Source: an uncultured Lachnospiraceae bacterium (GTDB taxonomy: Bacteria; Bacillota; Clostridia; Lachnospirales; Lachnospiraceae). Taken from it: 64,000 nucleotides of DNA. The first letter of the stretch is position 1; every line of letters begins with the position of its first letter. The notes beneath the pieces were generated by a model, which saw only the letters and a program-made list of their open reading frames with translations, did not search any database and had not been told where the DNA came from. Positions 1 through 64,000 of the stretch are shown here, in pieces. Position numbers and translations under genes: made by a program. The stretch covers positions 24,515 to 88,514 of the forward strand of contig CACZFF010000040.1 in assembly GCA_902780385.1 (NCBI GenBank), written 5' to 3'.

Positions 1-884
1 TTGGGTCTCTCATCATCCCACTCGATGGAAGCCTTGGATCCGACGATGCGGACTTTGTGGCCGTGGCGTGCGCCGCAGTTGATGGAGCTGGACCAGCAGT
101 AAACCTGCGCGCCGTCCTGTACACACTCGGTGCCTTCCAGATCCATGATCGTGAAAGCGTTGTCCTCGAGCTGACGACCCTCGACGAAGGCCTGCTTGGT
201 GCAGAGAACCTTGCGGATCTTCATATCCGGAATCATTGCCTCGATCAGGTAGAGGGGATGTGTTCCGACATCTGCCATTGCAAAGGAGATGCCTGCCTTG
301 GAGGGATCAAAGCGCCATTTTGCAGCGGGGTTGGTCTCTTCAAGTTTCACGTTGTATGCGCCGAATGCGAAGCTCATGTTGATGACGCGGATCTGGCCCA
401 GGTCGCCGTTCTTGATCATCTGGCGGGCCTGCTGGATCATCTGATGTCCGGAGTAGCCGTATGTGACACCGACAACGCGGTTCTTTGCCTTTGCAAGAGC
501 AACCAGCTCTTCAGCCTCTGCATAGGTAAAGCAGACGGGCTTCTCGCAGACTACGTGGAGGCCTGCTTCCAGAGCAGCCTTTGTGATGGCGTAGTGTGTG
601 CCGTTGGGAGTAGCAATGGAGACTGCCTCGATGCCGTCTTCGCGCTTGGCTTCCTCTGCGAACATGGTCTGATAATCGGGATAGCAGCGGTCGGGATCGA
701 CGCCCAGTTCCTGGCCGAAAGCGATGCCGCGCTCGGGATTGATGTCAAATGCGCCTGCGACAAGCTTGAAGTTGTTGTCGCGCTGTGCGGAAGAGCGGTG
801 AATGTAGCCGATCTGGCTGCCCTTGCCGCCGCCTACCATTGCCCAGCGAATACTGTGATCGAGAACCTTGGAACCGTTAATCAT
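1..884 (-). CDS. Gfo/Idh/MocA-family NAD(P)-dependent oxidoreductase (3' end cut by window)
   Basis: The reading frame runs off the left edge with no stop, so only about 294 N-terminal residues are visible. A Rossmann fold opens the protein with the glycine-rich run AMVGGGKGSQIGYIH near residue 14, and the family signature EKPV (VVCEKPVCFT) follows near residue 123, containing the lysine expected in Gfo/Idh/MocA enzymes. The later GTHPLYLIEAMIP segment fits the substrate-binding half. Such enzymes oxidise or reduce sugars, inositols or sugar derivatives with NAD(P) in the cytoplasm; the substrate cannot be read from sequence. The ATG start at 884 has a good AAGGAGG site just upstream. The AraC gene directly upstream on the same strand, 151 nt away, is a plausible regulator of a carbohydrate operon that continues to the left. 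Confidence 0.88.
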   Translation of the reverse strand, partial: MINGSKVLDHSIRWAMVGGGKGSQIGYIHRSSAQRDNNFKLVAGAFDINPERGIAFGQELGVDPDRCYPDYQTMFAEEAKREDGIEAVSIATPNGTHYAITKAALEAGLHVVCEKPVCFTYAEAEELVALAKAKNRVVGVTYGYSGHQMIQQARQMIKNGDLGQIRVINMSFAFGAYNVKLEETNPAAKWRFDPSKAGISFAMADVGTHPLYLIEAMIPDMKIRKVLCTKQAFVEGRQLEDNAFTIMDLEGTECVQDGAQVYCWSSSINCGARHGHKVRIVGSKASIEWDDERP

Positions 885-1035
885 TGCTTTTTCCTCCTTG
901 TTTTTTTTGTTTTTTGACTTTTATTTTTGTGTGGGTTTGGTTTTTTATTTATTTTGGAAAGAGCTGTTTGCCGGGCTTTTCTCTGCCGGGGGAGCAGGTC
1001 TTTCTGTTAACTTGGTGATTTTTCCTTCAGACTTC

Positions 1036-1899
1036 TTATTCCATCAGGTTGAAGGATTTGCGGAAGGCTGCCGGTGTCTGTCCTGTTTTCTCCCTGAAGA
1101 ACCTTGTGAAGTGTGAAGTGTTGGCGAATCCGCAGCGCTCTGCGATCTCCGAAACCGGAAGGATTTTTTCGATCAGCATCTCCCTTGCAAAGTTGATCCG
1201 GACTTCAGCCAGATATTCATTGGGCGTCCGCCCCGTCTCCTTTCGGAAGAGCCTTGTGAAGTAGTAGCGGCTCAGGGAAACATGTTCCGCGATCTCGCTG
1301 ATCTGCACCTGCTCGCCGTAGTGGTTGTAGATGTAGTTCATGGCCTCTCTGACCGGCATTGACACGGAAACTTCGTTCTGACTGATCATGCTGCAGAACA
1401 TGGCGTGGATCCTCATGGAGATATTGTGGTCCTGCGGGAAGGAGGAATCCAGTTCCTGACGGAGCTTTTTGATCGTCTCCTTCAGCTTGCCGGTCAACAC
1501 GAATTTGTGTCCCCACTTTTCCGTGATCAGGTTGTAGTAGGCTTCCGACTCGTTTCCCTTGAAGACCATTTCCCACTTTGTGAGGCGGTCCGAAGCGCAT
1601 CTGTAGGAGTGCGGCTTCCTGAAGTCCAGCAGGATGAGTTCATCTTTCTTCACCGGGATCTTTTTTCCTTCGTAGCAGACTTCCATCTCTCCGTCCAGCA
1701 CGCAGATCACTGAGTAGAAATCCAGGAATTCTCTCTTGACGGAGTAGAGTCTGCTGCATTCGTAGCAGCTGCTCCAGGCAACGTAGAAGAGGTGTTCCGC
1801 CGCGAATTCCGTCGGCGTGTGGAATCCTGCTCCGCTGATGTCCAGGATACCTTTTTCATTTAAGATTTTGATTCGTTCTCTGGTATCGTGGTCCATCAT
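1036..1899 (-). CDS. AraC-family transcriptional regulator
   Basis: A 287-residue protein with an N-terminal cupin-like sensing domain (about residues 20-150, including VLDGEMEVCYEGKKIPV and a LDFRKPHSYR segment) and a C-terminal pair of helix-turn-helix motifs. The DNA-binding half is classical AraC/XylS: AEHVSLSRYYFTRLFRKETG, then the second helix-turn-helix AERCGFANTSHFTRFFREKTG shortened here to its core GFANTSHFTRFF, ending in GQTPAAFRK. Members of this class usually bind a sugar or sugar derivative and activate adjacent catabolic genes. The gene lies immediately upstream of the oxidoreductase on the same strand, which supports that role. The start at 1899 is the first of two adjacent ATG codons, 5 nt after an AGGAG site. 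Confidence 0.93.
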   Translation of the reverse strand: MMDHDTRERIKILNEKGILDISGAGFHTPTEFAAEHLFYVAWSSCYECSRLYSVKREFLDFYSVICVLDGEMEVCYEGKKIPVKKDELILLDFRKPHSYRCASDRLTKWEMVFKGNESEAYYNLITEKWGHKFVLTGKLKETIKKLRQELDSSFPQDHNISMRIHAMFCSMISQNEVSVSMPVREAMNYIYNHYGEQVQISEIAEHVSLSRYYFTRLFRKETGRTPNEYLAEVRINFAREMLIEKILPVSEIAERCGFANTSHFTRFFREKTGQTPAAFRKSFNLME

Positions 1900-2070
1900 G
1901 TCACTCCTGCATTTGCTTCATGAATTTGTTTCGATTTGCTGTGGTCTGTTCCTTCTTTTTGTTTTCCTCTTTTGCGGTATGTCTTTCAGTCGGTTTCTTT
2001 TCCTTTTCCGCGGCACTCACCATGCTTTCTGCGCCTGCGATATTTTTTGTTTGTTTTTGTTTACAATGAA

Positions 2071-2099
2071 ATAATATAAAAAAATTGCCCCCCTGTGAA
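2071..2099 (-). promoter_or_regulatory. Putative sigma-A-type promoter for the AraC gene
   Basis: On the minus strand TTCACA (2099-2094) and TATTAT (2076-2071) are separated by exactly 17 bp. It would give a leader of roughly 165 nt before the AraC start. Read from sequence only. Confidence 0.4.
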
Positions 2100-2339
2100 T
2101 ACACATGCTTGCCTGAAAATGTTCTATTTTTGCCCTGTATTTTACAATACTTTTCCGCCGGCCTTCTCCAGTCATCAGAGCAGTCTTTTTTCCGCTTGGG
2201 AGCGGCAGAATCCGAGGGGCTTCAGCACCATCTTCATACATCGATAGGCCATCTTCATACATCAATAGAAGAACGGTATACCTTTTTCCTTTGCTTTACT
2301 TGCGCTCTCTGATTCAGATTGATATGATTAACGAATATT

Positions 2340-2465
2340 ATGATGTTGAGGTCAAAAGGTGGTTAAGGGAACACCGTCTCGTCAAGTTGCACAAACGCCT
2401 TGGGCACGCTCTCGCTCTACCCTCGCTGGCAGCAGCCATTAGATACCTTTTGACCTTTACATCAT
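2340..2465. repeat. Family E MITE-like element, short copy
   Basis: A 126-bp element with 21-bp imperfect terminal inverted repeats (ATGATGTTGAGGTCAAAAGGT against ACCTTTTGACCTTTACATCAT, two mismatches). It is the same element as 20341-20526 but lacks about 60 bp from its right interior, which removes one arm of the inner palindrome. It is flanked by ATATTAT-like direct repeats that overlap its ends. Confidence 0.75.
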
Positions 2466-2547
2466 ATTATAGAATTTTGCCGGAAGCACCGACAGTCTTT
2501 ATCATATGCAACACCAATATATTCAGTACGTAAGGAATCATAGAATT

Positions 2548-3690
2548 ATGGAAACAAACAGCACAAAAACGAATCAGGCGGAAGTCAGCCGTGACTCGGT
2601 CATCATCCGGACCAGTATCATCGGTATCATCACAAACGTCTTTCTTGCTGCCTTTAAGGCCGCGATCGGCATTCTCTCCAATTCGATTGCCGTCACCCTG
2701 GACGCCGTCAACAACCTCTCCGACGCCCTGTCCTCCATCATCACGATTGTGGGAACAAAGCTGGCGGGCAGGCTCCCTGACAAAAAGCACCCCCTGGGAT
2801 ACGGCAGGATCGAATATCTGAGCGCCATGATCGTCTCCGCCATCGTCCTCTACGCGGGCATCACTTCCGCCGTTGAATCCGTCAAAAAGATCATCCATCC
2901 CGAAAAAGCGGACTACAGCATGGTCTCTCTTTTCATCATCGCCGTGGCTGTGGTCGTAAAGCTCGTCCTGGGCCGCTATGTGAAAGCACAGGGCAAAAAG
3001 GTCAATTCCGGGTCCCTGATCGCCTCCGGTTCCGACGCGGCTTTTGACGCGGTCCTCTCCCTCTCCGTACTCGCCTCCGCTATCATTTTTACCATCAGCG
3101 GCATCTCGCTGGAGGCATACGTGGGCGCCGTCATCTCCGTCATTATCATCAAGTCCGGTATCGAAATGATGATGGAGACCCTGGATGAGATCCTGGGGCA
3201 GAGGGCAGACCGGGAAACGACACAGCAGATCAAAAAGCTGCTCTCGGAAGAGCCGGAAGTCAGGGGTGCCTTCGACCTCATTCTGCACAATTACGGACCT
3301 GACAAAAATCTGGCTTCTGTTCATCTGGAGCTCCCTGATACCATGACCGTCAGGGAAGTTGACCGGCTGACCAGAAAGGCCGAGGCAAAAGTCTTCCGGG
3401 AGACCGGTGTCATTCTGACCGGTGTCGGCGTCTATTCCTTCAACACAGGAGACGATGAAGCCGCCAAAATACAGAATAATGTCCGCAAGCTCGTCATGTC
3501 CCACGACTGGGCCGTCCAGTTCCACGGCTTTTACGTGGATGTTGAGAAAAAAGAGATGACTTTTGATGTCGTCATGAGCTTTGAGATCAGACCGAAAGAA
3601 GCCCTGGAGATTCTGTACAAGGATGTTAAGGAGGCCTATCCCGATTTCAAGATTGTAATCGCTCCCGATGTCGATGTTTCCACGACTTAA
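2548..3690 (+). CDS. Cation diffusion facilitator (CDF) family metal efflux transporter, probably Mn(II)-type
   Basis: A 380-residue inner-membrane antiporter that exports divalent metal in exchange for protons. Six transmembrane helices occupy about residues 20-210 and are followed by a cytoplasmic metal-sensing domain; a second C-terminal extension makes it longer than the usual 300 residues. The transport site reads N55-x3-D59 in helix 2 (NNLSD) and D163-x3-D167 in helix 5 (DAAFD). In characterised CDFs, zinc transporters have histidine in this quartet and manganese transporters such as MntE have N-D/D-D, so Mn(II) is the better guess. I chose the ATG at 2548, which has AAGGA 11 nt upstream; an in-frame ATG at 2506 has no such site. 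A strong terminator follows at 3771. Confidence 0.9.
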   Translation: METNSTKTNQAEVSRDSVIIRTSIIGIITNVFLAAFKAAIGILSNSIAVTLDAVNNLSDALSSIITIVGTKLAGRLPDKKHPLGYGRIEYLSAMIVSAIVLYAGITSAVESVKKIIHPEKADYSMVSLFIIAVAVVVKLVLGRYVKAQGKKVNSGSLIASGSDAAFDAVLSLSVLASAIIFTISGISLEAYVGAVISVIIIKSGIEMMMETLDEILGQRADRETTQQIKKLLSEEPEVRGAFDLILHNYGPDKNLASVHLELPDTMTVREVDRLTRKAEAKVFRETGVILTGVGVYSFNTGDDEAAKIQNNVRKLVMSHDWAVQFHGFYVDVEKKEMTFDVVMSFEIRPKEALEILYKDVKEAYPDFKIVIAPDVDVSTT

Positions 3691-3770
3691 TCAGGTTCTC
3701 AAAATTACAGGATCACTGTATATGCTCCAATGGGCAGGCACCCCTGCCCCCAAATCTGCATATAAAGGAA

Positions 3771-3817
3771 CCGGCAGCAGCTGTTTTGCAATGAACAGCT
3801 GCTGCCGGTATTTTTTT
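3771..3817 (+). terminator. Rho-independent terminator of the CDF gene
   Basis: CCGGCAGCAGCTGTT and AACAGCTGCTGCCGG form a perfect 15-bp stem with an 8-nt loop, followed by TATTTTTTT. Confidence 0.85.
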
Positions 3818-3931
3818 CACTCCAGAGCTTTGTGCCGCGGGACGGCCCAAAGCTCCGCTGATCGCATCGGAGAAACCCGTTCCGGGCTTTCTCCTCGCGC
3901 TGCCGCTCTTACGAGCGGCATGGTCGGAAAA
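3811..3931. repeat. Family B dispersed repeat
   Basis: About 120 bp almost identical, in reverse orientation, to 30633-30755. It contains several palindromes, such as GCCGCTCTTACGAGCGGC and AGAAACCCGTTCCGGGCTTTCT. It begins directly at the T-run of the CDF terminator. Confidence 0.8.
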
Positions 3932-3972
3932 GTGTCTCCCCCGCGTCAATCCACTGCCGAATATCTGCAGTG

Positions 3973-5667
3973 TCACGCGATGGTATCGATGATCTTGTTT
4001 ACTGCATTTTTCATTTCTTCAACGCGGGCTTCGGAATCCTCACGTTTTTTTGCGACGGCGTAATAGTAGAATTTGATCTTGGGCTCTGTGCCCGAAGGAC
4101 GCATGGCAAACCAGCTGCCGTCGTCCATGATAAATTTCAGGACATTGGAAGCAGGGATGTCCTCATAGCCCTTGATATAGTCGATGATCTCCACAGCCTG
4201 CAGGGAGCCGTACTCCCTGGGGGGATTGCCGCGAAAAGCATCCATGATGCGGCCGATCCTGGCGGCGCCCTCCTGCCCTTTCAGTACGACCGACACCTGG
4301 TCCTCCGCGTAATAGCCGTATTTCTGATAGAGAGCTTCCAGGGCATCGCCGATGTTCTCCCCGCGCTTTTTGCACCAGGCCGCCAGTTCCATGACCAGCA
4401 TGGCGGCGCAGACGCCGTCCTTGTCGCGGACCGCCTCGCCCGGGGCACAGCCGATGCTCTCCTCATAACCGAAGAAATAGCTGTATCCCTCTTCTTCCAG
4501 ACGGGGAATCACACCGCAGATATTTTTAAAGCCTGTCAGAGCCTCGTAGACACGGATCCCGTTGGCCTTGCAGATTGCCTTTCCCAGGTCTCCTGTGACG
4601 ATCGACTTGATCATACCGGCCTTTTTGGGAAGGCTTCCCGCCTCCTTCTGGCTCTGCGCCATGTAGGCAATGAGCAGAGCGCCGGTCTGGTTGCCGTTGA
4701 GGGGCACATAACCGCCCTTTCCGTCCGGAATCTCTATCGCCATGCGGTCGCTGTCGGGATCCGTCGCGATCAGGACCTCCGCGCCGACCTCTTTTCCGAG
4801 TTTTTCGGCAAGTTCAAAGCCTTTGGGATCCTCGGGGTTGGGATAGCCCACGGTGGTAAATTCCGGGTCGGGATCCTTCTGCTCCGGCACGATATAGAAA
4901 TGGTCGTAACCAAGTTCCGCGGCCACCGTCGCCATGGGAATGCTGCCCGCTCCGTTCAGGGGTGTGTAGACCACACAGACAGACTTGTCCAGCTCGCAGT
5001 CAGTGCGCTGCCGCATGGAGTAGACATAGTCCAGATAAGCCCTGTCCGTCTCCTCTCCCAGCATAGTCAGGAGTCCCTTCTCCTTTCCCTGCTCCATGGA
5101 GATCCCGCCGAAGTCGTCAAACAGATCCAGCTTCCGGATCCGCTCCAGGATTCCGTCCGAGACACTGCCGGAGATCTGGGCGCCGTCCTTCCAGTACACC
5201 TTATAGCCGTTGTACTCCTTGGGATTGTGGCTGGCGGTCATGTTGATGCCGGACACGGTCCCGTATTTGCGGATGGCAAAGGACAGCTCCGGCGTCGGGC
5301 GCATGGACGGGAACAGATAGACATGGATCCCGCTGCCCATCAGGATCGAAGCCGCCAGCTCCGAAAACTCTTTGGAGAAATACCGGCAGTCATAGGCGAT
5401 CGCCACCCCTTTCGCGGGGTCTTCTCCGGAATCCAGAATGAAGTCCGCAATTCCCTTTGTGGCACGCCCCACCGTCAGCCGGTTCATTCGGTTTGTGCCC
5501 GCCCCGCAGATGCCGCGCAGGCCGGCCGTGCCGAACACGATCTCCTGATAAAAACGGTCTCCGATTTCCTTTTCATTTCCTTCAACTGCCAGGAGCTCCG
5601 CATGCAGCGGATCGTCTGCCGGCAGTTTTTCCAGCCAGAATCTGTATAAAGAAAGTTCGTCTGCCAT
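3973..5667 (-). CDS. Phospho-sugar mutase (phosphoglucomutase/phosphomannomutase, PgcA/PGM2-like)
   Basis: A 564-residue cytoplasmic alpha-D-phosphohexomutase that interconverts hexose 1- and 6-phosphates, feeding nucleotide-sugar and wall-polymer synthesis. All four domain signatures are visible: the phosphoserine loop TASHNPKEYNGYK, the Mg-binding loop DPDSDR, the sugar-recognition loop GYEESIG and the C-terminal phosphate clamp RPSGTEPK. Length and the extra helical N-terminus match the long PgcA-type subfamily rather than the 450-residue GlmM type. I start it at the ATG at 5667, preceded by AAAGGGGAC; an open frame continues upstream only through a palindromic repeat and gives a non-protein-like extension. 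The exact sugar specificity is not readable. Confidence 0.93.
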   Translation of the reverse strand: MADELSLYRFWLEKLPADDPLHAELLAVEGNEKEIGDRFYQEIVFGTAGLRGICGAGTNRMNRLTVGRATKGIADFILDSGEDPAKGVAIAYDCRYFSKEFSELAASILMGSGIHVYLFPSMRPTPELSFAIRKYGTVSGINMTASHNPKEYNGYKVYWKDGAQISGSVSDGILERIRKLDLFDDFGGISMEQGKEKGLLTMLGEETDRAYLDYVYSMRQRTDCELDKSVCVVYTPLNGAGSIPMATVAAELGYDHFYIVPEQKDPDPEFTTVGYPNPEDPKGFELAEKLGKEVGAEVLIATDPDSDRMAIEIPDGKGGYVPLNGNQTGALLIAYMAQSQKEAGSLPKKAGMIKSIVTGDLGKAICKANGIRVYEALTGFKNICGVIPRLEEEGYSYFFGYEESIGCAPGEAVRDKDGVCAAMLVMELAAWCKKRGENIGDALEALYQKYGYYAEDQVSVVLKGQEGAARIGRIMDAFRGNPPREYGSLQAVEIIDYIKGYEDIPASNVLKFIMDDGSWFAMRPSGTEPKIKFYYYAVAKKREDSEARVEEMKNAVNKIIDTIA

Positions 5668-5734
5668 ATCTGTCCCCTTTCCTGTTTCAATTCGAATGAA
5701 TGACTGTTCCTGCAAATAATTATAACAGACTAGG

Positions 5735-5806
5735 TGAGTCATTGGGGACGGTTCAGAAAAACTCATTGCGTGCAATGAGTTTTTCTGAACCGTCCCCAAT
5801 GACTCA
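5735..5806. repeat. Family A palindrome, possible bidirectional terminator
   Basis: A perfect 72-bp inverted repeat built on TGAGTCATTGGGGACGGTTC and its complement. It abuts the stop codon of the upstream CmpB-like gene and lies 68 bp ahead of the mutase start. Confidence 0.85.
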
Positions 5807-5807
5807 T

Positions 5808-6767
5808 TCAAGATCCTGCCTCTCTATGTCTGCCAACAGGGATTTTCACAAAGGGATGCGCCTGCAGCCGTTCCTTGAGCCTGTCAACTTCTGCTTTCTG
5901 CTTCCTCATCTCATCCGTGGCGGTCTGTTCATCATAAAGCATAGCGATCAGCTCATCCTGTGCTCCGATCAGGTCGGCCCGGATCAGATAGACCGGTTCA
6001 AGACTGGCGGCAATCGCCTTTTTCTGTTCTTCAAAATGCTTTTCCGCTTCCATTCGTCTGCGCTCCGCCTCTTCTTTGATTTTTTCAAGGCGGGCCTTCA
6101 CACGGTCGGTCTTATAGACCACATCCGGGTAGGCATCCGCAAAGCGGGCGTGGAAATAGGACTTGTTTGTCAGCAGATGTCTGACTTCCCTGCTGATCTC
6201 TTCGGTATTGTCCGCCTCACTGCTGTCGATCCCGGTCTTGACCAGTTTCAGGACAAAGATGGAGATCACGCTGTCCGCGGCTAATACCAACAGGAGAAAA
6301 GTCGTGACCGCCTCCCTGGTCCTAAGGGAAAAAGCGCCGAGTACTTTATAGAGAGCAGGGTTGAGGAGATGTATGATCCCCACACCGGCAAGGCCGAACA
6401 GAATTAGGTTGCCGATCCAGATCCTTCCATGAAGATTCATAGGTTTCTGAATATAGTCCCACCAGCGGGCGTGGAAGATCTTTTCCAGTATCAGGCTGGT
6501 AAAATATTCCACAGCACCGCAGATCACAAAGGACAGGGCAAAGGTCATGACCACGCCCGACTCGAGGCTGGTCAGATTTCCGACGACCAGGGTGATCAGA
6601 GCCGCTCCGCCTCCGTAAATCGGCAGTATGGGCCCTGTGAGGAAGCCGCGGTTGATAAACCTGCCGTACTGCCGGTATTTCAGGATGACCTCCATGCACC
6701 ATCCCGCAAAGCCATAAATGAAAAACAGCAGGATAATATTTACCCAATAATCCATCAATGTCTCCAT
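5808..6767 (-). CDS. CmpB-like 'putative ABC-transporter type IV' membrane protein
   Basis: A 319-residue protein. About 180 N-terminal residues form five or six hydrophobic helices with the family hallmark GFAGWCMEVI and RGFLTGPILPIYGGG, which I recognise as the widespread Firmicute CmpB/ABC_trans family (PF06541). The C-terminal 120 residues are charged and predicted coiled coil (about residues 230-300, rich in K, E and R). No ATPase is encoded next to it, and the family's role is not established, so transport remains a name only. The ATG at 6767 follows an AAGGTGAC site. The stop codon touches a 72-bp palindrome that may terminate transcription. Confidence 0.75.
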   Translation of the reverse strand: METLMDYWVNIILLFFIYGFAGWCMEVILKYRQYGRFINRGFLTGPILPIYGGGAALITLVVGNLTSLESGVVMTFALSFVICGAVEYFTSLILEKIFHARWWDYIQKPMNLHGRIWIGNLILFGLAGVGIIHLLNPALYKVLGAFSLRTREAVTTFLLLVLAADSVISIFVLKLVKTGIDSSEADNTEEISREVRHLLTNKSYFHARFADAYPDVVYKTDRVKARLEKIKEEAERRRMEAEKHFEEQKKAIAASLEPVYLIRADLIGAQDELIAMLYDEQTATDEMRKQKAEVDRLKERLQAHPFVKIPVGRHREAGS

Positions 6768-6835
6768 ATTCTGTCACCTTTTTATTCTGGAGAAGCGACT
6801 GTCGTTTCTTTAGTTCCCGCCTCTCCGGGCATTGC

Positions 6836-7295
6836 TTAATCCGCAGATTCGTCTCCGTACAATTCTTCTAATTTGGCATCCCAGATTGCGTCCAGTTCTT
6901 CCGCTGTCCTGATCTCGTCCTCATCTCTCTTGTGCGTAAACAGAACAAAATCTTCTGAACTGCTTACAAACCGCAGCTGATTATCCTCGTCCATTCTATA
7001 ATTGTTCTGGATCACAGCGTTTAAAAACTTTACTTCTTCCTGAATGAACCTGTCCTGGCAGCAATTGCTGCTTGATACAATCTGTACTTCCGCGCAGTCC
7101 ATCAGTCCGGCATTGTATTCTTTGATATATTCGTTCTCCGCATTTACGGCATCTCTGTACAACTTGATTTCTTCGTCAAAAGCATCATAGCCAGCCCCCT
7201 CACTTTGTAAAGTTCCGGAATCTCAGACAGCTGCCCTTTTTCAATGAATCCTCACTTTCTGATTCCCCGTTTTCAGATGCTTGTTCTTTATTCAT
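6836..7295 (-). pseudogene. Frameshifted hypothetical gene
   Basis: An intact frame covers 6836-7162 and further upstream to a stop near 7225; its 108 or so residues are acidic and include QIVSSSNCCQDRFIQEEVKF and EELDAIWDAKLEELYG. No ATG with a ribosome binding site opens it, only a TTG at 7162. Upstream, an ATG at 7295 starts MNKEQASENGESESEDSLKK in one frame, and the next sensible segment, GQLSEIPELYKV, lies in a second frame before the main frame takes over at GYDAFDEEIKLYRD. This pattern fits one small gene with two single-base shifts, either real decay or sequencing error. I do not recognise the family. Confidence 0.45.
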
Positions 7296-7409
7296 CTTGC
7301 AGATACACATGTACTCCACAGTTAATCCGGGATGTGCCTATATTATACCCAAAGTTCCTGTGAGCATCCATAAGATGGATAGAATCAGCGATTAGTCCAG
7401 ACAAAAACA

Positions 7410-7442
7410 GGGGACGGTTCTGAATCAGCCAGAACCGTCCCC
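7410..7442. repeat. Family A short palindrome downstream of copA
   Basis: GGGGACGGTTCTG and CAGAACCGTCCCC are separated by 7 nt. It lies 30 bp past the copA stop and may help end the copper transcript. Confidence 0.7.
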
Positions 7443-7472
7443 CGCGTCTGATCATTCGGCAGAGCCTGTCTC

Positions 7473-7682
7473 TTATGCGATGCCCAGCACCTCGTAATCC
7501 TTATCTTCGACAGCCTTTTTGAGAACGTCATCTGCAACCTCAGCGTCCATGGAGACAACCGCAGTGCCTTTCTCATGGCTGACTTCCGCGCCGCTTACTC
7601 CTGCGACAGCCTCCAGGGCCTTCTTTACAGTTGCCTCGCAGTGAGGGCACATCATTCCTTTGATTTCCATTGTCTTTGTCAT
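7473..7682 (-). CDS. copZ: Possible independently translated CopZ-like copper chaperone inside copA
   Basis: The last 69 codons of copA form a complete HMA chaperone with Cys-x2-Cys (residues 12 and 15 from this start). An AAAGGAG sequence at 7695-7689 sits just upstream of two in-frame ATG codons at 7685 and 7682, with ideal spacing to the second. A free CopZ could therefore be made from the same message and stop codon. Escherichia coli also makes a free chaperone from copA, but from the N-terminal end and by frameshifting. Whether this internal start is used is inference; a former two-gene arrangement that lost its copA stop codon would look the same. Confidence 0.5.
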   Translation of the reverse strand: MTKTMEIKGMMCPHCEATVKKALEAVAGVSGAEVSHEKGTAVVSMDAEVADDVLKKAVEDKDYEVLGIA

Positions 7683-10163
7683 CATATTCTCCTTTCTCTG
7701 CGCTTCCAGCGCTTTTTGCTGTTCCAGTTCCTTCTGACGGCTGTACTCACCCAGAAGCTTCCCGTCCGCGTCGAGCGGGAGCGGATTCTTTCTGCGGTTT
7801 TTCCAGTTGTCTGTATCCTTTGCGGCGCTGTGCACCTGCATGAGGTTGAGCCTGAGCGCGTTGGTGACCACGCAGAAGCTCGAGAGGCTCATGGCGAGCG
7901 CGCCGAACATGGGATCCATGGTAATGCCGAGCGGGACCAGAAGGCCCGCGGCAACGGGGATGAGGATGGAGTTGTAGATCAGTGCCCAGAAGAGGCCCCA
8001 CAAAATAGTCTTGTAAGTCTGGCGGCTCAGGCGAACGGCAGCGCTGACGTCTGTCAGGCGGCTCTTCATGAGCACGACATCTGCGGCATCGATGGCGACG
8101 TCCGTGCCGGCGCCGATGGCGATGCCTATGTCGGCCCGGGTCAGGGCGGGAGCATCGTTGATGCCGTCGCCGACCATGGCAGTTTTCCCCTTCTCCTGCA
8201 GCAGGCGGATGACTTCCTCCTTGCCCGCAGGCAGGACGCCGGCCACGACCTCATTGACGCCCGCCTGGCGGCCGATGGCCTCGGCAGTGCGGCGGTTGTC
8301 GCCGGTCAGCATGACCACGTGGATGCCCATTCCCCTAAGCTCCGCGATGGCCTGCGCGCTGTCCTCCTTCATGGTATCCGCGACGGCGATCGTACCCAGA
8401 TACTGCCCGTCGCAGGCAAAGAACAGAGGTGTTTTTCCTTCTTCGGCAAGCTTTTCCGCTGTCTCACGGATGGTGTCCCCGGCCTGCCGGGCGCCGGAGA
8501 GCTGACCGGTGATAAAGGACAGATTTCCGCCTGCCATTTTGCGGCCGTCGACCCCTGCTGTCAGTCCGTTCCCGGGAAGAGCCCGGAAATCCGTGATCTC
8601 CGCTTCCTTCTGTGCGGCGCTCCCGGTCTTTCCGGTCTGCGTATCCTTCTCCGCTCTCTGCCCGGCATAATCAATGATGGCCCTGGCCAGGGGATGCTCG
8701 CTGCGGGACTCAAGCGCTGCAGCCAAGCTCAGGAGCTCCGCCTCTGTCACACCCTCTGCGGGAAGTATGTCTGTGACCACGGGTTGGCCTTTGGTGATCG
8801 TGCCTGTCTTGTCGAGTGCCACGATCTGCACGTTGCCGGTTTCCTGCAGGGCCTCGGCCGTCTTATAGAGAATACCGTTTTTGGCGCCCATTCCATTGCC
8901 CACCATGATGGCAACGGGCGTCGCAAGCCCCAGGGCACAGGGGCAGCTGACCACCAAAACTGAAATACCGCGTGCCAGGGCAAAGCCGACAGGCCTGTGC
9001 AGAATCACGAGCCAGACAAAGGTCACGAGCAGGGCGATGGCGATGACCGCCGGCACGAAGACGCCGGAGATCGTGTCCGCCAGCTTTGCGATCGGTGCCT
9101 TGGTGGCCGCCGCGTCGCTGACCATCTGAATGATCTGGGCCAGGGTGCTGTCCTCGCCCACTCTGGTCGCCTCGCAGCGCAAAAAGCCCGACTGGTTCAG
9201 GGTCGCGGAGGACACCTCATCCCCCGGATTTTTATCCACGGGAATACTTTCGCCCGTCAGTGCCGCCTCATTGACCGCACTCGTCCCCTCCAGGACGATA
9301 CCGTCCACGGGTATATTTTCGCCCGGGCGGACTACAAAGATGTCGCCCTTTCTGACATCATCGATTCCGATTTCCTGCTCCTGCCCGTCCCGCACGACTG
9401 TCGCCGTCTTCGGTGCCAGCTTCATCAGACTTTTGAGGGCATCGGTCGTCCTGCCCTTGGATCTTGCCTCAAGCATCTTTCCGACGGTGATCAGGGTCAG
9501 GATCATTGCCGCGGACTCAAAGTAGAATTCCATCATGTACTGTGAGACCGCCGCTGTATTTCCGTCGGCCTGGGCCCTCGTCATGGCAAAAAGCATGGCC
9601 GTACTGTAGACAAAGGCGGCGCCCGATCCAAGCGCGATCAGCGTGTCCATATTGGGAGCCCCGTGAAAAAGGCTCTTAAAACCGCTGATAAAAAACTTCT
9701 GGTTGATCACCATGACGATGCCCGCCAGCAGCAGCTGCAGCAGTCCCATGGCGATATGATTTCCCTGGAAAAAGGCCGGCAGCGGAAACCCGAACATCAT
9801 GTGCCCCATGGAAAAATACATGAGAACGAGCAGAAAGCCCAGAGATGTCAGAAGCCTTCTTTTCAAAACCGGTGTCTCCCGGTCCTTCAGCGCATCCTCC
9901 TCCGCGGCCAGCTTTGCGGAAAGACTCCCTGCCGTCCGTCCCGAAGCTCCGGCTGCGTCTCCCGTGCCCTTGGGCGCGGCGCCGTATCCTGCATTTTCCA
10001 CGGCCTGCATGACGGCCTCAGCCGAAACATCTCCCTCCACCGCCAGAGTATTGGTGAGAAGGCTGACATTGCAGCTTGTCACGCCGTCCAGTTTGGAGAC
10101 CGCTTTTTCCACGCGCGCCTGGCAGGCCGCGCAGCTCATTCCTGTGACTGTATACTGATCCAT
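7473..10163 (-). CDS. copA: Copper-translocating P1B-type ATPase with a C-terminal CopZ domain
   Basis: An 896-residue Cu(I) exporter of the cytoplasmic membrane. Order of domains: an N-terminal metal-binding HMA domain (GMSCAAC, cysteines 11 and 14), helices and an actuator domain with the TGES motif, the CPC transmembrane site (SCPCALGLATP), the phosphorylation loop DKTGTITKGQ, and the hinge GDGINDAPAL. After the last helices a charged linker leads to a second HMA domain (GMMCPHC, cysteines 839 and 842) of 69 residues. That last part has the size and sequence of free CopZ chaperones and carries its own start signal (see next entry). ATPases with HMA domains at both ends are uncommon. It is third in the operon after a TrkA_C membrane protein and csoR, under a promoter with two CsoR-type operators. 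Confidence 0.95.
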   Translation of the reverse strand: MDQYTVTGMSCAACQARVEKAVSKLDGVTSCNVSLLTNTLAVEGDVSAEAVMQAVENAGYGAAPKGTGDAAGASGRTAGSLSAKLAAEEDALKDRETPVLKRRLLTSLGFLLVLMYFSMGHMMFGFPLPAFFQGNHIAMGLLQLLLAGIVMVINQKFFISGFKSLFHGAPNMDTLIALGSGAAFVYSTAMLFAMTRAQADGNTAAVSQYMMEFYFESAAMILTLITVGKMLEARSKGRTTDALKSLMKLAPKTATVVRDGQEQEIGIDDVRKGDIFVVRPGENIPVDGIVLEGTSAVNEAALTGESIPVDKNPGDEVSSATLNQSGFLRCEATRVGEDSTLAQIIQMVSDAAATKAPIAKLADTISGVFVPAVIAIALLVTFVWLVILHRPVGFALARGISVLVVSCPCALGLATPVAIMVGNGMGAKNGILYKTAEALQETGNVQIVALDKTGTITKGQPVVTDILPAEGVTEAELLSLAAALESRSEHPLARAIIDYAGQRAEKDTQTGKTGSAAQKEAEITDFRALPGNGLTAGVDGRKMAGGNLSFITGQLSGARQAGDTIRETAEKLAEEGKTPLFFACDGQYLGTIAVADTMKEDSAQAIAELRGMGIHVVMLTGDNRRTAEAIGRQAGVNEVVAGVLPAGKEEVIRLLQEKGKTAMVGDGINDAPALTRADIGIAIGAGTDVAIDAADVVLMKSRLTDVSAAVRLSRQTYKTILWGLFWALIYNSILIPVAAGLLVPLGITMDPMFGALAMSLSSFCVVTNALRLNLMQVHSAAKDTDNWKNRRKNPLPLDADGKLLGEYSRQKELEQQKALEAQRKENMMTKTMEIKGMMCPHCEATVKKALEAVAGVSGAEVSHEKGTAVVSMDAEVADDVLKKAVEDKDYEVLGIA

Positions 10164-10227
10164 CCTGTTACCTCTTGAATCAAGTTATCTTCCTGAATCC
10201 GGTTATCTTTTGAAAAGCGCCTTGTCC

Positions 10228-10635
10228 TCAGCGCATCATCTTCTGCAGCGTTTTCACCAGCTCATCCACCTTCTCCTCATGTCCTTCCCGGACATCCTCG
10301 GTCACACAGGTGCGTATATGGCTGGAGAGAATGACCTTGCAGAAACTGGACAGGGCGCTGCTGGCGGCAGATGCCTGGTTGAGGATATCAATACAGTAGG
10401 CATCCCGCTCGACCATTCCCTTGATCCCCCTGATCTGTCCCTCGATCCGGCTGAGCCGGTTGATCAGATCCTTATATTCCTTCTCGGATCGCTGCTTTCT
10501 GCGCTCCCCGCAGCAGCACGAGTCCGCGGCGGCAGCTTCCGGACGATCCTCCATCCCCTCTTCCCCAGCAGACAGTTCTCTCTCTGCTTCCTGCTCCGTG
10601 ATGCTGTTCAGTATCTCCTGTTTCTGATCTCTCAT
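10228..10635 (-). CDS. csoR: CsoR-type copper-sensing transcriptional repressor
   Basis: A 135-residue all-helical DUF156 regulator. The Cu(I) ligands of CsoR are present: Cys81 (AYCIDIL), His106 (SSHIRTC) and Cys110, the C-H-C pattern that separates copper sensors from RcnR and FrmR. The conserved helix RLSRIEGQIRGIKGM precedes them. The protein has an unusual N-terminal extension of about 50 residues that is acidic and ends in three consecutive cysteines (40-42), which could add a metal or redox site. Copper binding should release it from the operators at 11393-11442 and switch on its own operon. The start at 10635 follows GAAAGGG. Spacing to the upstream membrane gene is 14 nt and to copA 64 nt. 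Confidence 0.93.
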   Translation of the reverse strand: MRDQKQEILNSITEQEAERELSAGEEGMEDRPEAAAADSCCCGERRKQRSEKEYKDLINRLSRIEGQIRGIKGMVERDAYCIDILNQASAASSALSSFCKVILSSHIRTCVTEDVREGHEEKVDELVKTLQKMMR

Positions 10636-10649
10636 GAAACCCCTTTCTT

Positions 10650-11357
10650 TTAGAAAAAACGCTCCTCCGCCTGGAAAACCTGGCTGATCTCTTTATAAGT
10701 GCCGAAAACTGTCAGCCGGTCACCGGGCTTGAAGATCGTTTCCGCTTTTGCTCTTTCAATCCTGATTCCGTCCCTCTCGACCAGCAGGACCTGAATGCCG
10801 TGCTCCTGCTTAAGTCTGCTCTCCATCGGCGTCTTGCCGACGAGGGCTTCCGGGACCTCCTTGAGGATCACGTTTGCGATGGAGTCATGTCCGATATAAT
10901 CCATCAGAAGAACGGTGTTGACCTTGTCCTGCTTCATGATCTTTCCCGCGATCCGGCTGAAAACCCGGTCGATTCTTTTCCGTATGAAACGAGTCCGAAT
11001 CAGACGGATCACAAGAGCGGCGATCATAAGCGGTATGACAATACCGACAAAGAAGGTATCGACCTGCGCCTCTTTCAGTGAGAAGAAGACGTTTACCAGA
11101 GCGGAAACGATCGACACATTGAAGACGTAGCCGAACAGCATGGTCACCTGCGCCAGCTTGCGGCGCATTTTGGAGGACACAAAGCTCTCACTTTCCTTGG
11201 TCGTATACCCCGCTCCCGTCAGGATGGAAAGAACCTGGAACCTGGCCTTGTCATCCGGAAGTCCGGTAATGCGGAACATGACAGTAAACATCTCCAATAT
11301 GATCCAGTAGATCAGGACGATCGCAGAAAATAATATGCTGGCAAGAAACAGATTCAT
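10650..11357 (-). CDS. Membrane protein with TrkA_C (RCK_C) domain, first gene of the copper operon
   Basis: A 235-residue protein with one hydrophobic helix at the N-terminus (residues 2-25), two more at about 68-92 and 97-118, and a cytoplasmic RCK_C/TrkA_C ligand-binding domain at about 150-232 (VLLVERDGIRIERAKAETIF, then GDRLTVFGTY). RCK_C domains bind small ligands such as nucleotides to gate ion transporters. The function of this membrane-anchored type is unknown to me. It is the promoter-proximal gene of the CsoR-controlled operon, which suggests a role in copper stress, perhaps in ion or redox balance. The ATG at 11357 has an AGGAGAATGC site just upstream. Confidence 0.72.
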   Translation of the reverse strand: MNLFLASILFSAIVLIYWIILEMFTVMFRITGLPDDKARFQVLSILTGAGYTTKESESFVSSKMRRKLAQVTMLFGYVFNVSIVSALVNVFFSLKEAQVDTFFVGIVIPLMIAALVIRLIRTRFIRKRIDRVFSRIAGKIMKQDKVNTVLLMDYIGHDSIANVILKEVPEALVGKTPMESRLKQEHGIQVLLVERDGIRIERAKAETIFKPGDRLTVFGTYKEISQVFQAEERFF

Positions 11358-11392
11358 AGCATTCTCCTAAAACAGATTGGGAGCCCTCGTAG

Positions 11393-11449
11393 ATACCCCC
11401 TACGGGTATTCGCAAAAGAGATTATATACCCATGCGGGGTATATTGCAA
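11393..11449 (-). promoter_or_regulatory. Copper operon promoter with two CsoR-type operators
   Basis: On the minus strand the -35 TTGCAA (11449-11444) and the -10 TATAAT (11426-11421) are 17 bp apart. One pseudopalindrome, ATACCCATGCGGGGTAT (11426-11442), fills the spacer; a second, ATACCCCCTACGGGTAT (11393-11409), lies just downstream at the likely start of transcription. Both match the TACCC-N-GGGTA form of known CsoR sites. CsoR bound here would block RNA polymerase directly. Confidence 0.85.
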
Positions 11450-11457
11450 CAGAAAAA

Positions 11458-11500
11458 AGCACCGGAAATACACTCTGTGCATTCCGGCGCCTTCTTTTTT
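11458..11500 (-). terminator. Rho-independent terminator, probably bidirectional
   Basis: GCACCGGAAATACA and TGTGCATTCCGGCGC form an imperfect stem flanked by A-runs and T-runs on both sides. It would end the methyltransferase transcript on the minus strand and insulate the copper promoter. Confidence 0.65.
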
Positions 11501-11510
11501 TGAGCACTCT

Positions 11511-11565
11511 GGAGGAGACAGGGAGGAGACAGGGGACGGTTCTGTGTCTCCTCCCTGTCTCCTCC
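11511..11565. repeat. Family A palindrome, long-stem version
   Basis: GGAGGAGACAGGGAGGAGAC and its complement flank the core GGGGACGGTTCTG. It sits 5 bp past the stop of the methyltransferase gene. The same GAGACA...TGTCTC stem with the same core recurs at 39711-39778. Confidence 0.8.
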
Positions 11566-11569
11566 GCCT

Positions 11570-12268
11570 TCACTCTTCGGCAGAGAGCTCGTAAATCAAA
11601 ACCCTCTCCCGGTCATCCTGTCCCCCGTACAGGTCTGTGCAGTCAATCTCGTCGTAAAACAGGATCTCGTCATACATGGACAGAAGCGCGACGTCCTCGT
11701 CCTTTGGATAGTAGAAAAACAGATAGATCTGCCGGGGATTCTCGTACCAGGAAGCGATGATCTCCTGCAGGACGGCCTGCAGGATCACCTCGGAAAAAGG
11801 ATTGAAAAAATAAAAGGAATCCTCGACTGTCACCCGATAGTCCTGGGCCCTCATCCTCCGGAATGTGACCGTCTTCCCTTCAGCCCTCTCAGGATCTTCC
11901 CGGCCTGCTGCCGCACTGCTCTTATGCGATAAAGCGCTTGCGTTTACCGGCCCGGTCCCTGCTGCCGTCATACCCGCCAGGTTGGCTTTCGCCTCTCCGA
12001 CCAGAACGGGGTTGTGATCGATCCCGATTGCCCGGCAGCCGGTTTTAGCGTGCAGGAAAAGTGTGCAGCGGCCTCTTCCGCAGCCGTAATCGATCAGAAC
12101 ACTGTCCGGTCCGATCAGGCCGCTCCCTGCAAGACGCTCCAGAACCGCATAAGGCGTCGGTTCATAGCGGAAATTAACCATATCCGGGGAATCCTCTCCC
12201 GCTCCCGCAGTAAGAATCCCCAATTTCGCATCCCATTCTCTGTCGGACCCTTCCTGAAGATCCCTCAT
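11570..12268 (-). CDS. Class I SAM-dependent methyltransferase
   Basis: A 232-residue cytoplasmic protein with the SAM-binding motif I LIDYGCGRGRC at residues 58-68, followed by the acidic loop AIGIDHNP that would hold the ribose. The C-terminal part (FYFFNPFSEVILQAVLQEI) matches the motif IV region in which an NPF sequence replaces the more common NPPY. The central stretch around residues 110-135 is a low-complexity insert. The substrate is unknown. ATG at 12268 follows GAGGGGGAAAC. It is followed by a palindrome and a terminator, so it is probably transcribed alone or with the MFS gene upstream, whose stop is 81 nt away. Confidence 0.8.
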   Translation of the reverse strand: MRDLQEGSDREWDAKLGILTAGAGEDSPDMVNFRYEPTPYAVLERLAGSGLIGPDSVLIDYGCGRGRCTLFLHAKTGCRAIGIDHNPVLVGEAKANLAGMTAAGTGPVNASALSHKSSAAAGREDPERAEGKTVTFRRMRAQDYRVTVEDSFYFFNPFSEVILQAVLQEIIASWYENPRQIYLFFYYPKDEDVALLSMYDEILFYDEIDCTDLYGGQDDRERVLIYELSAEE

Positions 12269-12349
12269 GTTTCCCCCTCTGTCAAAGTGCGCCTGTACAA
12301 AGCCGCCCGTGATTTCCCGTTTGTAAGCTGTCCGGCATGATTAAAAAGC

Positions 12350-13615
12350 TCAGGCTCCCGCCTTCCGGCCCTTTTCACCCTCTCCGGGTCTGCGGATCAT
12401 AAAGGAAATCAGTACAGAAAGCACGATCGCGCCGAGAAGCAGAAGCAGGGGATAAAGGAAAGAGTGTGTCTGGTCATAAATCCTGCCCGCCAGAACGGAA
12501 GCGAAAGATGTAAACAGAGCATTGGTCGGGATCAGGGCAAAGTTTGTGGCATACCAGGTCCTGCCGTAAAAGTCCGAGATCATAGGCGGGCTGATGGAAG
12601 CGTTGCCGCCGTAGGCAAATCCGCCGGCAGCAAATCCGATCACGACCAGGGCAAAGATGCCGGTTTTAATCGCAAGAAGCATCATGACCGCGGAAAAGCC
12701 AAAGAAAACCATGACCATAAGCATGGTGATCCGGTAGCCGAACCGGTCATAGACCGTACCGGTGCAGATCCGTCCGACAGCATTTAAAATGGAGATCATA
12801 CCGACTGCCGTCGCGATGGTATTGCCGGAAAGAGTCGTCCCGACCTCTGCCGCAATCCCGCTCGCCTGCGAAACAAGCATGAGTCCGGAAGCTGTCAGGA
12901 GTGCGATCCAGACATAGAAGAGCCAGAAAGAGCTCTTTTTGATCATTTCCGTCGTGGGAATGTCGCTTGCCGGCTCCCTGCCTGCCTTCTTTTTTGAGGA
13001 AGCCCCGGCACCCGGACCGCCCGCTGCCGCAGCAGCTTCCCCGGCTTTGGGTGTGCGCATGACGATGATCCCCAGCAGAAGCACCGCCAGTGCCAGAACT
13101 GCCAGCACACGCAGGCCAATTGCCCACAGTCGGCTCCCGTCTGCAGGCGCAAAGGCCGCGAAGAGCTTGCCGGCAATAAAACTGCTCATTCCGAATCCCG
13201 CAAGAAGCGTGCCTGAGGCGACGCCCTGCTTATCCGGAAACCAGGCGGACACCGTGCTGACGGTCGAATTATAGCAGAGGCCTGTGGCCAGGCCGCACAT
13301 GGCGCCGAAGCCTGTATACAGAAGTCCCGGCGTCTGCGCAAAGGAGGAAATCATCATACCCCCCGAAAACAGGACTGCTCCCAGAGCGAGGATGAACTTG
13401 GGTCCGGTTTTTTTCAAAAGAACTCCGCTGATCATACCGCCGGCCGCGTATCCCATCATAGTGATCGTAAAAGTCATGGACAGGGTCTGGGCGCTCCAGT
13501 CCGGGAAGGTCGCCGCGATCGACCTCGAAATGATAGTCCATGTATAGACCGAACCTGCCACCAGCATGATCAATACACCTGTGATCAGCCATATGCTTCT
13601 GTTTTTCTTTTCCAT
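12350..13615 (-). CDS. Major facilitator transporter, OFA (oxalate/formate antiporter-like) family
   Basis: A 421-residue, 12-helix inner-membrane carrier. The first half carries the MFS/OFA loop GMISGVLLKKTGPKF, and helix 1 is followed by SVYTWTIISRSIA as in OxlT relatives. A hydrophilic, alanine-rich central loop at about residues 200-225 joins the halves. OFA proteins exchange small carboxylates such as oxalate, formate or lactate. Here nothing nearby identifies the substrate. I use the ATG at 13615 with a GGAG site 9 nt upstream; the frame extends 43 codons further but that part is polar and unlike the family N-terminus. Confidence 0.85.
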   Translation of the reverse strand: MEKKNRSIWLITGVLIMLVAGSVYTWTIISRSIAATFPDWSAQTLSMTFTITMMGYAAGGMISGVLLKKTGPKFILALGAVLFSGGMMISSFAQTPGLLYTGFGAMCGLATGLCYNSTVSTVSAWFPDKQGVASGTLLAGFGMSSFIAGKLFAAFAPADGSRLWAIGLRVLAVLALAVLLLGIIVMRTPKAGEAAAAAGGPGAGASSKKKAGREPASDIPTTEMIKKSSFWLFYVWIALLTASGLMLVSQASGIAAEVGTTLSGNTIATAVGMISILNAVGRICTGTVYDRFGYRITMLMVMVFFGFSAVMMLLAIKTGIFALVVIGFAAGGFAYGGNASISPPMISDFYGRTWYATNFALIPTNALFTSFASVLAGRIYDQTHSFLYPLLLLLGAIVLSVLISFMIRRPGEGEKGRKAGA

Positions 13616-13755
13616 TGCTGCCTTTACTCCCCCGGGCATTTTGCTGTGAAAATCCGCACCAGAATACTGCGCTTCTCGTTCCAGTATGGTGGTTTTCGGG
13701 CTGTTGTGTCTCTTCAGCGAATCAGTGTAATCCAAAGCAATCAAAAAGACAAGCG

Positions 13756-13782
13756 TTACCGGTCACGAATCTATGATATAAT
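13756..13782 (+). promoter_or_regulatory. Possible deoD promoter
   Basis: A consensus -10 TATAAT (13777-13782) is preceded by a weak -35 (TTACCG, 13756-13761) with a 15-bp spacer. It lies 73 bp before the deoD start. Confidence 0.35.
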
Positions 13783-13854
13783 CTATATATTCCATGATGT
13801 AAAGATCCACATGTATAGATAGAACAGTTTTTGAATTCAGAACAGGAGGTAAAA

Positions 13855-14619
13855 ATGCCAACACCGCATAATACCGCGAAACCCGGAGAGATCGCCAAAA
13901 CCATCCTTCTTCCCGGAGACCCGCTCCGCGCCAGGACACTTGCTGAGACCTATCTGAAGGATCCGGTACAGTTCAACTCTGTCCGCAATATGTACGGCTA
14001 TACAGGCACCTATAACGGCAAGAGAATCTCGGTCATGGGCACCGGTATGGGCATGCCTTCCATCGGTATTTACACCTATGAACTGATCCATGAGTACGGG
14101 GTCAAAAATCTGATCCGCATCGGCTCCTGCGGGGCCATCAATCGGAAAGTCAGGATCGGCGACATCATTATCGCCCAGGGTGCCTGCACAGATTCCAACT
14201 ACGCCTATCAGTATGGTCTTCACGGGACCTACTCGGCGATTGCTTCCTTTGACCTGCTCCGCAAGGCGATCCTGTCTGTCGAGAAGCACGGCTTCCCCTA
14301 TGCCGTGGGCAACGTCTTCTCCACAGATATTTTCTACAAGGAAAAACCCCTCTGGAGAGACTGGGCGAAAATGGGCTGTCTCGGCGTCGAGATGGAAACC
14401 TATGCCCTCTACTGCAACGCCGTCCGCGCCGCCTATGCTTCGGAAGGCGCCGACTCAGATGCAAAGAGTCTGGTCAATCCGCACGCGGATGTCAAGGCAC
14501 TCGGCATCTTCACGGTCTCCGATTCCATGGTCACAGGCGAAACGACGACTCCCGAAGAACGCCAGAATAAATTCACCAACATGATGGAAGTTGCCCTGGA
14601 CGTCGCCTCAAAGCTCTGA
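13855..14619 (+). CDS. deoD: Purine-nucleoside phosphorylase, DeoD type
   Basis: A 254-residue cytoplasmic enzyme that splits purine (deoxy)nucleosides with phosphate into base and (deoxy)ribose 1-phosphate for salvage. The bacterial hexameric family signature is clear: PGDPLRA at the phosphate site, GTGMGMPSIGIYTYEL, the ribose-binding GVEMETYALY (catalytic Glu-Met-Glu), and the catalytic aspartate loop TVSDSMVTGE. Length compares with 239 for E. coli DeoD; an insert near residue 205 (YASEGADSDAKSLVNPHADV) accounts for the difference. The start at 13855 has a perfect AGGAGG 6 nt upstream; an earlier in-frame codon at 13831 has none. Likely monocistronic, with a terminator near 14815. Confidence 0.95.
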   Translation: MPTPHNTAKPGEIAKTILLPGDPLRARTLAETYLKDPVQFNSVRNMYGYTGTYNGKRISVMGTGMGMPSIGIYTYELIHEYGVKNLIRIGSCGAINRKVRIGDIIIAQGACTDSNYAYQYGLHGTYSAIASFDLLRKAILSVEKHGFPYAVGNVFSTDIFYKEKPLWRDWAKMGCLGVEMETYALYCNAVRAAYASEGADSDAKSLVNPHADVKALGIFTVSDSMVTGETTTPEERQNKFTNMMEVALDVASKL

Positions 14620-15048
14620 TCCCCCGCCGCTCGATTTCCGTCGCTCTCATATCATCTCGTATCAAAGGATAGTTCTCTGATCGTGGAAGATATGCTCTGA
14701 GAGAAAAGAACTTATCCGGTACCGGCCTTGCTTTCATCCCCGGTATCAAGGACAAAACGATCCGCCTTCTGTCTGCCGCTTCTTTTCAAGCGTCAGGCGG
14801 GAGGCCTTTTTTTGCGTCCGGAGCGCAATTTTGGGGGCTCCAATCCCCGTGTTTTGCATAGAGGCAGGCCGGCGCGGAGGATATATTTTATATACCTGCT
14901 TCTGAGTGTAAAAAGCGGTGCGGAGGCCGCAGGCGCGACGGGTCACGGGATCTATCCTTTTCCGGGCGCTGCAGGCTCCTATGTCGTGTCTCTTTACTGA
15001 GGAAGCTGTATGAAACCCGTTTTCAACTGTTTTTAACGGAGGATAAAC
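14620..15048. other. Intergenic region after deoD
   Basis: About 430 bp. Apart from the terminator near 14815 and a small GGGG-CCCC hairpin near 14835, I see no gene, RNA family or known element. Short open frames here lack start signals. Confidence 0.5.
14765..14816 (+). terminator. Probable terminator downstream of deoD
   Basis: CTGCCGCTT and AAGCGTCAG form a stem with flanking complementary GCCT/AGGC, ahead of a run of seven T residues (14808-14815). Confidence 0.55.
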
Positions 15049-15672
15049 ATGAAAAAGAAGAAGAAAAAGCTGCCCCTGATAATCCTGATCGTCGTGCTGC
15101 TGATCGTTTTCTCCATGATGAGAGGCAAGGGCTCCAAATCAGGCAGTGAACAGGAGACTGCTCCCGCTGTGACACAGACGACAGAGTCAGAGCCTGAAAA
15201 AAAGGCGGAAGAGGAAGCAGAAGTTCCGGATCAGGAAGAGGAAGAGGAAACAGAAGCACCGGAGGAGGAAAAGGAAGAGGAAGCGGAGGCTCTGAAAGAA
15301 GAGACTGCAGCCGATGAAAAGAGCAGAGAAGCCGAGGAAGCAAAGGCGGATGCGGAAGAGGCAGATTCAGAAGATGATGCAGGGGACGACGCTCCCGTCA
15401 ACGGTATCCGTCCTTCCTTCAAGGCGGCAATGGACGAGTACGAAGCTTTCTTTGATTCCTATGTTGAATTCATGGAAAAGTACACGGACGCGGATCCTGC
15501 AGACTCTCTCTCCATGATGACGGATTACGCCAAATACATGCAGGATTACACGGAAGCCATGGAAGCTCTCGAAAAGATCAAAGACGACGAAGACCTCTCC
15601 AATGAAGAACTGGTCTACTACACCGAAGTCATGGGACGGATCAACACTAAGCTGGCCAAGACCTTGCAGTAA
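15049..15672 (+). CDS. Membrane-anchored acidic protein with C-terminal helical domain (DUF6591-like)
   Basis: A 207-residue protein starting with a lysine cluster and one hydrophobic helix (residues 6-22), so it is an uncleaved signal anchor with the bulk outside the membrane. Residues 30-115 are a disordered stretch made mostly of Glu, Ala, Lys and Asp. The C-terminal 88 residues form a helical domain beginning GIRPSFKAAMDEYEAFFDSY, which resembles the small DUF6591 family of clostridial exported proteins; that assignment is from memory of the motif. Function unknown. The ATG follows GGAGGATAAAC, a strong site. The gene stands alone, with a hairpin and a family C repeat after its stop. Confidence 0.7.
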   Translation: MKKKKKKLPLIILIVVLLIVFSMMRGKGSKSGSEQETAPAVTQTTESEPEKKAEEEAEVPDQEEEEETEAPEEEKEEEAEALKEETAADEKSREAEEAKADAEEADSEDDAGDDAPVNGIRPSFKAAMDEYEAFFDSYVEFMEKYTDADPADSLSMMTDYAKYMQDYTEAMEALEKIKDDEDLSNEELVYYTEVMGRINTKLAKTLQ

Positions 15673-15700
15673 TGATTGCACCGGGCTTCAACGCCCGCTA

Positions 15701-15808
15701 TATATTCCAGACTCGCTTGTGAGTCCTGCGCGATGAAGCGAGTTTCCCTTTTTGCGCACGTATCCCACGACTGAAGTCACGGGTATTGCGCGATGAAGAA
15801 TAAAGCCA
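15701..15808. repeat. Family C dispersed repeat, partial copy
   Basis: Positions 15722-15808 are the reverse complement, almost base for base, of 57063-57137 and 61118-61193 (core GCAATACCCGTGACTTCAGT on the other strand). The preceding 20 bases contain a degenerate copy of the family's CAAGACTCGC hairpin. Confidence 0.8.
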
Positions 15809-15840
15809 TCCGGCCGGAAAACCCCGGCGGATGGCTTTTC
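15802..15840 (-). terminator. Bidirectional terminator between the acidic protein and the STAND gene
   Basis: AAAGCCATCCG and CGGATGGCTTTT form the stem around a GC-rich loop. It lies 12 bp beyond the STAND gene stop and also faces the convergent gene. Confidence 0.65.
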
Positions 15841-15851
15841 TGTGTCCTTCA

Positions 15852-18809
15852 TCATTTGCTCCGGTCATTCCACTCCCCGGCAGCGGCATAATCCTCCATG
15901 ACCGCCTGCGTGCGGGGATGATCCGGGCCGAATATTTTTTCCAGGATCGCGATGGCTGTTTCGAAACAGCGGGAAGCCTTTTTAAATTCTCCTCTGAGCA
16001 GGTACGCCTCTGCAAGATTGTTATACAGATCCGCCCTGTGGGGGTTTTCGGTCCCATACTCCTTTTCCAGAATGGAGAGCGCCTTCCAATACCAGTGGAA
16101 AGCCTCCTCAAGCAGGGTATCCGCCTCCTCCCCGCGCCCCTCGTCACAGGCCCGCCGGCAGAGTTCATCGCAGAGCAGGCCGACATTATTGCAGATTCCC
16201 GCATTCCCGACGAAATCCTCCCCGAAGAGCCCGGTATTGATCTTAAGCGCGCGGTCAAAATATGCACGGGCTTTTTCCATCTCGGAGAGTTCGCTGAATT
16301 CCTGTCCCAGATTACAGCAGATGACCGCGGTCCCCGGATGCAGCTCCCCGTAACAGTCCAGCTGCAGCCCGAGAGCTTTTTCATAATATTCCACTGCCTT
16401 TTCGTGCTCACTGCATCCGGAGTACACAAGGCCCAGGTTGCTGCAGGTCGTGGACAGCACAATACTGTCGGGTCCATAGCTTTCCGTCTGAATCTGAAGA
16501 GCCTTTTTCAGAAGCTCTTCCGCCTCCTCGTACTCCTCCATTTCATACAGCACCACCGCAAGATCATTATAGGTGATCGCAATGTCCGGGATGCCGCCTC
16601 CCTCCATGGATTCCTGCAGGCCAATCGCGCGATGGTAGTGGGCCATAGCTTCCTCAAAGCGGCCCAGCGCGCTTTCCGCCTGGGCGCAGGCCTTGCAGAC
16701 CGATGCGCTGAGGAAAGCAGATGAAGCCGAAGCGGGGAGCCTCTGAACGGCACCTTCCGCCTCATATGCCCATTGCAGCGCAGCCTGCGGATGTCCTGTC
16801 TCATACTCGATCAGGGACGCCTTCCATACCGCCTGCGCGCGCTCCTGACTTCCCAGCCTTTTATATAAGCGCATGAGAAGGCGGGAAACCTGCATGAGGA
16901 TACTATAATCCTGATTCTTTTCCGTGTACTGCTGGTAATAAGACAGGGCACGGCGGATAAAGTCCCCGCAGTTGTCCGCATCCGGAAGGAGTCTGTCCGC
17001 GGCGAGATCCGCAGTCACCGGGTGCATGGAAATCATCCTGCCGGCGCTGATCAGGTGCAGGTCGCGGAAACGCAGGAGCAGGCCCCGCAGGACCTCCGGG
17101 CGCAAAGACCCCTCGCACAGTTCCATAAACAGTCCCCGCTCGATCCCGCTCACAGGAAGCAGGGACAGGATACGGAGCAGAAGCTTCTGTTCCCTGGAAA
17201 AAACAGAAAAGGAAAACAGCCGCGACATCTGGCTGTACACATCGGGAGCCCCCCGGTAAAGGCTGTTTCCTTCTCCCCCAATCTGCGAAAATCGCCCGCT
17301 CCGCACCTTTCCCAGGACCTCTTCAATGGTACTGAATCCGGAATCGTATTTGAGGGCGGCAGCGATCAGTTCGACGACCATGACATGCTTTCCGACGGAG
17401 AGGATGATTTCCTGCATCATCACCTCCTCCGCCTCTGTCCAGATGTGGTCGTCGTAGATTTCCTTTACAAGCTCCGTCAGTTCCGCGCGCGACAGTAGAT
17501 GCTCCTCCGCGGACAGGCAGACCGACGGGTACTGGGGCGGCACAAGGAGCCTTGTCGTAAAGAGAATATTGGCCCCGGTCCGGCAGAGCATGTCCAGAAT
17601 ATCCCCGTTGGTCCTCTGTTCCGGATCCGCCTCGCAGACTTCTCCCATCATTTCAAAAAAGGTACGGTCATACTCCTCCGCATCGAAGTTGTCGATGATC
17701 AGAAGCAGACGGCTTCCATAGCGGGTGATCCGGGAGAGATGGAAGGCAAACAGGTCCTCCGGAGAAATCTCCTCCCAGCAAAGCCTGTCCTGAAAACGGA
17801 TTCCGGCGATGGTGCCCATAAGGTCTTCGTGAAAAGGTACATAGATGCAGCATCCGTCCGCCGCCCGGGAGGCATACTGCAGGGCAAGAGAAGTCTTGCC
17901 ACAGCCGCCGTCTCCGGTGATCCAGACAGGGCTTTTCCTGTGCCGGAACTGTTCGCCGATCCACTCCAGTTCTCTGCTCCTGCCCTTGAAGATCCGTCCG
18001 GTCCGGGGAGGCTGCGAGACAGATGCAATGGCGGGAAGCCCGTTCATCCGCGACTCCCTCTCCTCCACCTGCAGGATCTGTATATTCTGCGGCAGAAGAC
18101 TGCAGAGACAGCGGCAGCTGTCGCGCAGAAGGGCCGCCAGGATCAGCCAGGTCAGAGCCCCTCCCAGTGCCTTATCCGCGCTCTCCTCCTCTCCGCTGGC
18201 AATGGATGTGTCAAAGGTATCCAGAAGAGAACGGATATAACGATAAATCGCGTACCTGTCCGCTGTCTTCATCTGCGGAACAAGTTTCTTCTCCTCCTCC
18301 GGCGAATTGCGCAGAAATCCTTCAATCTCATCGCGGAGATCTTTTTTGCTTTTCCCGCTGTAGATCCCGCAGTATTTTTGCACGATCAGCGTATTGGCCT
18401 CCAGAATGCAGCGCATAGAGGCCGACGCACGTACCTCTCCCTGCTCCGGGTCGCCGTCTACCAGCATCCTGTCAAACTGTGCTCTCCCGGAAGAAACGGA
18501 ATATCCCTTCTCTTCACAGCGCAGCAGAAAACTGCGCCGCTTTGCGTCCGCCTGAATATAGTCCATCAGAGCGTCCCAGCCGCCGAAATGCAGGAAGAGG
18601 AAATGGTTCATCTGAACATTGGGACGGCCGTGTTTTGTCAGGATCTCCGTCATATAGGTCAGGCACTCCTCGGAAAGCCCCTTATCCGTGTGATTCCCTG
18701 TCGGCATAGAAAGATCAGAGGCCGAAAACCTCATCAGGGGACGGCTCTTGTCCTTGGAGTACAGCCGGCGGTCGATCGCCTCCAGCGTGAGAATATAATC
18801 ACTGCTCAT
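15852..18809 (-). CDS. STAND NTPase (NB-ARC-like) with C-terminal TPR array
   Basis: A 985-residue cytoplasmic protein in three parts. Residues 1-270 are an N-terminal region, mostly helical, that I cannot assign. Residues 275-480 are a STAND-type NTPase: Walker A GDGGCGKTSLA (299-309), Walker B SRLLLIIDNFD (366-376), and the arginine sensor segment NILFTTR (414-420). From about residue 480 a winged-helix-like part (MHPVTADLAADRL) leads into six or more tetratricopeptide repeats up to 970, for example YEKALGLQLDCYGELHPGTA. This design is used by signal-transducing switches: transcription activators, apoptosis-like proteins and anti-phage sensors, with the TPRs recognising the trigger. No effector gene adjoins it. 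The gene stands alone between a family D repeat upstream and a terminator downstream. Confidence 0.82.
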   Translation of the reverse strand: MSSDYILTLEAIDRRLYSKDKSRPLMRFSASDLSMPTGNHTDKGLSEECLTYMTEILTKHGRPNVQMNHFLFLHFGGWDALMDYIQADAKRRSFLLRCEEKGYSVSSGRAQFDRMLVDGDPEQGEVRASASMRCILEANTLIVQKYCGIYSGKSKKDLRDEIEGFLRNSPEEEKKLVPQMKTADRYAIYRYIRSLLDTFDTSIASGEEESADKALGGALTWLILAALLRDSCRCLCSLLPQNIQILQVEERESRMNGLPAIASVSQPPRTGRIFKGRSRELEWIGEQFRHRKSPVWITGDGGCGKTSLALQYASRAADGCCIYVPFHEDLMGTIAGIRFQDRLCWEEISPEDLFAFHLSRITRYGSRLLLIIDNFDAEEYDRTFFEMMGEVCEADPEQRTNGDILDMLCRTGANILFTTRLLVPPQYPSVCLSAEEHLLSRAELTELVKEIYDDHIWTEAEEVMMQEIILSVGKHVMVVELIAAALKYDSGFSTIEEVLGKVRSGRFSQIGGEGNSLYRGAPDVYSQMSRLFSFSVFSREQKLLLRILSLLPVSGIERGLFMELCEGSLRPEVLRGLLLRFRDLHLISAGRMISMHPVTADLAADRLLPDADNCGDFIRRALSYYQQYTEKNQDYSILMQVSRLLMRLYKRLGSQERAQAVWKASLIEYETGHPQAALQWAYEAEGAVQRLPASASSAFLSASVCKACAQAESALGRFEEAMAHYHRAIGLQESMEGGGIPDIAITYNDLAVVLYEMEEYEEAEELLKKALQIQTESYGPDSIVLSTTCSNLGLVYSGCSEHEKAVEYYEKALGLQLDCYGELHPGTAVICCNLGQEFSELSEMEKARAYFDRALKINTGLFGEDFVGNAGICNNVGLLCDELCRRACDEGRGEEADTLLEEAFHWYWKALSILEKEYGTENPHRADLYNNLAEAYLLRGEFKKASRCFETAIAILEKIFGPDHPRTQAVMEDYAAAGEWNDRSK

Positions 18810-18877
18810 ACTTTTTGTTTCATTCCTCTCAGTTTGCTGCCCTATCGGCCTTACAGTAAGCTGCTTCCACTAACATT

Positions 18878-19078
18878 GTAAAAGTCGATCGCTCCACTCT
18901 GACGAGTTCTCGCAATCGCCCCATGTATTCGACAATCGGCCCGCTCATCCCGGAGATATCGCGTGCCTTTTTGTCTCATACATGTGGGTCGATCAAATGT
19001 CCGCACATCATGACGTACGCAAACTCGCTTCGCTGGTTTGTGTACGTCCTTCTGTGCGTCCGCTTGATCGACTTTTAC
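18878..19078. repeat. Family D MITE-like element, copy 1
   Basis: A 201-bp element ending in 12-bp inverted repeats (GTAAAAGTCGAT / ATCGACTTTTAC) with internal hairpins. It matches 44538-44722 in inverted orientation, including GATTGTCGAATACATGG and ACATGTATGAGACAAAAAG on the opposite strand. It overlaps the last 24 codons of the next gene. Confidence 0.8.
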
Positions 19079-19406
19079 AGTAGATCAGCCGCAGATGGAG
19101 CATGGATATCTCCTCCCACGGGATCCTTTCATCGACATCCTCGATCTCTATCGACCAGAGCGCCTGCCGGTTGGTCCAGAAACACCCGTTGTGGCGGCTC
19201 AGGGCGATCTCCGCGATAGCCTCGTTTCCATCAATTATAGCACATTCGATTTCCGGCTCAATGTCCGGCACAGCGGGCGACTTGGTACAGGCAGTCATCC
19301 TCCCGCGGATCGTGATCCTGCCGGCCCTGCGGTCTGTCACTGTCTTTACCATATCGATCCGGATTCCCGACTCCAGTCCCATAGGGTCTTCTATCACTGC
19401 ATTCAT
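19008..19406 (-). CDS. Hypothetical protein whose C-terminus is encoded by a repeat element
   Basis: A 132-residue protein with no family I recognise. The first 108 residues look like a small beta-rich domain (RAGRITIRGRMTACTK, ALWSIEIEDVDERIPW). The last 24, beginning at SRSSGRTEGRTQTSEAS, are Arg/Ser/Thr-rich and come entirely from the family D repeat, so the original stop was probably lost when the element landed. The ATG at 19406 has a perfect AAGGAGG 7 nt upstream, which argues that the gene is still translated. A possible promoter (TTGTCT-17-TACGAT) lies at 19482-19454. Codon use in the tail differs from the body. Confidence 0.6.
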   Translation of the reverse strand: MNAVIEDPMGLESGIRIDMVKTVTDRRAGRITIRGRMTACTKSPAVPDIEPEIECAIIDGNEAIAEIALSRHNGCFWTNRQALWSIEIEDVDERIPWEEISMLHLRLIYCKSRSSGRTEGRTQTSEASLRTS

Positions 19407-19453
19407 CTGTGCACCTCCTTGACTGTTTTTTTAACCTGTTTTTTATTAGAAAT

Positions 19454-19482
19454 ATCGTAAAGAATGCAAATTGCACAGACAA
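19454..19482 (-). promoter_or_regulatory. Possible promoter of the 132-residue hypothetical gene
   Basis: TTGTCT and TACGAT on the minus strand with a 17-bp spacer, 48 bp before the start codon. The rest of 19407-19640 is AT-rich and shows no gene. Confidence 0.3.
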
Positions 19483-19640
19483 TGCATTTTCAAGGGATAT
19501 CTTCCCTCAAAATCGATACATAAGAATCCTTTATGAACTTTGCCGTTTTTCTTTGCAGTTTTTCTTTACACTTATTCTTTATAGCAAACAGCGTGCCAAA
19601 CTTTGAAAGCCAGTATTTTCGCGGTTTTTATTTTTTTGCA

Positions 19641-19672
19641 CAAAAAAAGAGTGAGTTGAAATCAACTCACTC
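19641..19672 (-). terminator. Rho-independent terminator of the HD hydrolase gene
   Basis: GAGTGAGTTG and CAACTCACTC form a perfect stem with a 4-nt loop; on the minus strand seven T residues follow. Confidence 0.8.
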
Positions 19673-19766
19673 CGGGCACTCGTCTGCCGTTGTCCCTTTA
19701 TTTTTCTACATTTTTCCGTCCGTTTCCTCCTGTGAGTCAAAATAAACTCGCCGAGTCATTTTTAAC

Positions 19767-20318
19767 TCACCCCGGATCCGCCTCTTTAAACAGCCTTGCA
19801 AACAGCGTCAGATACTCCTCCTCCACCTGCGAAAAAGGCCGCACGACATAGTCGAGGTCGATGTGAATCTGCGGCGCCGGCCGGGGCTGGGGTTCCTGCA
19901 GCAGAACCTCCAGGTCATACCAGAGCAGATCGTCGTCAATCTTTTTCAGTTCCTCCTGCTCCTCTTCTGTCAGCGTACTGCCCAGAAAGCGTTCATATAC
20001 CAGGTCCAGCAAATGGTCCTCCAGCTTCTGATAGGCCGGCAGTGACTCCTTGAAAGGACGGGGAATGTCAGACAAATAGCACTCACTGGCATCATGCAGC
20101 AGACAGGCCAGAGCCAGCCGGGCACCCAGGCCGCGCGCCAACGCCTCCTTTGCACAGCAGATACAGTGCTCACCCACCGACCAGAAAGACTTCACATGCC
20201 CGTTCCCCCTGCAGAGCATGGGAAGCGCATGCGCTATATCCTCGATCTGTATTTTCTCTTTTTCGGGCTCCGTCGGCACAAACCGCACGCCGCTATAAGT
20301 CCTAATATAATTAACCAT
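19767..20318 (-). CDS. HD-domain phosphohydrolase (YfbR/Yfdr-like)
   Basis: A 183-residue cytoplasmic metal-dependent hydrolase. The HD-superfamily metal ligands are visible in order: the first histidine in SVGEHCICCA, the HD pair in ACLLHDASECYLSDIPRPFK, and a later aspartate in KKIDDDLLW. The DASE-x-DIPRPFK form is typical of the YfbR/Yfdr group, which includes 5'-deoxynucleotidases and phage-borne relatives. Nucleotide clean-up is therefore a fair guess but not proven. ATG at 20318 follows AGGGATAATAATA. A family E element begins 23 bp upstream of the start, so the promoter must lie inside or beyond it. Confidence 0.8.
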   Translation of the reverse strand: MVNYIRTYSGVRFVPTEPEKEKIQIEDIAHALPMLCRGNGHVKSFWSVGEHCICCAKEALARGLGARLALACLLHDASECYLSDIPRPFKESLPAYQKLEDHLLDLVYERFLGSTLTEEEQEELKKIDDDLLWYDLEVLLQEPQPRPAPQIHIDLDYVVRPFSQVEEEYLTLFARLFKEADPG

Positions 20319-20340
20319 TATTATTATCCCTACATGTAAG

Positions 20341-20526
20341 ATGATGTTGAGGTCAAAAGGTGGTTAAGGGAACACCGTCTCGTCAAGCTGCACAAACGCC
20401 TTGGGCACGCTCTCGCTCTACCCTCGCTGGCAGCGGTACTAAGGCCGCGCTCGCCAAGGCCCTTCGGCTGTTTGTGCAACTTGTCGAGACTCAGAGCCAT
20501 TGGATACCTTTTGACCTTTACATCAT
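20341..20526. repeat. Family E MITE-like element, full copy
   Basis: 186 bp with 21-bp terminal inverted repeats and a long inner palindrome (GTCTCGTCAAGCTGCACAAA against TTTGTGCAACTTGTCGAGAC). An 11-bp direct repeat, CATGTAAGATG, overlaps both ends (20333-20343 and 20524-20534), as a target-site duplication would. Confidence 0.8.
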
Positions 20527-20579
20527 GTAAGATGCATAACACTATGAATAAATGAGAAAAGTTTTACTTCACAGAGCCT

Positions 20580-20824
20580 GAGCCGCATAGATCCTGGCGG
20601 AGGCTGTTGTGATGAGCATTCAGATGTACTTGGCGAAGCTTATGCGGAGGGCGGGTCAAATGCACGGCCCTCATGGCCGGGCATTTGTTGTCCGCATGTC
20701 TGAAATCCCTCGTCCCTTCAGGACGAGGGATGAGTTCGGACATTGCCCGCCCGCAGCATATGCGAGCCTTAGTACATCTATGCGAAGAACTCCAGCCTCC
20801 AAAGGATCTATGCTGCTTAGGCTC
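20580..20824. repeat. Family F 245-bp imperfect palindrome
   Basis: The whole stretch folds back on itself: GCATAGATCCT...GGAGGCTG pairs with CAGCCTCC...AGGATCTATGC, ATGTACTTGGCGAAGC pairs with GCGAGCCTTAGTACAT, and GAGGGCGGG pairs with CCCGCCCGC. The centre holds ATCCCTCGTC/GACGAGGGAT. No second copy is in the window. It directly follows the family E copy, and together they fill the 545-bp gap between the HD and MATE genes. Confidence 0.75.
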
Positions 20825-20863
20825 GTCCCTTTCACCTATTCACCTGCTTGACGGACCGTCTCC

Positions 20864-22405
20864 TCAAAACATGCCTGTCCTCTTCACCTTCCTCTTCACA
20901 TAATACAGACAGACCAGTCCCATGATGATCTGCAGGGAGGAGGAGAAAGGCGTCGCCAGTCCGATCTGAAAGAGCGAGACAGGGACCCGTTTACTCATGA
21001 AGAAGGACACCGGCACACGAACACAGAAGGCGCTGATAATGCCCTGAGCCATGACGAAGCGGGTCATGCCTATACCGTTGAAGAAGCCGATAAAACAGAA
21101 GAAGATCGGCGTCAGCATACAGTCGATGGCATAGGCTTTGAGATAGTCCGCTCCGGCTGCCGCCACATCCATGTCCTTTGCGAAAAGAAGCGCCAGCTCC
21201 ACGCCGTGGAAAAAGGACAAATAGAACATCACGATACCGACTGACAGCGAAAGCAGTATTCCGTAGCGCAGGGCTTTTTCCGCGCGGTCAAAGCGGCCGG
21301 CGCCTGCATTCTGAGCCACAAATGCGGACATAGACTGCATAAAGGCTGACGGAACCAGCATAATGAAAGCGCATACCTTTTCCGCGACGCCGATACCCGC
21401 GGACGGAACGACGCCCAGGGCATTGACGATTGCCTGAATTATCAAAAAAGAAATGCCGACCAGCAGGTCCTGGGTCGCAATGGGCAATCCCAGACGGGTG
21501 ATGCGGGCGATGATGTCACCCTGGAAGCGGATCTGTTCCCTTGCCAATGTAAAGGGCATCTCATCCCTGCGCATCCTGCGGCGCATGAGAAAGAAGGAAA
21601 TCACGACACTCACTGCCTGGGCTCCGACTGTTGCGATGGCGGCGCCGATGGTGCCCATGTGAAAACCCGCGACAAGAACAAGGTCTCCCACAATATTGAA
21701 GACACAGGCAATCGCCACCGTGATCAGGGGGGTGATGGAATCGCCGATCCCTCGGAAAATACTGCCGATCAGGTTATAGGCGATAATGACAAGCATGCCC
21801 GCCCCGCAGATCCGCACATAGGCAGTGGTCAGTTCAAAGGCCTCCTTAGGCGCATGCATGATCCGGGCGATCAGCCCCGCTCCGGGCACGCAGAGCGCCG
21901 TGAGGACCAGACCGATGCAGACAAACAGCACAATACAGGCGCCGATGGTCTCGCCTCCCTTTTTTGCCTGTCCGCGCCCGATCTGCTGTCCCAACAGGAT
22001 CGTGGCCCCCATGGCAAAGCTGGCCACCAGATTGGTCAGCGTCATCATGATCTGTGATCCCGTTGTGACCGCTGAGACATGGGCCGACACGGCCCCTGCG
22101 TCCGTAAACCGGCCGACGATCATCAGATCGACTGCGCCGTACATGGCCTGCAGAAACAGGGCCGCCAGGACCGGCAGGGCAAACCTCACCAGCGGCAGCA
22201 GAATCTGCCCTTCTGTGAATGTTTTTACCTGTGCCTTATGTGCACTCTGTGTCTCTGCTTTTTCCTGTGCTTTCTGTGCACCCTGTGTCTCTGCTTTTCC
22301 CCGTGCCTTATGTGCACTGTCTGTTTTTGCTTTTACCTGTACTTTCTGTTCGTCTCTTTTCTTCATCTCTTTTTCTGTCTTCTGTGTAATCTGTGTTTTC
22401 ATCAT
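20864..22405 (-). CDS. MATE-family efflux/flippase protein with a repetitive N-terminal tail
   Basis: A 513-residue, 12-helix transporter. The MATE core starts near residue 65 (FTEGQILLPLVRFALPVLAA) and contains MYGAVDLMIVGRF and the mirrored second half. MATE proteins export drugs or metabolites with Na+ or H+, and a few move lipid-linked substrates. Ahead of the core lie about 60 charged residues containing three 12-residue repeats (KAKTDSAHKARG, KAETQGAQKAQE, KAETQSAHKAQV), most unusual for this family. No strong ribosome site precedes the first ATG at 22405. It begins 28 nt after the ATP-grasp-like gene stop and may be the last gene of the glycan operon. Confidence 0.85.
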   Translation of the reverse strand: MMKTQITQKTEKEMKKRDEQKVQVKAKTDSAHKARGKAETQGAQKAQEKAETQSAHKAQVKTFTEGQILLPLVRFALPVLAALFLQAMYGAVDLMIVGRFTDAGAVSAHVSAVTTGSQIMMTLTNLVASFAMGATILLGQQIGRGQAKKGGETIGACIVLFVCIGLVLTALCVPGAGLIARIMHAPKEAFELTTAYVRICGAGMLVIIAYNLIGSIFRGIGDSITPLITVAIACVFNIVGDLVLVAGFHMGTIGAAIATVGAQAVSVVISFFLMRRRMRRDEMPFTLAREQIRFQGDIIARITRLGLPIATQDLLVGISFLIIQAIVNALGVVPSAGIGVAEKVCAFIMLVPSAFMQSMSAFVAQNAGAGRFDRAEKALRYGILLSLSVGIVMFYLSFFHGVELALLFAKDMDVAAAGADYLKAYAIDCMLTPIFFCFIGFFNGIGMTRFVMAQGIISAFCVRVPVSFFMSKRVPVSLFQIGLATPFSSSLQIIMGLVCLYYVKRKVKRTGMF

Positions 22406-22433
22406 ATACGTTTGTTAACAGAAGGTCATGGCA

Positions 22434-23663
22434 CTAAAGTATGTCTGCTCCCTGCAAGATCCGCGGGTCATCCGTGTGGATCGGACACACCTTGCGGTCA
22501 TCCCCGATATTTGTGACCGGAAGACTGGAGGCGCGGAACATGCCCGAGTCAAAATATCGGTCGTCCGCGCAGAGCATCATGCCGCAGATATAGTCCTCAA
22601 AGGGCGTCCCCTCCCAGACCGTCGGATATTTTCTCTGCCGGATAAAGGGCTGCAGGATCATATCCTGTACGTCCCCGCTCTTCCACAGATTCTCCCAGGT
22701 CATTATGTCTGTCAATGGTCCTGCGTACACCTTCTCACTCTTCCCGAGCCGGTGATGTTTGAGGATAAATCCGTCCTTATTGCCGCGTGCCTCCTGCCAG
22801 ATATCGTCCCTGTCTCCGTACAGATAAGTGGGGATCGCGCGGCTGCGAAGGAAGGCGGTCTCCTCCCCTGTCAGGCACCTGTCCGTAAAAACATCCTGAA
22901 ACCAGAGGTTCATAAAACGCTTGTCATGTATGAGGAAAATCGTGCGGAAGTCATTGTACATTCCCGCCTCGATCATGGCTTCGATCGTCCCTTGGGAGAA
23001 AGACAGAAGATCCTTCTGGTTCAGGGCGCTGATCACAAATCCCTTTTTCCAGCGGTCAATATTTCTTTCCACATCCTCAGCCTCAAAGACCTCCACCTTT
23101 TTCCCAAAGGCCTCATAAAAGGGTTTATACAATGCTATCTCGCCGGTCTTGTCCGCACTTTTGAGCACATAGATCTCTTTTTTATCCCCCGTGATCTGCA
23201 GCATGCAGTGCAGGCGCTCATTCAAAGTGGAATAGAGCGGGGAATAACCCGCTTTCCCGTCTTCGTCCTCGATTTTCCGCAGGAATTTCTCCGCCGCGCA
23301 GTCCGCAAAATAGGACATGAAGATCCCGTGGCCGAAAAAACGGCTGGTGATCTCGCACAGGAGCAGGTCTCCCTTCTCCGACACCAGATAATCCGGACGA
23401 TAGGTTCCCGCCCGGAAGGGATACCGGCTCTGCCGGTCCAATATCTCCATTTCCCTGTCGGAAAGGGGCATATACCGGGGCACATACTCCCGGTAGTTTT
23501 CCGCCATATAGACAATACATTTGTATAAGACCTGATGCAGCCGGCGCAGTTCATCCCTGCGCGCGGATGTGATCGCCATCGGCCGATCGTGATACCACCG
23601 GCCGTAATAGGCCGCTTTCTCTCCATGAAGAGAGATAAAGGCCTCTTTATACTTTTCTCCCAT
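22434..23663 (-). CDS. Putative ATP-grasp-like ligase (glutathionylspermidine synthase-like fold)
   Basis: A 409-residue protein I assign only tentatively. The arrangement recalls circularly permuted ATP-grasp enzymes: an N-terminal segment with DYLVSEKGDLLLCEITSRF, a central LIHDKRFMNLWFQDVF, and a nucleotide-binding part with the lysine motif FILKHHRLGKSEKVYAG, then DMILQPFI and a final FRASSLPVTNIGDD. ATP-grasp enzymes join a carboxylate to an amine, thiol or similar group through an acyl phosphate. In this operon it could acylate the amino sugar made by the DegT enzyme. ATG at 23663 follows GCGGGGGAC; an in-frame TTG at 23678 is less likely. It lies 109 nt after the radical SAM gene. Confidence 0.5.
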   Translation of the reverse strand: MGEKYKEAFISLHGEKAAYYGRWYHDRPMAITSARRDELRRLHQVLYKCIVYMAENYREYVPRYMPLSDREMEILDRQSRYPFRAGTYRPDYLVSEKGDLLLCEITSRFFGHGIFMSYFADCAAEKFLRKIEDEDGKAGYSPLYSTLNERLHCMLQITGDKKEIYVLKSADKTGEIALYKPFYEAFGKKVEVFEAEDVERNIDRWKKGFVISALNQKDLLSFSQGTIEAMIEAGMYNDFRTIFLIHDKRFMNLWFQDVFTDRCLTGEETAFLRSRAIPTYLYGDRDDIWQEARGNKDGFILKHHRLGKSEKVYAGPLTDIMTWENLWKSGDVQDMILQPFIRQRKYPTVWEGTPFEDYICGMMLCADDRYFDSGMFRASSLPVTNIGDDRKVCPIHTDDPRILQGADIL

Positions 23664-23772
23664 CAAAGTCCCCCGCAAAGATCCGCTGATACATCCCCGA
23701 TGTGATCCGGGCTGCTGTTGCTTCGATCAGGACGCACCGATCCCGGCGTGATCCGGCTGAAAGTCCCGGCCA

Positions 23773-25131
23773 TTAATCCTGCTTCTTAAAGAGCTTGGAC
23801 TGATAGCCCAGGCACTGGAAGCCGTTCTCGTTGATGATCGGGATCAGATCATTTCCGATGCGGAGCTGTTTCCTGACCCAGTAGCAGATGCTGGTCGACA
23901 TGCCGATCTGTTTTGTATAATCCATCATTTTGCGGATATTGTCGATGCTCAGTGCCCGGTCTGGAGCCGTGCGCCCGCGCTGTTTCTTGTGGTCGGCATT
24001 TTCCGGCATGATATAATCCTCGTAAAGAGCACGCTCGAGATCTTTGTCAAAATGGCCCAGGATCTGTCCCAGCATGGCAAGATTCTCCATGCAGGCCGTG
24101 AGGAATTCCGGCTTGTAGTTGATGATGCCCTCCGCGCGCAGCCTGTCAAAAAAGCTCCGGATATGTTCCGGTGTCAGGTAAGGTGTGAAGATCGGCTGCA
24201 CAAGGGCGGCCTCCGCGGGAATTCCCTTCTCCCTGCAGAGCCGCACCGCCTTCAGGCGCTCCTCGATGGGGGCGGCATAGGGCTCCAGGATATCGCGGAA
24301 AGCGTCCGGCATGATGGATACGGATACGTTGTACTGCATCTTGTCTTTGAGCTGACAGAAGAGATCCAGAATGGTCTCGCCCTCATACTCGCACAGCAGA
24401 TGTTTTGCGCCCGCCTTGGACGCGACGAAAAGCCTGGCGTTGGAGTCCGGATACTCCTCATAATGACGGATGAACTCCTTCAGGATCCGGTGGGCGATTC
24501 CGGTCCGCAGCGTCGGCTCCTGCAGAGCCTCTGTCTTGGGAGAAAAATAGTAATAGTGATTCCAGTTTTTGCCGCGGCTGACCTCTGTGATCTGCCGCTC
24601 AATATCCTTTTTTCCGGCGGGGTTCTTTTCGATGCACCGGGCCAGTTCCTTCAAAAGCTCGTCTTTTCTGCGCAGATCCTCCGCCGTGATCTCTCTTGTC
24701 GGGGTGCCGTTCATCTCTTTCAGAAGATAACGCACATAGAGGTGATAATTCTCGTATGCGACGAGCTGCTGTTCGTGCACGCCGTCCGTCACCAGACAAT
24801 ACTGGCATCCGACATTGCATCCCTTTACGGGATTGATCTCAAATGTCAGAGTGGGGCAGCGGCCGGTATAGTTGTGGATCTCGGTGTCCACCTCTTCGGG
24901 GACAAGGTCTTCCAGCACCAGATGCTGTACCGGTATTACCGTGTGGTTTTTCCAGCGCTCCATAAAGACGCGGGAGCCGGCTTCCAGCTTCGTATATGTC
25001 TCCTCCGAAGCATGTACAGAAACACCCAGCTTTTCCAGATACGCCCGGTCTACAATGACCGGTGAAAACCCCTCGAGAGAATAGATATCTGTGTCGTGCT
25101 GATAAAAGTTTTCAAACGTCATCTGTTTCAT
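23773..25131 (-). CDS. Radical SAM enzyme (spore photoproduct lyase-like architecture)
   Basis: A 452-residue protein with the iron-sulfur cluster motif Cys105-x3-Cys109-x2-Cys112 in NPVKGCNVGCQYCLVTDG. Extended N-terminal and C-terminal regions around the SAM barrel resemble the SplB-like group, but the gene is not in a sporulation setting. A 5'-deoxyadenosyl radical would be produced to modify a substrate; given the neighbours a sugar or its substituent is the likely target. Its ATG at 25131 overlaps the WbqC stop (ATGA), so the two proteins are translationally coupled and probably work together. No maturase or peptide precursor gene is evident, which argues against a RiPP. Confidence 0.8.
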   Translation of the reverse strand: MKQMTFENFYQHDTDIYSLEGFSPVIVDRAYLEKLGVSVHASEETYTKLEAGSRVFMERWKNHTVIPVQHLVLEDLVPEEVDTEIHNYTGRCPTLTFEINPVKGCNVGCQYCLVTDGVHEQQLVAYENYHLYVRYLLKEMNGTPTREITAEDLRRKDELLKELARCIEKNPAGKKDIERQITEVSRGKNWNHYYYFSPKTEALQEPTLRTGIAHRILKEFIRHYEEYPDSNARLFVASKAGAKHLLCEYEGETILDLFCQLKDKMQYNVSVSIMPDAFRDILEPYAAPIEERLKAVRLCREKGIPAEAALVQPIFTPYLTPEHIRSFFDRLRAEGIINYKPEFLTACMENLAMLGQILGHFDKDLERALYEDYIMPENADHKKQRGRTAPDRALSIDNIRKMMDYTKQIGMSTSICYWVRKQLRIGNDLIPIINENGFQCLGYQSKLFKKQD

Positions 25132-25871
25132 GGCTGACCTTCCTCCGTTTTGTCAGAAACCTGCGGTCCGGTAATCAAATTATACCGATCCAGCATACTG
25201 ATTACTTCCTCTCTGGAGTTGAACATGATCAGATCCAGAATGGAAAGATTGGGAATAAATGGATTTTCAAACTGTTTATAGACAATCTCATCCGCGCGCA
25301 AAAACTTCAATGTGATCCCCTGCTGCCTGAACTTTGCAAAATCGTATATGCCCATACCGCCGATGGGATTGATATAGGTGTCCGCCCCCAGCCTGCGGCA
25401 CATATCATAAATGCGCTCCTCACGCCTGTATGCCCTGTTGCCGTCAAGGTCCGAGGTCCTTGCGATCGGCGTGCTGATCTGCAGATAGCGGCAGACCGTC
25501 CTGATGGAATGAAGGAGATATTCCGAGAGCACCGTCTCATCGCAGTCCCGGATCTCTTCCATCAGCCGGATCCCTTCTGTGTAAAAAGGCGCCTTGTGAT
25601 ATGCGTCATACAGAATATCCCGCTTCTTTTTCCAATTGACACAATTGACAGGTGCCAGGTGCAGTTCGGTGCATAATCTGGAACATGACGCCTTCTCGAT
25701 CTCAATGCCGAACCAGACAGGTTTCCCTTTCTGAAGGATCCTGTTGCGGCTGATCCAGCTCCTGGTTTTGTACTGATAGTCATCCCCGATCAGAAAAATA
25801 TCTGCCGAGCGGATCAGCTGCCAGTAGCCGATGTAAGGGAGAAAATAAGGCTGGTTTGCTGCCAGAATCAT
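25128..25871 (-). CDS. WbqC-like family protein
   Basis: A 247-residue protein that opens with the family hallmark MILAANQPYFLPYIGYWQLI and continues with DDYQYKTRSWISRNRI and a later NPIGGMGIYD. WbqC-like proteins sit beside DegT aminotransferases in polysaccharide and O-antigen loci and are thought to modify amino sugars, but I know of no firm biochemical assignment. I start it at 25871, preceded by GAGGAG with 7-nt spacing; the frame runs upstream through the 3' end of the aminotransferase gene, giving only low-complexity sequence. The start is 11 nt past that gene's stop, and the stop overlaps the radical SAM start. Confidence 0.85.
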   Translation of the reverse strand: MILAANQPYFLPYIGYWQLIRSADIFLIGDDYQYKTRSWISRNRILQKGKPVWFGIEIEKASCSRLCTELHLAPVNCVNWKKKRDILYDAYHKAPFYTEGIRLMEEIRDCDETVLSEYLLHSIRTVCRYLQISTPIARTSDLDGNRAYRREERIYDMCRRLGADTYINPIGGMGIYDFAKFRQQGITLKFLRADEIVYKQFENPFIPNLSILDLIMFNSREEVISMLDRYNLITGPQVSDKTEEGQP

Positions 25872-25882
25872 GGTAGGTCTCC

Positions 25883-27061
25883 TCATTGTTTTTTCAGCAG
25901 GATATGGCAGATGCGGTCGATTTCCTCCACTGTCAGCTCCGGGTACAGAGGAAGGGTGAGTACCTGCTCCGCCGCCTGCCGGGCGGCCGGAGTATCCTGC
26001 CGTCCGGTTTCTGGTCTGTCTGCCGGAGCCGCTTCTGCCTGATCCTGACCGCGGTAACATGCGGGAGCCGCTTTCGCCCGGCCCAGGCCGCGGTAACATG
26101 CGAAATCGCTCGTAAGAGGATAGAAATATTTCCTGGCAAAAATCCCGTTTGCGGCAAGAAGCTCCGCGGCCTCATCCCGGGTATACTGGTCTGTCTCAAA
26201 CAGGACCGGAAAGTAGGAATAGTTGGACTGCACACCATTCTGCGGATCGAGAAGCCGGAGTCCCTGCGCGCCGCTAAGCCGCTCCCGATAGCGTTCCGCA
26301 GCCTTCTTCCGCTCTAAAATACAGCGGTTAATATGACGCAGATTGCAGATTCCCATGGCCGCCTGGAATTCGCTCATCTTGGCGTTTCCGCCCACGGCAG
26401 CTACCGTCTCCTCATCGCGGATCCCGTAGTTTTTGAGATCCTCCAGCTTCTGCACCAGCGCTTCCTCTCTGCAGCATGCGGCACCGCCCTCAATTGTGTG
26501 AAAGACCTTGGTCGCATGAAAGCTGAAAACGGAAATATCCCCGAAGCAGGCGGCAGATCGTCCATTCAGGCGGACACCGAAGGCATGCGCCGCATCGTAG
26601 ATCAATTTCAGTCCGTGCCTTTTCGCGATTTCGCCGATTTCCCTTACGGCACACATGTTTCCATATACATGTACCGGGAGTATGGCGACAGTTTTTTCAC
26701 TGATCAGTCCCTCGATCAGTGTCGGATCCATGGTCAGGTCCTCCCTGCGGATATCGCAGAAGACCGGCACCAGATTGTTGCGCACGATCGCATGTGTCGT
26801 GGATGCAAAAGTAAAGGGAGTCGTGATCACCTCGCTTCCCGCAGGGAAGCCGAATGCCCGGATCGATTCCTCCAGGGCAAGATGTCCGTTCGTGAACAGA
26901 GTCACATGGGGCACATTCAGGTACGACTCCAGCCGCTTCTGAAATCGATCATGTTTGGCTCCCATGTTGGTGAGCCAGCGGCTCTCCCATAAATCCTTTA
27001 TCTCCGCACAGTATTCTTCAAAAGACGGCATAGAGGACCTGGTGACATTGATCTGATTCAT
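25883..27061 (-). CDS. DegT/DnrJ/EryC1-family sugar aminotransferase
   Basis: A 392-residue PLP enzyme that turns a nucleotide-linked keto sugar into an amino sugar. The PLP lysine lies in SFHATKVFHTIEGGA, and the loop IYDAAHAFG carries the cofactor-pairing aspartate. VioA/FdtB/QdtB-type enzymes making 3- or 4-amino-6-deoxy sugars are the nearest in feel. Near residue 320 there is an in-frame tandem duplication of 39 bp (26025-26102) that adds an Ala/Arg-rich loop repeating ACYRG, absent from normal members. Start at 27061 has GGGGAG 6 nt upstream. It lies 16 nt after the flippase stop. Confidence 0.92.
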   Translation of the reverse strand: MNQINVTRSSMPSFEEYCAEIKDLWESRWLTNMGAKHDRFQKRLESYLNVPHVTLFTNGHLALEESIRAFGFPAGSEVITTPFTFASTTHAIVRNNLVPVFCDIRREDLTMDPTLIEGLISEKTVAILPVHVYGNMCAVREIGEIAKRHGLKLIYDAAHAFGVRLNGRSAACFGDISVFSFHATKVFHTIEGGAACCREEALVQKLEDLKNYGIRDEETVAAVGGNAKMSEFQAAMGICNLRHINRCILERKKAAERYRERLSGAQGLRLLDPQNGVQSNYSYFPVLFETDQYTRDEAAELLAANGIFARKYFYPLTSDFACYRGLGRAKAAPACYRGQDQAEAAPADRPETGRQDTPAARQAAEQVLTLPLYPELTVEEIDRICHILLKKQ

Positions 27062-27077
27062 TTTTCACTCCCCTTAA

Positions 27078-28535
27078 TCATTGCTCCCTGCTGCGGAAGG
27101 CTTTTACAGCCGAAATCAGGTAACGGAAGGCCTCCAGTCTTAAGACCGCGGATCCGGCCAAATAGACTGCTGCCCCCAGCAGAATCTGCAGCGCCAGAGT
27201 GGCTGTATCTCCCAGGCCCAGCCCGGGAAGCGGCCGGATGCAGAAACCCATGAAGAGCGCCAGGGCAATGCCCGGCAGAATGTCCATCAGCTGATCCTCG
27301 TAACCATATCTGAGCAGCTTTCTGTTGGGCATACTGTTGATGATCTGGCCGACAATACTCAGGGCCAGGACGCTCCATGCCATCGCCATCACGCTGATCC
27401 GGACAGTGATCAGGATCACCAAAACACTGATCGTTTTTTTAGCAATCTCCAGTTTCAGAAAGAGATCGCTCCGGCCCATTGCTTTGATGGCATTCAGGTT
27501 CGCCGTATGGACAGGATAAAACATAAAAGCGATGCAGTAAATGGCCAGAAAGGGAACACAGGGAAGCCATTTTTCCGTCAGGACCAGACGCACAAGGGTC
27601 TCCGAGCAGACAGCGAGGCCGATCATCAGAGGTGCCATGATATAGGTGCTTGTCTGGATCGCCCTGCGGGTCATGTTCCTGACCCGTCCGCGGTCATCCT
27701 GCTCCCTGGACATTGCAGGAAAAAGCACGCTGTCAATCGAGGTATTGATATTGGTCACGATCAGGGACGGAAGCTGCTGTCCTCTGTTGTAATAAGCCAG
27801 ATCCGCCGACGTGTACATTTTCCCTATGAGAAGCGAACGGAGACTGTTATAGCCCGTATCCAGAAGAGAGGATGCCAGCAGCTTCCAGCCGTAGGAAAAC
27901 AATTTCCGCAGCCTTTGCACGGAAAAAATGCGCTCCGGGCGCCACGGCACTGTCAGCCACAGGATCAGGGTATCGACTGCCGTATTGATCAGGTGCTGGG
28001 CGACAAGCGACCACACTCCGAATCCCCTGTAAGCCATACAGATCCCGATGATTCCGGAGCCGATGGTCCCGCCCAGGGTGGCAAAGAAAAATTTCCGGAA
28101 GAGGAGGTGCCTGGAGACATAGGCCTGCTGGACATTTTTGACACCGGATATGATCAGGATCAGGCTGAGCACCCGCACAATCGATGTCAGCTCCGGCATC
28201 CCGTAAAAGACCGAGATCAGAGGCGCCGCTGCGAACATGACCGCATAGAGGATCAGGCATGCCGCTATATTAAAATAAAAAACAGACGAAAAATCCAGAC
28301 TGTCCGCATTCTTTTTCTGGATCAGGGCATTTCCCATTCCGCTGTCCACAAAGACCTGCAGAATCGCAGTGAACACCGTAACCAGCGCGACAGTCCCGTA
28401 TACAGACGGCTCCAGGATACGCGCCAGAAGAACCGATATCACAAAAGCCGTTCCCTGCGCACAGATCCGCTCCCCGAACCTCCACAGAAAACCGGCTGCC
28501 GCTTCCCGCCGGCTGTTTTTTCTCTTACTTATCAT
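27078..28535 (-). CDS. Polysaccharide biosynthesis flippase (Wzx/MOP superfamily)
   Basis: A 485-residue, 12-14-helix membrane protein of the oligosaccharide flippase group. Typical features are an N-terminal WRFGERICAQGTAFVISVLL helix and the motif LIGKMYTSADLAYYNRGQQL in the middle, found in Wzx/TuaB-like proteins. It would move a lipid-linked saccharide across the membrane. The ATG at 28535 lies inside the last codons of the GT2 gene (11-bp overlap) after AAAAGGA, so the two are coupled. Its presence makes the operon an envelope or exopolysaccharide pathway rather than an intracellular one. Confidence 0.88.
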   Translation of the reverse strand: MISKRKNSRREAAAGFLWRFGERICAQGTAFVISVLLARILEPSVYGTVALVTVFTAILQVFVDSGMGNALIQKKNADSLDFSSVFYFNIAACLILYAVMFAAAPLISVFYGMPELTSIVRVLSLILIISGVKNVQQAYVSRHLLFRKFFFATLGGTIGSGIIGICMAYRGFGVWSLVAQHLINTAVDTLILWLTVPWRPERIFSVQRLRKLFSYGWKLLASSLLDTGYNSLRSLLIGKMYTSADLAYYNRGQQLPSLIVTNINTSIDSVLFPAMSREQDDRGRVRNMTRRAIQTSTYIMAPLMIGLAVCSETLVRLVLTEKWLPCVPFLAIYCIAFMFYPVHTANLNAIKAMGRSDLFLKLEIAKKTISVLVILITVRISVMAMAWSVLALSIVGQIINSMPNRKLLRYGYEDQLMDILPGIALALFMGFCIRPLPGLGLGDTATLALQILLGAAVYLAGSAVLRLEAFRYLISAVKAFRSREQ

Positions 28536-29532
28536 AAGGTTCCTTTTTACGAAATGAATCGTTCGGCTTTTTGCTCCCGTGCCGGCCGGAATGTCCGGAC
28601 ATGGCCGCCTTGATCAATGTCTTGATCTTCCTGTCCGTCTTCATAGTATTGAAAATCTCTCTGTACACGGGATTGTTGATGAGTTCCCGGAGAGAGGCAT
28701 TTTCCAGCATTCCCGCACCTGTTGTCGCCATAAAGGGGAGAAGCCCTCTGTGCCAGGTATAGTCCGTGTACTGATCCAGATCCAATAGCATGCCGCAGTT
28801 GCGTTTTGCATCGATCTCCTTCTGTCTGCGGTCCTGTTTTTTCCAGCCGCTCATCATAGAACCCGATCCGCCTTCTCTGTAAACACAAGTCTCTTCATTG
28901 ATGAAATGCGCATACCCCTGCGAAGTCACAAACAGGCGCAGGCGCAGATCATCGGTCGGGCAGTGGCGTATCCCTGCCTTCATCAGGGCATCGTAGCATT
29001 CGGTCCTGAAAAAAAAGGAAGCCGTGGGAATAAATGTCAGCCGATGAAAATCCCTCAGGTCATAATCCTGCCTGCGGGGATCAAACTGCCCGGCGTCTTT
29101 CTTTGAATAGGGAATAAAGGTCCTGCGGGTCCGGGCTTCTTCGTTGCGGATCACCGCGTTTGTGAAGCAGAAGGTGCAGTCCGGATGTGCTTCCATATAA
29201 TCATACTGCTTCTGCAGTTTGCAGGGGTCTGTCCAGTAATCATCCCCCTCGCAGATCGCCATGTACCTTCCGGTGACTCGCGGGCGGATATGGGTCTCCA
29301 CGATGCTGATGCCCTTGGACCACTGGTTTTCTGTCTGGCAGACCGGTTTAATTATTGCCGGAAATTTCAAAGCATATTCCCGGATGATGGCCGCTGTCGC
29401 GTCCGTGGAGGCGTCGTCGTGTACAATGACCTCAAAGTCAAAATCCGTCTTCTGCCGGACCATTCCCTCCAGCGCCCTGCGTATATATTTCTCATGATTA
29501 TATGCCAGACAATAAACGCTTACTGCAGCCAT
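28525..29532 (-). CDS. Family 2 glycosyltransferase
   Basis: A 335-residue cytoplasmic GT-A enzyme. Recognisable parts: SVYCLAYNHEKYIRRALEGM at the N-terminus, the nucleotide-binding VIVHDDASTDAT, the metal-binding region MAICEGDDYWTDPCKLQKQ, and the acceptor-side TDDLRLRLF. No membrane helix is present. The sequence is close to the clostridial glycosyltransferase group using CEGDDYW in place of a plain DxD. It is the first gene of the six- or seven-gene operon. ATG at 29532 follows GAGGAGTAAC. An extended -10 (TGTTATAAT, 29608-29600) lies 68 bp upstream. Confidence 0.92.
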   Translation of the reverse strand: MAAVSVYCLAYNHEKYIRRALEGMVRQKTDFDFEVIVHDDASTDATAAIIREYALKFPAIIKPVCQTENQWSKGISIVETHIRPRVTGRYMAICEGDDYWTDPCKLQKQYDYMEAHPDCTFCFTNAVIRNEEARTRRTFIPYSKKDAGQFDPRRQDYDLRDFHRLTFIPTASFFFRTECYDALMKAGIRHCPTDDLRLRLFVTSQGYAHFINEETCVYREGGSGSMMSGWKKQDRRQKEIDAKRNCGMLLDLDQYTDYTWHRGLLPFMATTGAGMLENASLRELINNPVYREIFNTMKTDRKIKTLIKAAMSGHSGRHGSKKPNDSFRKKEPYDK

Positions 29533-29599
29533 AGCCTGTTACTCCTCATGCCCTGCTCTGCACTGTTCCGCTTGTGAATGCGATTCCCTTCACGTCCAG

Positions 29600-29608
29600 A
29601 TTATAACA
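29600..29608 (-). promoter_or_regulatory. Extended -10 promoter element for the glycan operon
   Basis: TGTTATAAT on the minus strand, about 70 bp before the GT2 start; the -35 region is poor, as expected for an extended -10 promoter. Confidence 0.4.
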
Positions 29609-29685
29609 CACATCTGCTTTATATTCGCTTGCTGACCGGGTGTACATCTTTCCGCATCCATCCTGTTAGTTGTAAATACAGAAAA

Positions 29686-29712
29686 CCGCAGCTGTATCAT
29701 CTACAGCCGCGG
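29686..29712 (-). terminator. Terminator downstream of the aquaporin and small ORF
   Basis: CCGCAGCTGTA and TACAGCCGCGG form an 11-bp stem with T-runs on both sides. It separates the aquaporin transcript from the glycan operon. Confidence 0.65.
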
Positions 29713-29749
29713 CTTTTTTTATAAAATAGCTGACATTATTGCCGTGTGT

Positions 29750-29848
29750 TTATCCACCATCCTGTTCTGTGCTTTTTGCGGCAGGCAGAAGAATCATTCC
29801 TCCAATCATGACGCTCGCCAGAGCGGCACCCTGAAGCGTTTTTTTCAA
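29750..29848 (-). CDS. Possible 32-residue hydrophobic small protein
   Basis: A TTG start at 29848 overlaps the aquaporin stop codon (TTGA) and has a GGAG site 9 nt upstream inside the aquaporin gene. The product begins MKKTLQGAALASVMIGG, a lysine pair followed by a single 18-residue hydrophobic helix, and ends KSTEQDGG. The geometry suggests a translationally coupled small membrane protein. It is too short for any family assignment. Confidence 0.35.
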   Translation of the reverse strand: MKKTLQGAALASVMIGGMILLPAAKSTEQDGG

Positions 29849-30537
29849 TCTTCTTTCTCCAGAAGAGGATAGACCACTGCTGCCAGTGCTGCGCCGACCA
29901 GAGGTCCGACGATGAATACCCAGAGGGCGCCCAGAGGAGCGGTATTTCCGCTGATCCCGGCGATGAAGGCAGGAGCGATGGAACGGGCAGGGTTGACGCT
30001 TGTTCCTGTCAGGCCGATACCGAAAATGTGGACAAAGGTAAGTGACAGACCAATGATCAATCCTGCAAAGGATCCGTGATTGAACTTAGGAGAAGTGACG
30101 CCCTGGATGACCATCAGGAAGATAAATGTAAGGATGATCTCAACCGCAAGTCCGGCTGCAGCGCTTCCGTTCACGCCTGCCAGGCCGTTGCTGCCGAAGC
30201 CGCCGGTCATATCGGTCACTTGTCCCGCAGAAAAGATGACTGCCAGCAGAGCTGTGCCGATAAAGGCACCGATGACCTGGAAGATCCAGTAGAGAATGGC
30301 GTCCTTGAGAGAGATTGCCTGACGCATCAGCATAGCCAGTGTGACAGCTGTATTGAAGTGGCCGCCGGAAATATTACCGACACAATATGCCATGGCAACG
30401 ACGGACAGACCGAAGGCCAGAGCTGTGAGAAGGTATCCGCTGCCTGAAGCCGCATCGCAGCCCACGAGCATGGCGGTTCCGCAGCCCATGAAGACCAGTA
30501 CGCATGTTCCGATCATCTCAGATAAGTACTTTTTCAT
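29845..30537 (-). CDS. Aquaporin / MIP-family channel
   Basis: A 230-residue, six-helix membrane channel for water or small neutral solutes. The second pore motif is canonical (GTSVNPARSIAPAF), but the first reads GGHFNTAVTLA, with threonine in place of the proline of NPA. Length and the N-terminal KKYLSEMIGTCVLVFMGCGT match the short AqpZ type rather than GlpF. No glycerol kinase gene is near. ATG at 30537 follows AAAGGAGTAAC. The upstream gap to 31100 is filled by two family B repeats. Confidence 0.92.
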   Translation of the reverse strand: MKKYLSEMIGTCVLVFMGCGTAMLVGCDAASGSGYLLTALAFGLSVVAMAYCVGNISGGHFNTAVTLAMLMRQAISLKDAILYWIFQVIGAFIGTALLAVIFSAGQVTDMTGGFGSNGLAGVNGSAAAGLAVEIILTFIFLMVIQGVTSPKFNHGSFAGLIIGLSLTFVHIFGIGLTGTSVNPARSIAPAFIAGISGNTAPLGALWVFIVGPLVGAALAAVVYPLLEKED

Positions 30538-30632
30538 TTTGTTTGTTACTCCTTTCCTCTATGATGTTGCTCTAGGTACCTGCAGCCCTTACCCAAAACA
30601 TTATCTTTCCCCTGACATTACTGTTTCCTTTT

Positions 30633-30776
30633 CTTCCGACCGTGCCGCTCATAAGAGCGGCAGCGCGAGGAGAAAGCCCGGAACGGGTTTCTCCGATGCG
30701 ATCAGCGGAGCTTTGGGCCGCCTCGCGGCACAAAGCTCTGGAGTGAAAAATATTGCATCGGCAATATTTTTCACTC
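30633..30776. repeat. Family B dispersed repeat with terminator-like hairpin
   Basis: 144 bp: the first 120 are the reverse complement of 3811-3931. The end is the perfect palindrome GTGAAAAATATTGC-ATCG-GCAATATTTTTCAC, with A- and T-runs on its arms. Confidence 0.8.
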
Positions 30777-30805
30777 TTCCAAAACATGCCGGAGCACTTC
30801 AGTGC

Positions 30806-30922
30806 GAAGGCATCGTCAACGAGAAATTCGTGAAGACGATTTCTCGTTGACATCATAGGATGTTTGTGCTCCGGCACAAACATCCGGAGTGAAAAATATT
30901 GCATCGGCAATATTTTTCACTC
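30806..30922. repeat. Hairpin followed by a second short family B copy
   Basis: GTCAACGAGAAATTCGT pairs with ACGATTTCTCGTTGAC (30811-30850), then GGATGTTTGTG pairs with CACAAACATCC, and the GTGAAAAATATTGC palindrome repeats at 30888-30921. The 562-bp gap 30538-31099 holds these repeats and no gene I can support. Confidence 0.75.
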
Positions 30923-31099
30923 TTTATTCTGCAGGTATCTGTACATAAACCAGCGCCGGCTGCCTCTTTACCTGAAACAGCCGACGCCCTTCATTATACT
31001 CGCCCGAAATGGACGTTTCTACTGTTTTTGCTATTTTTATAGCAATAATTATATCAATTGTTGCTGGCTCACCTGATGCCATTGTACCCTGCTATGGGG

Positions 31100-32089
31100 C
31101 TATAGTTCTGAGATCGCTTTTCTCATGGTGTTCAATACACGCTTTTTGTCCGCCGACCAGGCCGGCGCAAGGAGCATGGATTTGGGGCCGTCTCCGGTGA
31201 GGCGGTGCACGACAATTTCATCGGGCAGAATCCGCAGACAGTCGCAGATCAGGGAACAGTATTCCTCCAGGGTCATAATGGGAAATGGATCCTGTTCATA
31301 TTCAGCAGCCATCTGCGTGCCGCGCAGGATCTGCAGCTGCTGAAGTTTGATCCCGTCTATGGCAGGTTTCATTTTCCCCAGGTATCGAACCGTCTCAAGC
31401 ATTTCTTCCCGGCTCTCTCCGGGCAATCCCAGAATCACATGGGCGATCACTTCGACGCCGATCTCCTTCAGATCCCGGACAGCTTTTTCAAAGACCGGAA
31501 GGCGGTAGCCGCGGTGGATCCTCTCTGCAGTCCGCTCATGAATGGTCTGCAGGCCCAGTTCCACCCAGACCGGTTTTGCCGGTTCGGCCGCCTTGAGTTC
31601 CCGAAGCATTTCCAGTATTTCAGGAGGCAGACAATCGGGCCGGGTTCCAATCGACAGGGCAGTGATCTCCGGTCTTCGTATGGTTTCCGTATAGAGTCTG
31701 CGCAGGCGCTCCAGCTCCTCCCTGTTCCTGGCATAGGTGTTGGTAAAGGACTGAAAATAGGCGATATATCTGCGTTCCGACACCGGAATGCGGGCAGGAA
31801 ACTTGGCGTCCACCCGCTGTCTTGCCAGACGGATCTGTTCCTCCGGAGGCAGAAAGGGAGCGGCAAATTCGCCGGACCCGCCCTCCGAGCAGAAAGTACA
31901 TCCTCCATACCCGGTACCGCTTTTTTCATCATTTCCTGCCGCTTTGCCGGCAGTGCTTTCCGGATCGGCGGTCAGGTTTTTCAGCCCGCCGTCCCGATTG
32001 GGACAGGTACAGCCGCTTGTCATAGACAGCTTATACACTTTTGTGCCAAAGCGCTCCTTCAGCGCCTCCGACAGCATCTTCTGCCGCAT
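31100..32089 (-). CDS. TIGR01212-family radical SAM protein (YhcC/YtqA-like)
   Basis: A 329-residue enzyme with the family's cluster-binding pattern: SGCTCPNRDGG, then after a spacer YGGCTFCSEGGSG. The spacer here is about 25 residues longer than usual. The conserved YFQSFTNTYA, SIGTRPDCLP, LGLQTIHE and HVILGLPGES follow. Members are universal in clostridia and are thought to act in RNA or cofactor metabolism, but the reaction is not established. ATG at 32089 follows GGAAGGTGA; an in-frame GTG three codons earlier is less likely. It appears to be transcribed alone. Confidence 0.92.
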   Translation of the reverse strand: MRQKMLSEALKERFGTKVYKLSMTSGCTCPNRDGGLKNLTADPESTAGKAAGNDEKSGTGYGGCTFCSEGGSGEFAAPFLPPEEQIRLARQRVDAKFPARIPVSERRYIAYFQSFTNTYARNREELERLRRLYTETIRRPEITALSIGTRPDCLPPEILEMLRELKAAEPAKPVWVELGLQTIHERTAERIHRGYRLPVFEKAVRDLKEIGVEVIAHVILGLPGESREEMLETVRYLGKMKPAIDGIKLQQLQILRGTQMAAEYEQDPFPIMTLEEYCSLICDCLRILPDEIVVHRLTGDGPKSMLLAPAWSADKKRVLNTMRKAISEL

Positions 32090-32261
32090 ACAGATCACCT
32101 TCCCGAATATTACTCGAAATTTTTCCTTTTGCCTCTCTGTGCCGGGGCACTCCTGCCAAAACAGTGTTGAGGCACTCCTGCCAAAAAACTGTTATAATAA
32201 ATACAGTCATATTCTTAAAGAAAATGTTTCTGTCCCGGCTTCGCCTGTGATCTGCGCGTAA

Positions 32262-32425
32262 GCAATGAGCCATGCACAGACAAAGCAACAGTGAGACGCG
32301 TCGAGCTGGCTCGTAAGCGGCAATCTGTTGATTTGGCTGTATACGGCGAACGCCGCGACAATAACATCTCCTTCGGAGCTGTGCAAACGCCCTGCGTTTG
32401 CGAACCTGTCGGCATGGAACATTGC
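32262..32425. repeat. Family G imperfect palindrome
   Basis: GCAATG-nn-CCATGC at the left end pairs with GCATGG-nn-CATTGC at the right, with further pairing of the interior (for example GGCGAACGCC). About 164 bp; only one copy in the window. It occupies most of the 411-bp gap before the AlkD-like gene, where no other feature is seen. Confidence 0.55.
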
Positions 32426-32500
32426 GTCCCGACCGAATCCACAGCAGTTCGAAAAATTGTGGTTTGGAAAACCGGGAAAGAGATAATAAGGGAGAAAAAA

Positions 32501-33241
32501 ATGGCTGATCCGTCCCCGATCCTCTACAGGCTTTTCGATATGCAGGACACAAAATACCGCGATTTCCAGAGCAAGCTCATTCCCAATGTTTCCGACGAGC
32601 TCTTCATCGGCATCCGCACACCAAATCTGCGAAAATACGCAAAAGAGCTATACAAGGCGGAAAGAGATCCTTCCACCGGAAGAATCAGGCAGGGCTCCGT
32701 CCTGGAATCTTTCCTTTCCGATCTCCCGCACCGGTATTTCGATGAAAACCAGCTGCACGCTTTTGTCATTTCAGAGGAAAAAGATTTCGGCACCTGCATT
32801 GAACAGATTGAGCGGTTCCTGCCCTATGTAGACAACTGGGCCACCTGCGACCAGATGTCCCCCGGAATATTTAAAAAGAATCACGAGCTGCTGCTCCCCT
32901 ATATCCGAAAGTGGATCTGCTCTGGTCAGACCTACACCGTCCGCTTCGCCATCGGCATGCTGATGCAGCATTTCCTGGACCATGCATTTGACCCCTCCTA
33001 CCCGGAAATGGTCGCAGCCGTGCAGTCGGAGGAATATTATGTGCGGATGATGATTGCCTGGTATTTTGCGACAGCACTTGCCAAACAGTATGACACTGTC
33101 CTCCCTTATATAGAGAACAAGCGTCTGGAGCCCTGGACCCACAACAAGACGATCCAGAAAGCAGTCGAGAGCTATCGGATCACGCCGGAGCAGAAGACCT
33201 TGCTGAAAGCACTGAAACTGCCTCTCCCCAGATCAAAATAA
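32501..33241 (+). CDS. DNA alkylation repair protein (AlkD-like HEAT-repeat glycosylase)
   Basis: A 246-residue all-helical protein. The AlkD family signature is visible in GIRTPNLRKYAKEL, the conserved VDNWATCDQMSP (with the aspartate and tryptophan used for base excision), and FAIGMLMQHFLD and YYVRMMIAWYFATALA in the HEAT repeats. Such proteins remove alkylated bases such as 3-methyladenine or 7-methylguanine by holding the extra-helical base. The ATG at 32501 has GGGAG 7 nt upstream. A longer open frame to 32291 crosses a palindromic repeat and is not used. A good terminator follows at 33324. Confidence 0.9.
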   Translation: MADPSPILYRLFDMQDTKYRDFQSKLIPNVSDELFIGIRTPNLRKYAKELYKAERDPSTGRIRQGSVLESFLSDLPHRYFDENQLHAFVISEEKDFGTCIEQIERFLPYVDNWATCDQMSPGIFKKNHELLLPYIRKWICSGQTYTVRFAIGMLMQHFLDHAFDPSYPEMVAAVQSEEYYVRMMIAWYFATALAKQYDTVLPYIENKRLEPWTHNKTIQKAVESYRITPEQKTLLKALKLPLPRSK

Positions 33242-33323
33242 ACCGCTTTTCAATGCCAGTTAATTTTCAATGATCGCTTAAAAACAGACTTATACAATGA
33301 GACGGGTATTGTATCATAAAACA

Positions 33324-33363
33324 GGTTCGCATTCCCTGAGGGTCTGCGAACCATTTTTCTTTT
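33324..33363 (+). terminator. Rho-independent terminator of the AlkD-like gene
   Basis: GGTTCGC and GCGAACC form the stem, followed by ATTTTTCTTTT. Confidence 0.75.
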
Positions 33364-33406
33364 ACTCCATTTCTTTTTCGCTGAAAATCAGGGAATACCC
33401 TTTTCA

Positions 33407-33808
33407 TCAGGCCTTGCGCTCCGCGATGATCTTTTCCACAAGCTCAGTTGCTTCATAAACCATTCCGTCGCAATGGGGTTTCCGTTTGCCGCCCTTTTCC
33501 TTGTTGATCCTGAGGAGATCGCCGCAGTCAAGATAGCCCTCGTGGTTTTCGCGGATGGTGCGGAGGAAAGCCCCGACCGTGGGAGCATCATCGATGCCCA
33601 TCATTCCCAGGACCATGAGGCCGCCGGTCACGGCGCCGCAGGTTGCCGCCATTTTCATTCCGTTTCCGAAGTTGGCGCCGATACCGCATGCCTGCTCTTT
33701 TGTGATGCCGCAGTCCTCTGCAAAGGCACACAGCACGGCCTGTGCGCAGTTATAGTGCGCATCCGGATCATTGCGGATTATTTTTGCGTTTTCAAGATTC
33801 TTACCCAT
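33407..33808 (-). CDS. C_GCAxxG_C_C-family redox protein
   Basis: A 133-residue cytoplasmic protein named after its cysteine pattern: HYNCAQAVLCAF near residue 19, EDCGITKEQACGIGANFG, and TCGAVTGGLMVLG near residue 57, with a last cysteine in KPHCDGMV. The family is common in strict anaerobes and is believed to bind a metal or act in thiol redox chemistry; no substrate is known. I use the ATG at 33808 with AAAGGGA upstream; the frame extends to 33946 through a family A repeat and codes for nothing protein-like. Confidence 0.85.
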   Translation of the reverse strand: MGKNLENAKIIRNDPDAHYNCAQAVLCAFAEDCGITKEQACGIGANFGNGMKMAATCGAVTGGLMVLGMMGIDDAPTVGAFLRTIRENHEGYLDCGDLLRINKEKGGKRKPHCDGMVYEATELVEKIIAERKA

Positions 33809-33895
33809 GGTTTTCCCTTTCCGGCCGCTCTTCTGCCGCCTGTTGTCTGCGGATGTTTTTCTCCGGGTCATTGTTGCATCTGCTGTATTCAAGAT

Positions 33896-33979
33896 TTGCA
33901 ATGAGGCCGCCAGAACCGTCCCTTGCGACTCATTCAAAATTTGCAATGAGTCAATCAGAACCGTCCCTTGTGACTCATT
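33896..33979. repeat. Family A repeats, two tandem copies
   Basis: The unit TTTGCAATGAG...CAGAACCGTCCCTTG-GACTCATT occurs twice about 45 bp apart in direct orientation. The second copy ends at the pncC stop codon. Confidence 0.75.
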
Positions 33980-34507
33980 TTATGCCTGAAATTTCATGCC
34001 CGTGAGGCGGGGCAGCATAGTTGCCAGGAAGCTGTAGACATATTCCACACTGGCGATGCGGACAGCATCTCTGCCCAGATCTCCGAATTGTCTGGTAGTC
34101 GTCATGGTCTTGCCGTCAATGTAGAAGCCGAAGCAGACCATGCCCACAGGCTTTTCGGGTGTGCCGCCGGAGGGGCCGGCGATGCCGGTGATGCCCACGC
34201 CGACCTGGGCATTGTTGGCACGGGCAGTGCCGATTGCCATCTGGATCGCGACTTCCTCGCTGACAACGCCTTTTGCTGCTATTGTCTCTTCGGAAACGCC
34301 GAGGTACTTGACTTTGGCATCGTTGGCGTAGGTCACAAAGGACGCATTAAAAACATTGGATGCAGACGGGATGTCTACCAGATGCGCCGCGGCCAGGCCT
34401 GCTGTACAGGACTCCGCAAAGGAGATGGTCCAGCCTTTTGCTGTAAGGATGTCTACGATGAGTGCTGCGCGGAAATCTGTCTCCTCATTTTTCACTACTA
34501 ATTGCAT
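33980..34507 (-). CDS. pncC: Nicotinamide-nucleotide amidohydrolase (CinA C-terminal domain)
   Basis: A 175-residue stand-alone CinA_C domain. The family motifs AESCTAGLAAAHLVDIPSAS, VTYANDAKVKYLGV and VGVGITGIAGPSGGTPEKPV are complete, including the catalytic serine in ESCTAG. The enzyme hydrolyses nicotinamide mononucleotide to nicotinate mononucleotide and ammonia, recycling a by-product of NAD use by DNA ligase. Competence-type N-terminal CinA sequence is absent. ATG at 34507 has AGGAG upstream. The next gene upstream on the strand, a wall amidase, ends 25 nt away. Confidence 0.93.
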   Translation of the reverse strand: MQLVVKNEETDFRAALIVDILTAKGWTISFAESCTAGLAAAHLVDIPSASNVFNASFVTYANDAKVKYLGVSEETIAAKGVVSEEVAIQMAIGTARANNAQVGVGITGIAGPSGGTPEKPVGMVCFGFYIDGKTMTTTRQFGDLGRDAVRIASVEYVYSFLATMLPRLTGMKFQA

Positions 34508-34532
34508 ATGAAACTCCTGTCCTGATGTGTCT

Positions 34533-35729
34533 TTATTTTTTCAGTACACCATTCCCGGTGAAGGTATACGTCCTGTTCCCGATCTTCTGACGTCCGGTCA
34601 GCATATGACCATCCTTGACACTGAAATAATACTTTTTATTGCCGATGGTCTGCCAGGCGGTCAGCATATGGCCGTCCCTGACACTGAAATAGTATTTTTT
34701 CCTTCCGATCGTCTGGAAAGCGGTCAGCATATGACCGTCTTTGGTACTGAAATAGTACCGTTTCTTTCCGATTGTCTGGAAGCCGGTCAGCATATGCCCG
34801 TCCTTGACGCTGAAATAGTATTTTTTATTATTGATGACCTGCCAGCCGGTCCGCTTGTAGCCATAGCTGTCGTAATTGTATATTTTTCCGGAGGATCTGT
34901 GCCATCCGGTGATATATTTTCCGGTCCTTTTCAGGCCAAGATATTGCGCAATTCCCGCGGCATCCGCCTGTCCGAGACGTTTGAGGAATGCCTCGCTCCT
35001 GAGCTTTTCCGCATCGCCCTTATTGGACATGAAGGCGTGCTCCACGATGACGGCGGGGATTTTGTAAGTCTTGTTGTAAAAAAGAACACCGTAGTAATCA
35101 CCCTTTTTGCCGCTTGGATCACGGCGGCTTTTGTTATCGCTGTGCCTGGTGCGGGGGCCGCCGTTGGTCAGGCCGCATCCGGCAATGCGCCCGCAGAGAA
35201 TCTGCGCAAGTTTTCGGGACTGTGCGCCGACAGAGGCGTAGAAACTGTTATTTTGATAATAAACCCGCACACCGTGGGTCGCCTTGCTCTCGCCTGTTCC
35301 ATAGGCATTATTGTGCAGGCAGACAAAAAGATCGGCATTGTTTTTCCTGGCAATAAGGCTGCGGTCCTTTAGATCGGCGGACTCACCGGCGCTGCTGACT
35401 GCCCTGTCAGAAGTACGTGTCATGATGACCTTGACATTTGCGTATTTTTGCAGTTCCTCTTTACAGTACCTGGCGATTTTCAGGTTGAGTGTTTTTTCCT
35501 GCATGCCATAATAACAGGCGCCCTTTTCCCGGCCGCCGTGCCCCGGGTCCAGAACCACGACCCTGGTCTTTGATGCTGCCCCGGCTTTCACTGTGCCTGC
35601 AGCCCGGCCCAGTGCCGGGTTTACTCCCGCCGCGGAAATCATGATCGCAAGAACCAGCAGCAGAGACAGAAACCTCCTTGTAAATCTCCTTGTTAAGCTC
35701 CTTGTATACTCCCTTTTATTATTCGACAT
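34533..35729 (-). CDS. Secreted N-acetylmuramoyl-L-alanine amidase with cell-wall-binding repeats
   Basis: A 398-residue exported enzyme. A signal peptide (twin Arg-Arg, then LSLLLVLAIMISAAG) covers residues 1-45. The Amidase_3 catalytic domain at about 53-240 carries the zinc ligands in VVLDPGHGG and LHNNAYG, and the glutamate in PAVIVEHAFMSN. Residues 260-398 are six choline-binding-like repeats of about 22 residues, of the form WQTIGNKKYYFSVKDGHMLT, coded by imperfect 66-bp DNA repeats (about 34580-34860). It would cut the stem peptide from muramic acid during growth or separation. Start at 35729 follows AAGGGGAATG. Confidence 0.93.
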   Translation of the reverse strand: MSNNKREYTRSLTRRFTRRFLSLLLVLAIMISAAGVNPALGRAAGTVKAGAASKTRVVVLDPGHGGREKGACYYGMQEKTLNLKIARYCKEELQKYANVKVIMTRTSDRAVSSAGESADLKDRSLIARKNNADLFVCLHNNAYGTGESKATHGVRVYYQNNSFYASVGAQSRKLAQILCGRIAGCGLTNGGPRTRHSDNKSRRDPSGKKGDYYGVLFYNKTYKIPAVIVEHAFMSNKGDAEKLRSEAFLKRLGQADAAGIAQYLGLKRTGKYITGWHRSSGKIYNYDSYGYKRTGWQVINNKKYYFSVKDGHMLTGFQTIGKKRYYFSTKDGHMLTAFQTIGRKKYYFSVRDGHMLTAWQTIGNKKYYFSVKDGHMLTGRQKIGNRTYTFTGNGVLKK

Positions 35730-35817
35730 TCATTCCCCTTTTTTTGTCAGCATTTTTGCAGTATCCATGTTTACGCCCCCGGCAGGGGTATATCACCGGG
35801 GCATAGACATGATACGA

Positions 35818-36918
35818 TTAGTCTTCTTCAGGCATTTGTGCCGCAAGCGCGTGATTTCCGTACGCTTTATCCGCGGTGACTTCCCTGATAATGATGATAT
35901 CCTCCGGAAAGGTTACCTCCTGGTCTTCGGTGAGAAGCTCCAGTTCCAGGACTGCCTGTTTTGTCCACTCCGGATACACGTCGATTTCGTAGTAGCAGTT
36001 ATTCTCAGTCAGGCAGTAGCGGGTCTTGTGAATCGGCCTTCTGGACGGATCTGCTTCCATCAGATATTCCACATATTCCTCCTGTGAGATCCTTCTCTCA
36101 ACATCTGTCCTGGCCGTGTCTGAGACACGTTTCTTCTCCGTCCGGTAATATATGTATCTTCCGTTTTTGCCGCGCCGGCGGACACGCACCTCGGTATCGC
36201 CGATACTGTGCAGGTAGGTTTGAACGATTTCAACCTTTTTACAGTTGGGCTTTTCCTCAAGTTTTTTCAGGTCCGGATAGCGGATCAGATATTTGCGCTC
36301 CACTTCCAGAGGGATCGGCTCCCCAAGGAAGGACGCGATCTCCTCGATCAGCCTGTTGAGCTTGCCCTCAAAGGAGGTGGAGTTGTCGATCACACGCAGA
36401 TGAGGATGCCCTGTCCATGCGGAGATCAGGAGATCATCAATCGCGATCGCCTGCTCCGGTGTCTCGATCCTGGCCCCGTTGTTGGACAGTGTATAGGCCT
36501 CCAGTGCTCCTTTGGCCGCCGTCGTGAGATGGAAGACCGCATCGTACTGGTCTCTCTCCTCGACCTCGCTGAGCCCCAGCTCTCCCATAACATTTTCAAA
36601 TTCAATGTCATTCATATAGGCCTTGTTGTCCATCACGCCGCGGTCACAGACGATCAGTACTTTTTCGGCATTCATCTTCGTGGCTGCCCGCTCAAAAATC
36701 TCTTCTTTTCTCTTCTGCAGAGAAACCTGGCATTTCTGATATTCTTCATTGCTGACCAAGGTCCAGGGCGCCACTCCGCCGGTGATCAGCTCTGTCGCCG
36801 TCTCCGGAACAAACAAAACAGTATAGCCCCGTTTGGAAAACTCCCTCTGAATCTTTCCCATTCCGGTCGTTTTTCCTGCGCAGGGACCGCCGGTAATTAC
36901 TATTTTGGTAATCTGCAT
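35818..36918 (-). CDS. AAA_28-like P-loop ATPase/kinase fused to a CYTH domain (paralogue 1)
   Basis: A 366-residue cytoplasmic protein. The N-terminal half (1-195) is a P-loop domain with Walker A TGGPCAGKTTGM (9-20) and VLIVCDRGVMDN as the acidic strand. The C-terminal half (about 203-360) is a CYTH domain opening with LEVERKYLIRYP and containing the tunnel residues EVRVRRRG, KKRVS and HKTRYCL, built to bind triphosphates with metal ions. The same two-domain plan is repeated at 61409-62608 in this window. The eukaryotic trafficking protein Ttd14 has a comparable AAA_28 plus CYTH layout. The substrate is unknown; a nucleotide or polyphosphate-dependent kinase is a reasonable guess. Confidence 0.82.
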   Translation of the reverse strand: MQITKIVITGGPCAGKTTGMGKIQREFSKRGYTVLFVPETATELITGGVAPWTLVSNEEYQKCQVSLQKRKEEIFERAATKMNAEKVLIVCDRGVMDNKAYMNDIEFENVMGELGLSEVEERDQYDAVFHLTTAAKGALEAYTLSNNGARIETPEQAIAIDDLLISAWTGHPHLRVIDNSTSFEGKLNRLIEEIASFLGEPIPLEVERKYLIRYPDLKKLEEKPNCKKVEIVQTYLHSIGDTEVRVRRRGKNGRYIYYRTEKKRVSDTARTDVERRISQEEYVEYLMEADPSRRPIHKTRYCLTENNCYYEIDVYPEWTKQAVLELELLTEDQEVTFPEDIIIIREVTADKAYGNHALAAQMPEED

Positions 36919-37259
36919 ATCTTCCTCCCCCTCTGGCCTGTCCCACTATCCCGCGCACGATCTCCGTAAAAAATGACCAAAAGCAGATCCTGACGCCGGT
37001 CATTCCCATTATAACGGCACCTTCCGTCCGCCGCAACGAAAAGTCACTGTACACGCCCTTCGAGGGGGCGTGTACAAGTAACGTTGCGAAAATCGCATTC
37101 CAATGCGCTGTGCGCGCGATTTTCGCCGTTTAACTCGGGTTTTTCGCGAAAAGCGCGCGAAAAAGAGCAGTTGGTCCGGACCGTCCCCGAGGCTCATCAG
37201 AGCATCTATATCATTTTAAGTATCTATATCTTGAGTAATCTCAAGTATCTTAAGCCGGA
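36919..37259. repeat. Cluster of palindromes upstream of the AAA_28-CYTH gene
   Basis: Three hairpins follow one another: GTACACGCCC/GGGGGCGTGTAC (37049-37075), GCGAAAATCGC/GCGATTTTCGC (37085-37125) and TTTTTCGCG/CGCGAAAAA (37139-37164). A degenerate family A core (GGACCGTCCCC) follows at 37187. No gene is seen in the 341 bp. Confidence 0.6.
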
Positions 37260-37532
37260 TCAGCCCTGCAGGCCTCTTGCCTGACGATCCATGTCCTCTA
37301 CGACTATATCATAGATTTCACCCAGCGAACGGCAGTATTCAAGTACCAGCCAGGGCTCATTGGTATGATAGTGGATCTTGATCGGGTCACCGTCTCCGCC
37401 GACTGCCAGCAGGCTGTCGCCCTTGAAATTTTCGACAATATAATCGAAGACCTCGTCCTCGTCCAGGTCCTCGTATCCGTCGATCAGAAGCTGGGTGTCA
37501 TATCTGAATTCAATCGTCTGCTCCGGTATCAT
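37260..37532 (-). CDS. Stand-alone FakA/YloV-type C-terminal (DegV-like) domain protein
   Basis: A 90-residue protein. YDTQLLIDGYEDLDEDEVFD, GDSLLAVGGDGDPIKIHYHT and the IVVEDM end match the C-terminal part of the dihydroxyacetone-kinase-like fatty-acid kinase subunit FakA/YloV, where this segment precedes the DegV-like half. The kinase domain is missing, so this is either a trimmed relic or a small regulator. Its ATG overlaps the ftsH stop (ATGA), so it is co-translated with the protease, which suggests that it is kept for a purpose. Confidence 0.65.
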   Translation of the reverse strand: MIPEQTIEFRYDTQLLIDGYEDLDEDEVFDYIVENFKGDSLLAVGGDGDPIKIHYHTNEPWLVLEYCRSLGEIYDIVVEDMDRQARGLQG

Positions 37533-39412
37533 ACTCTATCCTCCTCTTCTTCACAAACTTCTTGGTCTGTCGTACCGATACGCGCAGGTTCAGGCTTTCT
37601 GTTCAGGATCGCCATGAACTCGTCACCGGTTATGGTCTCTTTAAAATACAGGTATTCTGCAATCTCGTCAAGTTTAGGCTTATTCTCGCGGAGAATCCTC
37701 AGCGCTTTTTCGTGCTGGGTGCGCACGAGCTCGACGACCTTGCGGTCGATCAGGGCCTGGGTCTCGGCGGAGCACGCCAGAGAGGTATCGCCTCCCAGGT
37801 ACTGGTTTGTGACAGTCTCCATAGCGACCATGTCGAACTCGTCGCTCATGCCGTAGCGGGTGATCATAGCGCGGGCAAGTTTTGTGGCCTGCTCAATATC
37901 GTTGGAGGCGCCGGTCGTGACAGAGCCGAACTCCACTTCCTCGGCGGCGCGGCCGCCGGTGAGTGTGGCGATCTTGTTCTCGATCTCCTCCTTGCTCATC
38001 AGATAGTGATTGCCTTCCTCCTCGACCTGCATGGTGTAGCCAAGGGCGCCGGAAGTGCGGGGAATAATGGTGATCTTCTGCACCGGCGCGCTGTGTGTCT
38101 GCATTGCCGCCACCAGGGCATGTCCCACCTCGTGGTAGGAAACGATCAGCTTTTCCTTGTCGGTCAGGATCGCGTTCTTTTTCTGATAGCCGGCAATGAC
38201 GACCTCGATGCTCTCCTCCATATCCGCTTCATTGGCGAATTTGCGGCCGTCGCGGACAGCGCGCAGGGCAGCCTCATTTACGATATTGGCCAGCTCGGCG
38301 CCGGAGGCGCCTGCCGCCATGCGGGCGATCTTGCCGAAATCGACGTCTCCGCCGATCTTGATCTTCTTTGCGTGGACCTTGAGGATATCGATACGGCCCT
38401 GCAGGTCGGGCAGCTCAACGGGCACACGGCGGTCGAAACGGCCGGGTCTTGTGAGAGCCGGATCGAGCGCTTCGGGACGGTTGGTCGCCGCCAGGATGAC
38501 GACACCCAGGTTTTCCTCGAAGCCGTCCATCTCGGTCAGCAGCTGGTTCAGAGTCTGCTCACGCTCATCATTGCCGCCCAGGACGCTACCGTCACGCTTT
38601 TTGCCGATGGCATCGATCTCATCGATGAAGACGATGCAGGGTGCCTTTTCCTTGGCCTGATTGAAGAGATCGCGCACCTTGGACGCGCCCATACCGACGA
38701 ACATCTCGACAAATTCCGAGCCCGACATGGAAAAGAAGGGGACGTTTGATTCGCCCGCAACCGCCTTGGCCAGCATGGTCTTGCCGGTTCCGGGAGGGCC
38801 CACGAGCAGGATACCCTTGGGCATGGTCGCGCCGATTTCCTTATATTTTCCGGGATCGTGCAGATATTCCACGATCTCCATCAGATTTTCCTTGGCTTCC
38901 TCTTCGCCGGCAACATCGGCAAAGCGGATACCTTCTGTCGATTTGACATAGATCTTGGCATTGCTCTTTCCCATGCCGAACATCATGGACGAAGCGCCGC
39001 CGTTGGCCCGGTCGATCATCTTTTTGTTCAGGTAATAACCGAGTCCGCCGAAAATCGCGATCGGCAGCACCCAGTTGAGCAGAAAGGCCGCCATCGGCGA
39101 AGCTTCCTGAATGATATCTCTGCGGAATGTCGCTCCCGCCTCATACAGGCGCTGAGTCAGGCCGTCATCGGTCACATAACCGGTGCAATAGACGGTTCCT
39201 TCCTTGTCCGTAAACAGGATATCATTATTTCTCAGCTCGACAGATTCAATCTTCTTGTCCTCTGTCATCTGCATAAAGGTCTCATAGCCCACCTCCTTGA
39301 TGGAAGCGCGCTGCAGGGACGGCATGACAAAGGCATTGACGATCATCATTATAAGGATGACGAGCAGACTATAATACAACATTGACCTCTGGGGAGGTTT
39401 TACTTCCTTCAT
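37529..39412 (-). CDS. ftsH: ATP-dependent zinc metalloprotease FtsH
   Basis: A 627-residue membrane-bound AAA+ protease for quality control of membrane and cytosolic proteins. Two helices (about 13-31 and 108-127) frame the small extracytoplasmic domain. The AAA core shows Walker A GPPGTGKT (205-212), Walker [10 protein letters not shown] (259-267) and the second region of homology at [19 protein letters not shown]. The protease site is HEVGH (427-431), with valine where HEAGH is usual, and the third zinc ligand follows in the peptidase domain. ATG at 39412 follows AAGGAGG with 10-nt spacing; the upstream 26 codons in frame are not expected to be used. Confidence 0.97.
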
Positions 39413-39833
39413 TGCTATTAATTCCTCCTTGTAAATACCTGACAGACAAGAGCAGTACCTCGTATTGGCAGTCTGTAAATGACATTGCATTACCCCTTTC
39501 CGAAAGGGAACACTGCCGGTATCACCGTATCTGTTCTAATGATAATAGCACAAGTCAAACTATATTCCCATTAAATCTTTGTTAAAAAAACATGAAAAAG
39601 AGAAGCGGTGGTTATTCTGATATGCTCCCTTTCAGGCAGACAGGCAGAAAGCCGAAAAGTCAGTTGCCTGAAAGGGAGCATACCTCTTTCGTATATGGAC
39701 TTTGAAATCAGGGAGGAGACAGGGGACGGTTCTGTGTCTCCTGTTTCCCGGGGAAAAGGAGACACAGAACCGTCCCCTTCTTCCTTCGCGGCACAAACAT
39801 CCGGAGTGAAAAATATCGTATCGACGATATTTT
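39413..39833. other. Intergenic palindromes between ftsH and the CheB-CheR-kinase gene
   Basis: The 421 bp hold a CCCTTTCGGAAAGGG hairpin near 39500, a 59-bp inverted repeat (TGCTCCCTTTCAGGCA, 39622-39680), a family A copy (39711-39778) and a family B copy (39788-39840). No gene is seen. Confidence 0.65.
39711..39778. repeat. Family A palindrome, GAGACA-stem version
   Basis: GGGGACGGTTCTGTGTCTCC is inverted as GGAGACACAGAACCGTCCCC around a CCCGGGG loop. Confidence 0.8.
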
Positions 39834-39840
39834 TCACTCT
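39788..39840 (-). terminator. Family B hairpin at the end of the CheB-CheR-kinase gene
   Basis: AGTGAAAAATATCG and CGATATTTTTCACT pair perfectly; the gene's TGA stop lies inside the left arm. On the minus strand the right arm ends in a T-run, so this repeat very likely acts as the terminator. Confidence 0.6.
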
Positions 39841-42800
39841 TCGGACTCCTCTGTCATTTCCTGTGTCTTCTGCATCTCTTTGTAGAGGGTCGAGAAAAGC
39901 TGTGCGGTATCGATGGGTTTGCTCAGGCAGGCGCTCATGCCGGCCTCGAGGCATTTCTGTTCGTTGGCAGGATCTGTATCTGCGGTCAGGGCCACGATCG
40001 GGATTGTGGCAGCATCCTGCAGAGAACAGGCGCGGATCGCCCTGGCAGCCTCCAGGCCGTCCATGATCGGCATCATGACATCCATGAGGATTGCCTGGAA
40101 ATGGTAAGGACCGCTGTTTTCGAAGATCTCCAGTGCCTCCTCGCCGTCCCTGGCGAGTTCCGCATGGACACCTCTGGTCTCCAGAATCTTCATGATAACT
40201 TCGGCGTTGAGGGTATTGTCTTCCGCGACAAGAATATTTTTGCCGTACAGAAGGCGTCCCTCGATGGTGGAGCTTCGGCGGTTCTGCGTGCGGATCTGTT
40301 CCGGCGACGCCAGGTCGTATTCCAGTGTCACAATAAAAGTCGTTCCCCGCCCCAGCTTGCTGTGACAGGTGATGGTGCCGCCCAGCAGGTCGATCAGATT
40401 CCGGCAGATATAAAGTCCCAGTCCCGTGCCGTCCCGCAGGCTGTTGTCCATATCATTTTCCTGTTCAAAAGGCATGAACATTTTCTGCTGGAAGGCATCG
40501 CTGATCCCGCGGCCTGTATCACGGATCGTATAGGTGTGGCTTGCGTGGCGGTCCGTGTAGAAAATATTTGCCTCAAAGGCAACTCTCCCGCCCTCGGCAG
40601 TGAACTTGATCGCATTGCCCAGCAGATTGACGATGATGCGGGTCACATGCTCTGTATCCATCATGACCACGCGGTTCTCGCAGCCGTCGATCCTGGTCTG
40701 CAGGTTCAGCCCCGCGGCCTTTGCCTTCTGCGCCACAATCGCCACTGCCTCTTCCAGAACATCCTGTTCCCGGACAGCTGTGCACACACTGACCACCTTG
40801 CCCGCGTTGATGCGGCTGGTCTCCAGCACTTCGTCAATGAGACTTGTCAGATAGTGTGTCGAGGAGAGCACTTTTTCAAGGTTGTCACGCGCGTTTTCCG
40901 GCAGATTATTTTCACGCAGCGAAAGCTGGGCCAGACCCTTGATCGCTGTCAGAGGGGTGCGCATATCATGACTCATATGGGAGAGGAATGCCTCCTTCTC
41001 CTGACCGGACTTGACTGCAGCGCGGAGCGCCCTGGCCATTTCTTCAATCTGCTCCTGATCTCCGATCTGCTGCGTCGTGTCGATGAAAGTCAGCACCAGG
41101 CCGCTGACATATTCTGTTCTTTTCTTCTTCGCGGACTCAGTCCGAATGTATCCTCTGCTGTCAGCCCTGGCATCACCTGTCTGGGGAGAAACGGGTTTGG
41201 TGCTGCTCTCTCCCTTAGCAGCTGAACTGCCTGAGCCCATGCCCGTGACCGAACGGAATGCGGCCGGCATCTCTTCCGCCGTTTCGTCCTCCATGGTCTT
41301 TTCATGGGTCCGGTAGGGAGCGATGCGCACCAGATAGGTCTTGCCTGCGACAGATGCACAGCCCAGTTCCACAGGCTGCATGGTCTGCAGGACCTGATGG
41401 CAGAGCGCTATGAGATCCACTGTCGCGAAATGGTAAGCGATGTAGCGCAGCGAGCGTCCCACATCGTGCTCGGCGACACTGAATTCGTCTGCAATATACT
41501 CTGTAAATTTACGTACATTGAGCTTGCGGTCAACCATGACAATTCCGACCATAGTCGTAGCGAGGAAGTTTGCCATATCATCATTGACGGAGGCAAGCTC
41601 TCCGACCTTGGCCTGATACTCGGAGTTGACCGTGTAGAGTTCCTCGTTGACCGACTGCAGCTCTTCGTTGGAACTCTGCAGCTCTTCATTGGCCGTCAGC
41701 AGTTCCTCATTGGCCGCCTGAAGCTCCGCGTTGACGGACTCGAGCTCTGTGACTGTATGGCTGAGATTGTCCTGCGTGACATGCAGATCCTTTTCCAGAT
41801 CCGCTATACGCTGGGCGGCGGCGGTATCGATATTGTAATGTTCCATGTCCACGGGCTTTTGCTGCTCCTGGGAGGAGCGCAGGAAGGCTATGGCGGTCAC
41901 ACCGGTATCGGCACCGATCTTGTCGCTGATGGGCTGGGCGACGAGGGAAATATATTCGGGTTTCTCACCGATCTGTACGGGAATCTTATCGTAGGCGACG
42001 CGGCCGCGGCTTTCCCGGGACTCCTTGAGCGCCTTGGAGACCGCGATCCGCAGATCATCTCTGATCAGGGAGAAAATATCCAGGGTGACATTTCCCACCG
42101 GAATCGTGATAAAATCCCCGCATTTTCCGTAGGAATGGCAGAGTTCATTTTTCTCATTGACCAGAACACAGGCCGGCATCAGAAGCTCCAGCACGCGGGT
42201 GTCCATCTCCCCCGCCGGGAAGTGGGCATCGGGTTCATAGTTGTCCCCTTTGAAGTGCGGAGGCATCAGCTGGCTTTCAATGCCCTGCAGAGAGTAGGTG
42301 ATATGCTCATGGGACGGCGTACGTCCCGAACTATTGTGTACGAAAATCTTCTCATTGGGACACAGTACACGGAAGACATCGTCATAGTCTATGACTGACT
42401 CCGACCGGCCCAGGAACAGATATCCTCCGTCATTAAGGGCCATATGGAAAATGGCAAACAGATTTCTCTGGAGAATACTCTGGAAATAGATCAGAAGATT
42501 GCGGCAGCTGACCAGATCCAGGCGGCCGAAGGGCGGATCCTGAAATACATTGTGCTGGGCAAAGACGATCATCTTCCTGATATCGTGATTTACCGTATAG
42601 CGGTTTCCCTTTTTGGTGAAAAAGCGGGACAGGCGGGTGACCGAGACATCTTCCTGAATGCTGTCGCCGTAAACGCCGCGGCCTGCAACTGCAATAGAAT
42701 CCCCGTCCAGGTCTGTGGCAAAGATTTTGATATCGCGGCGGATCCCCATTTCTTCCATGGCCTCCGCGAAAAGAATGGCTATCGAATAGGCTTCCTCACC

Positions 42801-43748
42801 TGTGGAGCAGCCGGCCACCCAGATCCTGATCTGGTCCGACGGACGGGCATTGCGCAGAAGGTCCTTGACAACGCGCTCCTTGAGGATATCGAAATAATCC
42901 TGGTCGCGGAAAAAGCTGGTGACCCCGATCAGGACCTCCTTGGCAAGCAGCCGTGCCTCCTCCGGATTGTTGGACATATAGTTCACATACTCACGGAGAT
43001 TGCGGTTATGCGTGACGACGATCCTGCGCTCGATCCGGCGCAGAACGGTTGTCTGCTTATAGTAGGAGTAGTTGACGTTGGTGACGTTTTTCAGAATAGA
43101 AAAAACCTGCGACAGAAGATCGCCGTCCGAGAGCTGCAGCCGCTGTCCCGCATCTGCCATGGAACGGGAAATGTGGGCCATTTCGCGGGCGATACTGTCC
43201 GGGTTCAGGATCAGATCGACAAAGCCCGTCGCGATGGCGCTGCGCGGCATGCCGTCAAACTTGGCGCTCTCCGGCGACTGGGCGATAATCATGCCGTTTC
43301 GCTCTTTGATCGAGCGGATTCCGTTGGTACCGTCAGAACCCGTACCGGAAAGGATCATTGCAACCGCGCGGTTCTCATAGGATTTCGCAAGCGAACGGAA
43401 AAAAACATCGATCGGATGATTGATGTGCTGATGGTTGTATTCATGCAGGTGCAGGACGCCGCCCTCGATCTCCATGTTGTATTTGGGAGGGAGCATATAA
43501 ACCGTGTTTTTGCGCACATGCATGCCGTCCTGGGCCTCCATCACCGGCATGGTGGTATATTTCCCCAGAATATCCGCGAGAAGACTGCGGTGATCGGGAG
43601 ACAGATGCTGAATGACCACAAAAGCCATTCCGGTGTCCGCGGGAAGAAAAGTCAAAAACTGCTGAAGCGCTTCCAGTCCCCCTGCAGAAGAACCGATACC
43701 GACTACACAGCCGGGCTGTTCACTTTTTTTAATCTTACCGATTTTCAT
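39834..43748 (-). CDS. CheB-CheR-PAS-histidine kinase-receiver hybrid protein
   Basis: A 1304-residue multidomain signalling protein. Order: CheB methylesterase (about 12-190, GIGSSAGGLEAL with the active serine, IQHLSPDH, SGTGSDGTNGI), CheR methyltransferase (about 215-480, SFFRDQDYF, AGCSTGEEAYSIA), a PAS-like region, a long coiled coil of LQAANEELLTANEELQ type, a PAS domain, a kinase (phospho-acceptor SHMSHDMRTPL, ATP site DTGRGISDAF and GTGLGLYICRNL) and a C-terminal receiver (ILVAEDNTLNAEV, phospho-aspartate in AILMDVMMPIMDG). CheB and CheR halves usually tune chemoreceptors; in such fusions they are thought to control the attached kinase. No chemotaxis genes are nearby. ATG at 43748 has AAGGA upstream. 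Confidence 0.93.
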   Translation of the reverse strand: MKIGKIKKSEQPGCVVGIGSSAGGLEALQQFLTFLPADTGMAFVVIQHLSPDHRSLLADILGKYTTMPVMEAQDGMHVRKNTVYMLPPKYNMEIEGGVLHLHEYNHQHINHPIDVFFRSLAKSYENRAVAMILSGTGSDGTNGIRSIKERNGMIIAQSPESAKFDGMPRSAIATGFVDLILNPDSIAREMAHISRSMADAGQRLQLSDGDLLSQVFSILKNVTNVNYSYYKQTTVLRRIERRIVVTHNRNLREYVNYMSNNPEEARLLAKEVLIGVTSFFRDQDYFDILKERVVKDLLRNARPSDQIRIWVAGCSTGEEAYSIAILFAEAMEEMGIRRDIKIFATDLDGDSIAVAGRGVYGDSIQEDVSVTRLSRFFTKKGNRYTVNHDIRKMIVFAQHNVFQDPPFGRLDLVSCRNLLIYFQSILQRNLFAIFHMALNDGGYLFLGRSESVIDYDDVFRVLCPNEKIFVHNSSGRTPSHEHITYSLQGIESQLMPPHFKGDNYEPDAHFPAGEMDTRVLELLMPACVLVNEKNELCHSYGKCGDFITIPVGNVTLDIFSLIRDDLRIAVSKALKESRESRGRVAYDKIPVQIGEKPEYISLVAQPISDKIGADTGVTAIAFLRSSQEQQKPVDMEHYNIDTAAAQRIADLEKDLHVTQDNLSHTVTELESVNAELQAANEELLTANEELQSSNEELQSVNEELYTVNSEYQAKVGELASVNDDMANFLATTMVGIVMVDRKLNVRKFTEYIADEFSVAEHDVGRSLRYIAYHFATVDLIALCHQVLQTMQPVELGCASVAGKTYLVRIAPYRTHEKTMEDETAEEMPAAFRSVTGMGSGSSAAKGESSTKPVSPQTGDARADSRGYIRTESAKKKRTEYVSGLVLTFIDTTQQIGDQEQIEEMARALRAAVKSGQEKEAFLSHMSHDMRTPLTAIKGLAQLSLRENNLPENARDNLEKVLSSTHYLTSLIDEVLETSRINAGKVVSVCTAVREQDVLEEAVAIVAQKAKAAGLNLQTRIDGCENRVVMMDTEHVTRIIVNLLGNAIKFTAEGGRVAFEANIFYTDRHASHTYTIRDTGRGISDAFQQKMFMPFEQENDMDNSLRDGTGLGLYICRNLIDLLGGTITCHSKLGRGTTFIVTLEYDLASPEQIRTQNRRSSTIEGRLLYGKNILVAEDNTLNAEVIMKILETRGVHAELARDGEEALEIFENSGPYHFQAILMDVMMPIMDGLEAARAIRACSLQDAATIPIVALTADTDPANEQKCLEAGMSACLSKPIDTAQLFSTLYKEMQKTQEMTEESEE

Positions 43749-43834
43749 AAATTCCTTCCCCGGACCGCTTCCCGGTCCGCCGGAGACATTATCCAGCCAT
43801 AAAACCGCTGCACTGCAGCTTGCAGCCATACCGA

Positions 43835-44353
43835 TTATTTCTTTGCTCCCGCGCGCAGGGTGCGGATGATCCTGGCGACCACTGCTTCAATCTCGCCGCT
43901 GCCCTCACGCACGATCAGATCCGCATATTTTTCATACAGGACCGTCCTCTCATCATAGAGGTCCTGCAGAGTCTGCCCCTGGCGGAGTACTACGCCCCGC
44001 TGGCGGATATTGTGCAGGCGTTTCTGTATCACACTATAATCCACCTGGAGGTAAATGACGGCGCCGATCTCGCGCAGATGCTTCATTGCCTCTTCTCCGT
44101 AGACAGCGCTGCCGCCCGTCGCAATGACGCACTGCGACGCCTCGATCGAAGCATTGACCTCGTTCTCGACTTCGAGAAATCCGTCGATCCCTTTCTTTTT
44201 GATGATATCTGCCAGGCGCATCCCTTCTTTTTTCTGGATGAGCAGATCCGAATCAATAAAATCGTATCCGATGACCTTTGCCAGGATCACACCGACGGTG
44301 CTTTTGCCAGATGCGGGCATCCCGATCAGGATCAGATTATCCTTTTTTGCCAA
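43835..44353 (-). CDS. Shikimate kinase-like P-loop kinase, divergent
   Basis: A 172-residue kinase of the AroK/AroL fold. The P-loop GMPASGKSTVG, the DSD motif (FIDSDLLIQ) and the lid and C-terminal ERTVLYEKYAD are as in shikimate kinase. Two shikimate-binding features differ: the usual FR-x-x-E is FLEVE here, so the arginine is missing, and the GGG loop reads ATGGSAV. It may therefore phosphorylate another small alcohol. The best start is TTG at 44353, 8 nt after GAGGAG; the upstream in-frame ATG at 44524 would add 57 residues unlike any kinase. It sits 86 nt before the CheB-CheR-kinase gene on the same strand. Confidence 0.75.
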   Translation of the reverse strand: MAKKDNLILIGMPASGKSTVGVILAKVIGYDFIDSDLLIQKKEGMRLADIIKKKGIDGFLEVENEVNASIEASQCVIATGGSAVYGEEAMKHLREIGAVIYLQVDYSVIQKRLHNIRQRGVVLRQGQTLQDLYDERTVLYEKYADLIVREGSGEIEAVVARIIRTLRAGAKK

Positions 44354-44509
44354 AGTAGATCTCCTCTCCTTCCGACCGCTTTTGCAACAGTGTATACATG
44401 AAATCAGTATACCACATCTAAGGAATTGATACCTAAATAACTTCTGAAATTCTATGTGTCTTTTCTTCTGATCATTGTTTCTGTACACGTCCCCTGTAAA
44501 CAGAAATGT

Positions 44510-44537
44510 TTCATTCATGCGCAACTCGTGTTATACT
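44510..44537 (+). promoter_or_regulatory. Possible promoter of the amino-sugar operon
   Basis: TTCATT (44510-44515) and TATACT (44532-44537) are 16 bp apart. Transcription from here would run through the whole family D element before reaching the first gene at 44828. Confidence 0.35.
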
Positions 44538-44722
44538 GTAAAAGTCCGATCAAGCGGCTGTACGTCTGTGCGTGCGAGCACGCACAGACGTACAGACATT
44601 TGATCGGACCCCCATGTATGAGACAAAAAGCTGCGCGCAGCAAGGCAAGCGGAGCGATTGTCGAATACATGGAGGCGATTGCGGGAGTGCGGCCTAAGCC
44701 GCACGGAGCAATCGACTTTTAC
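44538..44722. repeat. Family D MITE-like element, copy 2
   Basis: 185 bp with terminal GTAAAAGTC / GACTTTTAC and internal hairpins (TGTACGTCTGTGCGTGC with its complement). It matches 18878-19078 in inverted orientation. It fills most of the 474-bp gap between the divergent kinase and aminotransferase genes. Confidence 0.8.
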
Positions 44723-44827
44723 TCTTTTGGCGGGGGCAGTCACACTGCAGATTTTTACCAAAAGTGCATATATTTTCATTGATACTCATTTCTTCGGGAT
44801 ACCGCTTTGGCGGCATGAGGTACAGAT

Positions 44828-45961
44828 ATGATTTCTTTCAACGTCCCTCCCTTTATCGGGACTGAACTTGATTATGTGAAACAGGCCATCGACGCGCACA
44901 AAATCTGCGGCGACGGTCAGTTCACCAAAAAATGCCACGCTTATCTGGAAGAGCGCTTCGGCGCACAGAAGGTCCTGCTGACGACCAGCGGAACCACCGC
45001 CCTCGAGATGGCGACCATTCTCTGCGGTCTCAAGAAGGGCGATGAGGTCATCGTTCCCAGCTTCACCTTCTCCAGCACCGCCACCGCCATCGTCCTCACC
45101 GGCGCCACGCCTGTCTTCGTGGATATCCGCCCGGATACCATGAACATAGACGAGACAAAGATCGAGGCGGCGATCACAGACAAGACCCGCGCGATCATGG
45201 CTGTGCACTATGCCGGTGTCGCCTGCGAGATGGACACCATCATGGAGATCGCTGCGCGGCACAATCTGAAGGTGATCGAAGACGCGGCACAGGGTGTCAT
45301 GTCATATTACAAGGGCCGTGCCCTGGGCACCATCGGCGATTTCGGCTGCTTCTCCTTCCATGAGACCAAGAACTATTCCATGGGCGAGGGAGGAGCGCTG
45401 CTCATCCGCCACCCCGAAGATAACGACTCCGCAGAAATCCTGCGGGAAAAGGGCACAAACAGGGCCCGCTTTTTCCGAGGCCAGGTAGACAAGTACACAT
45501 GGGTAGACTACGGCAGCAGCTATCTTCCCAGCGATATGAACGCCGCCTACCTCTGGGCCCAGCTCCAGGAGGCAGACCTCATCAACGATAACCGTCTCGC
45601 CATCTGGAATACCTACGCGGAAGCCTTTGCGCCGCTCGCTGCATCCGGCCGCGTGGAAGTCCCGACCATACCTGCCGGCTGCGTCCACAACGCGCACATG
45701 TACTATCTCAAGCTCCGTGACCTGCAGGACCGCACCGACTTCATTCAATATCTGAAGGACAAGGGCATCGTCGCCGTCTTCCATTACATCCCGCTGCACA
45801 GCGCCCCCGCAGGCCTGAAATTCGGACGTTTCCACGGCGAGGACCGCTATACCACAAGCGAGAGCGACCGCCTGGTCCGCCTGCCTCTCTACTACGGACT
45901 GACGCAGGAAGACCAGCAGTATGTCATCAATACTGCCCTGGATTATCTGCACAAAAATTAA
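44828..45961 (+). CDS. dTDP-4-amino-4,6-dideoxygalactose transaminase-like enzyme (WecE/RffA family)
   Basis: A 377-residue PLP-dependent DegT-type aminotransferase. It follows WecE/RffA closely: FNVPPFIGTELDYVKQAI at the start, GDGQFTKKCHAYLEE, TTSGTTALEMA at the phosphate site, IEDAAQGVMSYYKGRALG, and the PLP lysine in FHETKNYSMGEGG. WecE converts dTDP-4-keto-6-deoxyglucose to dTDP-4-amino-4,6-dideoxygalactose (Fuc4N). In enterobacteria that sugar goes into a surface glycan; here the neighbours (ArnC-like GT, SMR pair, GtrC-like enzyme) offer a route from the nucleotide sugar to the outside. No dTDP-glucose synthesis genes are in the window, so the precursor must be made elsewhere. ATG has GAGG 7 nt upstream. 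Confidence 0.92.
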   Translation: MISFNVPPFIGTELDYVKQAIDAHKICGDGQFTKKCHAYLEERFGAQKVLLTTSGTTALEMATILCGLKKGDEVIVPSFTFSSTATAIVLTGATPVFVDIRPDTMNIDETKIEAAITDKTRAIMAVHYAGVACEMDTIMEIAARHNLKVIEDAAQGVMSYYKGRALGTIGDFGCFSFHETKNYSMGEGGALLIRHPEDNDSAEILREKGTNRARFFRGQVDKYTWVDYGSSYLPSDMNAAYLWAQLQEADLINDNRLAIWNTYAEAFAPLAASGRVEVPTIPAGCVHNAHMYYLKLRDLQDRTDFIQYLKDKGIVAVFHYIPLHSAPAGLKFGRFHGEDRYTTSESDRLVRLPLYYGLTQEDQQYVINTALDYLHKN

Positions 45962-46200
45962 ACCCGGAAGAGCGGCCGCAGGCCGCCTTTTCCTTATAGG
46001 CCGCCGGTTACAAGTCACACCTTCACCAGCCGCCGGATGTTTTCACCCGTTCTTTGCGTGAAAATCCGGGTTGAACGGCGAATATCCCTCCCCCAAGGGG
46101 ATTTGGAAGGGGCCTTCGCAGCGCTGCCCGGTCACAGCCCGGTCAGGTCGTGATCAGTGACGTCCACTGCTTCATACATTATTTTACCGAGAGGACTACT
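45962..46200. other. Intergenic region with hairpins between aminotransferase and GT genes
   Basis: GCGGCC/GGCCGC followed by a short T-run lies just after the aminotransferase stop, and CGGATGTTTTCAC pairs with GTGAAAATCCG at 46030-46065. Either could partly attenuate the operon. No gene seen. Confidence 0.4.
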
Positions 46201-47160
46201 ATGCCTTCAGCTGAGAAAAAAAATCTCATAAGCTTTATCATTCCCTGTTATGCCAGTGAGGGTTCCGTAGGTCTCGTCATCGACGAGATCCGCCAGGTCG
46301 TGGCACAGAAACCCGACTTCGATTATCAGATCGTCGCTGTCAATGACTGTTCTCCCGACAAGGTGCTGGACGTTCTGACCGGCATCGCGGCCCTTGACCC
46401 CAAAGTCGGCGTCATCGACCTTGCCAAAAACGGCGGCCGCCACAACGCCCTTATATGCGGGTGTCACTACGCGGCCGGGGACTATGTCGTCTTTATTGAC
46501 GATGACCAGCAGTGCCCCGCGGACCGTCTCTGGGACCTTCTCGATCCCCTTGTAAACGGCAATTACGATGTCGCGATTGCCCGCTACCGCAAAAAGACCC
46601 AGTCCCGCTTCAAGAACTTCGGCTCCGCTGTCAACGACCGCGTCGCCACATGGCTTCTGGGCAAAGACCCCAGCCTGAAATTCTCCAACTTCTCCGTGAT
46701 GAAAAAGTTCGTCAAGGACGAAGTGATCAAATACACCAATCCCTATCCCTATCTCTCCGGTCTCATGCTCCGCGCCACACGCCGCGTCATCAATGTAGAC
46801 ATGGAGGAGCGCGTGCGCACCATCGGCGTCGGCCACTACAGCTTTAAAAAGTCCTTCGCCCTCTGGATGAACAGCTTCACGGCATTCTCCGTCAAGCCCC
46901 TGCGCCTGGCCACCGGCATCGGTGTACTCTGGGCTGTTCTCGGCGTCCTCATGGGTCTGCGTACCGTGATCCGCAAACTCCTGAACCCCAGCATACCGCT
47001 TGGATACAGTTCCACAATGGCCGTCCTGCTCTTCTCCACCGGCATGATCATGTTCATGCTGGGCCTGATCGGAGAATACATAGGACGCATTTACATATCA
47101 CTGAACAATTCGCCCCAGTTTGTCATACGGGATAAAATCAATCTCTCCGATTCCGATTAA
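46201..47160 (+). CDS. ArnC/GtrB-like polyprenyl-phosphate glycosyltransferase
   Basis: A 319-residue family 2 glycosyltransferase with two C-terminal membrane helices (about 235-258 and 270-295). The catalytic half shows FIIPCYASEGSVG, VNDCSPDKV, the metal-binding VVFIDDDQQCPAD, and the FSNFSVMKKFV and GVGHYSFKKSF segments of ArnC/GtrB/CsbB proteins. These enzymes move a sugar from its nucleotide to undecaprenyl phosphate on the inner face of the membrane. The likely donor here is the 4-amino sugar from the preceding gene. ATG at 46201 has AGAGG 7 nt upstream. Confidence 0.93.
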   Translation: MPSAEKKNLISFIIPCYASEGSVGLVIDEIRQVVAQKPDFDYQIVAVNDCSPDKVLDVLTGIAALDPKVGVIDLAKNGGRHNALICGCHYAAGDYVVFIDDDQQCPADRLWDLLDPLVNGNYDVAIARYRKKTQSRFKNFGSAVNDRVATWLLGKDPSLKFSNFSVMKKFVKDEVIKYTNPYPYLSGLMLRATRRVINVDMEERVRTIGVGHYSFKKSFALWMNSFTAFSVKPLRLATGIGVLWAVLGVLMGLRTVIRKLLNPSIPLGYSSTMAVLLFSTGMIMFMLGLIGEYIGRIYISLNNSPQFVIRDKINLSDSD

Positions 47161-47298
47161 GGGGATCCGGAAGATTGAGCAGTTTTATTCTTCACCGTGC
47201 GGGACTCGCGGACGAGTCCTGAACCGCACATGCGGCTGTGAACTCCTGTCCATAACCATGATCATGGCCGCAAGTGTATATAAGGAGTGAATCCAGAC

Positions 47299-48594
47299 AT
47301 GCCAGACTCTGTTTTACATCGAACATCCACTGATCAGACCCGTCCCCGGAAAAAAATCCTCATCATCGGGGCGGGAGATTTCCAGCTCCCTCTGGTCCAG
47401 CAGGCTGCGAAGACCTGCCAGGTCCTTCTCGCCGCGCCGGTGATCTCTGCGGCTTTCGATCCCTATATCTCCGATCGCCTGATCGTTGACGTCCGGGATG
47501 AATCCGCGATCCTCGCCTTTGCCCAGGAGCACAAAATCGACGGCGTCATCACTGACCAGACCGATATCGCTGTCCGGAGTGTCGCCTATGTCGCGGAAAA
47601 AATGGGACTTCCGGGAATCGGCTACGAGACCGGCCTTCTCTTTACCGACAAGAGCCGCATGCGTAAGCGCCTGGCCGAACTGGGACTCCCCCTGCTCGCC
47701 AACCGGACAGTCTCCTCTGTAGAGGACGCCATTGCTTTTTACAGGGAACTGGGCGGAGCGAAAAGCTCTGCCTCCGTCCGGGTGATCATAAAGCCGCTGG
47801 ACACCCAGGGAAGCCGCGGTGTACAGGTCTGTGCCAGCGAGCAGGAAATCAGGGACAAATATGACGAGGCCGCACGCTGGTCCGGCAGCCACGAGGTGAT
47901 CGTCGAGCATTTTGCGACCGGCCGTGAATTTGTAGTCGAATCCCTGGTCCTCGACCACCAGTACCGCACTCTCTGCATCGGCGACACGCTTTATTTCGAT
48001 ATTCCGGATGCCTTTGCCGCCAAGAGCCGTATCTTCCCCACAACGGCGGACAATGCCCTTCGTCAGAAAGTCCTTGACCTGGATGAAAAGATCATCACAG
48101 GCTTCGGCCTGACCCAGGGTATCACCCACAGTGAATACATAATGGAAGGAGACGAGGTTTATCTCATTGAGACCGCAGCCCGCGGGGGCGGAGTCTTTAT
48201 CTCCTCAGACCTGATCAGCCTTTCCAGCGGCCTTCACACCGAACAGTTTCTGATCGATATTGCACTCGGGCAGCAGAAGGAAATGCCTCGTATCCTGCCG
48301 CAGCAGTGTTTCTGCGGCTATATGGCCTTTTACCTTCCCGTGGGACGAGTCATCCGCGCCGACGGCATCGAGGATGTCCTGGCATTTCCTTTCGTCCACC
48401 GTACCCAGCTCGGAAAGCTGCACGTCGGCATCGAAAACCATGAGGGAGCGACCGACAAGACTTCCCGTCTCGCCCTCATCGTCTCCGGAGACACCCGCGA
48501 AGAACTCATGCAGCACATGGCACAGGTCCGTTCCACTCTGCAGATCGAGGTCGAGGCACCGGACGGCTCCATCCGCCAACCCATCTGGGAATAA
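47299..48594 (+). CDS. ATP-grasp ligase in the amino-sugar operon
   Basis: A 431-residue cytoplasmic enzyme with the pre-ATP-grasp Rossmann part (KKILIIGAGDFQLPLVQQA), central domain, and ATP-binding residues VRVIIKPLDTQGSRGVQVC and YLIETAARGGGVFISSDLI. It resembles the carbamoyl-phosphate-synthase/PurK-type group that activates a carboxylate with ATP and links it to an amine. Lying between an ArnC-like GT and a pair of SMR proteins, it may join an amino acid or other acid to the 4-amino group of the sugar. That is inference from context. ATG at 47299 follows AAGGAGTGA. Confidence 0.85.
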   Translation: MPDSVLHRTSTDQTRPRKKILIIGAGDFQLPLVQQAAKTCQVLLAAPVISAAFDPYISDRLIVDVRDESAILAFAQEHKIDGVITDQTDIAVRSVAYVAEKMGLPGIGYETGLLFTDKSRMRKRLAELGLPLLANRTVSSVEDAIAFYRELGGAKSSASVRVIIKPLDTQGSRGVQVCASEQEIRDKYDEAARWSGSHEVIVEHFATGREFVVESLVLDHQYRTLCIGDTLYFDIPDAFAAKSRIFPTTADNALRQKVLDLDEKIITGFGLTQGITHSEYIMEGDEVYLIETAARGGGVFISSDLISLSSGLHTEQFLIDIALGQQKEMPRILPQQCFCGYMAFYLPVGRVIRADGIEDVLAFPFVHRTQLGKLHVGIENHEGATDKTSRLALIVSGDTREELMQHMAQVRSTLQIEVEAPDGSIRQPIWE

Positions 48595-48669
48595 ACTGCT
48601 GTAGGCACTCTGTCGAGAGTGTGTACAACAGCTTTCGAAAATCCAGCTTCTCCGCAGGAGGTATTTGCA

Positions 48670-49068
48670 TTGCTCAATCATTTTCTTGACAGACGGCGCA
48701 ATGTTTTTCTGCTCGCCGCTTTTGCTGTTTTCATGGAAAGCCTGACTTCTCCCTGCCTCAAGATCGGTTCACAGAATTATGAGACTTTTTCTCCCGGATA
48801 CTTTTTCTGGTTCGGCCTGGCTGTCATCATTTTAGGTATCTACGCCGTCTGCTGGCAGCTGATCCTGGAACGTATTCCGCTGACTACCGCCTATCTGCGG
48901 CGCGGCTTCAGCTACATCCTGCTGTTTGTATGGTCCACCCTGATCTTTCACGAGAACATCACCATCAAGCAGATCATAGGAATCGCCGTCATCTCATTGG
49001 GAATGGTCGTCAGCGTCTCCGATGAACACGGCAAAAAAAATACATCTCAAAATAATGCATCCCAATAG
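48670..49068 (+). CDS. SMR/EamA-like small membrane protein, probable flippase subunit 1
   Basis: A 132-residue, four-helix protein of the small multidrug resistance fold, in the ArnE/ArnF style. Helices are at about 12-30, 40-65, 72-92 and 97-115, and the protein ends in a polar tail. The first helix has ESLTSPCLKIGS where ArnE/F-like proteins have a conserved Q-LLK region. I start it at TTG 48670, which has CAGGAGG with 8-nt spacing; the in-frame start at 48619 has no such site. It overlaps no gene but is 75 nt from the ATP-grasp stop. Pairs of this kind move undecaprenyl-phosphate-sugars outward. Confidence 0.75.
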   Translation: MLNHFLDRRRNVFLLAAFAVFMESLTSPCLKIGSQNYETFSPGYFFWFGLAVIILGIYAVCWQLILERIPLTTAYLRRGFSYILLFVWSTLIFHENITIKQIIGIAVISLGMVVSVSDEHGKKNTSQNNASQ

Positions 49069-49192
49069 ACAAAAAAAACCGACTGCCCCCCTCGGCTGAA
49101 TCTCCTTCGACCGAATCCCCTTCGATTGAACCCCTTCGATTGACAAGGGATCCCGCACTTTCAGCGGGCTGTCCCGGCGAGGTATCATACAG

Positions 49193-49549
49193 ATGTCCAA
49201 TCTTCTCACTCCCCAGGTCTGCTACGCAGCTGCCATTTTCGGCGCTTTCATCACTGCGCTGAGTCAGATCCTTCTCAAGACCCAGGCCAATACAACCGGC
49301 GGAAAAGGCTTTTTCAGCAAATTTCTCAATATCCGGGTCATCGTTTCATACGGACTGCTGTTTCTGACGCTGGCAATCAACCAGATTGCCCTCCGCTTTG
49401 TACCGCTCTCCGTCATGCCCTGCATCACAGCCACCAGCTTTATCTGGGTCTTCGTCATGGGCGCCCTGATCCTGAAGGAGAAAGTCTCTCCCAGAAAAGT
49501 GCTCGGTGTCATGATCATCATCGCCGGTGTCATCATCTCCCGGCTCTGA
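49193..49549 (+). CDS. SMR/EamA-like small membrane protein, probable flippase subunit 2
   Basis: A 118-residue, four-helix SMR protein. FGAFITALSQILLKTQANTT in helix 1 is the ArnE/ArnF-type motif, and the last helix reads VLGVMIIIAGVII. It differs enough from the partner at 48670 to suggest an obligate heterodimer. The gap between the two (49069-49192) contains three CCTTCGAYYGAA-type tandem repeats. The ATG lies after GGCGAGGTATCATACAG. Confidence 0.85.
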   Translation: MSNLLTPQVCYAAAIFGAFITALSQILLKTQANTTGGKGFFSKFLNIRVIVSYGLLFLTLAINQIALRFVPLSVMPCITATSFIWVFVMGALILKEKVSPRKVLGVMIIIAGVIISRL

Positions 49550-49682
49550 TTCCAAAAGTCCGTTAATACGGAGCCATGTCACAGAGCCGTGTCACAGAGC
49601 CGTGACATAGCCCTGACACAGAGCCGCGCCCGCCGGAATACACCGCTGAAAGTCCCATACATATCACACGAGGAAATATGAC

Positions 49683-51329
49683 ATGTACTCTCTTTTAAAA
49701 GAATTCTCCGAAAAGATCACGAGCAGGAAATCCTACTGGATCCCCCTGCTTTTTTACACGTTCGGAGCTTATGGTTTTTCCATGCTCAACCGCACAGTCG
49801 GCGCAGATGACCTTGCCACCCCTCTGTATGTGGACAGTACGATCTGGCTGGCCGAGCTCCGCTGGGGAGCCGTTCTGTGGAAAAAGATCTTCTCTTTCGG
49901 TGCCTGCGTGCCCTTCCTGGACAAATATCTCTCCATCTGCTTCCTGATGCTGGCGGGAACGGCTTTTGCCTGTATACTCTACCAGATCAACGGAAAGAGA
50001 GACCGGGTCTGGCTCTATACGATCGCAGCGTGCTCTTTTATTACATTTCCGATCATCTGTGAGATCTGGGAATTTACCTGCGGCGGAACGATCATTGTAC
50101 CCGGCGACTACTTCTGCTGCTTCATGCTCATACTGTGGCTTCTGACCTGCCGCACGGATTCCTTCCCCGCACAGACCCGGGTACTCTTTACCGCAGGGAT
50201 CCTGCTCGCACCGATCATCTCAAGCGCGGAGTCCATCGCCCCGGTCTACATCGCAGCCGTGCTGATCATCCTGTTTTACCGCCATTGCGTGCGCAGAGTC
50301 GAACCGGACCGCAAAAGCGCCTGGTTTTTCGAGGGAATCCGCTTCGCGATCCCGCTCTTTATCGCTTTTATCCTGCGTCTCATAATCGGCTACGGAATCA
50401 TGGCTGTCCTGCACCTCAGGCACAGGCACACAGGCGCGACGACCATCGCCTGGCCTTTATCCGGCCAGGAGATCGCAGCTCTCTTTAAAGGCGTGCTGAT
50501 CGATTACGGAGTTGCAGCCCTGATCAATCTCCCCATCACGATCTTTATCGTCTGCACAGTGCTCTTCGCCATACGCTGTTTTATCCTGGCCTTTAAAAAC
50601 AAGACTGCTCTCCCTGTATTTCTGGGAATCTGCATCGGGATCTCCCTCTTCCTGATCACGATCATTCAGGGCTCTGTGATGTATTACCGCACAGCCATCA
50701 CCTTGATGGTGTTCTGCGCCTTTGTATTCTACCTGCATGCGGAAAACTTTTACGACCTGATCAACAGCGGAATCCTGAAAAACAAGCGCATTTACGTCCT
50801 CGCAGGCCGCTGCGGACTGGTCCTTCTCCTCTTCATCACCTGGAGGCAGGCCGCCCATCTTCACCGCTATCTGGCCCTCAACAACCAGCGCTACGACAAC
50901 GAAGCGGCCGTCATGCAGGAGCTCTGCTTCAAACTGACCGATGAGTACGACACCTCCAAGCCGATGATCTTTGTCGGCAATTTCTCCAACGGAAGCGCCT
51001 CCTACGCCGCCACCCATGATATGGCAGAAACCCGGAACGGACGTCTCTTCCGCAGGATCCGCAGCAGGATCGACGGCACAGAGGATTGGAAAGCACCAAT
51101 GCTTGTACAGACCACGGTCAACTCTGCCATTGACTGGTACCACTGGGAATTTGACGGACAGCTTATGGGCGAATTCCTCGCCTACTACGGTTACGATTTC
51201 GATGTCAGGGCGCTCTCCCGTACCGAGCTGGAGCCCTACAACGAGGAAGCCAGAGAACTCGGTATGACGACCTATGATATTGCTGACCGCGGTGATTATC
51301 TCCTCATCTGCCTGGGCAGGCTGAACTGA
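49683..51329 (+). CDS. GtrC-like GT-C glycosyltransferase (Glucos_trans_II type membrane protein)
   Basis: A 548-residue integral membrane protein with about 10-11 helices. The first large loop has the acidic pair that marks GT-C enzymes, NRTVGADDLA (residue 37 onward), and SAESIAPVYI, AFILRLIIGYG and YRTAITLMVF place it with the 'glucosyltransferase domain' proteins related to phage GtrC. The soluble C-terminal domain (about 420-548) would face outside. Such enzymes take the sugar from undecaprenyl phosphate and add it to a surface polymer. The last gene of the operon, it ends at a bidirectional terminator. ATG at 49683, with GAGG 10 nt upstream. Confidence 0.85.
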   Translation: MYSLLKEFSEKITSRKSYWIPLLFYTFGAYGFSMLNRTVGADDLATPLYVDSTIWLAELRWGAVLWKKIFSFGACVPFLDKYLSICFLMLAGTAFACILYQINGKRDRVWLYTIAACSFITFPIICEIWEFTCGGTIIVPGDYFCCFMLILWLLTCRTDSFPAQTRVLFTAGILLAPIISSAESIAPVYIAAVLIILFYRHCVRRVEPDRKSAWFFEGIRFAIPLFIAFILRLIIGYGIMAVLHLRHRHTGATTIAWPLSGQEIAALFKGVLIDYGVAALINLPITIFIVCTVLFAIRCFILAFKNKTALPVFLGICIGISLFLITIIQGSVMYYRTAITLMVFCAFVFYLHAENFYDLINSGILKNKRIYVLAGRCGLVLLLFITWRQAAHLHRYLALNNQRYDNEAAVMQELCFKLTDEYDTSKPMIFVGNFSNGSASYAATHDMAETRNGRLFRRIRSRIDGTEDWKAPMLVQTTVNSAIDWYHWEFDGQLMGEFLAYYGYDFDVRALSRTELEPYNEEARELGMTTYDIADRGDYLLICLGRLN

Positions 51330-51374
51330 TCACGCAGATGACTGATCACGCATGTACATTTAAGTCACAGTCAA

Positions 51375-51410
51375 AAAACCCCCGCAGCTTGCTGCCGCGG
51401 GGGTTTTAGA
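51375..51410 (+). terminator. Strong bidirectional terminator
   Basis: ACCCCCGCAG and CTGCCGCGGGGGT form the stem, with A-run and T-run on both sides. It ends the amino-sugar operon and the convergent L,D-transpeptidase transcript. Confidence 0.85.
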
Positions 51411-51489
51411 CTGTCTGTTTTCGATTGTCTGTTTACGATCGCTTATGTCTGCGTCCGGGGACGCTTCATGAAATCACTTTTCACACGAA

Positions 51490-52527
51490 TCAGTAAACAA
51501 TAACACGCGTATTCTTCGGTGTTGTCTGATGAATCAGCTTGGCATCTGCCAGTTTCAGGCGGATGCAGCTGTTTGATCTGTTCTTTCCGAGAGTCGCGTC
51601 CTTAGGAGAAGAGGTGTAGGGATTTCTGCAGCCAAGTCTGTACAGAACCGAGTGGAAATAGTTTCCTGCACTGATTCGGGTTGTGTAGAAGACTGTGGAA
51701 CCTGTGAAATCCTTGTAACCATAGGCATAACTGCTCTTATGGTTGAGAGTAAATCTTCCGGAAGGAGTCGGTGTGGAGCTCTTGCCGATCGTGCAGGGCA
51801 TTCCTCTGCGGAAAATCGCCCAGCTTCCTTTGGATCCCTTATAGACATTAACCTCGTGATGACTCTTATTAACAAGAATCAGATAACGGGTGCTGCTACT
51901 GTAGCCCTGGGCCTTCTTGTCCATGCCGTGAACATCCGTGACTGCGCCGTTCGCACCGATCTTATAACCATCAATGGTAGTGTTGGTCGCGATTGTGCCG
52001 TCTGCCTTGACATAGTACATTGCGTTGTTGACAAAGAACCAGCCCTTGGTGCGGCGCTGTTTGCCTGTGCTCGCGTCAAAGTAGTAAAGCTTCTTGTTCA
52101 GTGTGAAGAAACCCTTCTGAACTGCGCCATTCCTGGAGGGAACAAGATAGTAGTAATCGTTGCCGATCTTTCTGTATCCGGTCAGGATCCGGCCGACGCC
52201 GATTCCTTTCGCTCCCTCTTTCACGCTGGCATAATACTTGTTGCCGCCGATGGTGAACCAGCCGCAGCAGAGATTTCCTTTCGCGCTGAATCCAAAATAC
52301 ATATTACCGATCTTATGTATTGAGCTCTTATAATATTTGCCGCTCGCATAATAATATCTGTAATACTTTCCCACTTTTACCCAGCCGGTGGAGGTCGCCT
52401 GTGTAGATACAGTGGAGGTTGCTGCCGCTGCGTCCGCATCTGCCTGTACCGTGACTGCCATAGCAGGCATGCAGGTAAGAATCAGAATCATGAAGACAGT
52501 GAACAGCATTGTGATTCTTTTCTTCAT
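51490..52527 (-). CDS. L,D-transpeptidase (YkuD) with cell-wall-binding repeats, paralogue 1
   Basis: A 345-residue exported protein: signal peptide at 1-25, about six choline-binding-like repeats (for example GNDYYYLVPSRNG, GKYYRYYYASGKYY) at 45-200, and a C-terminal YkuD domain from about 210. Where the family has SHGC-x-R, this protein has SNSCIRL, so the catalytic cysteine and the arginine remain but the histidine-glycine pair is changed; an upstream YFHSVLY keeps the other histidine. YkuD enzymes make 3-3 peptidoglycan crosslinks or anchor proteins. It lies 44 nt after its tandem paralogue, and 60-65 per cent of residues appear shared. Confidence 0.87.
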   Translation of the reverse strand: MKKRITMLFTVFMILILTCMPAMAVTVQADADAAAATSTVSTQATSTGWVKVGKYYRYYYASGKYYKSSIHKIGNMYFGFSAKGNLCCGWFTIGGNKYYASVKEGAKGIGVGRILTGYRKIGNDYYYLVPSRNGAVQKGFFTLNKKLYYFDASTGKQRRTKGWFFVNNAMYYVKADGTIATNTTIDGYKIGANGAVTDVHGMDKKAQGYSSSTRYLILVNKSHHEVNVYKGSKGSWAIFRRGMPCTIGKSSTPTPSGRFTLNHKSSYAYGYKDFTGSTVFYTTRISAGNYFHSVLYRLGCRNPYTSSPKDATLGKNRSNSCIRLKLADAKLIHQTTPKNTRVIVY

Positions 52528-52571
52528 ATAGAACTAAATCCCTTCTTTAATAGACAAATCAAAACGGGAGA

Positions 52572-53612
52572 TCAATATACAACGACACGTGTGCCGCGTC
52601 TCATATTGTCCCAGATGAACTTCGCATCTGCCAGAGGAAGGCGGATGCAGCTGTTAGACCTGTTCTTGCCAAGTGTAGCATCCTTGGGAGAAGTTGTGTA
52701 AGGGTTTGTGCTGCCGAGCTTGTAAAGAACAGAGTGGAAGAAATTGCCTGCATTGATTCTGGTTGTGTAGAACACAGTGGAGCCCACGAAATCCATACGT
52801 CCGTAAGGTCCGAACCTTGTGACATTCTTGGAAACCTTGAATGTACCGGATTTGGTCGGTGTGGAACTCTTGCCGGTTGTGCAGGGAATGTTTCTCCTGA
52901 TATTGACCCAGCTGCCCTTGGATCCCTTGTACATGTTGACGAGGTGTCTGCTCTTGTCTACGAGGACCATGTAACGGGTCTCACTGCTGTAGCCCTGAGC
53001 CTTCTTGTCATAGCCGTAAGGATCTGCGACTGCGCCGTTTGCGCCGATCTTACGTCCATCGATAGTGGTATTGGTGGCAATCGTTCCGTCTGCCAGCACA
53101 TAGTACATGGAAGAGCCGATGTAGAACCAGCCCTTTGTGCGGCGCTGCTTGCCGGTGGTCGGGTTGAAATAATACAGCTTCTTGCCGATCGTGATAAAGC
53201 CGGTGGCGCGGGCGCCGTTCTTGGCAGGATTGAGGTAATAATAATCGTTGCCGATCTTTCTGTAACCGGTCAGGATCTGACCGACGCCGATGCCCTTTGC
53301 ACCCTGTTTGACACTGCCGTAATATGTGACATTGTTGATGGTGAACCAGCCGCAGCAAAGGTTGCCCTTCTTGCTGAAGCCAAACAGCTTGTTTTCAATC
53401 TTTTTGACACAGTTGGTGTAATATTTGCCTTTTGCGTAGTAATATCTGTAGTACTTATCTACTTTGACCCATCCGGTGGATGCGGCCTGTGTTGTTACTG
53501 TGCCCGTAGTAGCTGCTGCCGTATCCGCACCTGCCGGTACAGTAACTGCCATAACCGGCATACATGACAAAAGCATGATTACGACAAACAGCATCGCGAG
53601 TTTTTTCTTCAT
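52572..53612 (-). CDS. L,D-transpeptidase (YkuD) with cell-wall-binding repeats, paralogue 2
   Basis: A 346-residue near-copy of the gene at 51490-52527, with the same layout: signal peptide (MLFVVIMLLSCMPVMAV), repeats such as NNVTYYGSVKQGAKGIGV, and a YkuD domain ending TRVVVY. The active-site motif again reads SNSCIRL rather than SHGC-x-R, so the change is fixed in both copies. Tandem duplication is evident. ATG at 53612 follows AAGGAGGC, a strong site. It is probably the promoter-proximal gene of the pair; the 200 bp upstream are AT-rich, with no clear consensus promoter. Confidence 0.87.
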   Translation of the reverse strand: MKKKLAMLFVVIMLLSCMPVMAVTVPAGADTAAATTGTVTTQAASTGWVKVDKYYRYYYAKGKYYTNCVKKIENKLFGFSKKGNLCCGWFTINNVTYYGSVKQGAKGIGVGQILTGYRKIGNDYYYLNPAKNGARATGFITIGKKLYYFNPTTGKQRRTKGWFYIGSSMYYVLADGTIATNTTIDGRKIGANGAVADPYGYDKKAQGYSSETRYMVLVDKSRHLVNMYKGSKGSWVNIRRNIPCTTGKSSTPTKSGTFKVSKNVTRFGPYGRMDFVGSTVFYTTRINAGNFFHSVLYKLGSTNPYTTSPKDATLGKNRSNSCIRLPLADAKFIWDNMRRGTRVVVY

Positions 53613-54024
53613 AGTTGCCTCCTTAACTGGTGTTTGTGAACTGGTAAAGTTAACTGCCGTGCTGTTGTTTCAGTGATATTGTATCTACTGCAATTAAGAA
53701 ACGCTTCATAGGGTATTTTATATAATACTACGAAAAACACATTTTTTCTACACAAATTTTTCACATTTCCCATGTAGGAATTTTCGCATTTTGTCGAATT
53801 ATCGTCGTTTTCCAGCCACATCATTAACCGATTTATCGTTAAATCTGCCTGAAAGCGCCGGCAAAGGTCCCTCCCCCGCCGGCGCTCTCTTTCTCTTATT
53901 AAGCCCCGCAGAATGTATCATCACTGAGCGTCCGCCGCCGGATCCCGGGGACCCCGAACCCTTTATGACACAGATCTCCGAAATTGACGGTCCGGAAAGT
54001 GACCTGGAAATAGTGCTGTTCCTG
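53613..54024. other. Region between the L,D-transpeptidase and telA genes
   Basis: The left half is AT-rich leader/promoter DNA for the transpeptidase pair. The right half holds a GC-rich hairpin (AGCGCCGGC / GCCGGCGCT, 53851-53887) that can end the telA transcript. No gene is seen. Confidence 0.5.
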
Positions 54025-55242
54025 CTACATTCTGGAAGCCTGCAGCATTTTCTCGCGCAGCTGGGATTCGATTCCGGCCAGCTCCGCCTCTGCCTCCTGG
54101 CGTTTCTGCTTGCCTTCGGTCTGGATCGCAAGCACTTCGTCCATGGTCGAAATGAGCATTTCGTTTGTGTGCTTGAGCGTTTCGATATCCACGATACCCC
54201 GCTCGGATTCCTTGGCGGTCTCGATCGTAGCGGTCTTGAGCGCATCCGCGTTTTTCTTGAGCAGCTCATTGGTCATATTTGTGACCTCCCGCTGTGCCTG
54301 AGCTGCCTTGTTGGCATGTTCGACACCGATGGCGATGACCATCTGGCTCTTCCAGAGCGGAATGGTATTGACGATCGTGGACTGGATCTTTTCCGCCATG
54401 ACAGTATCTGAAGACTGGATCATTCGAATCTGGGGGCCGGTCTGCATGGCAACTGTTCTTGTGAGCATAAGGTCATGCAGCTTCTTCTCAAAGCGGTCAC
54501 ACATTTCCGCGAAATCCTTGGCCGCCTGTGCGTCCTCGGGAAGTCCGGAGCGCTGTGCTTTTGCCTGGAGTTCCGCAAGCTCTCCCTCGCGGACCTCTTT
54601 GAGTTTCTTCTTGCCGGCCAGAATATACATGGAAAGTTCTTTATAATAATTGAGATTCAGTTCATACATTTTGTCGAGCAGCTGGATGTCCTTCATCAGA
54701 GTGACCTGATGCTTTTCCAGCTCTTTGGTGATGGTGTCCACATTTGTCTCGACTTTGCTGTACTTGGTCTTCATCTCCTGCATCCGGTTGGAGCCTTTTT
54801 TGAAGAAGCCGAAGATGCCCTTTTCCTCTTCTTCCACATCAAAGTTCTTGAGCTCTGTCACAAGAGAAGTGATCATGCCGCCCACTTCGCCGAGATCCTT
54901 GGTCTTGACACTCTCCAGAGTCTTCTCGGAGAAGTCCGCCATCTTTTTCTGCGTGCCGACGCCATAGGTCATGACTGCCTGCGTATTGGTGACATCGATC
55001 TGCTTGGCAAAAGCATCGACCATTTTCAGCTCTTCAGGGCTGAGGATCGCTTCCTCCGGTTCCTTCTCCTGTACAGCTGCAGGCGCCGGTGCTGCCTGAA
55101 CGGCTGCAGCCTCCGGCTCTCCAAAAGAAAGGGAGGGAGCCGCAGGCACTTCCAGACCTGCAAAAGGATCTGCGGCTTCCGCAGGTGCTTCCTGAACAGC
55201 TGCTTCCATTTCTGTAGTTTCTTTCCTGATTTCGTCTGCCAT
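54025..55242 (-). CDS. TelA/YaaN-family toxic anion resistance protein
   Basis: A 405-residue, largely alpha-helical cytoplasmic protein. After a 60-residue Ala/Glu/Pro-rich tail comes the TelA core: VDAFAKQIDVTNTQAVMTYG, GEVGGMITSLVTELKNFD, LDKMYELNLNYYKELSMYILAGKKKL, shortened here to its parts, and IPLWKSQMVIAIGVEHANKA. TelA proteins were named for tellurite resistance and have been linked to envelope stress and bacteriocin or antibiotic tolerance; the mechanism is unknown. It follows the xpaC-like gene by 64 nt, the usual pairing. ATG at 55242 has AGGAGG upstream. Confidence 0.93.
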   Translation of the reverse strand: MADEIRKETTEMEAAVQEAPAEAADPFAGLEVPAAPSLSFGEPEAAAVQAAPAPAAVQEKEPEEAILSPEELKMVDAFAKQIDVTNTQAVMTYGVGTQKKMADFSEKTLESVKTKDLGEVGGMITSLVTELKNFDVEEEEKGIFGFFKKGSNRMQEMKTKYSKVETNVDTITKELEKHQVTLMKDIQLLDKMYELNLNYYKELSMYILAGKKKLKEVREGELAELQAKAQRSGLPEDAQAAKDFAEMCDRFEKKLHDLMLTRTVAMQTGPQIRMIQSSDTVMAEKIQSTIVNTIPLWKSQMVIAIGVEHANKAAQAQREVTNMTNELLKKNADALKTATIETAKESERGIVDIETLKHTNEMLISTMDEVLAIQTEGKQKRQEAEAELAGIESQLREKMLQASRM

Positions 55243-55306
55243 AGTCTCCTCCTTCGAGACGCTCCCGCGATTGATCTGACGCCGGGGTACTTATACTTGT
55301 GCCTGT

Positions 55307-56857
55307 TTATTCTCCAAAAGTAAGTTTGATTCCTTCTTCGGTCTGGTCCGTTTCATCGGATACCGCCTGTGCACTTCCAAATGCGGTCTGCACCGCCTGT
55401 CCGCCCTCGGACAGCTCATCCGTGTAGCCGTCTGTAAATCCCGCATACCCGCCGGTCTGCTGTGCAGCGGCCTTGCGCATCTGATCTCCTGTCAGACCGT
55501 CCTGCGCCATCATGGTCTTCATGACGGAAATATCCGAGGAAATATCCCAGGCCATATCCTGGAAGAGACCGTCGAGGAGATTTTCGAAGGCGACATTGAT
55601 CGTGCCCAGCGCCTCTCTGATCTCCTGTTTTGTGGTCACGATATTCTCTCCCGCCGAAGGCTGGCGGTCCAGCTCGATATAGGCCTGCAGGAGCTTCATG
55701 GTCGTGGGCAGGTAATAGACCATCAGCCTTCTGAGATTCTGTGCGCTGCCGGGATCCTTGCGGATCTGCTCGATGATACGGTTCATCGTGGTCTCCAGAT
55801 GCAGCAGCTCATCCGAAATCTCCTCATCGCCGATCTGGCGGTTTGCCTCGCGGATCCGCCCCATATACAGAAGACCCTCTTCCACGATTTTCCTGGCTTG
55901 CGCAGGGAGCTTCGCGTCCTCCGGGCGCGGCCGGAGATCGGCATCCGCATTGACGAAGGACGTTTCATCGACGACCACTCCGCCGTTTGCCAGTGTCCGC
56001 TCCTTTACTTTCTCTTTGGCCTTTTCGGCTTCCTGCTCCTGACGCTGCCGCTCAAGCTCCAGATACTCATTGTACAGCTGCTCGGAGAGCATCAGTGTCG
56101 TCTTCTGACGGTCAAACCACGCCGCAGGGATCATATCCTCGCTGATCATTGTTTCCAGATTCTTCAGGACCGTCTCCCGGCTCTGACCGGTCGCCCGGGC
56201 GATCTTGTTGATCTCAAGATACTCGCTTGTCCCGGCAATCTTCCCATATTCATAGTAGTCCCTGACCAGCTGCTTGCGCTCCCGGCCTTTTTTGACCAGG
56301 ATGCCGCCCAGAACACCAAGTCCCAGCGTGATCACCAGAGAGGTGATCCCAACCGCCGAGAAAAAGCCGCTCCCGACAGAACTGAAGAGGCTCATCAGCC
56401 CTGAAAACAGGCCTTCTATAAAAGAAAAGCCCGCCATGACCAGCAGAACGACTCCGCCGACAATACTGCCCGTGCCGCTGGAGCGGCTGATTTTCCGCTG
56501 CAGGAAAGGGCTGACCTTGCTGGAAAAAACCGTGTGATGACGGGCGCCCGCGGCACGCTGCTTGTACTGTTCGGTCATATTTTCCGCAGAATATCCTGCG
56601 TGTCCGTAGCTGCGTCCCTGACCTGCTGCGCCGTTCCGGTTCTGGCCGCCGCCTGCATTGCCGCCCCCGGGCGGTGTTCCCTGCACATATCCCTGGAAAT
56701 TATAAAGTGCATCAGCTGCTGTCCCCGCAGCGGAACCCGTCACGTCCCGCACCGTTTTCTGCAGGGCTTCATTCAGACCCGAAAAGTCGCCCCTGCTGAC
56801 AGCGTCGTCCACGGCATCCCTGATGCTGCCGCCGATGTTGTTAATGTCTTTATCCAT
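55307..56857 (-). CDS. XpaC-like 5-bromo-4-chloroindolyl phosphate hydrolysis family membrane protein
   Basis: A 516-residue protein with a Gly/Asn-rich N-terminal part, two or three membrane helices at about 130-190, and a helical C-terminal XpaC domain at 320-470, containing ARKIVEEGLLYMGRIREANR, IRKDPGSAQNLRRLMVYYLP and INVAFENLLDGLFQDM. XpaC-like genes are nearly always found next to telA, as here. A winged-helix-like segment (KIAGTSEYLEINKIARATG) lies between the helices and the C-terminal domain. The name reflects a phenotype, not an established enzyme. Likely promoter element TATAAT at 56948-56943. Confidence 0.88.
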   Translation of the reverse strand: MDKDINNIGGSIRDAVDDAVSRGDFSGLNEALQKTVRDVTGSAAGTAADALYNFQGYVQGTPPGGGNAGGGQNRNGAAGQGRSYGHAGYSAENMTEQYKQRAAGARHHTVFSSKVSPFLQRKISRSSGTGSIVGGVVLLVMAGFSFIEGLFSGLMSLFSSVGSGFFSAVGITSLVITLGLGVLGGILVKKGRERKQLVRDYYEYGKIAGTSEYLEINKIARATGQSRETVLKNLETMISEDMIPAAWFDRQKTTLMLSEQLYNEYLELERQRQEQEAEKAKEKVKERTLANGGVVVDETSFVNADADLRPRPEDAKLPAQARKIVEEGLLYMGRIREANRQIGDEEISDELLHLETTMNRIIEQIRKDPGSAQNLRRLMVYYLPTTMKLLQAYIELDRQPSAGENIVTTKQEIREALGTINVAFENLLDGLFQDMAWDISSDISVMKTMMAQDGLTGDQMRKAAAQQTGGYAGFTDGYTDELSEGGQAVQTAFGSAQAVSDETDQTEEGIKLTFGE

Positions 56858-56942
56858 ATTTTGAAAATGACCTCCTGTTCAAAAACTTGTGTGATCTGAA
56901 GTCATGTATTTTTGTGGATCATAAATCGCGATACGCAACAAC

Positions 56943-56948
56943 ATTATA
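56943..56948 (-). promoter_or_regulatory. Likely -10 box of the xpaC-telA operon
   Basis: TATAAT on the minus strand, 86 bp before the xpaC-like start; the -35 match is weak (TGTTTT at 17 bp). Confidence 0.35.
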
Positions 56949-57062
56949 CCGCATCATTTAGAAAAAAAACACTGCAAAACAGTTGTTGCGCAATGCTTTC
57001 ACAAAAGACTATAATTAGTAAAGATTCTGATTCCTGCTAATTCAGGACCCGCTTTTTTAATT

Positions 57063-57262
57063 TTATTCTTCATCGCGCAATACCCGTGACTTCAGTCGTG
57101 GGATACGCGCGCAAAAAGGGAAACTCGCTTCATCGTGGGTACAATCCCGCGATGAAGGTTGGATGCAGCACGGATGCGGTTCTGAAGATGTTGACATGTC
57201 TTTGAAAAACAAGACATGTCAACCCGCATCCGGCGCGCAAGACTCGCGAGCGAGTCTTGAAT
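57063..57262. repeat. Family C dispersed repeat, full copy 1
   Basis: A 200-bp element with several hairpins: ATGTTGACATGTCTT with AAGACATGTCAAC, GACTCGC/GCGAGTC, and the CGCGATGAAG/CTTCATCG arms. It is in direct orientation to 61118-61329 and differs only in a 10-25-bp middle segment and an A-run length. It lies directly before the HicB-like gene. Confidence 0.85.
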
Positions 57263-57288
57263 ATTATCCACTGTCAGAGGAGAAAATT

Positions 57289-57564
57289 ATGCAGTTTATT
57301 TATCCGGCAGTTTTCTGCCAAAAAGATGACGGCACCTATCATGGATATTTCCCGGATCTGGAGCAGTGTTTTGCCCAGGGCGATACATTGGACGAAGTTC
57401 TCAACAGTGCCATTGAAGAAGCCCGCATGTGGATCCAGGTGGAACTCGAGGATACATTTGAACTTCCCGGTGTCACCCCTTTGGAAGACCTCATTCTAAA
57501 GGAAGGTGAATTTGTCCGCAATATTGCCGTGACCATCCGGCTCACCGACGGCTGGGACGAGTAA
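57289..57564 (+). CDS. HicB-like antitoxin domain protein, orphan
   Basis: A 91-residue protein of the HicB fold: MQFIYPAVFCQKDDGTYHGY, FPDLEQCFAQGDTLDEVLNS and a C-terminal LILKEGEFV. The partial RNase H-like domain is complete but there is no C-terminal DNA-binding domain. HicB proteins normally neutralise a HicA mRNA interferase; no HicA is found on either side. Many clostridial genomes hold such orphan HicB proteins of unknown role. ATG at 57289 has AGAGGAG 7 nt upstream. The gene sits 26 bp after a family C repeat. Confidence 0.85.
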   Translation: MQFIYPAVFCQKDDGTYHGYFPDLEQCFAQGDTLDEVLNSAIEEARMWIQVELEDTFELPGVTPLEDLILKEGEFVRNIAVTIRLTDGWDE

Positions 57565-57600
57565 ACCCGGGACGCACAGCTGAAGGCCAAAGGCAATCCC

Positions 57601-58962
57601 ATGCAGCAAGACATGACTACCGGCAGGATCCTGCCGGTCATCCTCCGATTTACATTTCCCCTGTTTATCGGAAATATCTTCCAGCAGTTCTACAGTATGG
57701 CAGACACCATCATCGTAGGACGTTATCTCGGAGCCGCTGCTCTGGCCGCCGTCGGCGCGACGAGCACGGTTTCTTTTTTGTTGCTCGGATTTGCGATGGG
57801 ACTTGCCTCCGGCTTTGCGGTACTGACTGCTCAGAGATTCGGTGCAAAAGATGCGGACGGAGTCCGGATCAGTGTATCCAACGGGATCCAGCTGGCCATT
57901 CTGCTCTCCGCTGCCCTGACTGTCCTCGGTCTCCTGCTTGTCCCCGGCCTTCTGGTCCTCATGCATACCCCGCAGGACATCATCGCGGATGCGACCCGCT
58001 ACATGCTCATCATCTGCAGGGGGCTTGCCGCATCCATGTTCTACAATCTTTTTTCCGCCTTTCTGCGCTCGGTCGGAAACAGCAGGGCTCCTCTGTTTTT
58101 CCTGGTTTTTTCCTCCTGTACCAATATTTTTCTCGATATTTTTTTCATTGTCCGTCTGGGCATGGGCGTGGAGGGCGCTGCCCTTGCAACGGTTATGGCG
58201 CAGGGACTCTCCGCCGCCCTCTGTCTTTTCTATATTCTGGTGCGGGTACATGTGCTGGTCCCCTCGCGGCACCATTGGGGCTTCCACAGGGAAGCCACTG
58301 TACATCAACTGCGGATGGGCGTGCCGATGGCGTTGCAGTTTTCCGTCACCGCATCCGGCACGATCGTGATGCAGGCGGCCATCAACATGTTCGGTTCTGT
58401 CGCTGTCGCGGCCTTTACTGCAGCCTGGCGTATCCAGAACATCCTGACACAGGGCATGATCGCCATGGGACTGACCATGGCTGCTTTCTGCGGACAGAAT
58501 TTCGGAAATAGAGATTTCCCCAGGATCCGGCAGGGTGTACAGACTGCAGTGCGGATCGAAATCATCTACTCCGCCGCAGCAGGTATCATTTCGGTTGCTC
58601 TTCTGCCCCTTTTCATGCGTCTGTTTTTCTCCGCGGGCACAGATTTCAGCGCCCTCATGCCCTGGGCCATGGCCTATACCATCGAATGCGCGGTCTTTTT
58701 TATACCGCTTAGCATGATCTTCATCTTCCGCAACGCCATGCAGGGATGCAGTTATTCCTTCCTGCCGCTGATGGGCGGTGTTGTGGAAATGGCCGCCCGT
58801 GTGCTCTGTGCCTTAGCCGGCATCTACTTCCACAGCTACCTTCTCTCCGCCGGATGTGACGGCGCAGCCTGGCTCACTGCAGGGCTTTTTACTCTGTTCG
58901 CCTACCGCTACATGATGCGGCAGCTGGAAAGCCGTGCGGCACAGCGCCCCGGATCCGCCTGA
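57601..58962 (+). CDS. MATE-family multidrug/metabolite efflux protein
   Basis: A 453-residue, 12-helix transporter of normal length. The opening MTTGRILPVILRFTFPLFIG and the following FYSMADTIIVGRYLGAAALA are standard for the clostridial MATE group. It expels cationic drugs or metabolites by Na+ or H+ exchange; no substrate can be assigned. The ATG at 57601 follows AAAGGCAATCCC, a weak site 36 nt after the HicB-like stop, so it may be translated by coupling. A terminator follows at 59022. Confidence 0.92.
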   Translation: MQQDMTTGRILPVILRFTFPLFIGNIFQQFYSMADTIIVGRYLGAAALAAVGATSTVSFLLLGFAMGLASGFAVLTAQRFGAKDADGVRISVSNGIQLAILLSAALTVLGLLLVPGLLVLMHTPQDIIADATRYMLIICRGLAASMFYNLFSAFLRSVGNSRAPLFFLVFSSCTNIFLDIFFIVRLGMGVEGAALATVMAQGLSAALCLFYILVRVHVLVPSRHHWGFHREATVHQLRMGVPMALQFSVTASGTIVMQAAINMFGSVAVAAFTAAWRIQNILTQGMIAMGLTMAAFCGQNFGNRDFPRIRQGVQTAVRIEIIYSAAAGIISVALLPLFMRLFFSAGTDFSALMPWAMAYTIECAVFFIPLSMIFIFRNAMQGCSYSFLPLMGGVVEMAARVLCALAGIYFHSYLLSAGCDGAAWLTAGLFTLFAYRYMMRQLESRAAQRPGSA

Positions 58963-59021
58963 CATCCTCCTCTTCCCGGATCCGTACCCCTCTCCTTTTT
59001 TATCCAAATCTTTGCTGATCT

Positions 59022-59050
59022 CCCGCCGTCTTCATAAACGGCGGGTTTTT
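59022..59050 (+). terminator. Rho-independent terminator after the MATE gene
   Basis: CCCGCCGT and ACGGCGGG form the stem with an 8-nt loop; five T residues follow. Confidence 0.8.
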
Positions 59051-59172
59051 GCTGCCCCTCAGCAGGGCGTAAACAGCAGCGGCAAATATTTCCCCTGTAT
59101 CTTCCGGATATTTCCGCCGGTCTTGTTCACAGATTTTTCGTAGGTATTTCCTGACAAAACTGCAGCAGGTAC

Positions 59173-59200
59173 TTGCATCCTGCAATTCAAAGTATATAAT
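59173..59200 (+). promoter_or_regulatory. Promoter of the surface-protein gene
   Basis: TTGCAT (59173-59178) and consensus TATAAT (59195-59200) with a 16-bp spacer; the leader would be about 200 nt. The rest of the 445-bp gap 58963-59407 shows no gene. Confidence 0.5.
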
Positions 59201-59407
59201 ATGTAATGTTATTCGGATTTTTGCCTTATCCTGGTATTCTCATCAAGGTATTCTCTCAAATCCGGATCAACACCCGGCCGGACAGCCGTGTGAAAGCGGA
59301 TCTTTGATATCCCGCATGATTGTTTTCCGGGCACCCCGGCAAAGGTAACTATCGACAATAAATATTTTTATTTTTATGGATTAATTAACAGGAGGCGTTC
59401 AATTCGT

Positions 59408-61018
59408 ATGAACAAGAGCAGCAATAAGAACACCGGTAAAGGAATCGGTCTTGCAATGAGAAGCAGAATTCTGAGCACAATGCTGGTACTGGGCTGCACT
59501 GCTCCAATCGCAGCAGCGCCTGTTCTGCAGCCGCTGACCGTCTATGCAGAAGAGGCAGCAGGACAGCAGAATGAAAATACAACTGAGGAAAACACTGAAA
59601 ACCAGGCTGCCCCTGATAATCAGGGACAAACAACTTCCGTTTCCGGACAGATCGTTTTTGCAGGGACAGACAAATTCCCCGCATCCATTACCGTGAATCT
59701 TCTGGCAAATAATGTCATCTGCAGTACTGTGGAGGTCACTCCCGAGACAAAGTGGGCATTCACTTTCCAGAATCTCCCTCTGACAGGAGCTGACGGCGCG
59801 GCAATCATCTACACGATCGACGAAGTCGTCCCGGAAGGCTTTGTAAAGACCATCGCCGGAACAACCATTACCAATACCTGGGCAGACGCGGCAAAGGCCG
59901 ATGCTTCCAAGGCGGAAGAGGAGAAGAAGGCCGACGAGACCAAGAAGGCCGAAGAAGAGCAGAAGGCCGACGAGACCAAGAAGGCTGAGGAAGAGCAGAA
60001 GGCCGACGAGACCAAGAAGGCCGAAGAAGAGCAGAAGGCCGACGACACCAAGAAGCCTGAAGAAGAGCAGAAGGCCGACGAGGCCAAGAAGCCTGAAGAA
60101 GAGCAGAAGGCCGACGAGACCAAGAAGCCTGAGGAAGAGCAGAAGGCCGACGACACCAAGAAGGCTGAAGAAGAGCAGAAGGCCGACGACGCCAAGAAGC
60201 CTGAAGAAGAGCAGAAGGCCGACGAGACCAAGAAGGCTGAGGAAGAGCAGAAGGCTGAAGAGGCAAAGAAGGCCGAAGAAGAGCAGAAGGCTGAAGAGGC
60301 AAAGAAGGCCGAAGAAGAGCAGAAGGCTGAAGAGGCAAAGAAGGCCGAAGAGGCAAAGAAAGCTGCCGAGCAGGACAAGAAGATCGAAGATGCAAACGCT
60401 GCAGCTAAAAAAGCCGAGGAAGACGCCGCCGCTGCAAAGAAAGAAGCCGAAGCAGCTAAAAAGACTGCTGATGAAGCCAAAAAAGCTGCTGAAGAGGCAA
60501 ATAAAAAGGCTGAAAAAGCCAAAAAGGCCGCTGAAGAAGCAAAGGGCGACTCTGAAAAGCTGAAGAAAGCTGAGGAGAAGGCCAAAAAGGCTGAAAAAGC
60601 CAGAAAAGAAGCTGAAGAGAAGGCCAAGAAGGCTGAGGAAGCCAGGAAAGAAGCTGAGAAAAAGGCCAAAAAGGCTGAGGAAGCCAAAAAGAATGCAGAA
60701 AAAAAGGCCAAAAAAACTGAGCTGACAGGACTGAAAGGGGAGGGCTATAAAGAAACCGGCAATTCCGCACAGACCAAGCAGACCAAGGTCACTAATGCCT
60801 CAACATCCACAGTTCCCGCCGAACAGCAAAAATACGCCTACGTCACTGTCAAATACGTCGCCAAAGATCAGCAGTCCGGCCATGTCGTTCTCTCGGACTA
60901 CCGCAGCCAGATCGCCGCGCAGACAGCAAAGGGATATCACTATGTAGGATATATCCCCACCGAGCTGGATGCTTCCGGCGCAATGGTCTCCATAGATCTC
61001 GTTTTTGAGAAAGACTGA
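59408..61018 (+). CDS. Repeat-rich secreted surface protein with coiled-coil region
   Basis: A 536-residue exported protein. An N-terminal signal of about 47 residues (MRSRILSTMLVLGCTAPIAA core) precedes a Cna-B-like beta domain at 76-158 (VSGQIVFAGTDKFPASITV, ending TITNTWADA). Residues 165-320 hold about twelve copies of a 12-residue unit of the form KKAEEEQKADET, coded by 36-bp tandem repeats at 59910-60365, followed by a Lys/Glu/Ala coiled coil to about 440. The last 70 residues form a separate small domain (YAYVTVKYVAKDQQSGHVVL). No LPxTG anchor or wall-binding repeat is present, so it may be released or held by the coil. AGGAGG lies 12 nt before ATG. Confidence 0.8.
   Translation: MNKSSNKNTGKGIGLAMRSRILSTMLVLGCTAPIAAAPVLQPLTVYAEEAAGQQNENTTEENTENQAAPDNQGQTTSVSGQIVFAGTDKFPASITVNLLANNVICSTVEVTPETKWAFTFQNLPLTGADGAAIIYTIDEVVPEGFVKTIAGTTITNTWADAAKADASKAEEEKKADETKKAEEEQKADETKKAEEEQKADETKKAEEEQKADDTKKPEEEQKADEAKKPEEEQKADETKKPEEEQKADDTKKAEEEQKADDAKKPEEEQKADETKKAEEEQKAEEAKKAEEEQKAEEAKKAEEEQKAEEAKKAEEAKKAAEQDKKIEDANAAAKKAEEDAAAAKKEAEAAKKTADEAKKAAEEANKKAEKAKKAAEEAKGDSEKLKKAEEKAKKAEKARKEAEEKAKKAEEARKEAEKKAKKAEEAKKNAEKKAKKTELTGLKGEGYKETGNSAQTKQTKVTNASTSTVPAEQQKYAYVTVKYVAKDQQSGHVVLSDYRSQIAAQTAKGYHYVGYIPTELDASGAMVSIDLVFEKD
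59910..60365 (+). repeat. 36-bp tandem repeats inside the surface-protein gene
   Basis: About twelve near-identical units (GAAGAAGAGCAGAAGGCCGA core). The high identity between units points to recent unequal crossing over. Confidence 0.85.
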
Positions 61019-61052
61019 CTGTCGCTTTACCACACAAGTCAATAAATAAAAA

Positions 61053-61117
61053 ATGAGGGGATGTCCCGCGAAACAGATTTCAAATTCATTCTGTTTCCGG
61101 GGCATCCCCTTTTATAT
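61053..61117 (+). terminator. Rho-independent terminator of the surface-protein gene
   Basis: AGGGGATG-CCC and GGGGCATCCCCT pair, with an inner AACAGA-TCTGTT stem; TTTTATATTTA follows. Confidence 0.75.
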
Positions 61118-61329
61118 TTATTCTTCATCGCGCAATACCCGTGACTTCAGTCGTGGGATACGCGCGCAAAAAAGGGAAACTCGCTTCATCGTGGGTACAA
61201 TCCCGCGATGAAGAATAAACGCTCCGCGAGGATGCGCACGGATGCGGTTCTGAAGATGTTGACATGTCTTTGAAAAACAAGACATGTCAACCCGCATCCG
61301 GCGCGCAAGACTCGCGAGCGAGTCTTGAA
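61118..61329. repeat. Family C dispersed repeat, full copy 2
   Basis: About 212 bp, same strand and sequence as copy 1 at 57063-57262. The hairpins GTTGACATGTCTT/AAGACATGTCAAC and CAAGACTCGC/GCGAGTCTTG are identical. It fills most of the 390-bp gap between the surface-protein and second AAA_28-CYTH genes. Confidence 0.85.
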
Positions 61330-61408
61330 ATTTTTATGCCAGAGATTCAATGCCTGCGGTCACAGTCCCTCGTCTGCGGGCAAGCCTGAACCGCTGCAGT
61401 TCTTCCGG

Positions 61409-62608
61409 TCATTCCCCGCTGGGCAGTGCCGGCTGAGCCTGCTGTCTCGCAAGACTGGCGACATCGTACTCCCTGTCTTTAGTCACTTCCCGGATCACCT
61501 GCAGAAAATCAGGGATTCTAAACTCTTCTTCCTCATCCCCCAGGAGGACTTCCAGAACAGCCCGATCCTGCCAGAAGGGATATAGATCGAGTTCGTAATA
61601 ATGACCGTAAAAGGTGAGGCACCAGCGGGTCTTATGGATCGGTTTCATCCCGGAATCTGCATTGCCCAGAAACTGCTTGTATTCCCGCTCAGTCAGACGC
61701 CCTTCCGACTCAAGGCACCTGTGCCCCTCTGTGATTTTCGTCGTCGTAATGTAATAAACACAATCCTCGCCGCTGCTGCGTCTGCGGAGACGGATTTCCT
61801 CATTCTGCGGAGCATGCAGATAGACCTGCTCTATTTCCTCCCGATAGCAGCCGGGAAGAGCATCCAGCATATCAATGTCCGGATAATGCACCAGAAAACG
61901 ACGGCGCGCCTCATAGGGCTTCGGCTCTCCGAGGACAGAAGCAATCTCCGCCACCAGGTGGCGCATCTTGTCCTCAAAACCGTTCAGGTTCTCAATGATG
62001 CGGTAATTCGGATGTCTGTTCCAGGCAGCGATCACACGGTCGTCCAGTGCAGCAGCCTGCTCCGGCGTCTCGTCCCGGATGGCATTGGTCGCTGTCCCGT
62101 AAAAAACCTTGGCATTCTTGGCCGTCGTCTCCAGATGAAAGACCGCGTCATAGCTGCGCAGCTTTTCTTCCTCCGAGACCCCCAGAATCTGCAGCGCCTC
62201 ACTGAATTCCTCCGAAGTCATGTAGGCACGGTTGTCAAAAAAGCCCCTGTCGCAGACGATCAGGACCTTTTTCCCCGGCCGCTGCGTTCTCTGGAGATTT
62301 TCATGATTCTCATGATCCCCATTATTGCCGGCCCTTTTTTCAGAGGCTTCTGCGATGTCTTTTGCCGCCCGTGTATAGACCTCTTCTTTTTCCAGCTGCA
62401 GCTTCATCTGGAAAAGCTGATATGCCATCATCGAAGAACAGCGCGCAGGCGTGATGCCCGCCGACTTGAGCTCTGTCGCCGGCTCCTGCATAAAAATAAC
62501 CGCATATCCCATTTTTTCAAAAGTATTCTGGATCCAGCTCATGCCGGTTGTCTTGCCCGCACAGGGTCCTCCCGTGAGTACGATTTTGGTGATTCTTTTT
62601 CCGGTCAT
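61409..62608 (-). CDS. AAA_28-like P-loop ATPase/kinase fused to a CYTH domain (paralogue 2)
   Basis: A 399-residue relative of the 35818-36918 protein. The P-loop domain has LTGGPCAGKTTGMSW and KVLIVCDRGFFDN; the CYTH half has EARRRFLVHYPDI, EIRLRRRSSG and KPIHKTRWCLTFYGHYYELD. Compared with paralogue 1 it has a 20-residue polar insert near residue 95 (GNNGDHENHENLQRTQ) and the CYTH opening is ARRRFL rather than VERKYL, so the first triphosphate-binding glutamate is changed. The two may differ in substrate. ATG at 62608 has AAAGGA 6 nt upstream; an in-frame ATG two codons earlier has no spacing. Confidence 0.8.
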   Translation of the reverse strand: MTGKRITKIVLTGGPCAGKTTGMSWIQNTFEKMGYAVIFMQEPATELKSAGITPARCSSMMAYQLFQMKLQLEKEEVYTRAAKDIAEASEKRAGNNGDHENHENLQRTQRPGKKVLIVCDRGFFDNRAYMTSEEFSEALQILGVSEEEKLRSYDAVFHLETTAKNAKVFYGTATNAIRDETPEQAAALDDRVIAAWNRHPNYRIIENLNGFEDKMRHLVAEIASVLGEPKPYEARRRFLVHYPDIDMLDALPGCYREEIEQVYLHAPQNEEIRLRRRSSGEDCVYYITTTKITEGHRCLESEGRLTEREYKQFLGNADSGMKPIHKTRWCLTFYGHYYELDLYPFWQDRAVLEVLLGDEEEEFRIPDFLQVIREVTKDREYDVASLARQQAQPALPSGE

Positions 62609-62675
62609 ATTCATTCCTTTTTATAATCTGCTTTGATCCGCGCCTCATCTGTTCCGGATCCTTGCAGAAAACTTT

Positions 62676-62757
62676 TGCAGCAGCGATGAAGCAGGTTCCC
62701 TTTTTGCGGGCGTATCCCGCTGTTGAAGTCACGGGATATTGCGCCATGACGTATAAA
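62676..62757. repeat. Family C dispersed repeat, degenerate copy
   Basis: GCGATGAAGCAGGTTCCCTTTTTGCGGGCGTATCCC shortened to its core CCCTTTTTGCGGGCGTATCC; about 80 bp match the 15722-15808 orientation with a few changes. Confidence 0.65.
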
Positions 62758-62797
62758 AACCGGACAGCAGGTCCACCGGTGTGGTCTGCTGTCCGGT
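62754..62797 (-). terminator. Rho-independent terminator of cysK
   Basis: On the minus strand ACCGGACAGCAG and CTGCTGTCCGGT form a 12-bp perfect stem followed by TTTTT. Confidence 0.85.
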
Positions 62798-62809
62798 CAG
62801 ATAAGCTCC

Positions 62810-63739
62810 TTATTCTCCGAACAAAGGCGTGGAGAAATAGCGCTCCGCCGTGTCGGGGAGAACTGTGACAACTGTCTTGCCCTCGCCCAGCTTGGCAGCC
62901 AGTTTCAGGGCAGCGGCCACATTCGTGCCGGAGGAAATACCGACCATCAGGCCTTCCTCTCTCGCCAGGCGCTTGGATGTCTCAATTGCCTCCGTGTCGG
63001 TCGTGACACAGATCTCGTCGTAAATCTCACGGTTGAGGATATCGGGGATAATGCCGTCGCCGATGCCCATCTGCATATGGGTTCCGATGGTGCCGCCCGC
63101 CAGGATCGCCGCGTTCTCCGGCTCAACTGCCCAGATTTCCATGTTGGGATTGTGCTCTTTGAGCACTTCGCCGATACCGGTCAGCGTGCCGCCGGTGCCG
63201 ATGCCGCTGCAGAATCCGTCGATGGGTCCGTTCACCTGCTCCAGGATTTCCTGCGCGGTGAAATTCTTCTGCGCCATCGTGTTGTTGGGATTGGAAAACT
63301 GCTGCGGGACAAAGACCTTGGGATCCTTTTTCTGCATGCGCAGAGCGGTCTGAAGGCATTCATCGATACAGGCCCCGATATCTCCTGCATCATGGATCAG
63401 ACGGACTTCCGCTCCGTAATGGCGCACGAGTTTTGCGCGTTCCTCACTGACAGAATCGGGCATAATGATGATCGTGCGGTAACCCTTTACCGCGCCGACA
63501 AGTGCCAGACCGATCCCCTGATTGCCGCTGGTGGGCTCCACAATGATCGTATCCGGGCCGATCAGGCCGTCCTTTTCCGCCTGCTCAATCATATTAAGAG
63601 CGGTTCTCGTCTTGATGGAACCGCCGACGTTAAGGCCCTCCACTTTGACCAGGACACGAGCACTTCCCGGCGCAGGCATCCTCTGCAGTTCGACCATGGG
63701 TGTATTTCCGACAGCTTCCAGAATATTATGATAAATCAC
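62810..63739 (-). CDS. cysK: Cysteine synthase (O-acetylserine sulfhydrylase)
   Basis: A 309-residue PLP enzyme that makes cysteine from O-acetylserine and sulfide. The PLP lysine is in VGGSIKTRTAL, which follows the clostridial form of the family rather than the enterobacterial SVKDR; TSGNQG is the substrate-binding loop, and GIGTGGTLTGIG binds the cofactor phosphate. Length matches CysK. The start is a GTG at 63739 with AAAGGA 10 nt upstream. A small CCGAT/ATCGG hairpin lies just upstream; I could not make out a T-box. The gene is followed by its own terminator. Confidence 0.93.
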   Translation of the reverse strand: MIYHNILEAVGNTPMVELQRMPAPGSARVLVKVEGLNVGGSIKTRTALNMIEQAEKDGLIGPDTIIVEPTSGNQGIGLALVGAVKGYRTIIIMPDSVSEERAKLVRHYGAEVRLIHDAGDIGACIDECLQTALRMQKKDPKVFVPQQFSNPNNTMAQKNFTAQEILEQVNGPIDGFCSGIGTGGTLTGIGEVLKEHNPNMEIWAVEPENAAILAGGTIGTHMQMGIGDGIIPDILNREIYDEICVTTDTEAIETSKRLAREEGLMVGISSGTNVAAALKLAAKLGEGKTVVTVLPDTAERYFSTPLFGE

Positions 63740-63910
63740 GTCAATATTTCCTTTCTATGCCGATTGATTCATCGATTCACATCGGCTGAGATTTTTACAC
63801 ATTTAAAAAGAATATCATTGCCGGCCAATGAATGCAAGCCCATGTCTGTGCTGTAACCGCATCTGCCCGCCCAAATCATTATTTTGCCCAATTTTACCCA
63901 ATTTGGTCAG

Positions 63911-63950
63911 TTGTAAAAGTAAATTCCACCTTGTAAGAGTAACTTCCACC
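63911..63950. repeat. Two tandem 20-bp repeats near the right edge
   Basis: TTGTAAAAGTAAATTCCACC is followed immediately by TTGTAAGAGTAACTTCCACC (two mismatches). Multiple ~20-bp terminal repeats of this kind resemble IS21-family ends, but the rest of the element would lie outside the window. No gene is seen from 63740 to 64000. Confidence 0.4.
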
Positions 63951-64000
63951 CGGATCAGGTTTTTCTCGATCACCGAGAGGATCAGCTGAAAATTTTCGCC

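Follow-up and report, generated by a model that had tools for sequence, protein, structure and literature searches.

Within the window, by which we mean the whole 64,000-nucleotide stretch of uncultured Lachnospiraceae DNA analysed here, six consecutive plus-strand genes (A to F) are separated by intergenic gaps of 24-188 bp. All six open reading frames lie where the initial annotation had placed them, and they encode the families that it had named:

44828..45961, plus strand: A, WecE aminotransferase (NCBIfam WecE models, over cut-off)
45972..45986, plus strand: terminator-like hairpin directly 3' of wecE, role uncertain (consensus scan only)
46150..47160, plus strand: B, GtrB/ArnC-like polyprenyl-phosphate glycosyltransferase, GT2 (PF00535, nearest solved chains)
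47287..48594, plus strand: C, carboxylate-amine ligase of the ATP-grasp type, candidate acyl(aminoacyl)-Fuc4N ligase (PF13535, profile, fold model)
48619..49068, plus strand: D, SMR-type protein, one half of a proposed flippase pair (sub-cut-off EamA/ArnE matches)
49193..49549, plus strand: E, SMR-type protein, putative flippase partner of D (sub-cut-off EamA/ArnE matches, D/E profile)
49683..51329, plus strand: F, GtrII-family GT-C, proposed final transferase outside the membrane (PF14264)

The start of B is more likely the ATG at 46201, downstream of AGAGG. A consensus scan of both strands from 44300 to 51700 returned 10 terminator-like sites vs 5.7 in shuffles, and a promoter scan of the locus found 3 vs 4.8 in shuffles. 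On the reading proposed below, wecE would be co-transcribed with the downstream genes; the hairpin that follows it and the gaps of 24-188 bp count against that reading. The initial annotation had staked the grouping on conserved gene order, and the order is indeed kept: A-B-C-D-E occurs on one strand in 10/12 close relatives (L030-L041), with F next after E in 8 of those 10. The contig of one relative (L033) stops after E, and another (L036) has no F within 5.7 kb past E. In L041 the order is A, B, a second ATP-grasp gene, C, a PaaK-like gene, D and E, with F absent, and L040 has C only. F is the least constant member of the set.

A scored 627.6 bits against PRK11706 (cut-off 375) and 620.8 bits against TIGR02379 (cut-off 434.85), and its nearest solved chain is 4piw (7.8e-170), one name of which is dTDP-4-amino-4,6-dideoxygalactose transaminase. 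Being over the curated cut-offs, A is predicted to be WecE, the aminotransferase that converts dTDP-4-keto-6-deoxyglucose to dTDP-Fuc4N (Fuc4N, 4-amino-4,6-dideoxy-galactose). The same genome encodes RmlB (502.9 bits) and RmlA (472.2 bits), both above cut-off. B matched Glycos_transf_2 (PF00535) at 84.6 bits, its nearest solved chains being GtrB sll0501 (3.7e-27, residues 10-312 of 319) and then ArnC (7.4e-23), and two hydrophobic segments lie in its C-terminal part. B thus resembles the GtrB-type polyprenyl-phosphate glycosyltransferase of three-component Gtr systems; against the ArnC equivalog it reached 110.6 bits, below the cut-off of 529.

D and E are two distinct proteins (23% identity), and both scored just below the EamA cut-off of 28.2 (26.1 and 26.4 bits, respectively). 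Neither reached the ArnE equivalog (D 40.4 and E 31.6 bits; cut-off 92) or the ArnF equivalog (D 31.7 and E 23.9 bits; cut-off 99), and a joint D/E profile matched EmrE at 4e-05. No match to a GtrA model was found among the six genes at E 0.001; the models that D and E did match were all of EamA/SMR-type or related transporters. For neither protein did hydropathy and charge counts point to a clear topology. D followed by E is kept in 11/12 close relatives, and 31/32 SMR-bearing WecE loci hold two SMR genes (a single one in 1/32). Two different paralogues kept together is the pattern looked for in a heterodimeric SMR flippase; D and E display it, and the two probably act jointly as a flippase, a putative heterodimer. 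F matched GtrII (PF14264) at 53.1 bits (cut-off 30), which by sequence makes it the candidate GT-C transferase of a three-component Gtr system. Its D42 and D43 are invariant in 9 aligned sequences (the window's F included). The structure model of F had a pLDDT of 37.6, and a PDB profile search with F gave no match up to E 1.

C matched ATP-grasp_4 (PF13535) at 32.3 bits (cut-off 27), and a profile search with it matched L-amino-acid ligases at 1.1e-51 and 3e-39. With its structure model (pLDDT 91) as a Foldseek query, L-amino-acid ligases took ranks 2-7 (E 2.7e-27 to 4.5e-25), at 18-21% identity of C to these structures. K122, K169, E207 and R299 are invariant in an alignment of 35 hand-chosen C-type sequences (including 20 of 41 from WecE loci), and E283, E295 and R299 align with E, E and R of BacD, which we take to be catalytic residues. 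C therefore shows the fold and catalytic residue pattern of L-amino-acid ligases, which by profile and modelled fold appear to be its closest characterised relatives. All equivalog cut-offs scored were missed, BacD among them (53.6 bits vs a cut-off of 850). In the window's C, neither a LAL_C2 match nor a fused PLP enzyme was seen. Six WecE-side relatives of C are fused to PLP enzymes, nearest to CuyA/D-cysteine desulfhydrase.

WecE is carried by 95/299 same-family genomes sampled, and we centred a survey on 96 WecE neighbourhoods other than the window's own, one of which (G165) has a WecE match below the curated cut-off. A C-like ATP-grasp (≥40 bits) was found in 37/96 and none in the visible stretch of the other 59/96; 25/41 C genes lay within 250 bp, on the same strand, of an A, B or SMR gene. 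B-like glycosyltransferases were found in 56/96 under a strict rule (coverage >0.7 plus >150 bits) and in 67/96 by coverage >0.7 alone. An SMR pair was present in 31/96 and a lone SMR gene in 1/96, and C, B and SMR genes occurred all together in 16/96 (19/96 under the looser B rule). YfhO-type GT-Cs lay within 9 kb of WecE in 17/96 loci. By comparison, 20 arbitrary stretches from WecE-carrying genomes, hand-picked from long contigs rather than drawn at random, held no C, B or SMR gene (two partial GT2 matches of ~19 bits in one stretch were left out of this count). On these empty stretches, together with the order kept in 10/12 relatives, we reject chance clustering. The sole glycan-locus control was small and used shorter stretches (8 of 22 over-cut-off LegC loci, ~12.5 kb each): C, SMR genes and B at >150 bits were found in 0/8, and the looser B rule gave one match (1/8; 108.6 bits). 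At a like distance (5.5 kb), the WecE loci had C in 31/96, SMR genes in 31/96 and B in 50/96 vs 0/8. A clear difference at this range is thus seen for B (p 0.006), while C and SMR each gave p 0.10; with so few LegC loci, the control cannot by itself support the linkage of C or of the SMR pair.

The initial annotation had placed the aminotransferase and the ATP-grasp enzyme in one pathway rather than two, and this placement holds up: the same families are also linked, in other orders, in distant genomes, and the ATP-grasps beside WecE stem from several branches of their superfamily. Mapped onto a tree of 73 ATP-grasps, absence of WecE from the stretch requires a minimum of 10 changes of state, of which starred branches force 7, and by this tree the WecE-side enzymes appear to derive from several lineages. 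Parts of the six-gene set recur, reshuffled, across many relatives. A PseH-like GNAT was present in 28/96 WecE loci (one, L098, on the basis of a 56-bit match), with C alongside in just 2 of these; the four GNATs scanned scored 75-91 bits, below the cut-off of 93.1. The exclusivity of C and GNAT gave a Fisher p of 2.5e-5 on loci of non-independent ancestry, and a tree-aware test gave no significance (the WecE tree has 4 changes between the two states and yields 5 independent pairs with support). ATP-grasp and GNAT look like interchangeable acyl-adding genes beside WecE.

Building on the families, their linkage and the presence of the precursor genes, all of which the sequences establish, we propose that the locus is fairly probably a multi-component transmembrane glycosylation pathway for N-acylated Fuc4N. 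WecE would turn the product of RmlA and RmlB into dTDP-Fuc4N. C would activate a free carboxylic acid as an acyl phosphate, most likely an amino acid, and would couple the acyl group to the 4-amino group, probably at the nucleotide-sugar stage. B would transfer the sugar onto polyprenyl phosphate. Acting jointly, and probably as a heterodimer, D and E would flip the lipid-linked sugar outwards, and F would hand it to some wall or surface polymer. That C acylates Fuc4N we consider probable; that the acid is an amino acid is somewhat favoured, and the order of the steps we hold with similarly modest confidence. Acylation before export and a wall or surface polymer as acceptor are likewise inferred. 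The initial annotation had suggested that the ATP-grasp enzyme couples an acid or amino acid to the 4-amino group; this putative chemistry agrees with the L-amino-acid-ligase kinship of C, with the six D-cysteine-desulfhydrase-type PLP fusions and with the GNATs in many ligase-free WecE loci.

Three other readings were each set aside as the main one. C might make a small peptide or acylate another sugar of the same polymer, Fuc4N being exported with a free amine. C-like ATP-grasps do occur in glycan loci without a nearby WecE, and some loci have two ATP-grasps, yet linkage to WecE is seen repeatedly, from several ATP-grasp branches, and numerous WecE loci without C contain a GNAT. Moreover, a C homologue at 1e-30 was found in at least 20 genomes (up to five candidates were scored per genome, so 20 may be low), with WecE somewhere in 15/20 vs 81/279 of the remaining genomes, and we regard this reading as unlikely. 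Alternatively, Fuc4N could belong to the backbone of a repeat unit that is assembled intracellularly and then flipped by Wzx, in which case B, D, E and F would act on a different sugar. WecE neighbourhoods elsewhere often contain other GT2s, initiating transferases and LCP ligases, and the window itself has a Wzx-type gene at 27078-28535; however, WecE directly adjoins B and the SMR pair in the window and close relatives, and more than half of the WecE loci surveyed carry a B-like glycosyltransferase at >150 bits, which makes the backbone role quite unlikely. Very unlikely is a PurT-type C that uses formate or another simple acid to mask the 4-amino group during lipid loading, as formyl does in the Arn pathway: PurT models and structures match C as well (PRK09288, 2.4e-07; Foldseek ranks 9 and 17; Pyrococcus PurT-like chain, 7e-18; E. 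coli PurT, 1.7e-13) and the B and SMR parts are Arn-like, but L-amino-acid ligases outrank PurT by profile and fold, a deformylase is absent among the six genes, and the PLP-enzyme fusions point to amino acids.

If export of N-acylated Fuc4N is the function of the locus, amino-acid-bearing sugars would be placed on the cell surface, comparable to D-alanylation and Ara4N, and a little-charted surface chemistry would become a testable gene set. WecE is present in 95/299 sampled genomes, with apparently exchangeable acyl-adding genes alongside. Tentatively, and with some doubt, Fuc4N that bears an aminoacyl or dipeptidyl group and travels outwards on polyprenyl phosphate may be a common decoration of surface polymers in Lachnospiraceae, ATP-grasps of varied acid specificity, some fused to amino-acid-making or -converting enzymes, being swapped between loci to give antigenic and charge variety. 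A literature search, with most subscription journals outside its reach, found nothing pairing ATP-grasp with Fuc4N and only off-topic titles on Fuc4N or WecE in Lachnospiraceae.

ATP-grasp L-amino-acid ligases (BacD/YwfE, BL00235, RizA) share with C the fold and the aligning E/E/R pattern; their amine acceptor is an amino acid, whereas that proposed for C is a sugar. The Fuc4NAc branch of enterobacterial common antigen (WecE, WecD) has WecE and Fuc4N in common with the locus. WecD acylates the Fuc4N amine there; it is a GNAT, whereas an ATP-grasp is present here, where transfer via polyprenyl monophosphate is proposed. With the Arn (Ara4N) lipid A pathway the locus shares a 4-amino sugar, an ArnC-like transferase and an ArnE/F-like SMR pair. 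That pathway uses UDP-Ara4N, in contrast to WecE and dTDP-Fuc4N here, and in it a formyl group masks the 4-amino group; no ArnA or ArnD type is found among the six genes, and an ATP-grasp ligase is present. F, the candidate final transferase in place of ArnT, showed no ArnT-type match: PF14264 was its sole Pfam family, and at E 0.001 it hit none of the NCBIfam models. Pentofuranose three-component systems include a small flippase resembling EmrE and ArnE, plus a GT-C (PMC11127046); the donor there is ribofuranose, and the term ATP-grasp does not occur in that paper. GtrA-GtrB-GtrC and CsbB-GtcA-YfhO have in common with the locus a polyprenyl-phosphate glycosyltransferase, a flippase and a GT-C, F being of the GtrII family; here the proposed flippase is an SMR pair instead of GtrA, and the set further includes an ATP-grasp ligase and an aminotransferase that would make the sugar. 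The blend of Gtr- and Arn-type parts that had been noted at the outset is borne out in a GtrB/ArnC-like B, an ArnE/F-like SMR pair and a GtrII-family F, and the locus would be a further version of the multi-component transmembrane glycosylation systems, extended by acylation and by paired SMR proteins.

The six plus-strand ORFs that the initial annotation had placed at 44828-51329 were present at those coordinates, and we refer to them in order as A to F. By family scan, A is WecE (above both curated cut-offs), B a GT2 glycosyltransferase, C an ATP-grasp_4 protein, D and E EamA/SMR types (both slightly below cut-off) and F a member of the GtrII family (PF14264). The solved structures nearest to A are dTDP-4-amino-4,6-dideoxygalactose transaminases, and those closest to B are GtrB and ArnC, both transferases that act on polyprenyl phosphate. 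The start of B is probably ATG 46201 rather than 46150. RmlB and RmlA, both above cut-off, are encoded in the window's genome, which can thus provide the substrate of WecE. A terminator-like hairpin directly after wecE and inter-ORF gaps of 24-188 bp were counted against joint transcription; the A-B gap is below 40 bp in four close relatives (L030, L032, L037 and L038; mechanical ORF starts). Three further features of the window were recorded:

22434-29532 (-): second glycan-type cluster, with a GT2, a Wzx-type flippase, a DegT aminotransferase, a WbqC-family protein, a radical SAM protein and a 414-aa protein
34533-35729 (-): amidase
51490-53612 (-): a pair of adjacent, similar ORFs; the one scanned, 51490-52527, is YkuD-type (L,D-transpeptidase)

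Choline-binding-type repeats accompany both the amidase and the 51490-53612 ORFs. The DegT aminotransferase of the second cluster is nearest to DesI (251 bits; cut-off 650), its WbqC-family protein scored 203.5 bits and its 414-aa protein had no match in a Pfam scan; the cluster is perhaps another acylated amino-sugar locus.

A single genome-collection scan returned 14 loci, of which two remote ones (C identity 23-25%) were set aside and 12 were close (65-87%), labelled as Lachnospiraceae (8), Eubacteriales (2), Clostridiales (1) and Sarcina sp. DSM 11001. The proposed conservation of gene order was borne out, with A-B-C-D-E on one strand in 10 of these 12 (L030-L039). F follows E in 8 of the 10; the sequence of L033 stops after E, and L036 has no F within 5.7 kb past E, where its ORFs resemble the transpeptidase-type genes downstream of the window's cluster. 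The remaining two loci are L041, in which the order A to E is interrupted by a second ATP-grasp between B and C and by an extra gene between C and D, and which lacks F, and L040, which holds C alone of the six. F is thus the least constant member of the set. By sequence, the extra gene of L041 encodes a PaaK-like adenylate-forming ligase (6.1e-12). Genes of this family adjoin ATP-grasp genes at L041:11253-12581 and, in another relative, at L054:15928-17214 (only the L041 copy was searched).

We then looked among more distant relatives. Within the window's family, 20 of 299 genomes, the window's own included, had a C homologue at 1e-30 (scored candidates were capped at 5 per genome). WecE above 350 bits lay near C in 6 of the 20 stretches around non-own hits (L046, L052, L053, L057, L059 and L060) and an SMR pair in 4 (L052, L055, L057 and L063), with altered orders such as A-S-S-C-x-B and A-x-B-x-C-S-S (S, SMR gene). 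WecE was present anywhere in the genome in 15/20 C-homologue genomes versus 81/279 others (Fisher 5.8e-5, relatedness not corrected). WecE itself was also used as query, so that loci were not picked via the ligase; it exceeded cut-off in 95/299 family genomes and in 23/291 of a class-wide sample. All 96 non-own hits were taken with up to 9 kb per side (73 with at least 8 kb on both). These contained a C-like ATP-grasp (≥40 bits) in 37 loci, a B-like GT (>150 bits) in 56, two SMR genes in 31 and one in 1; C, B and SMR occurred together in 16 (19 under a looser B rule), and 25 of 41 C genes lay on the same strand within 250 bp of A, B or an SMR gene. Counted against a shared pathway were the 59/96 loci without such an ATP-grasp in the stretch seen and the presence of C-like enzymes in glycan loci that have no WecE close by.

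At the same thresholds, no C, B or SMR gene turned up in twenty arbitrary stretches of 19 kb taken from genomes that carry WecE, and the linkage exceeds general background. Loci of LegC, another 4-amino-sugar aminotransferase (8 of the 22 loci above cut-off, stretches of ~12.5 kb), likewise gave 0/8 for all three; a weaker B-like hit (108.6 bits) occurred once. WecE loci limited to 5.5 kb had C in 31/96, SMR in 31/96 and B in 50/96; against LegC, B clearly differs (p 0.006), whereas for C and SMR (p 0.10) a comparison with eight loci is too small to settle the matter.

On a tree built from 73 C-type proteins, the wecE-side proteins, a group that includes those of the window and of its close relatives, were intermixed with those that have no wecE in the stretch, with at least 10 label changes (7 forced by starred branches), although some rows have long branches and uncertain placement and some no-wecE genomes hold WecE elsewhere (e.g. 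G140 and G204). Several separate ATP-grasp branches therefore came beside wecE or left again; the count is compatible with gain or loss of the wecE neighbourhood, without telling which. The changes were fewer than in shuffles (0/500 as low). Of the evidence for a functional link, this mixed tree is the least dependent on shared ancestry.

Neighbour clustering identified a 182-residue GNAT in 25 WecE loci, and its model in 28/96 (one via a weak hit). Four scanned copies were nearest to PseH (75-91 bits; cut-off 93.1), which N-acetylates a different 4-amino-4,6-dideoxy sugar. Of the 96 loci, 35 contained C without the GNAT, 26 the GNAT without C, 2 both genes and 33 neither (Fisher 2.5e-5); the 73 long-flank loci gave 26, 19, 2 and 26 (p 0.0013). 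In each of the two loci with both, one of the pair is over 5 kb away from wecE. The orders A-GNAT-B-S-S (L164) and A-S-S-GNAT-B (L115), set against A-B-C-S-S (L184), look like exchanges of C and GNAT. Since the WecE tree (8/94 branches starred) requires just 4 switches from one type to the other and an independent-pair test on it was not significant (5 pairs), we count this mutual exclusivity as suggestive. G267, the sample's only further member of the window's genus, is of the GNAT type (L151), with no C homologue at 1e-30.

The model of C (pLDDT 91, pTM 0.89; alignment of 35 chosen sequences) matched 4dim best in Foldseek, an entry named phosphoribosylglycinamide synthetase, followed at ranks 2-7 by L-amino-acid ligases (BL00235, BacD/YwfE, RizA), before purine enzymes and carboxylases. 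A profile search ranked relatives similarly: 4dim (1.6e-95), BL00235 (1.1e-51), BacD (3e-39), carbamoyl-phosphate synthase (1.2e-35), RizA (2e-28) and, later, a Pyrococcus PurT-like chain (7e-18) and E. coli PurT (1.7e-13). With the window's C as single sequence, 4dim (9e-19) preceded BacD (2.7e-12). K122, K169, E207 and R299 are conserved in all of the 35 sequences and E295 in almost all; E283, E295 and R299 align with an E, E and R of BacD that we take to be Mg- and carboxylate-binding. Among 11 Pfam-scanned relatives, the L-amino-acid-ligase domain LAL_C2 scored above cut-off in 4 and slightly below in 2. In six WecE-side C proteins (L129, L133, L137, L150, L154 and L177) the C-terminal part is a PLP-enzyme domain, whose closest match is D-cysteate sulfo-lyase/D-cysteine desulfhydrase, far below equivalog cut-offs. 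The Pfam scan found neither domain in the window's C. Two ATP-grasps share a locus in L041 and in WecE loci L133, L137, L154 and L189, where we would guess that they add two residues. Beside another wecE, L182:10036-11982 (+) encodes one protein that combines a weak ATP-grasp/LAL_C2 match with a GT2 domain (70.5 bits).

The SMR-type proteins D and E differ from each other and stand in the order D-E in 11/12 close relatives; their joint profile matches EmrE (4e-05). They may form a heterodimer like ArnE/ArnF; hydropathy and charge counts pointed to no definite topology. In F, the D42-D43 pair is invariant in 9 aligned sequences. Within 9 kb of wecE, other GT-C types (YfhO, 17/96 loci; a GtrII cluster, 13/96) and LCP wall-ligase genes (21/96) were found, each neighbour cluster being named from one member. 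These neighbours, at WecE loci other than the window's, suggest wall-bound polymers as acceptors. Two ~600-residue families (clusters 2 and 10; L110:7192-8976 and L108:6042-7865) occur 24 and 20 times at no more than 150 bp from wecE; scanned members had no Pfam match, and they are perhaps unrecognised membrane glycosyltransferases.

In the open-access literature we found neither an ATP-grasp combined with Fuc4N nor such a system in Lachnospiraceae. GtrA- and Wzx-type flippases have been described for such glycosylation systems (PMC8035078), in a main text where the terms 'SMR', 'EamA' and 'ligase' are absent, and a report on a ribofuranose system describes a small EmrE/ArnE-like flippase without an ATP-grasp (PMC11127046). 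The window's set would work like the three-component systems, but its own genes fall outside GtrA, and it does not qualify as an Arn pathway. From sequence, we would file it as a previously undescribed variation on the three-component scheme.
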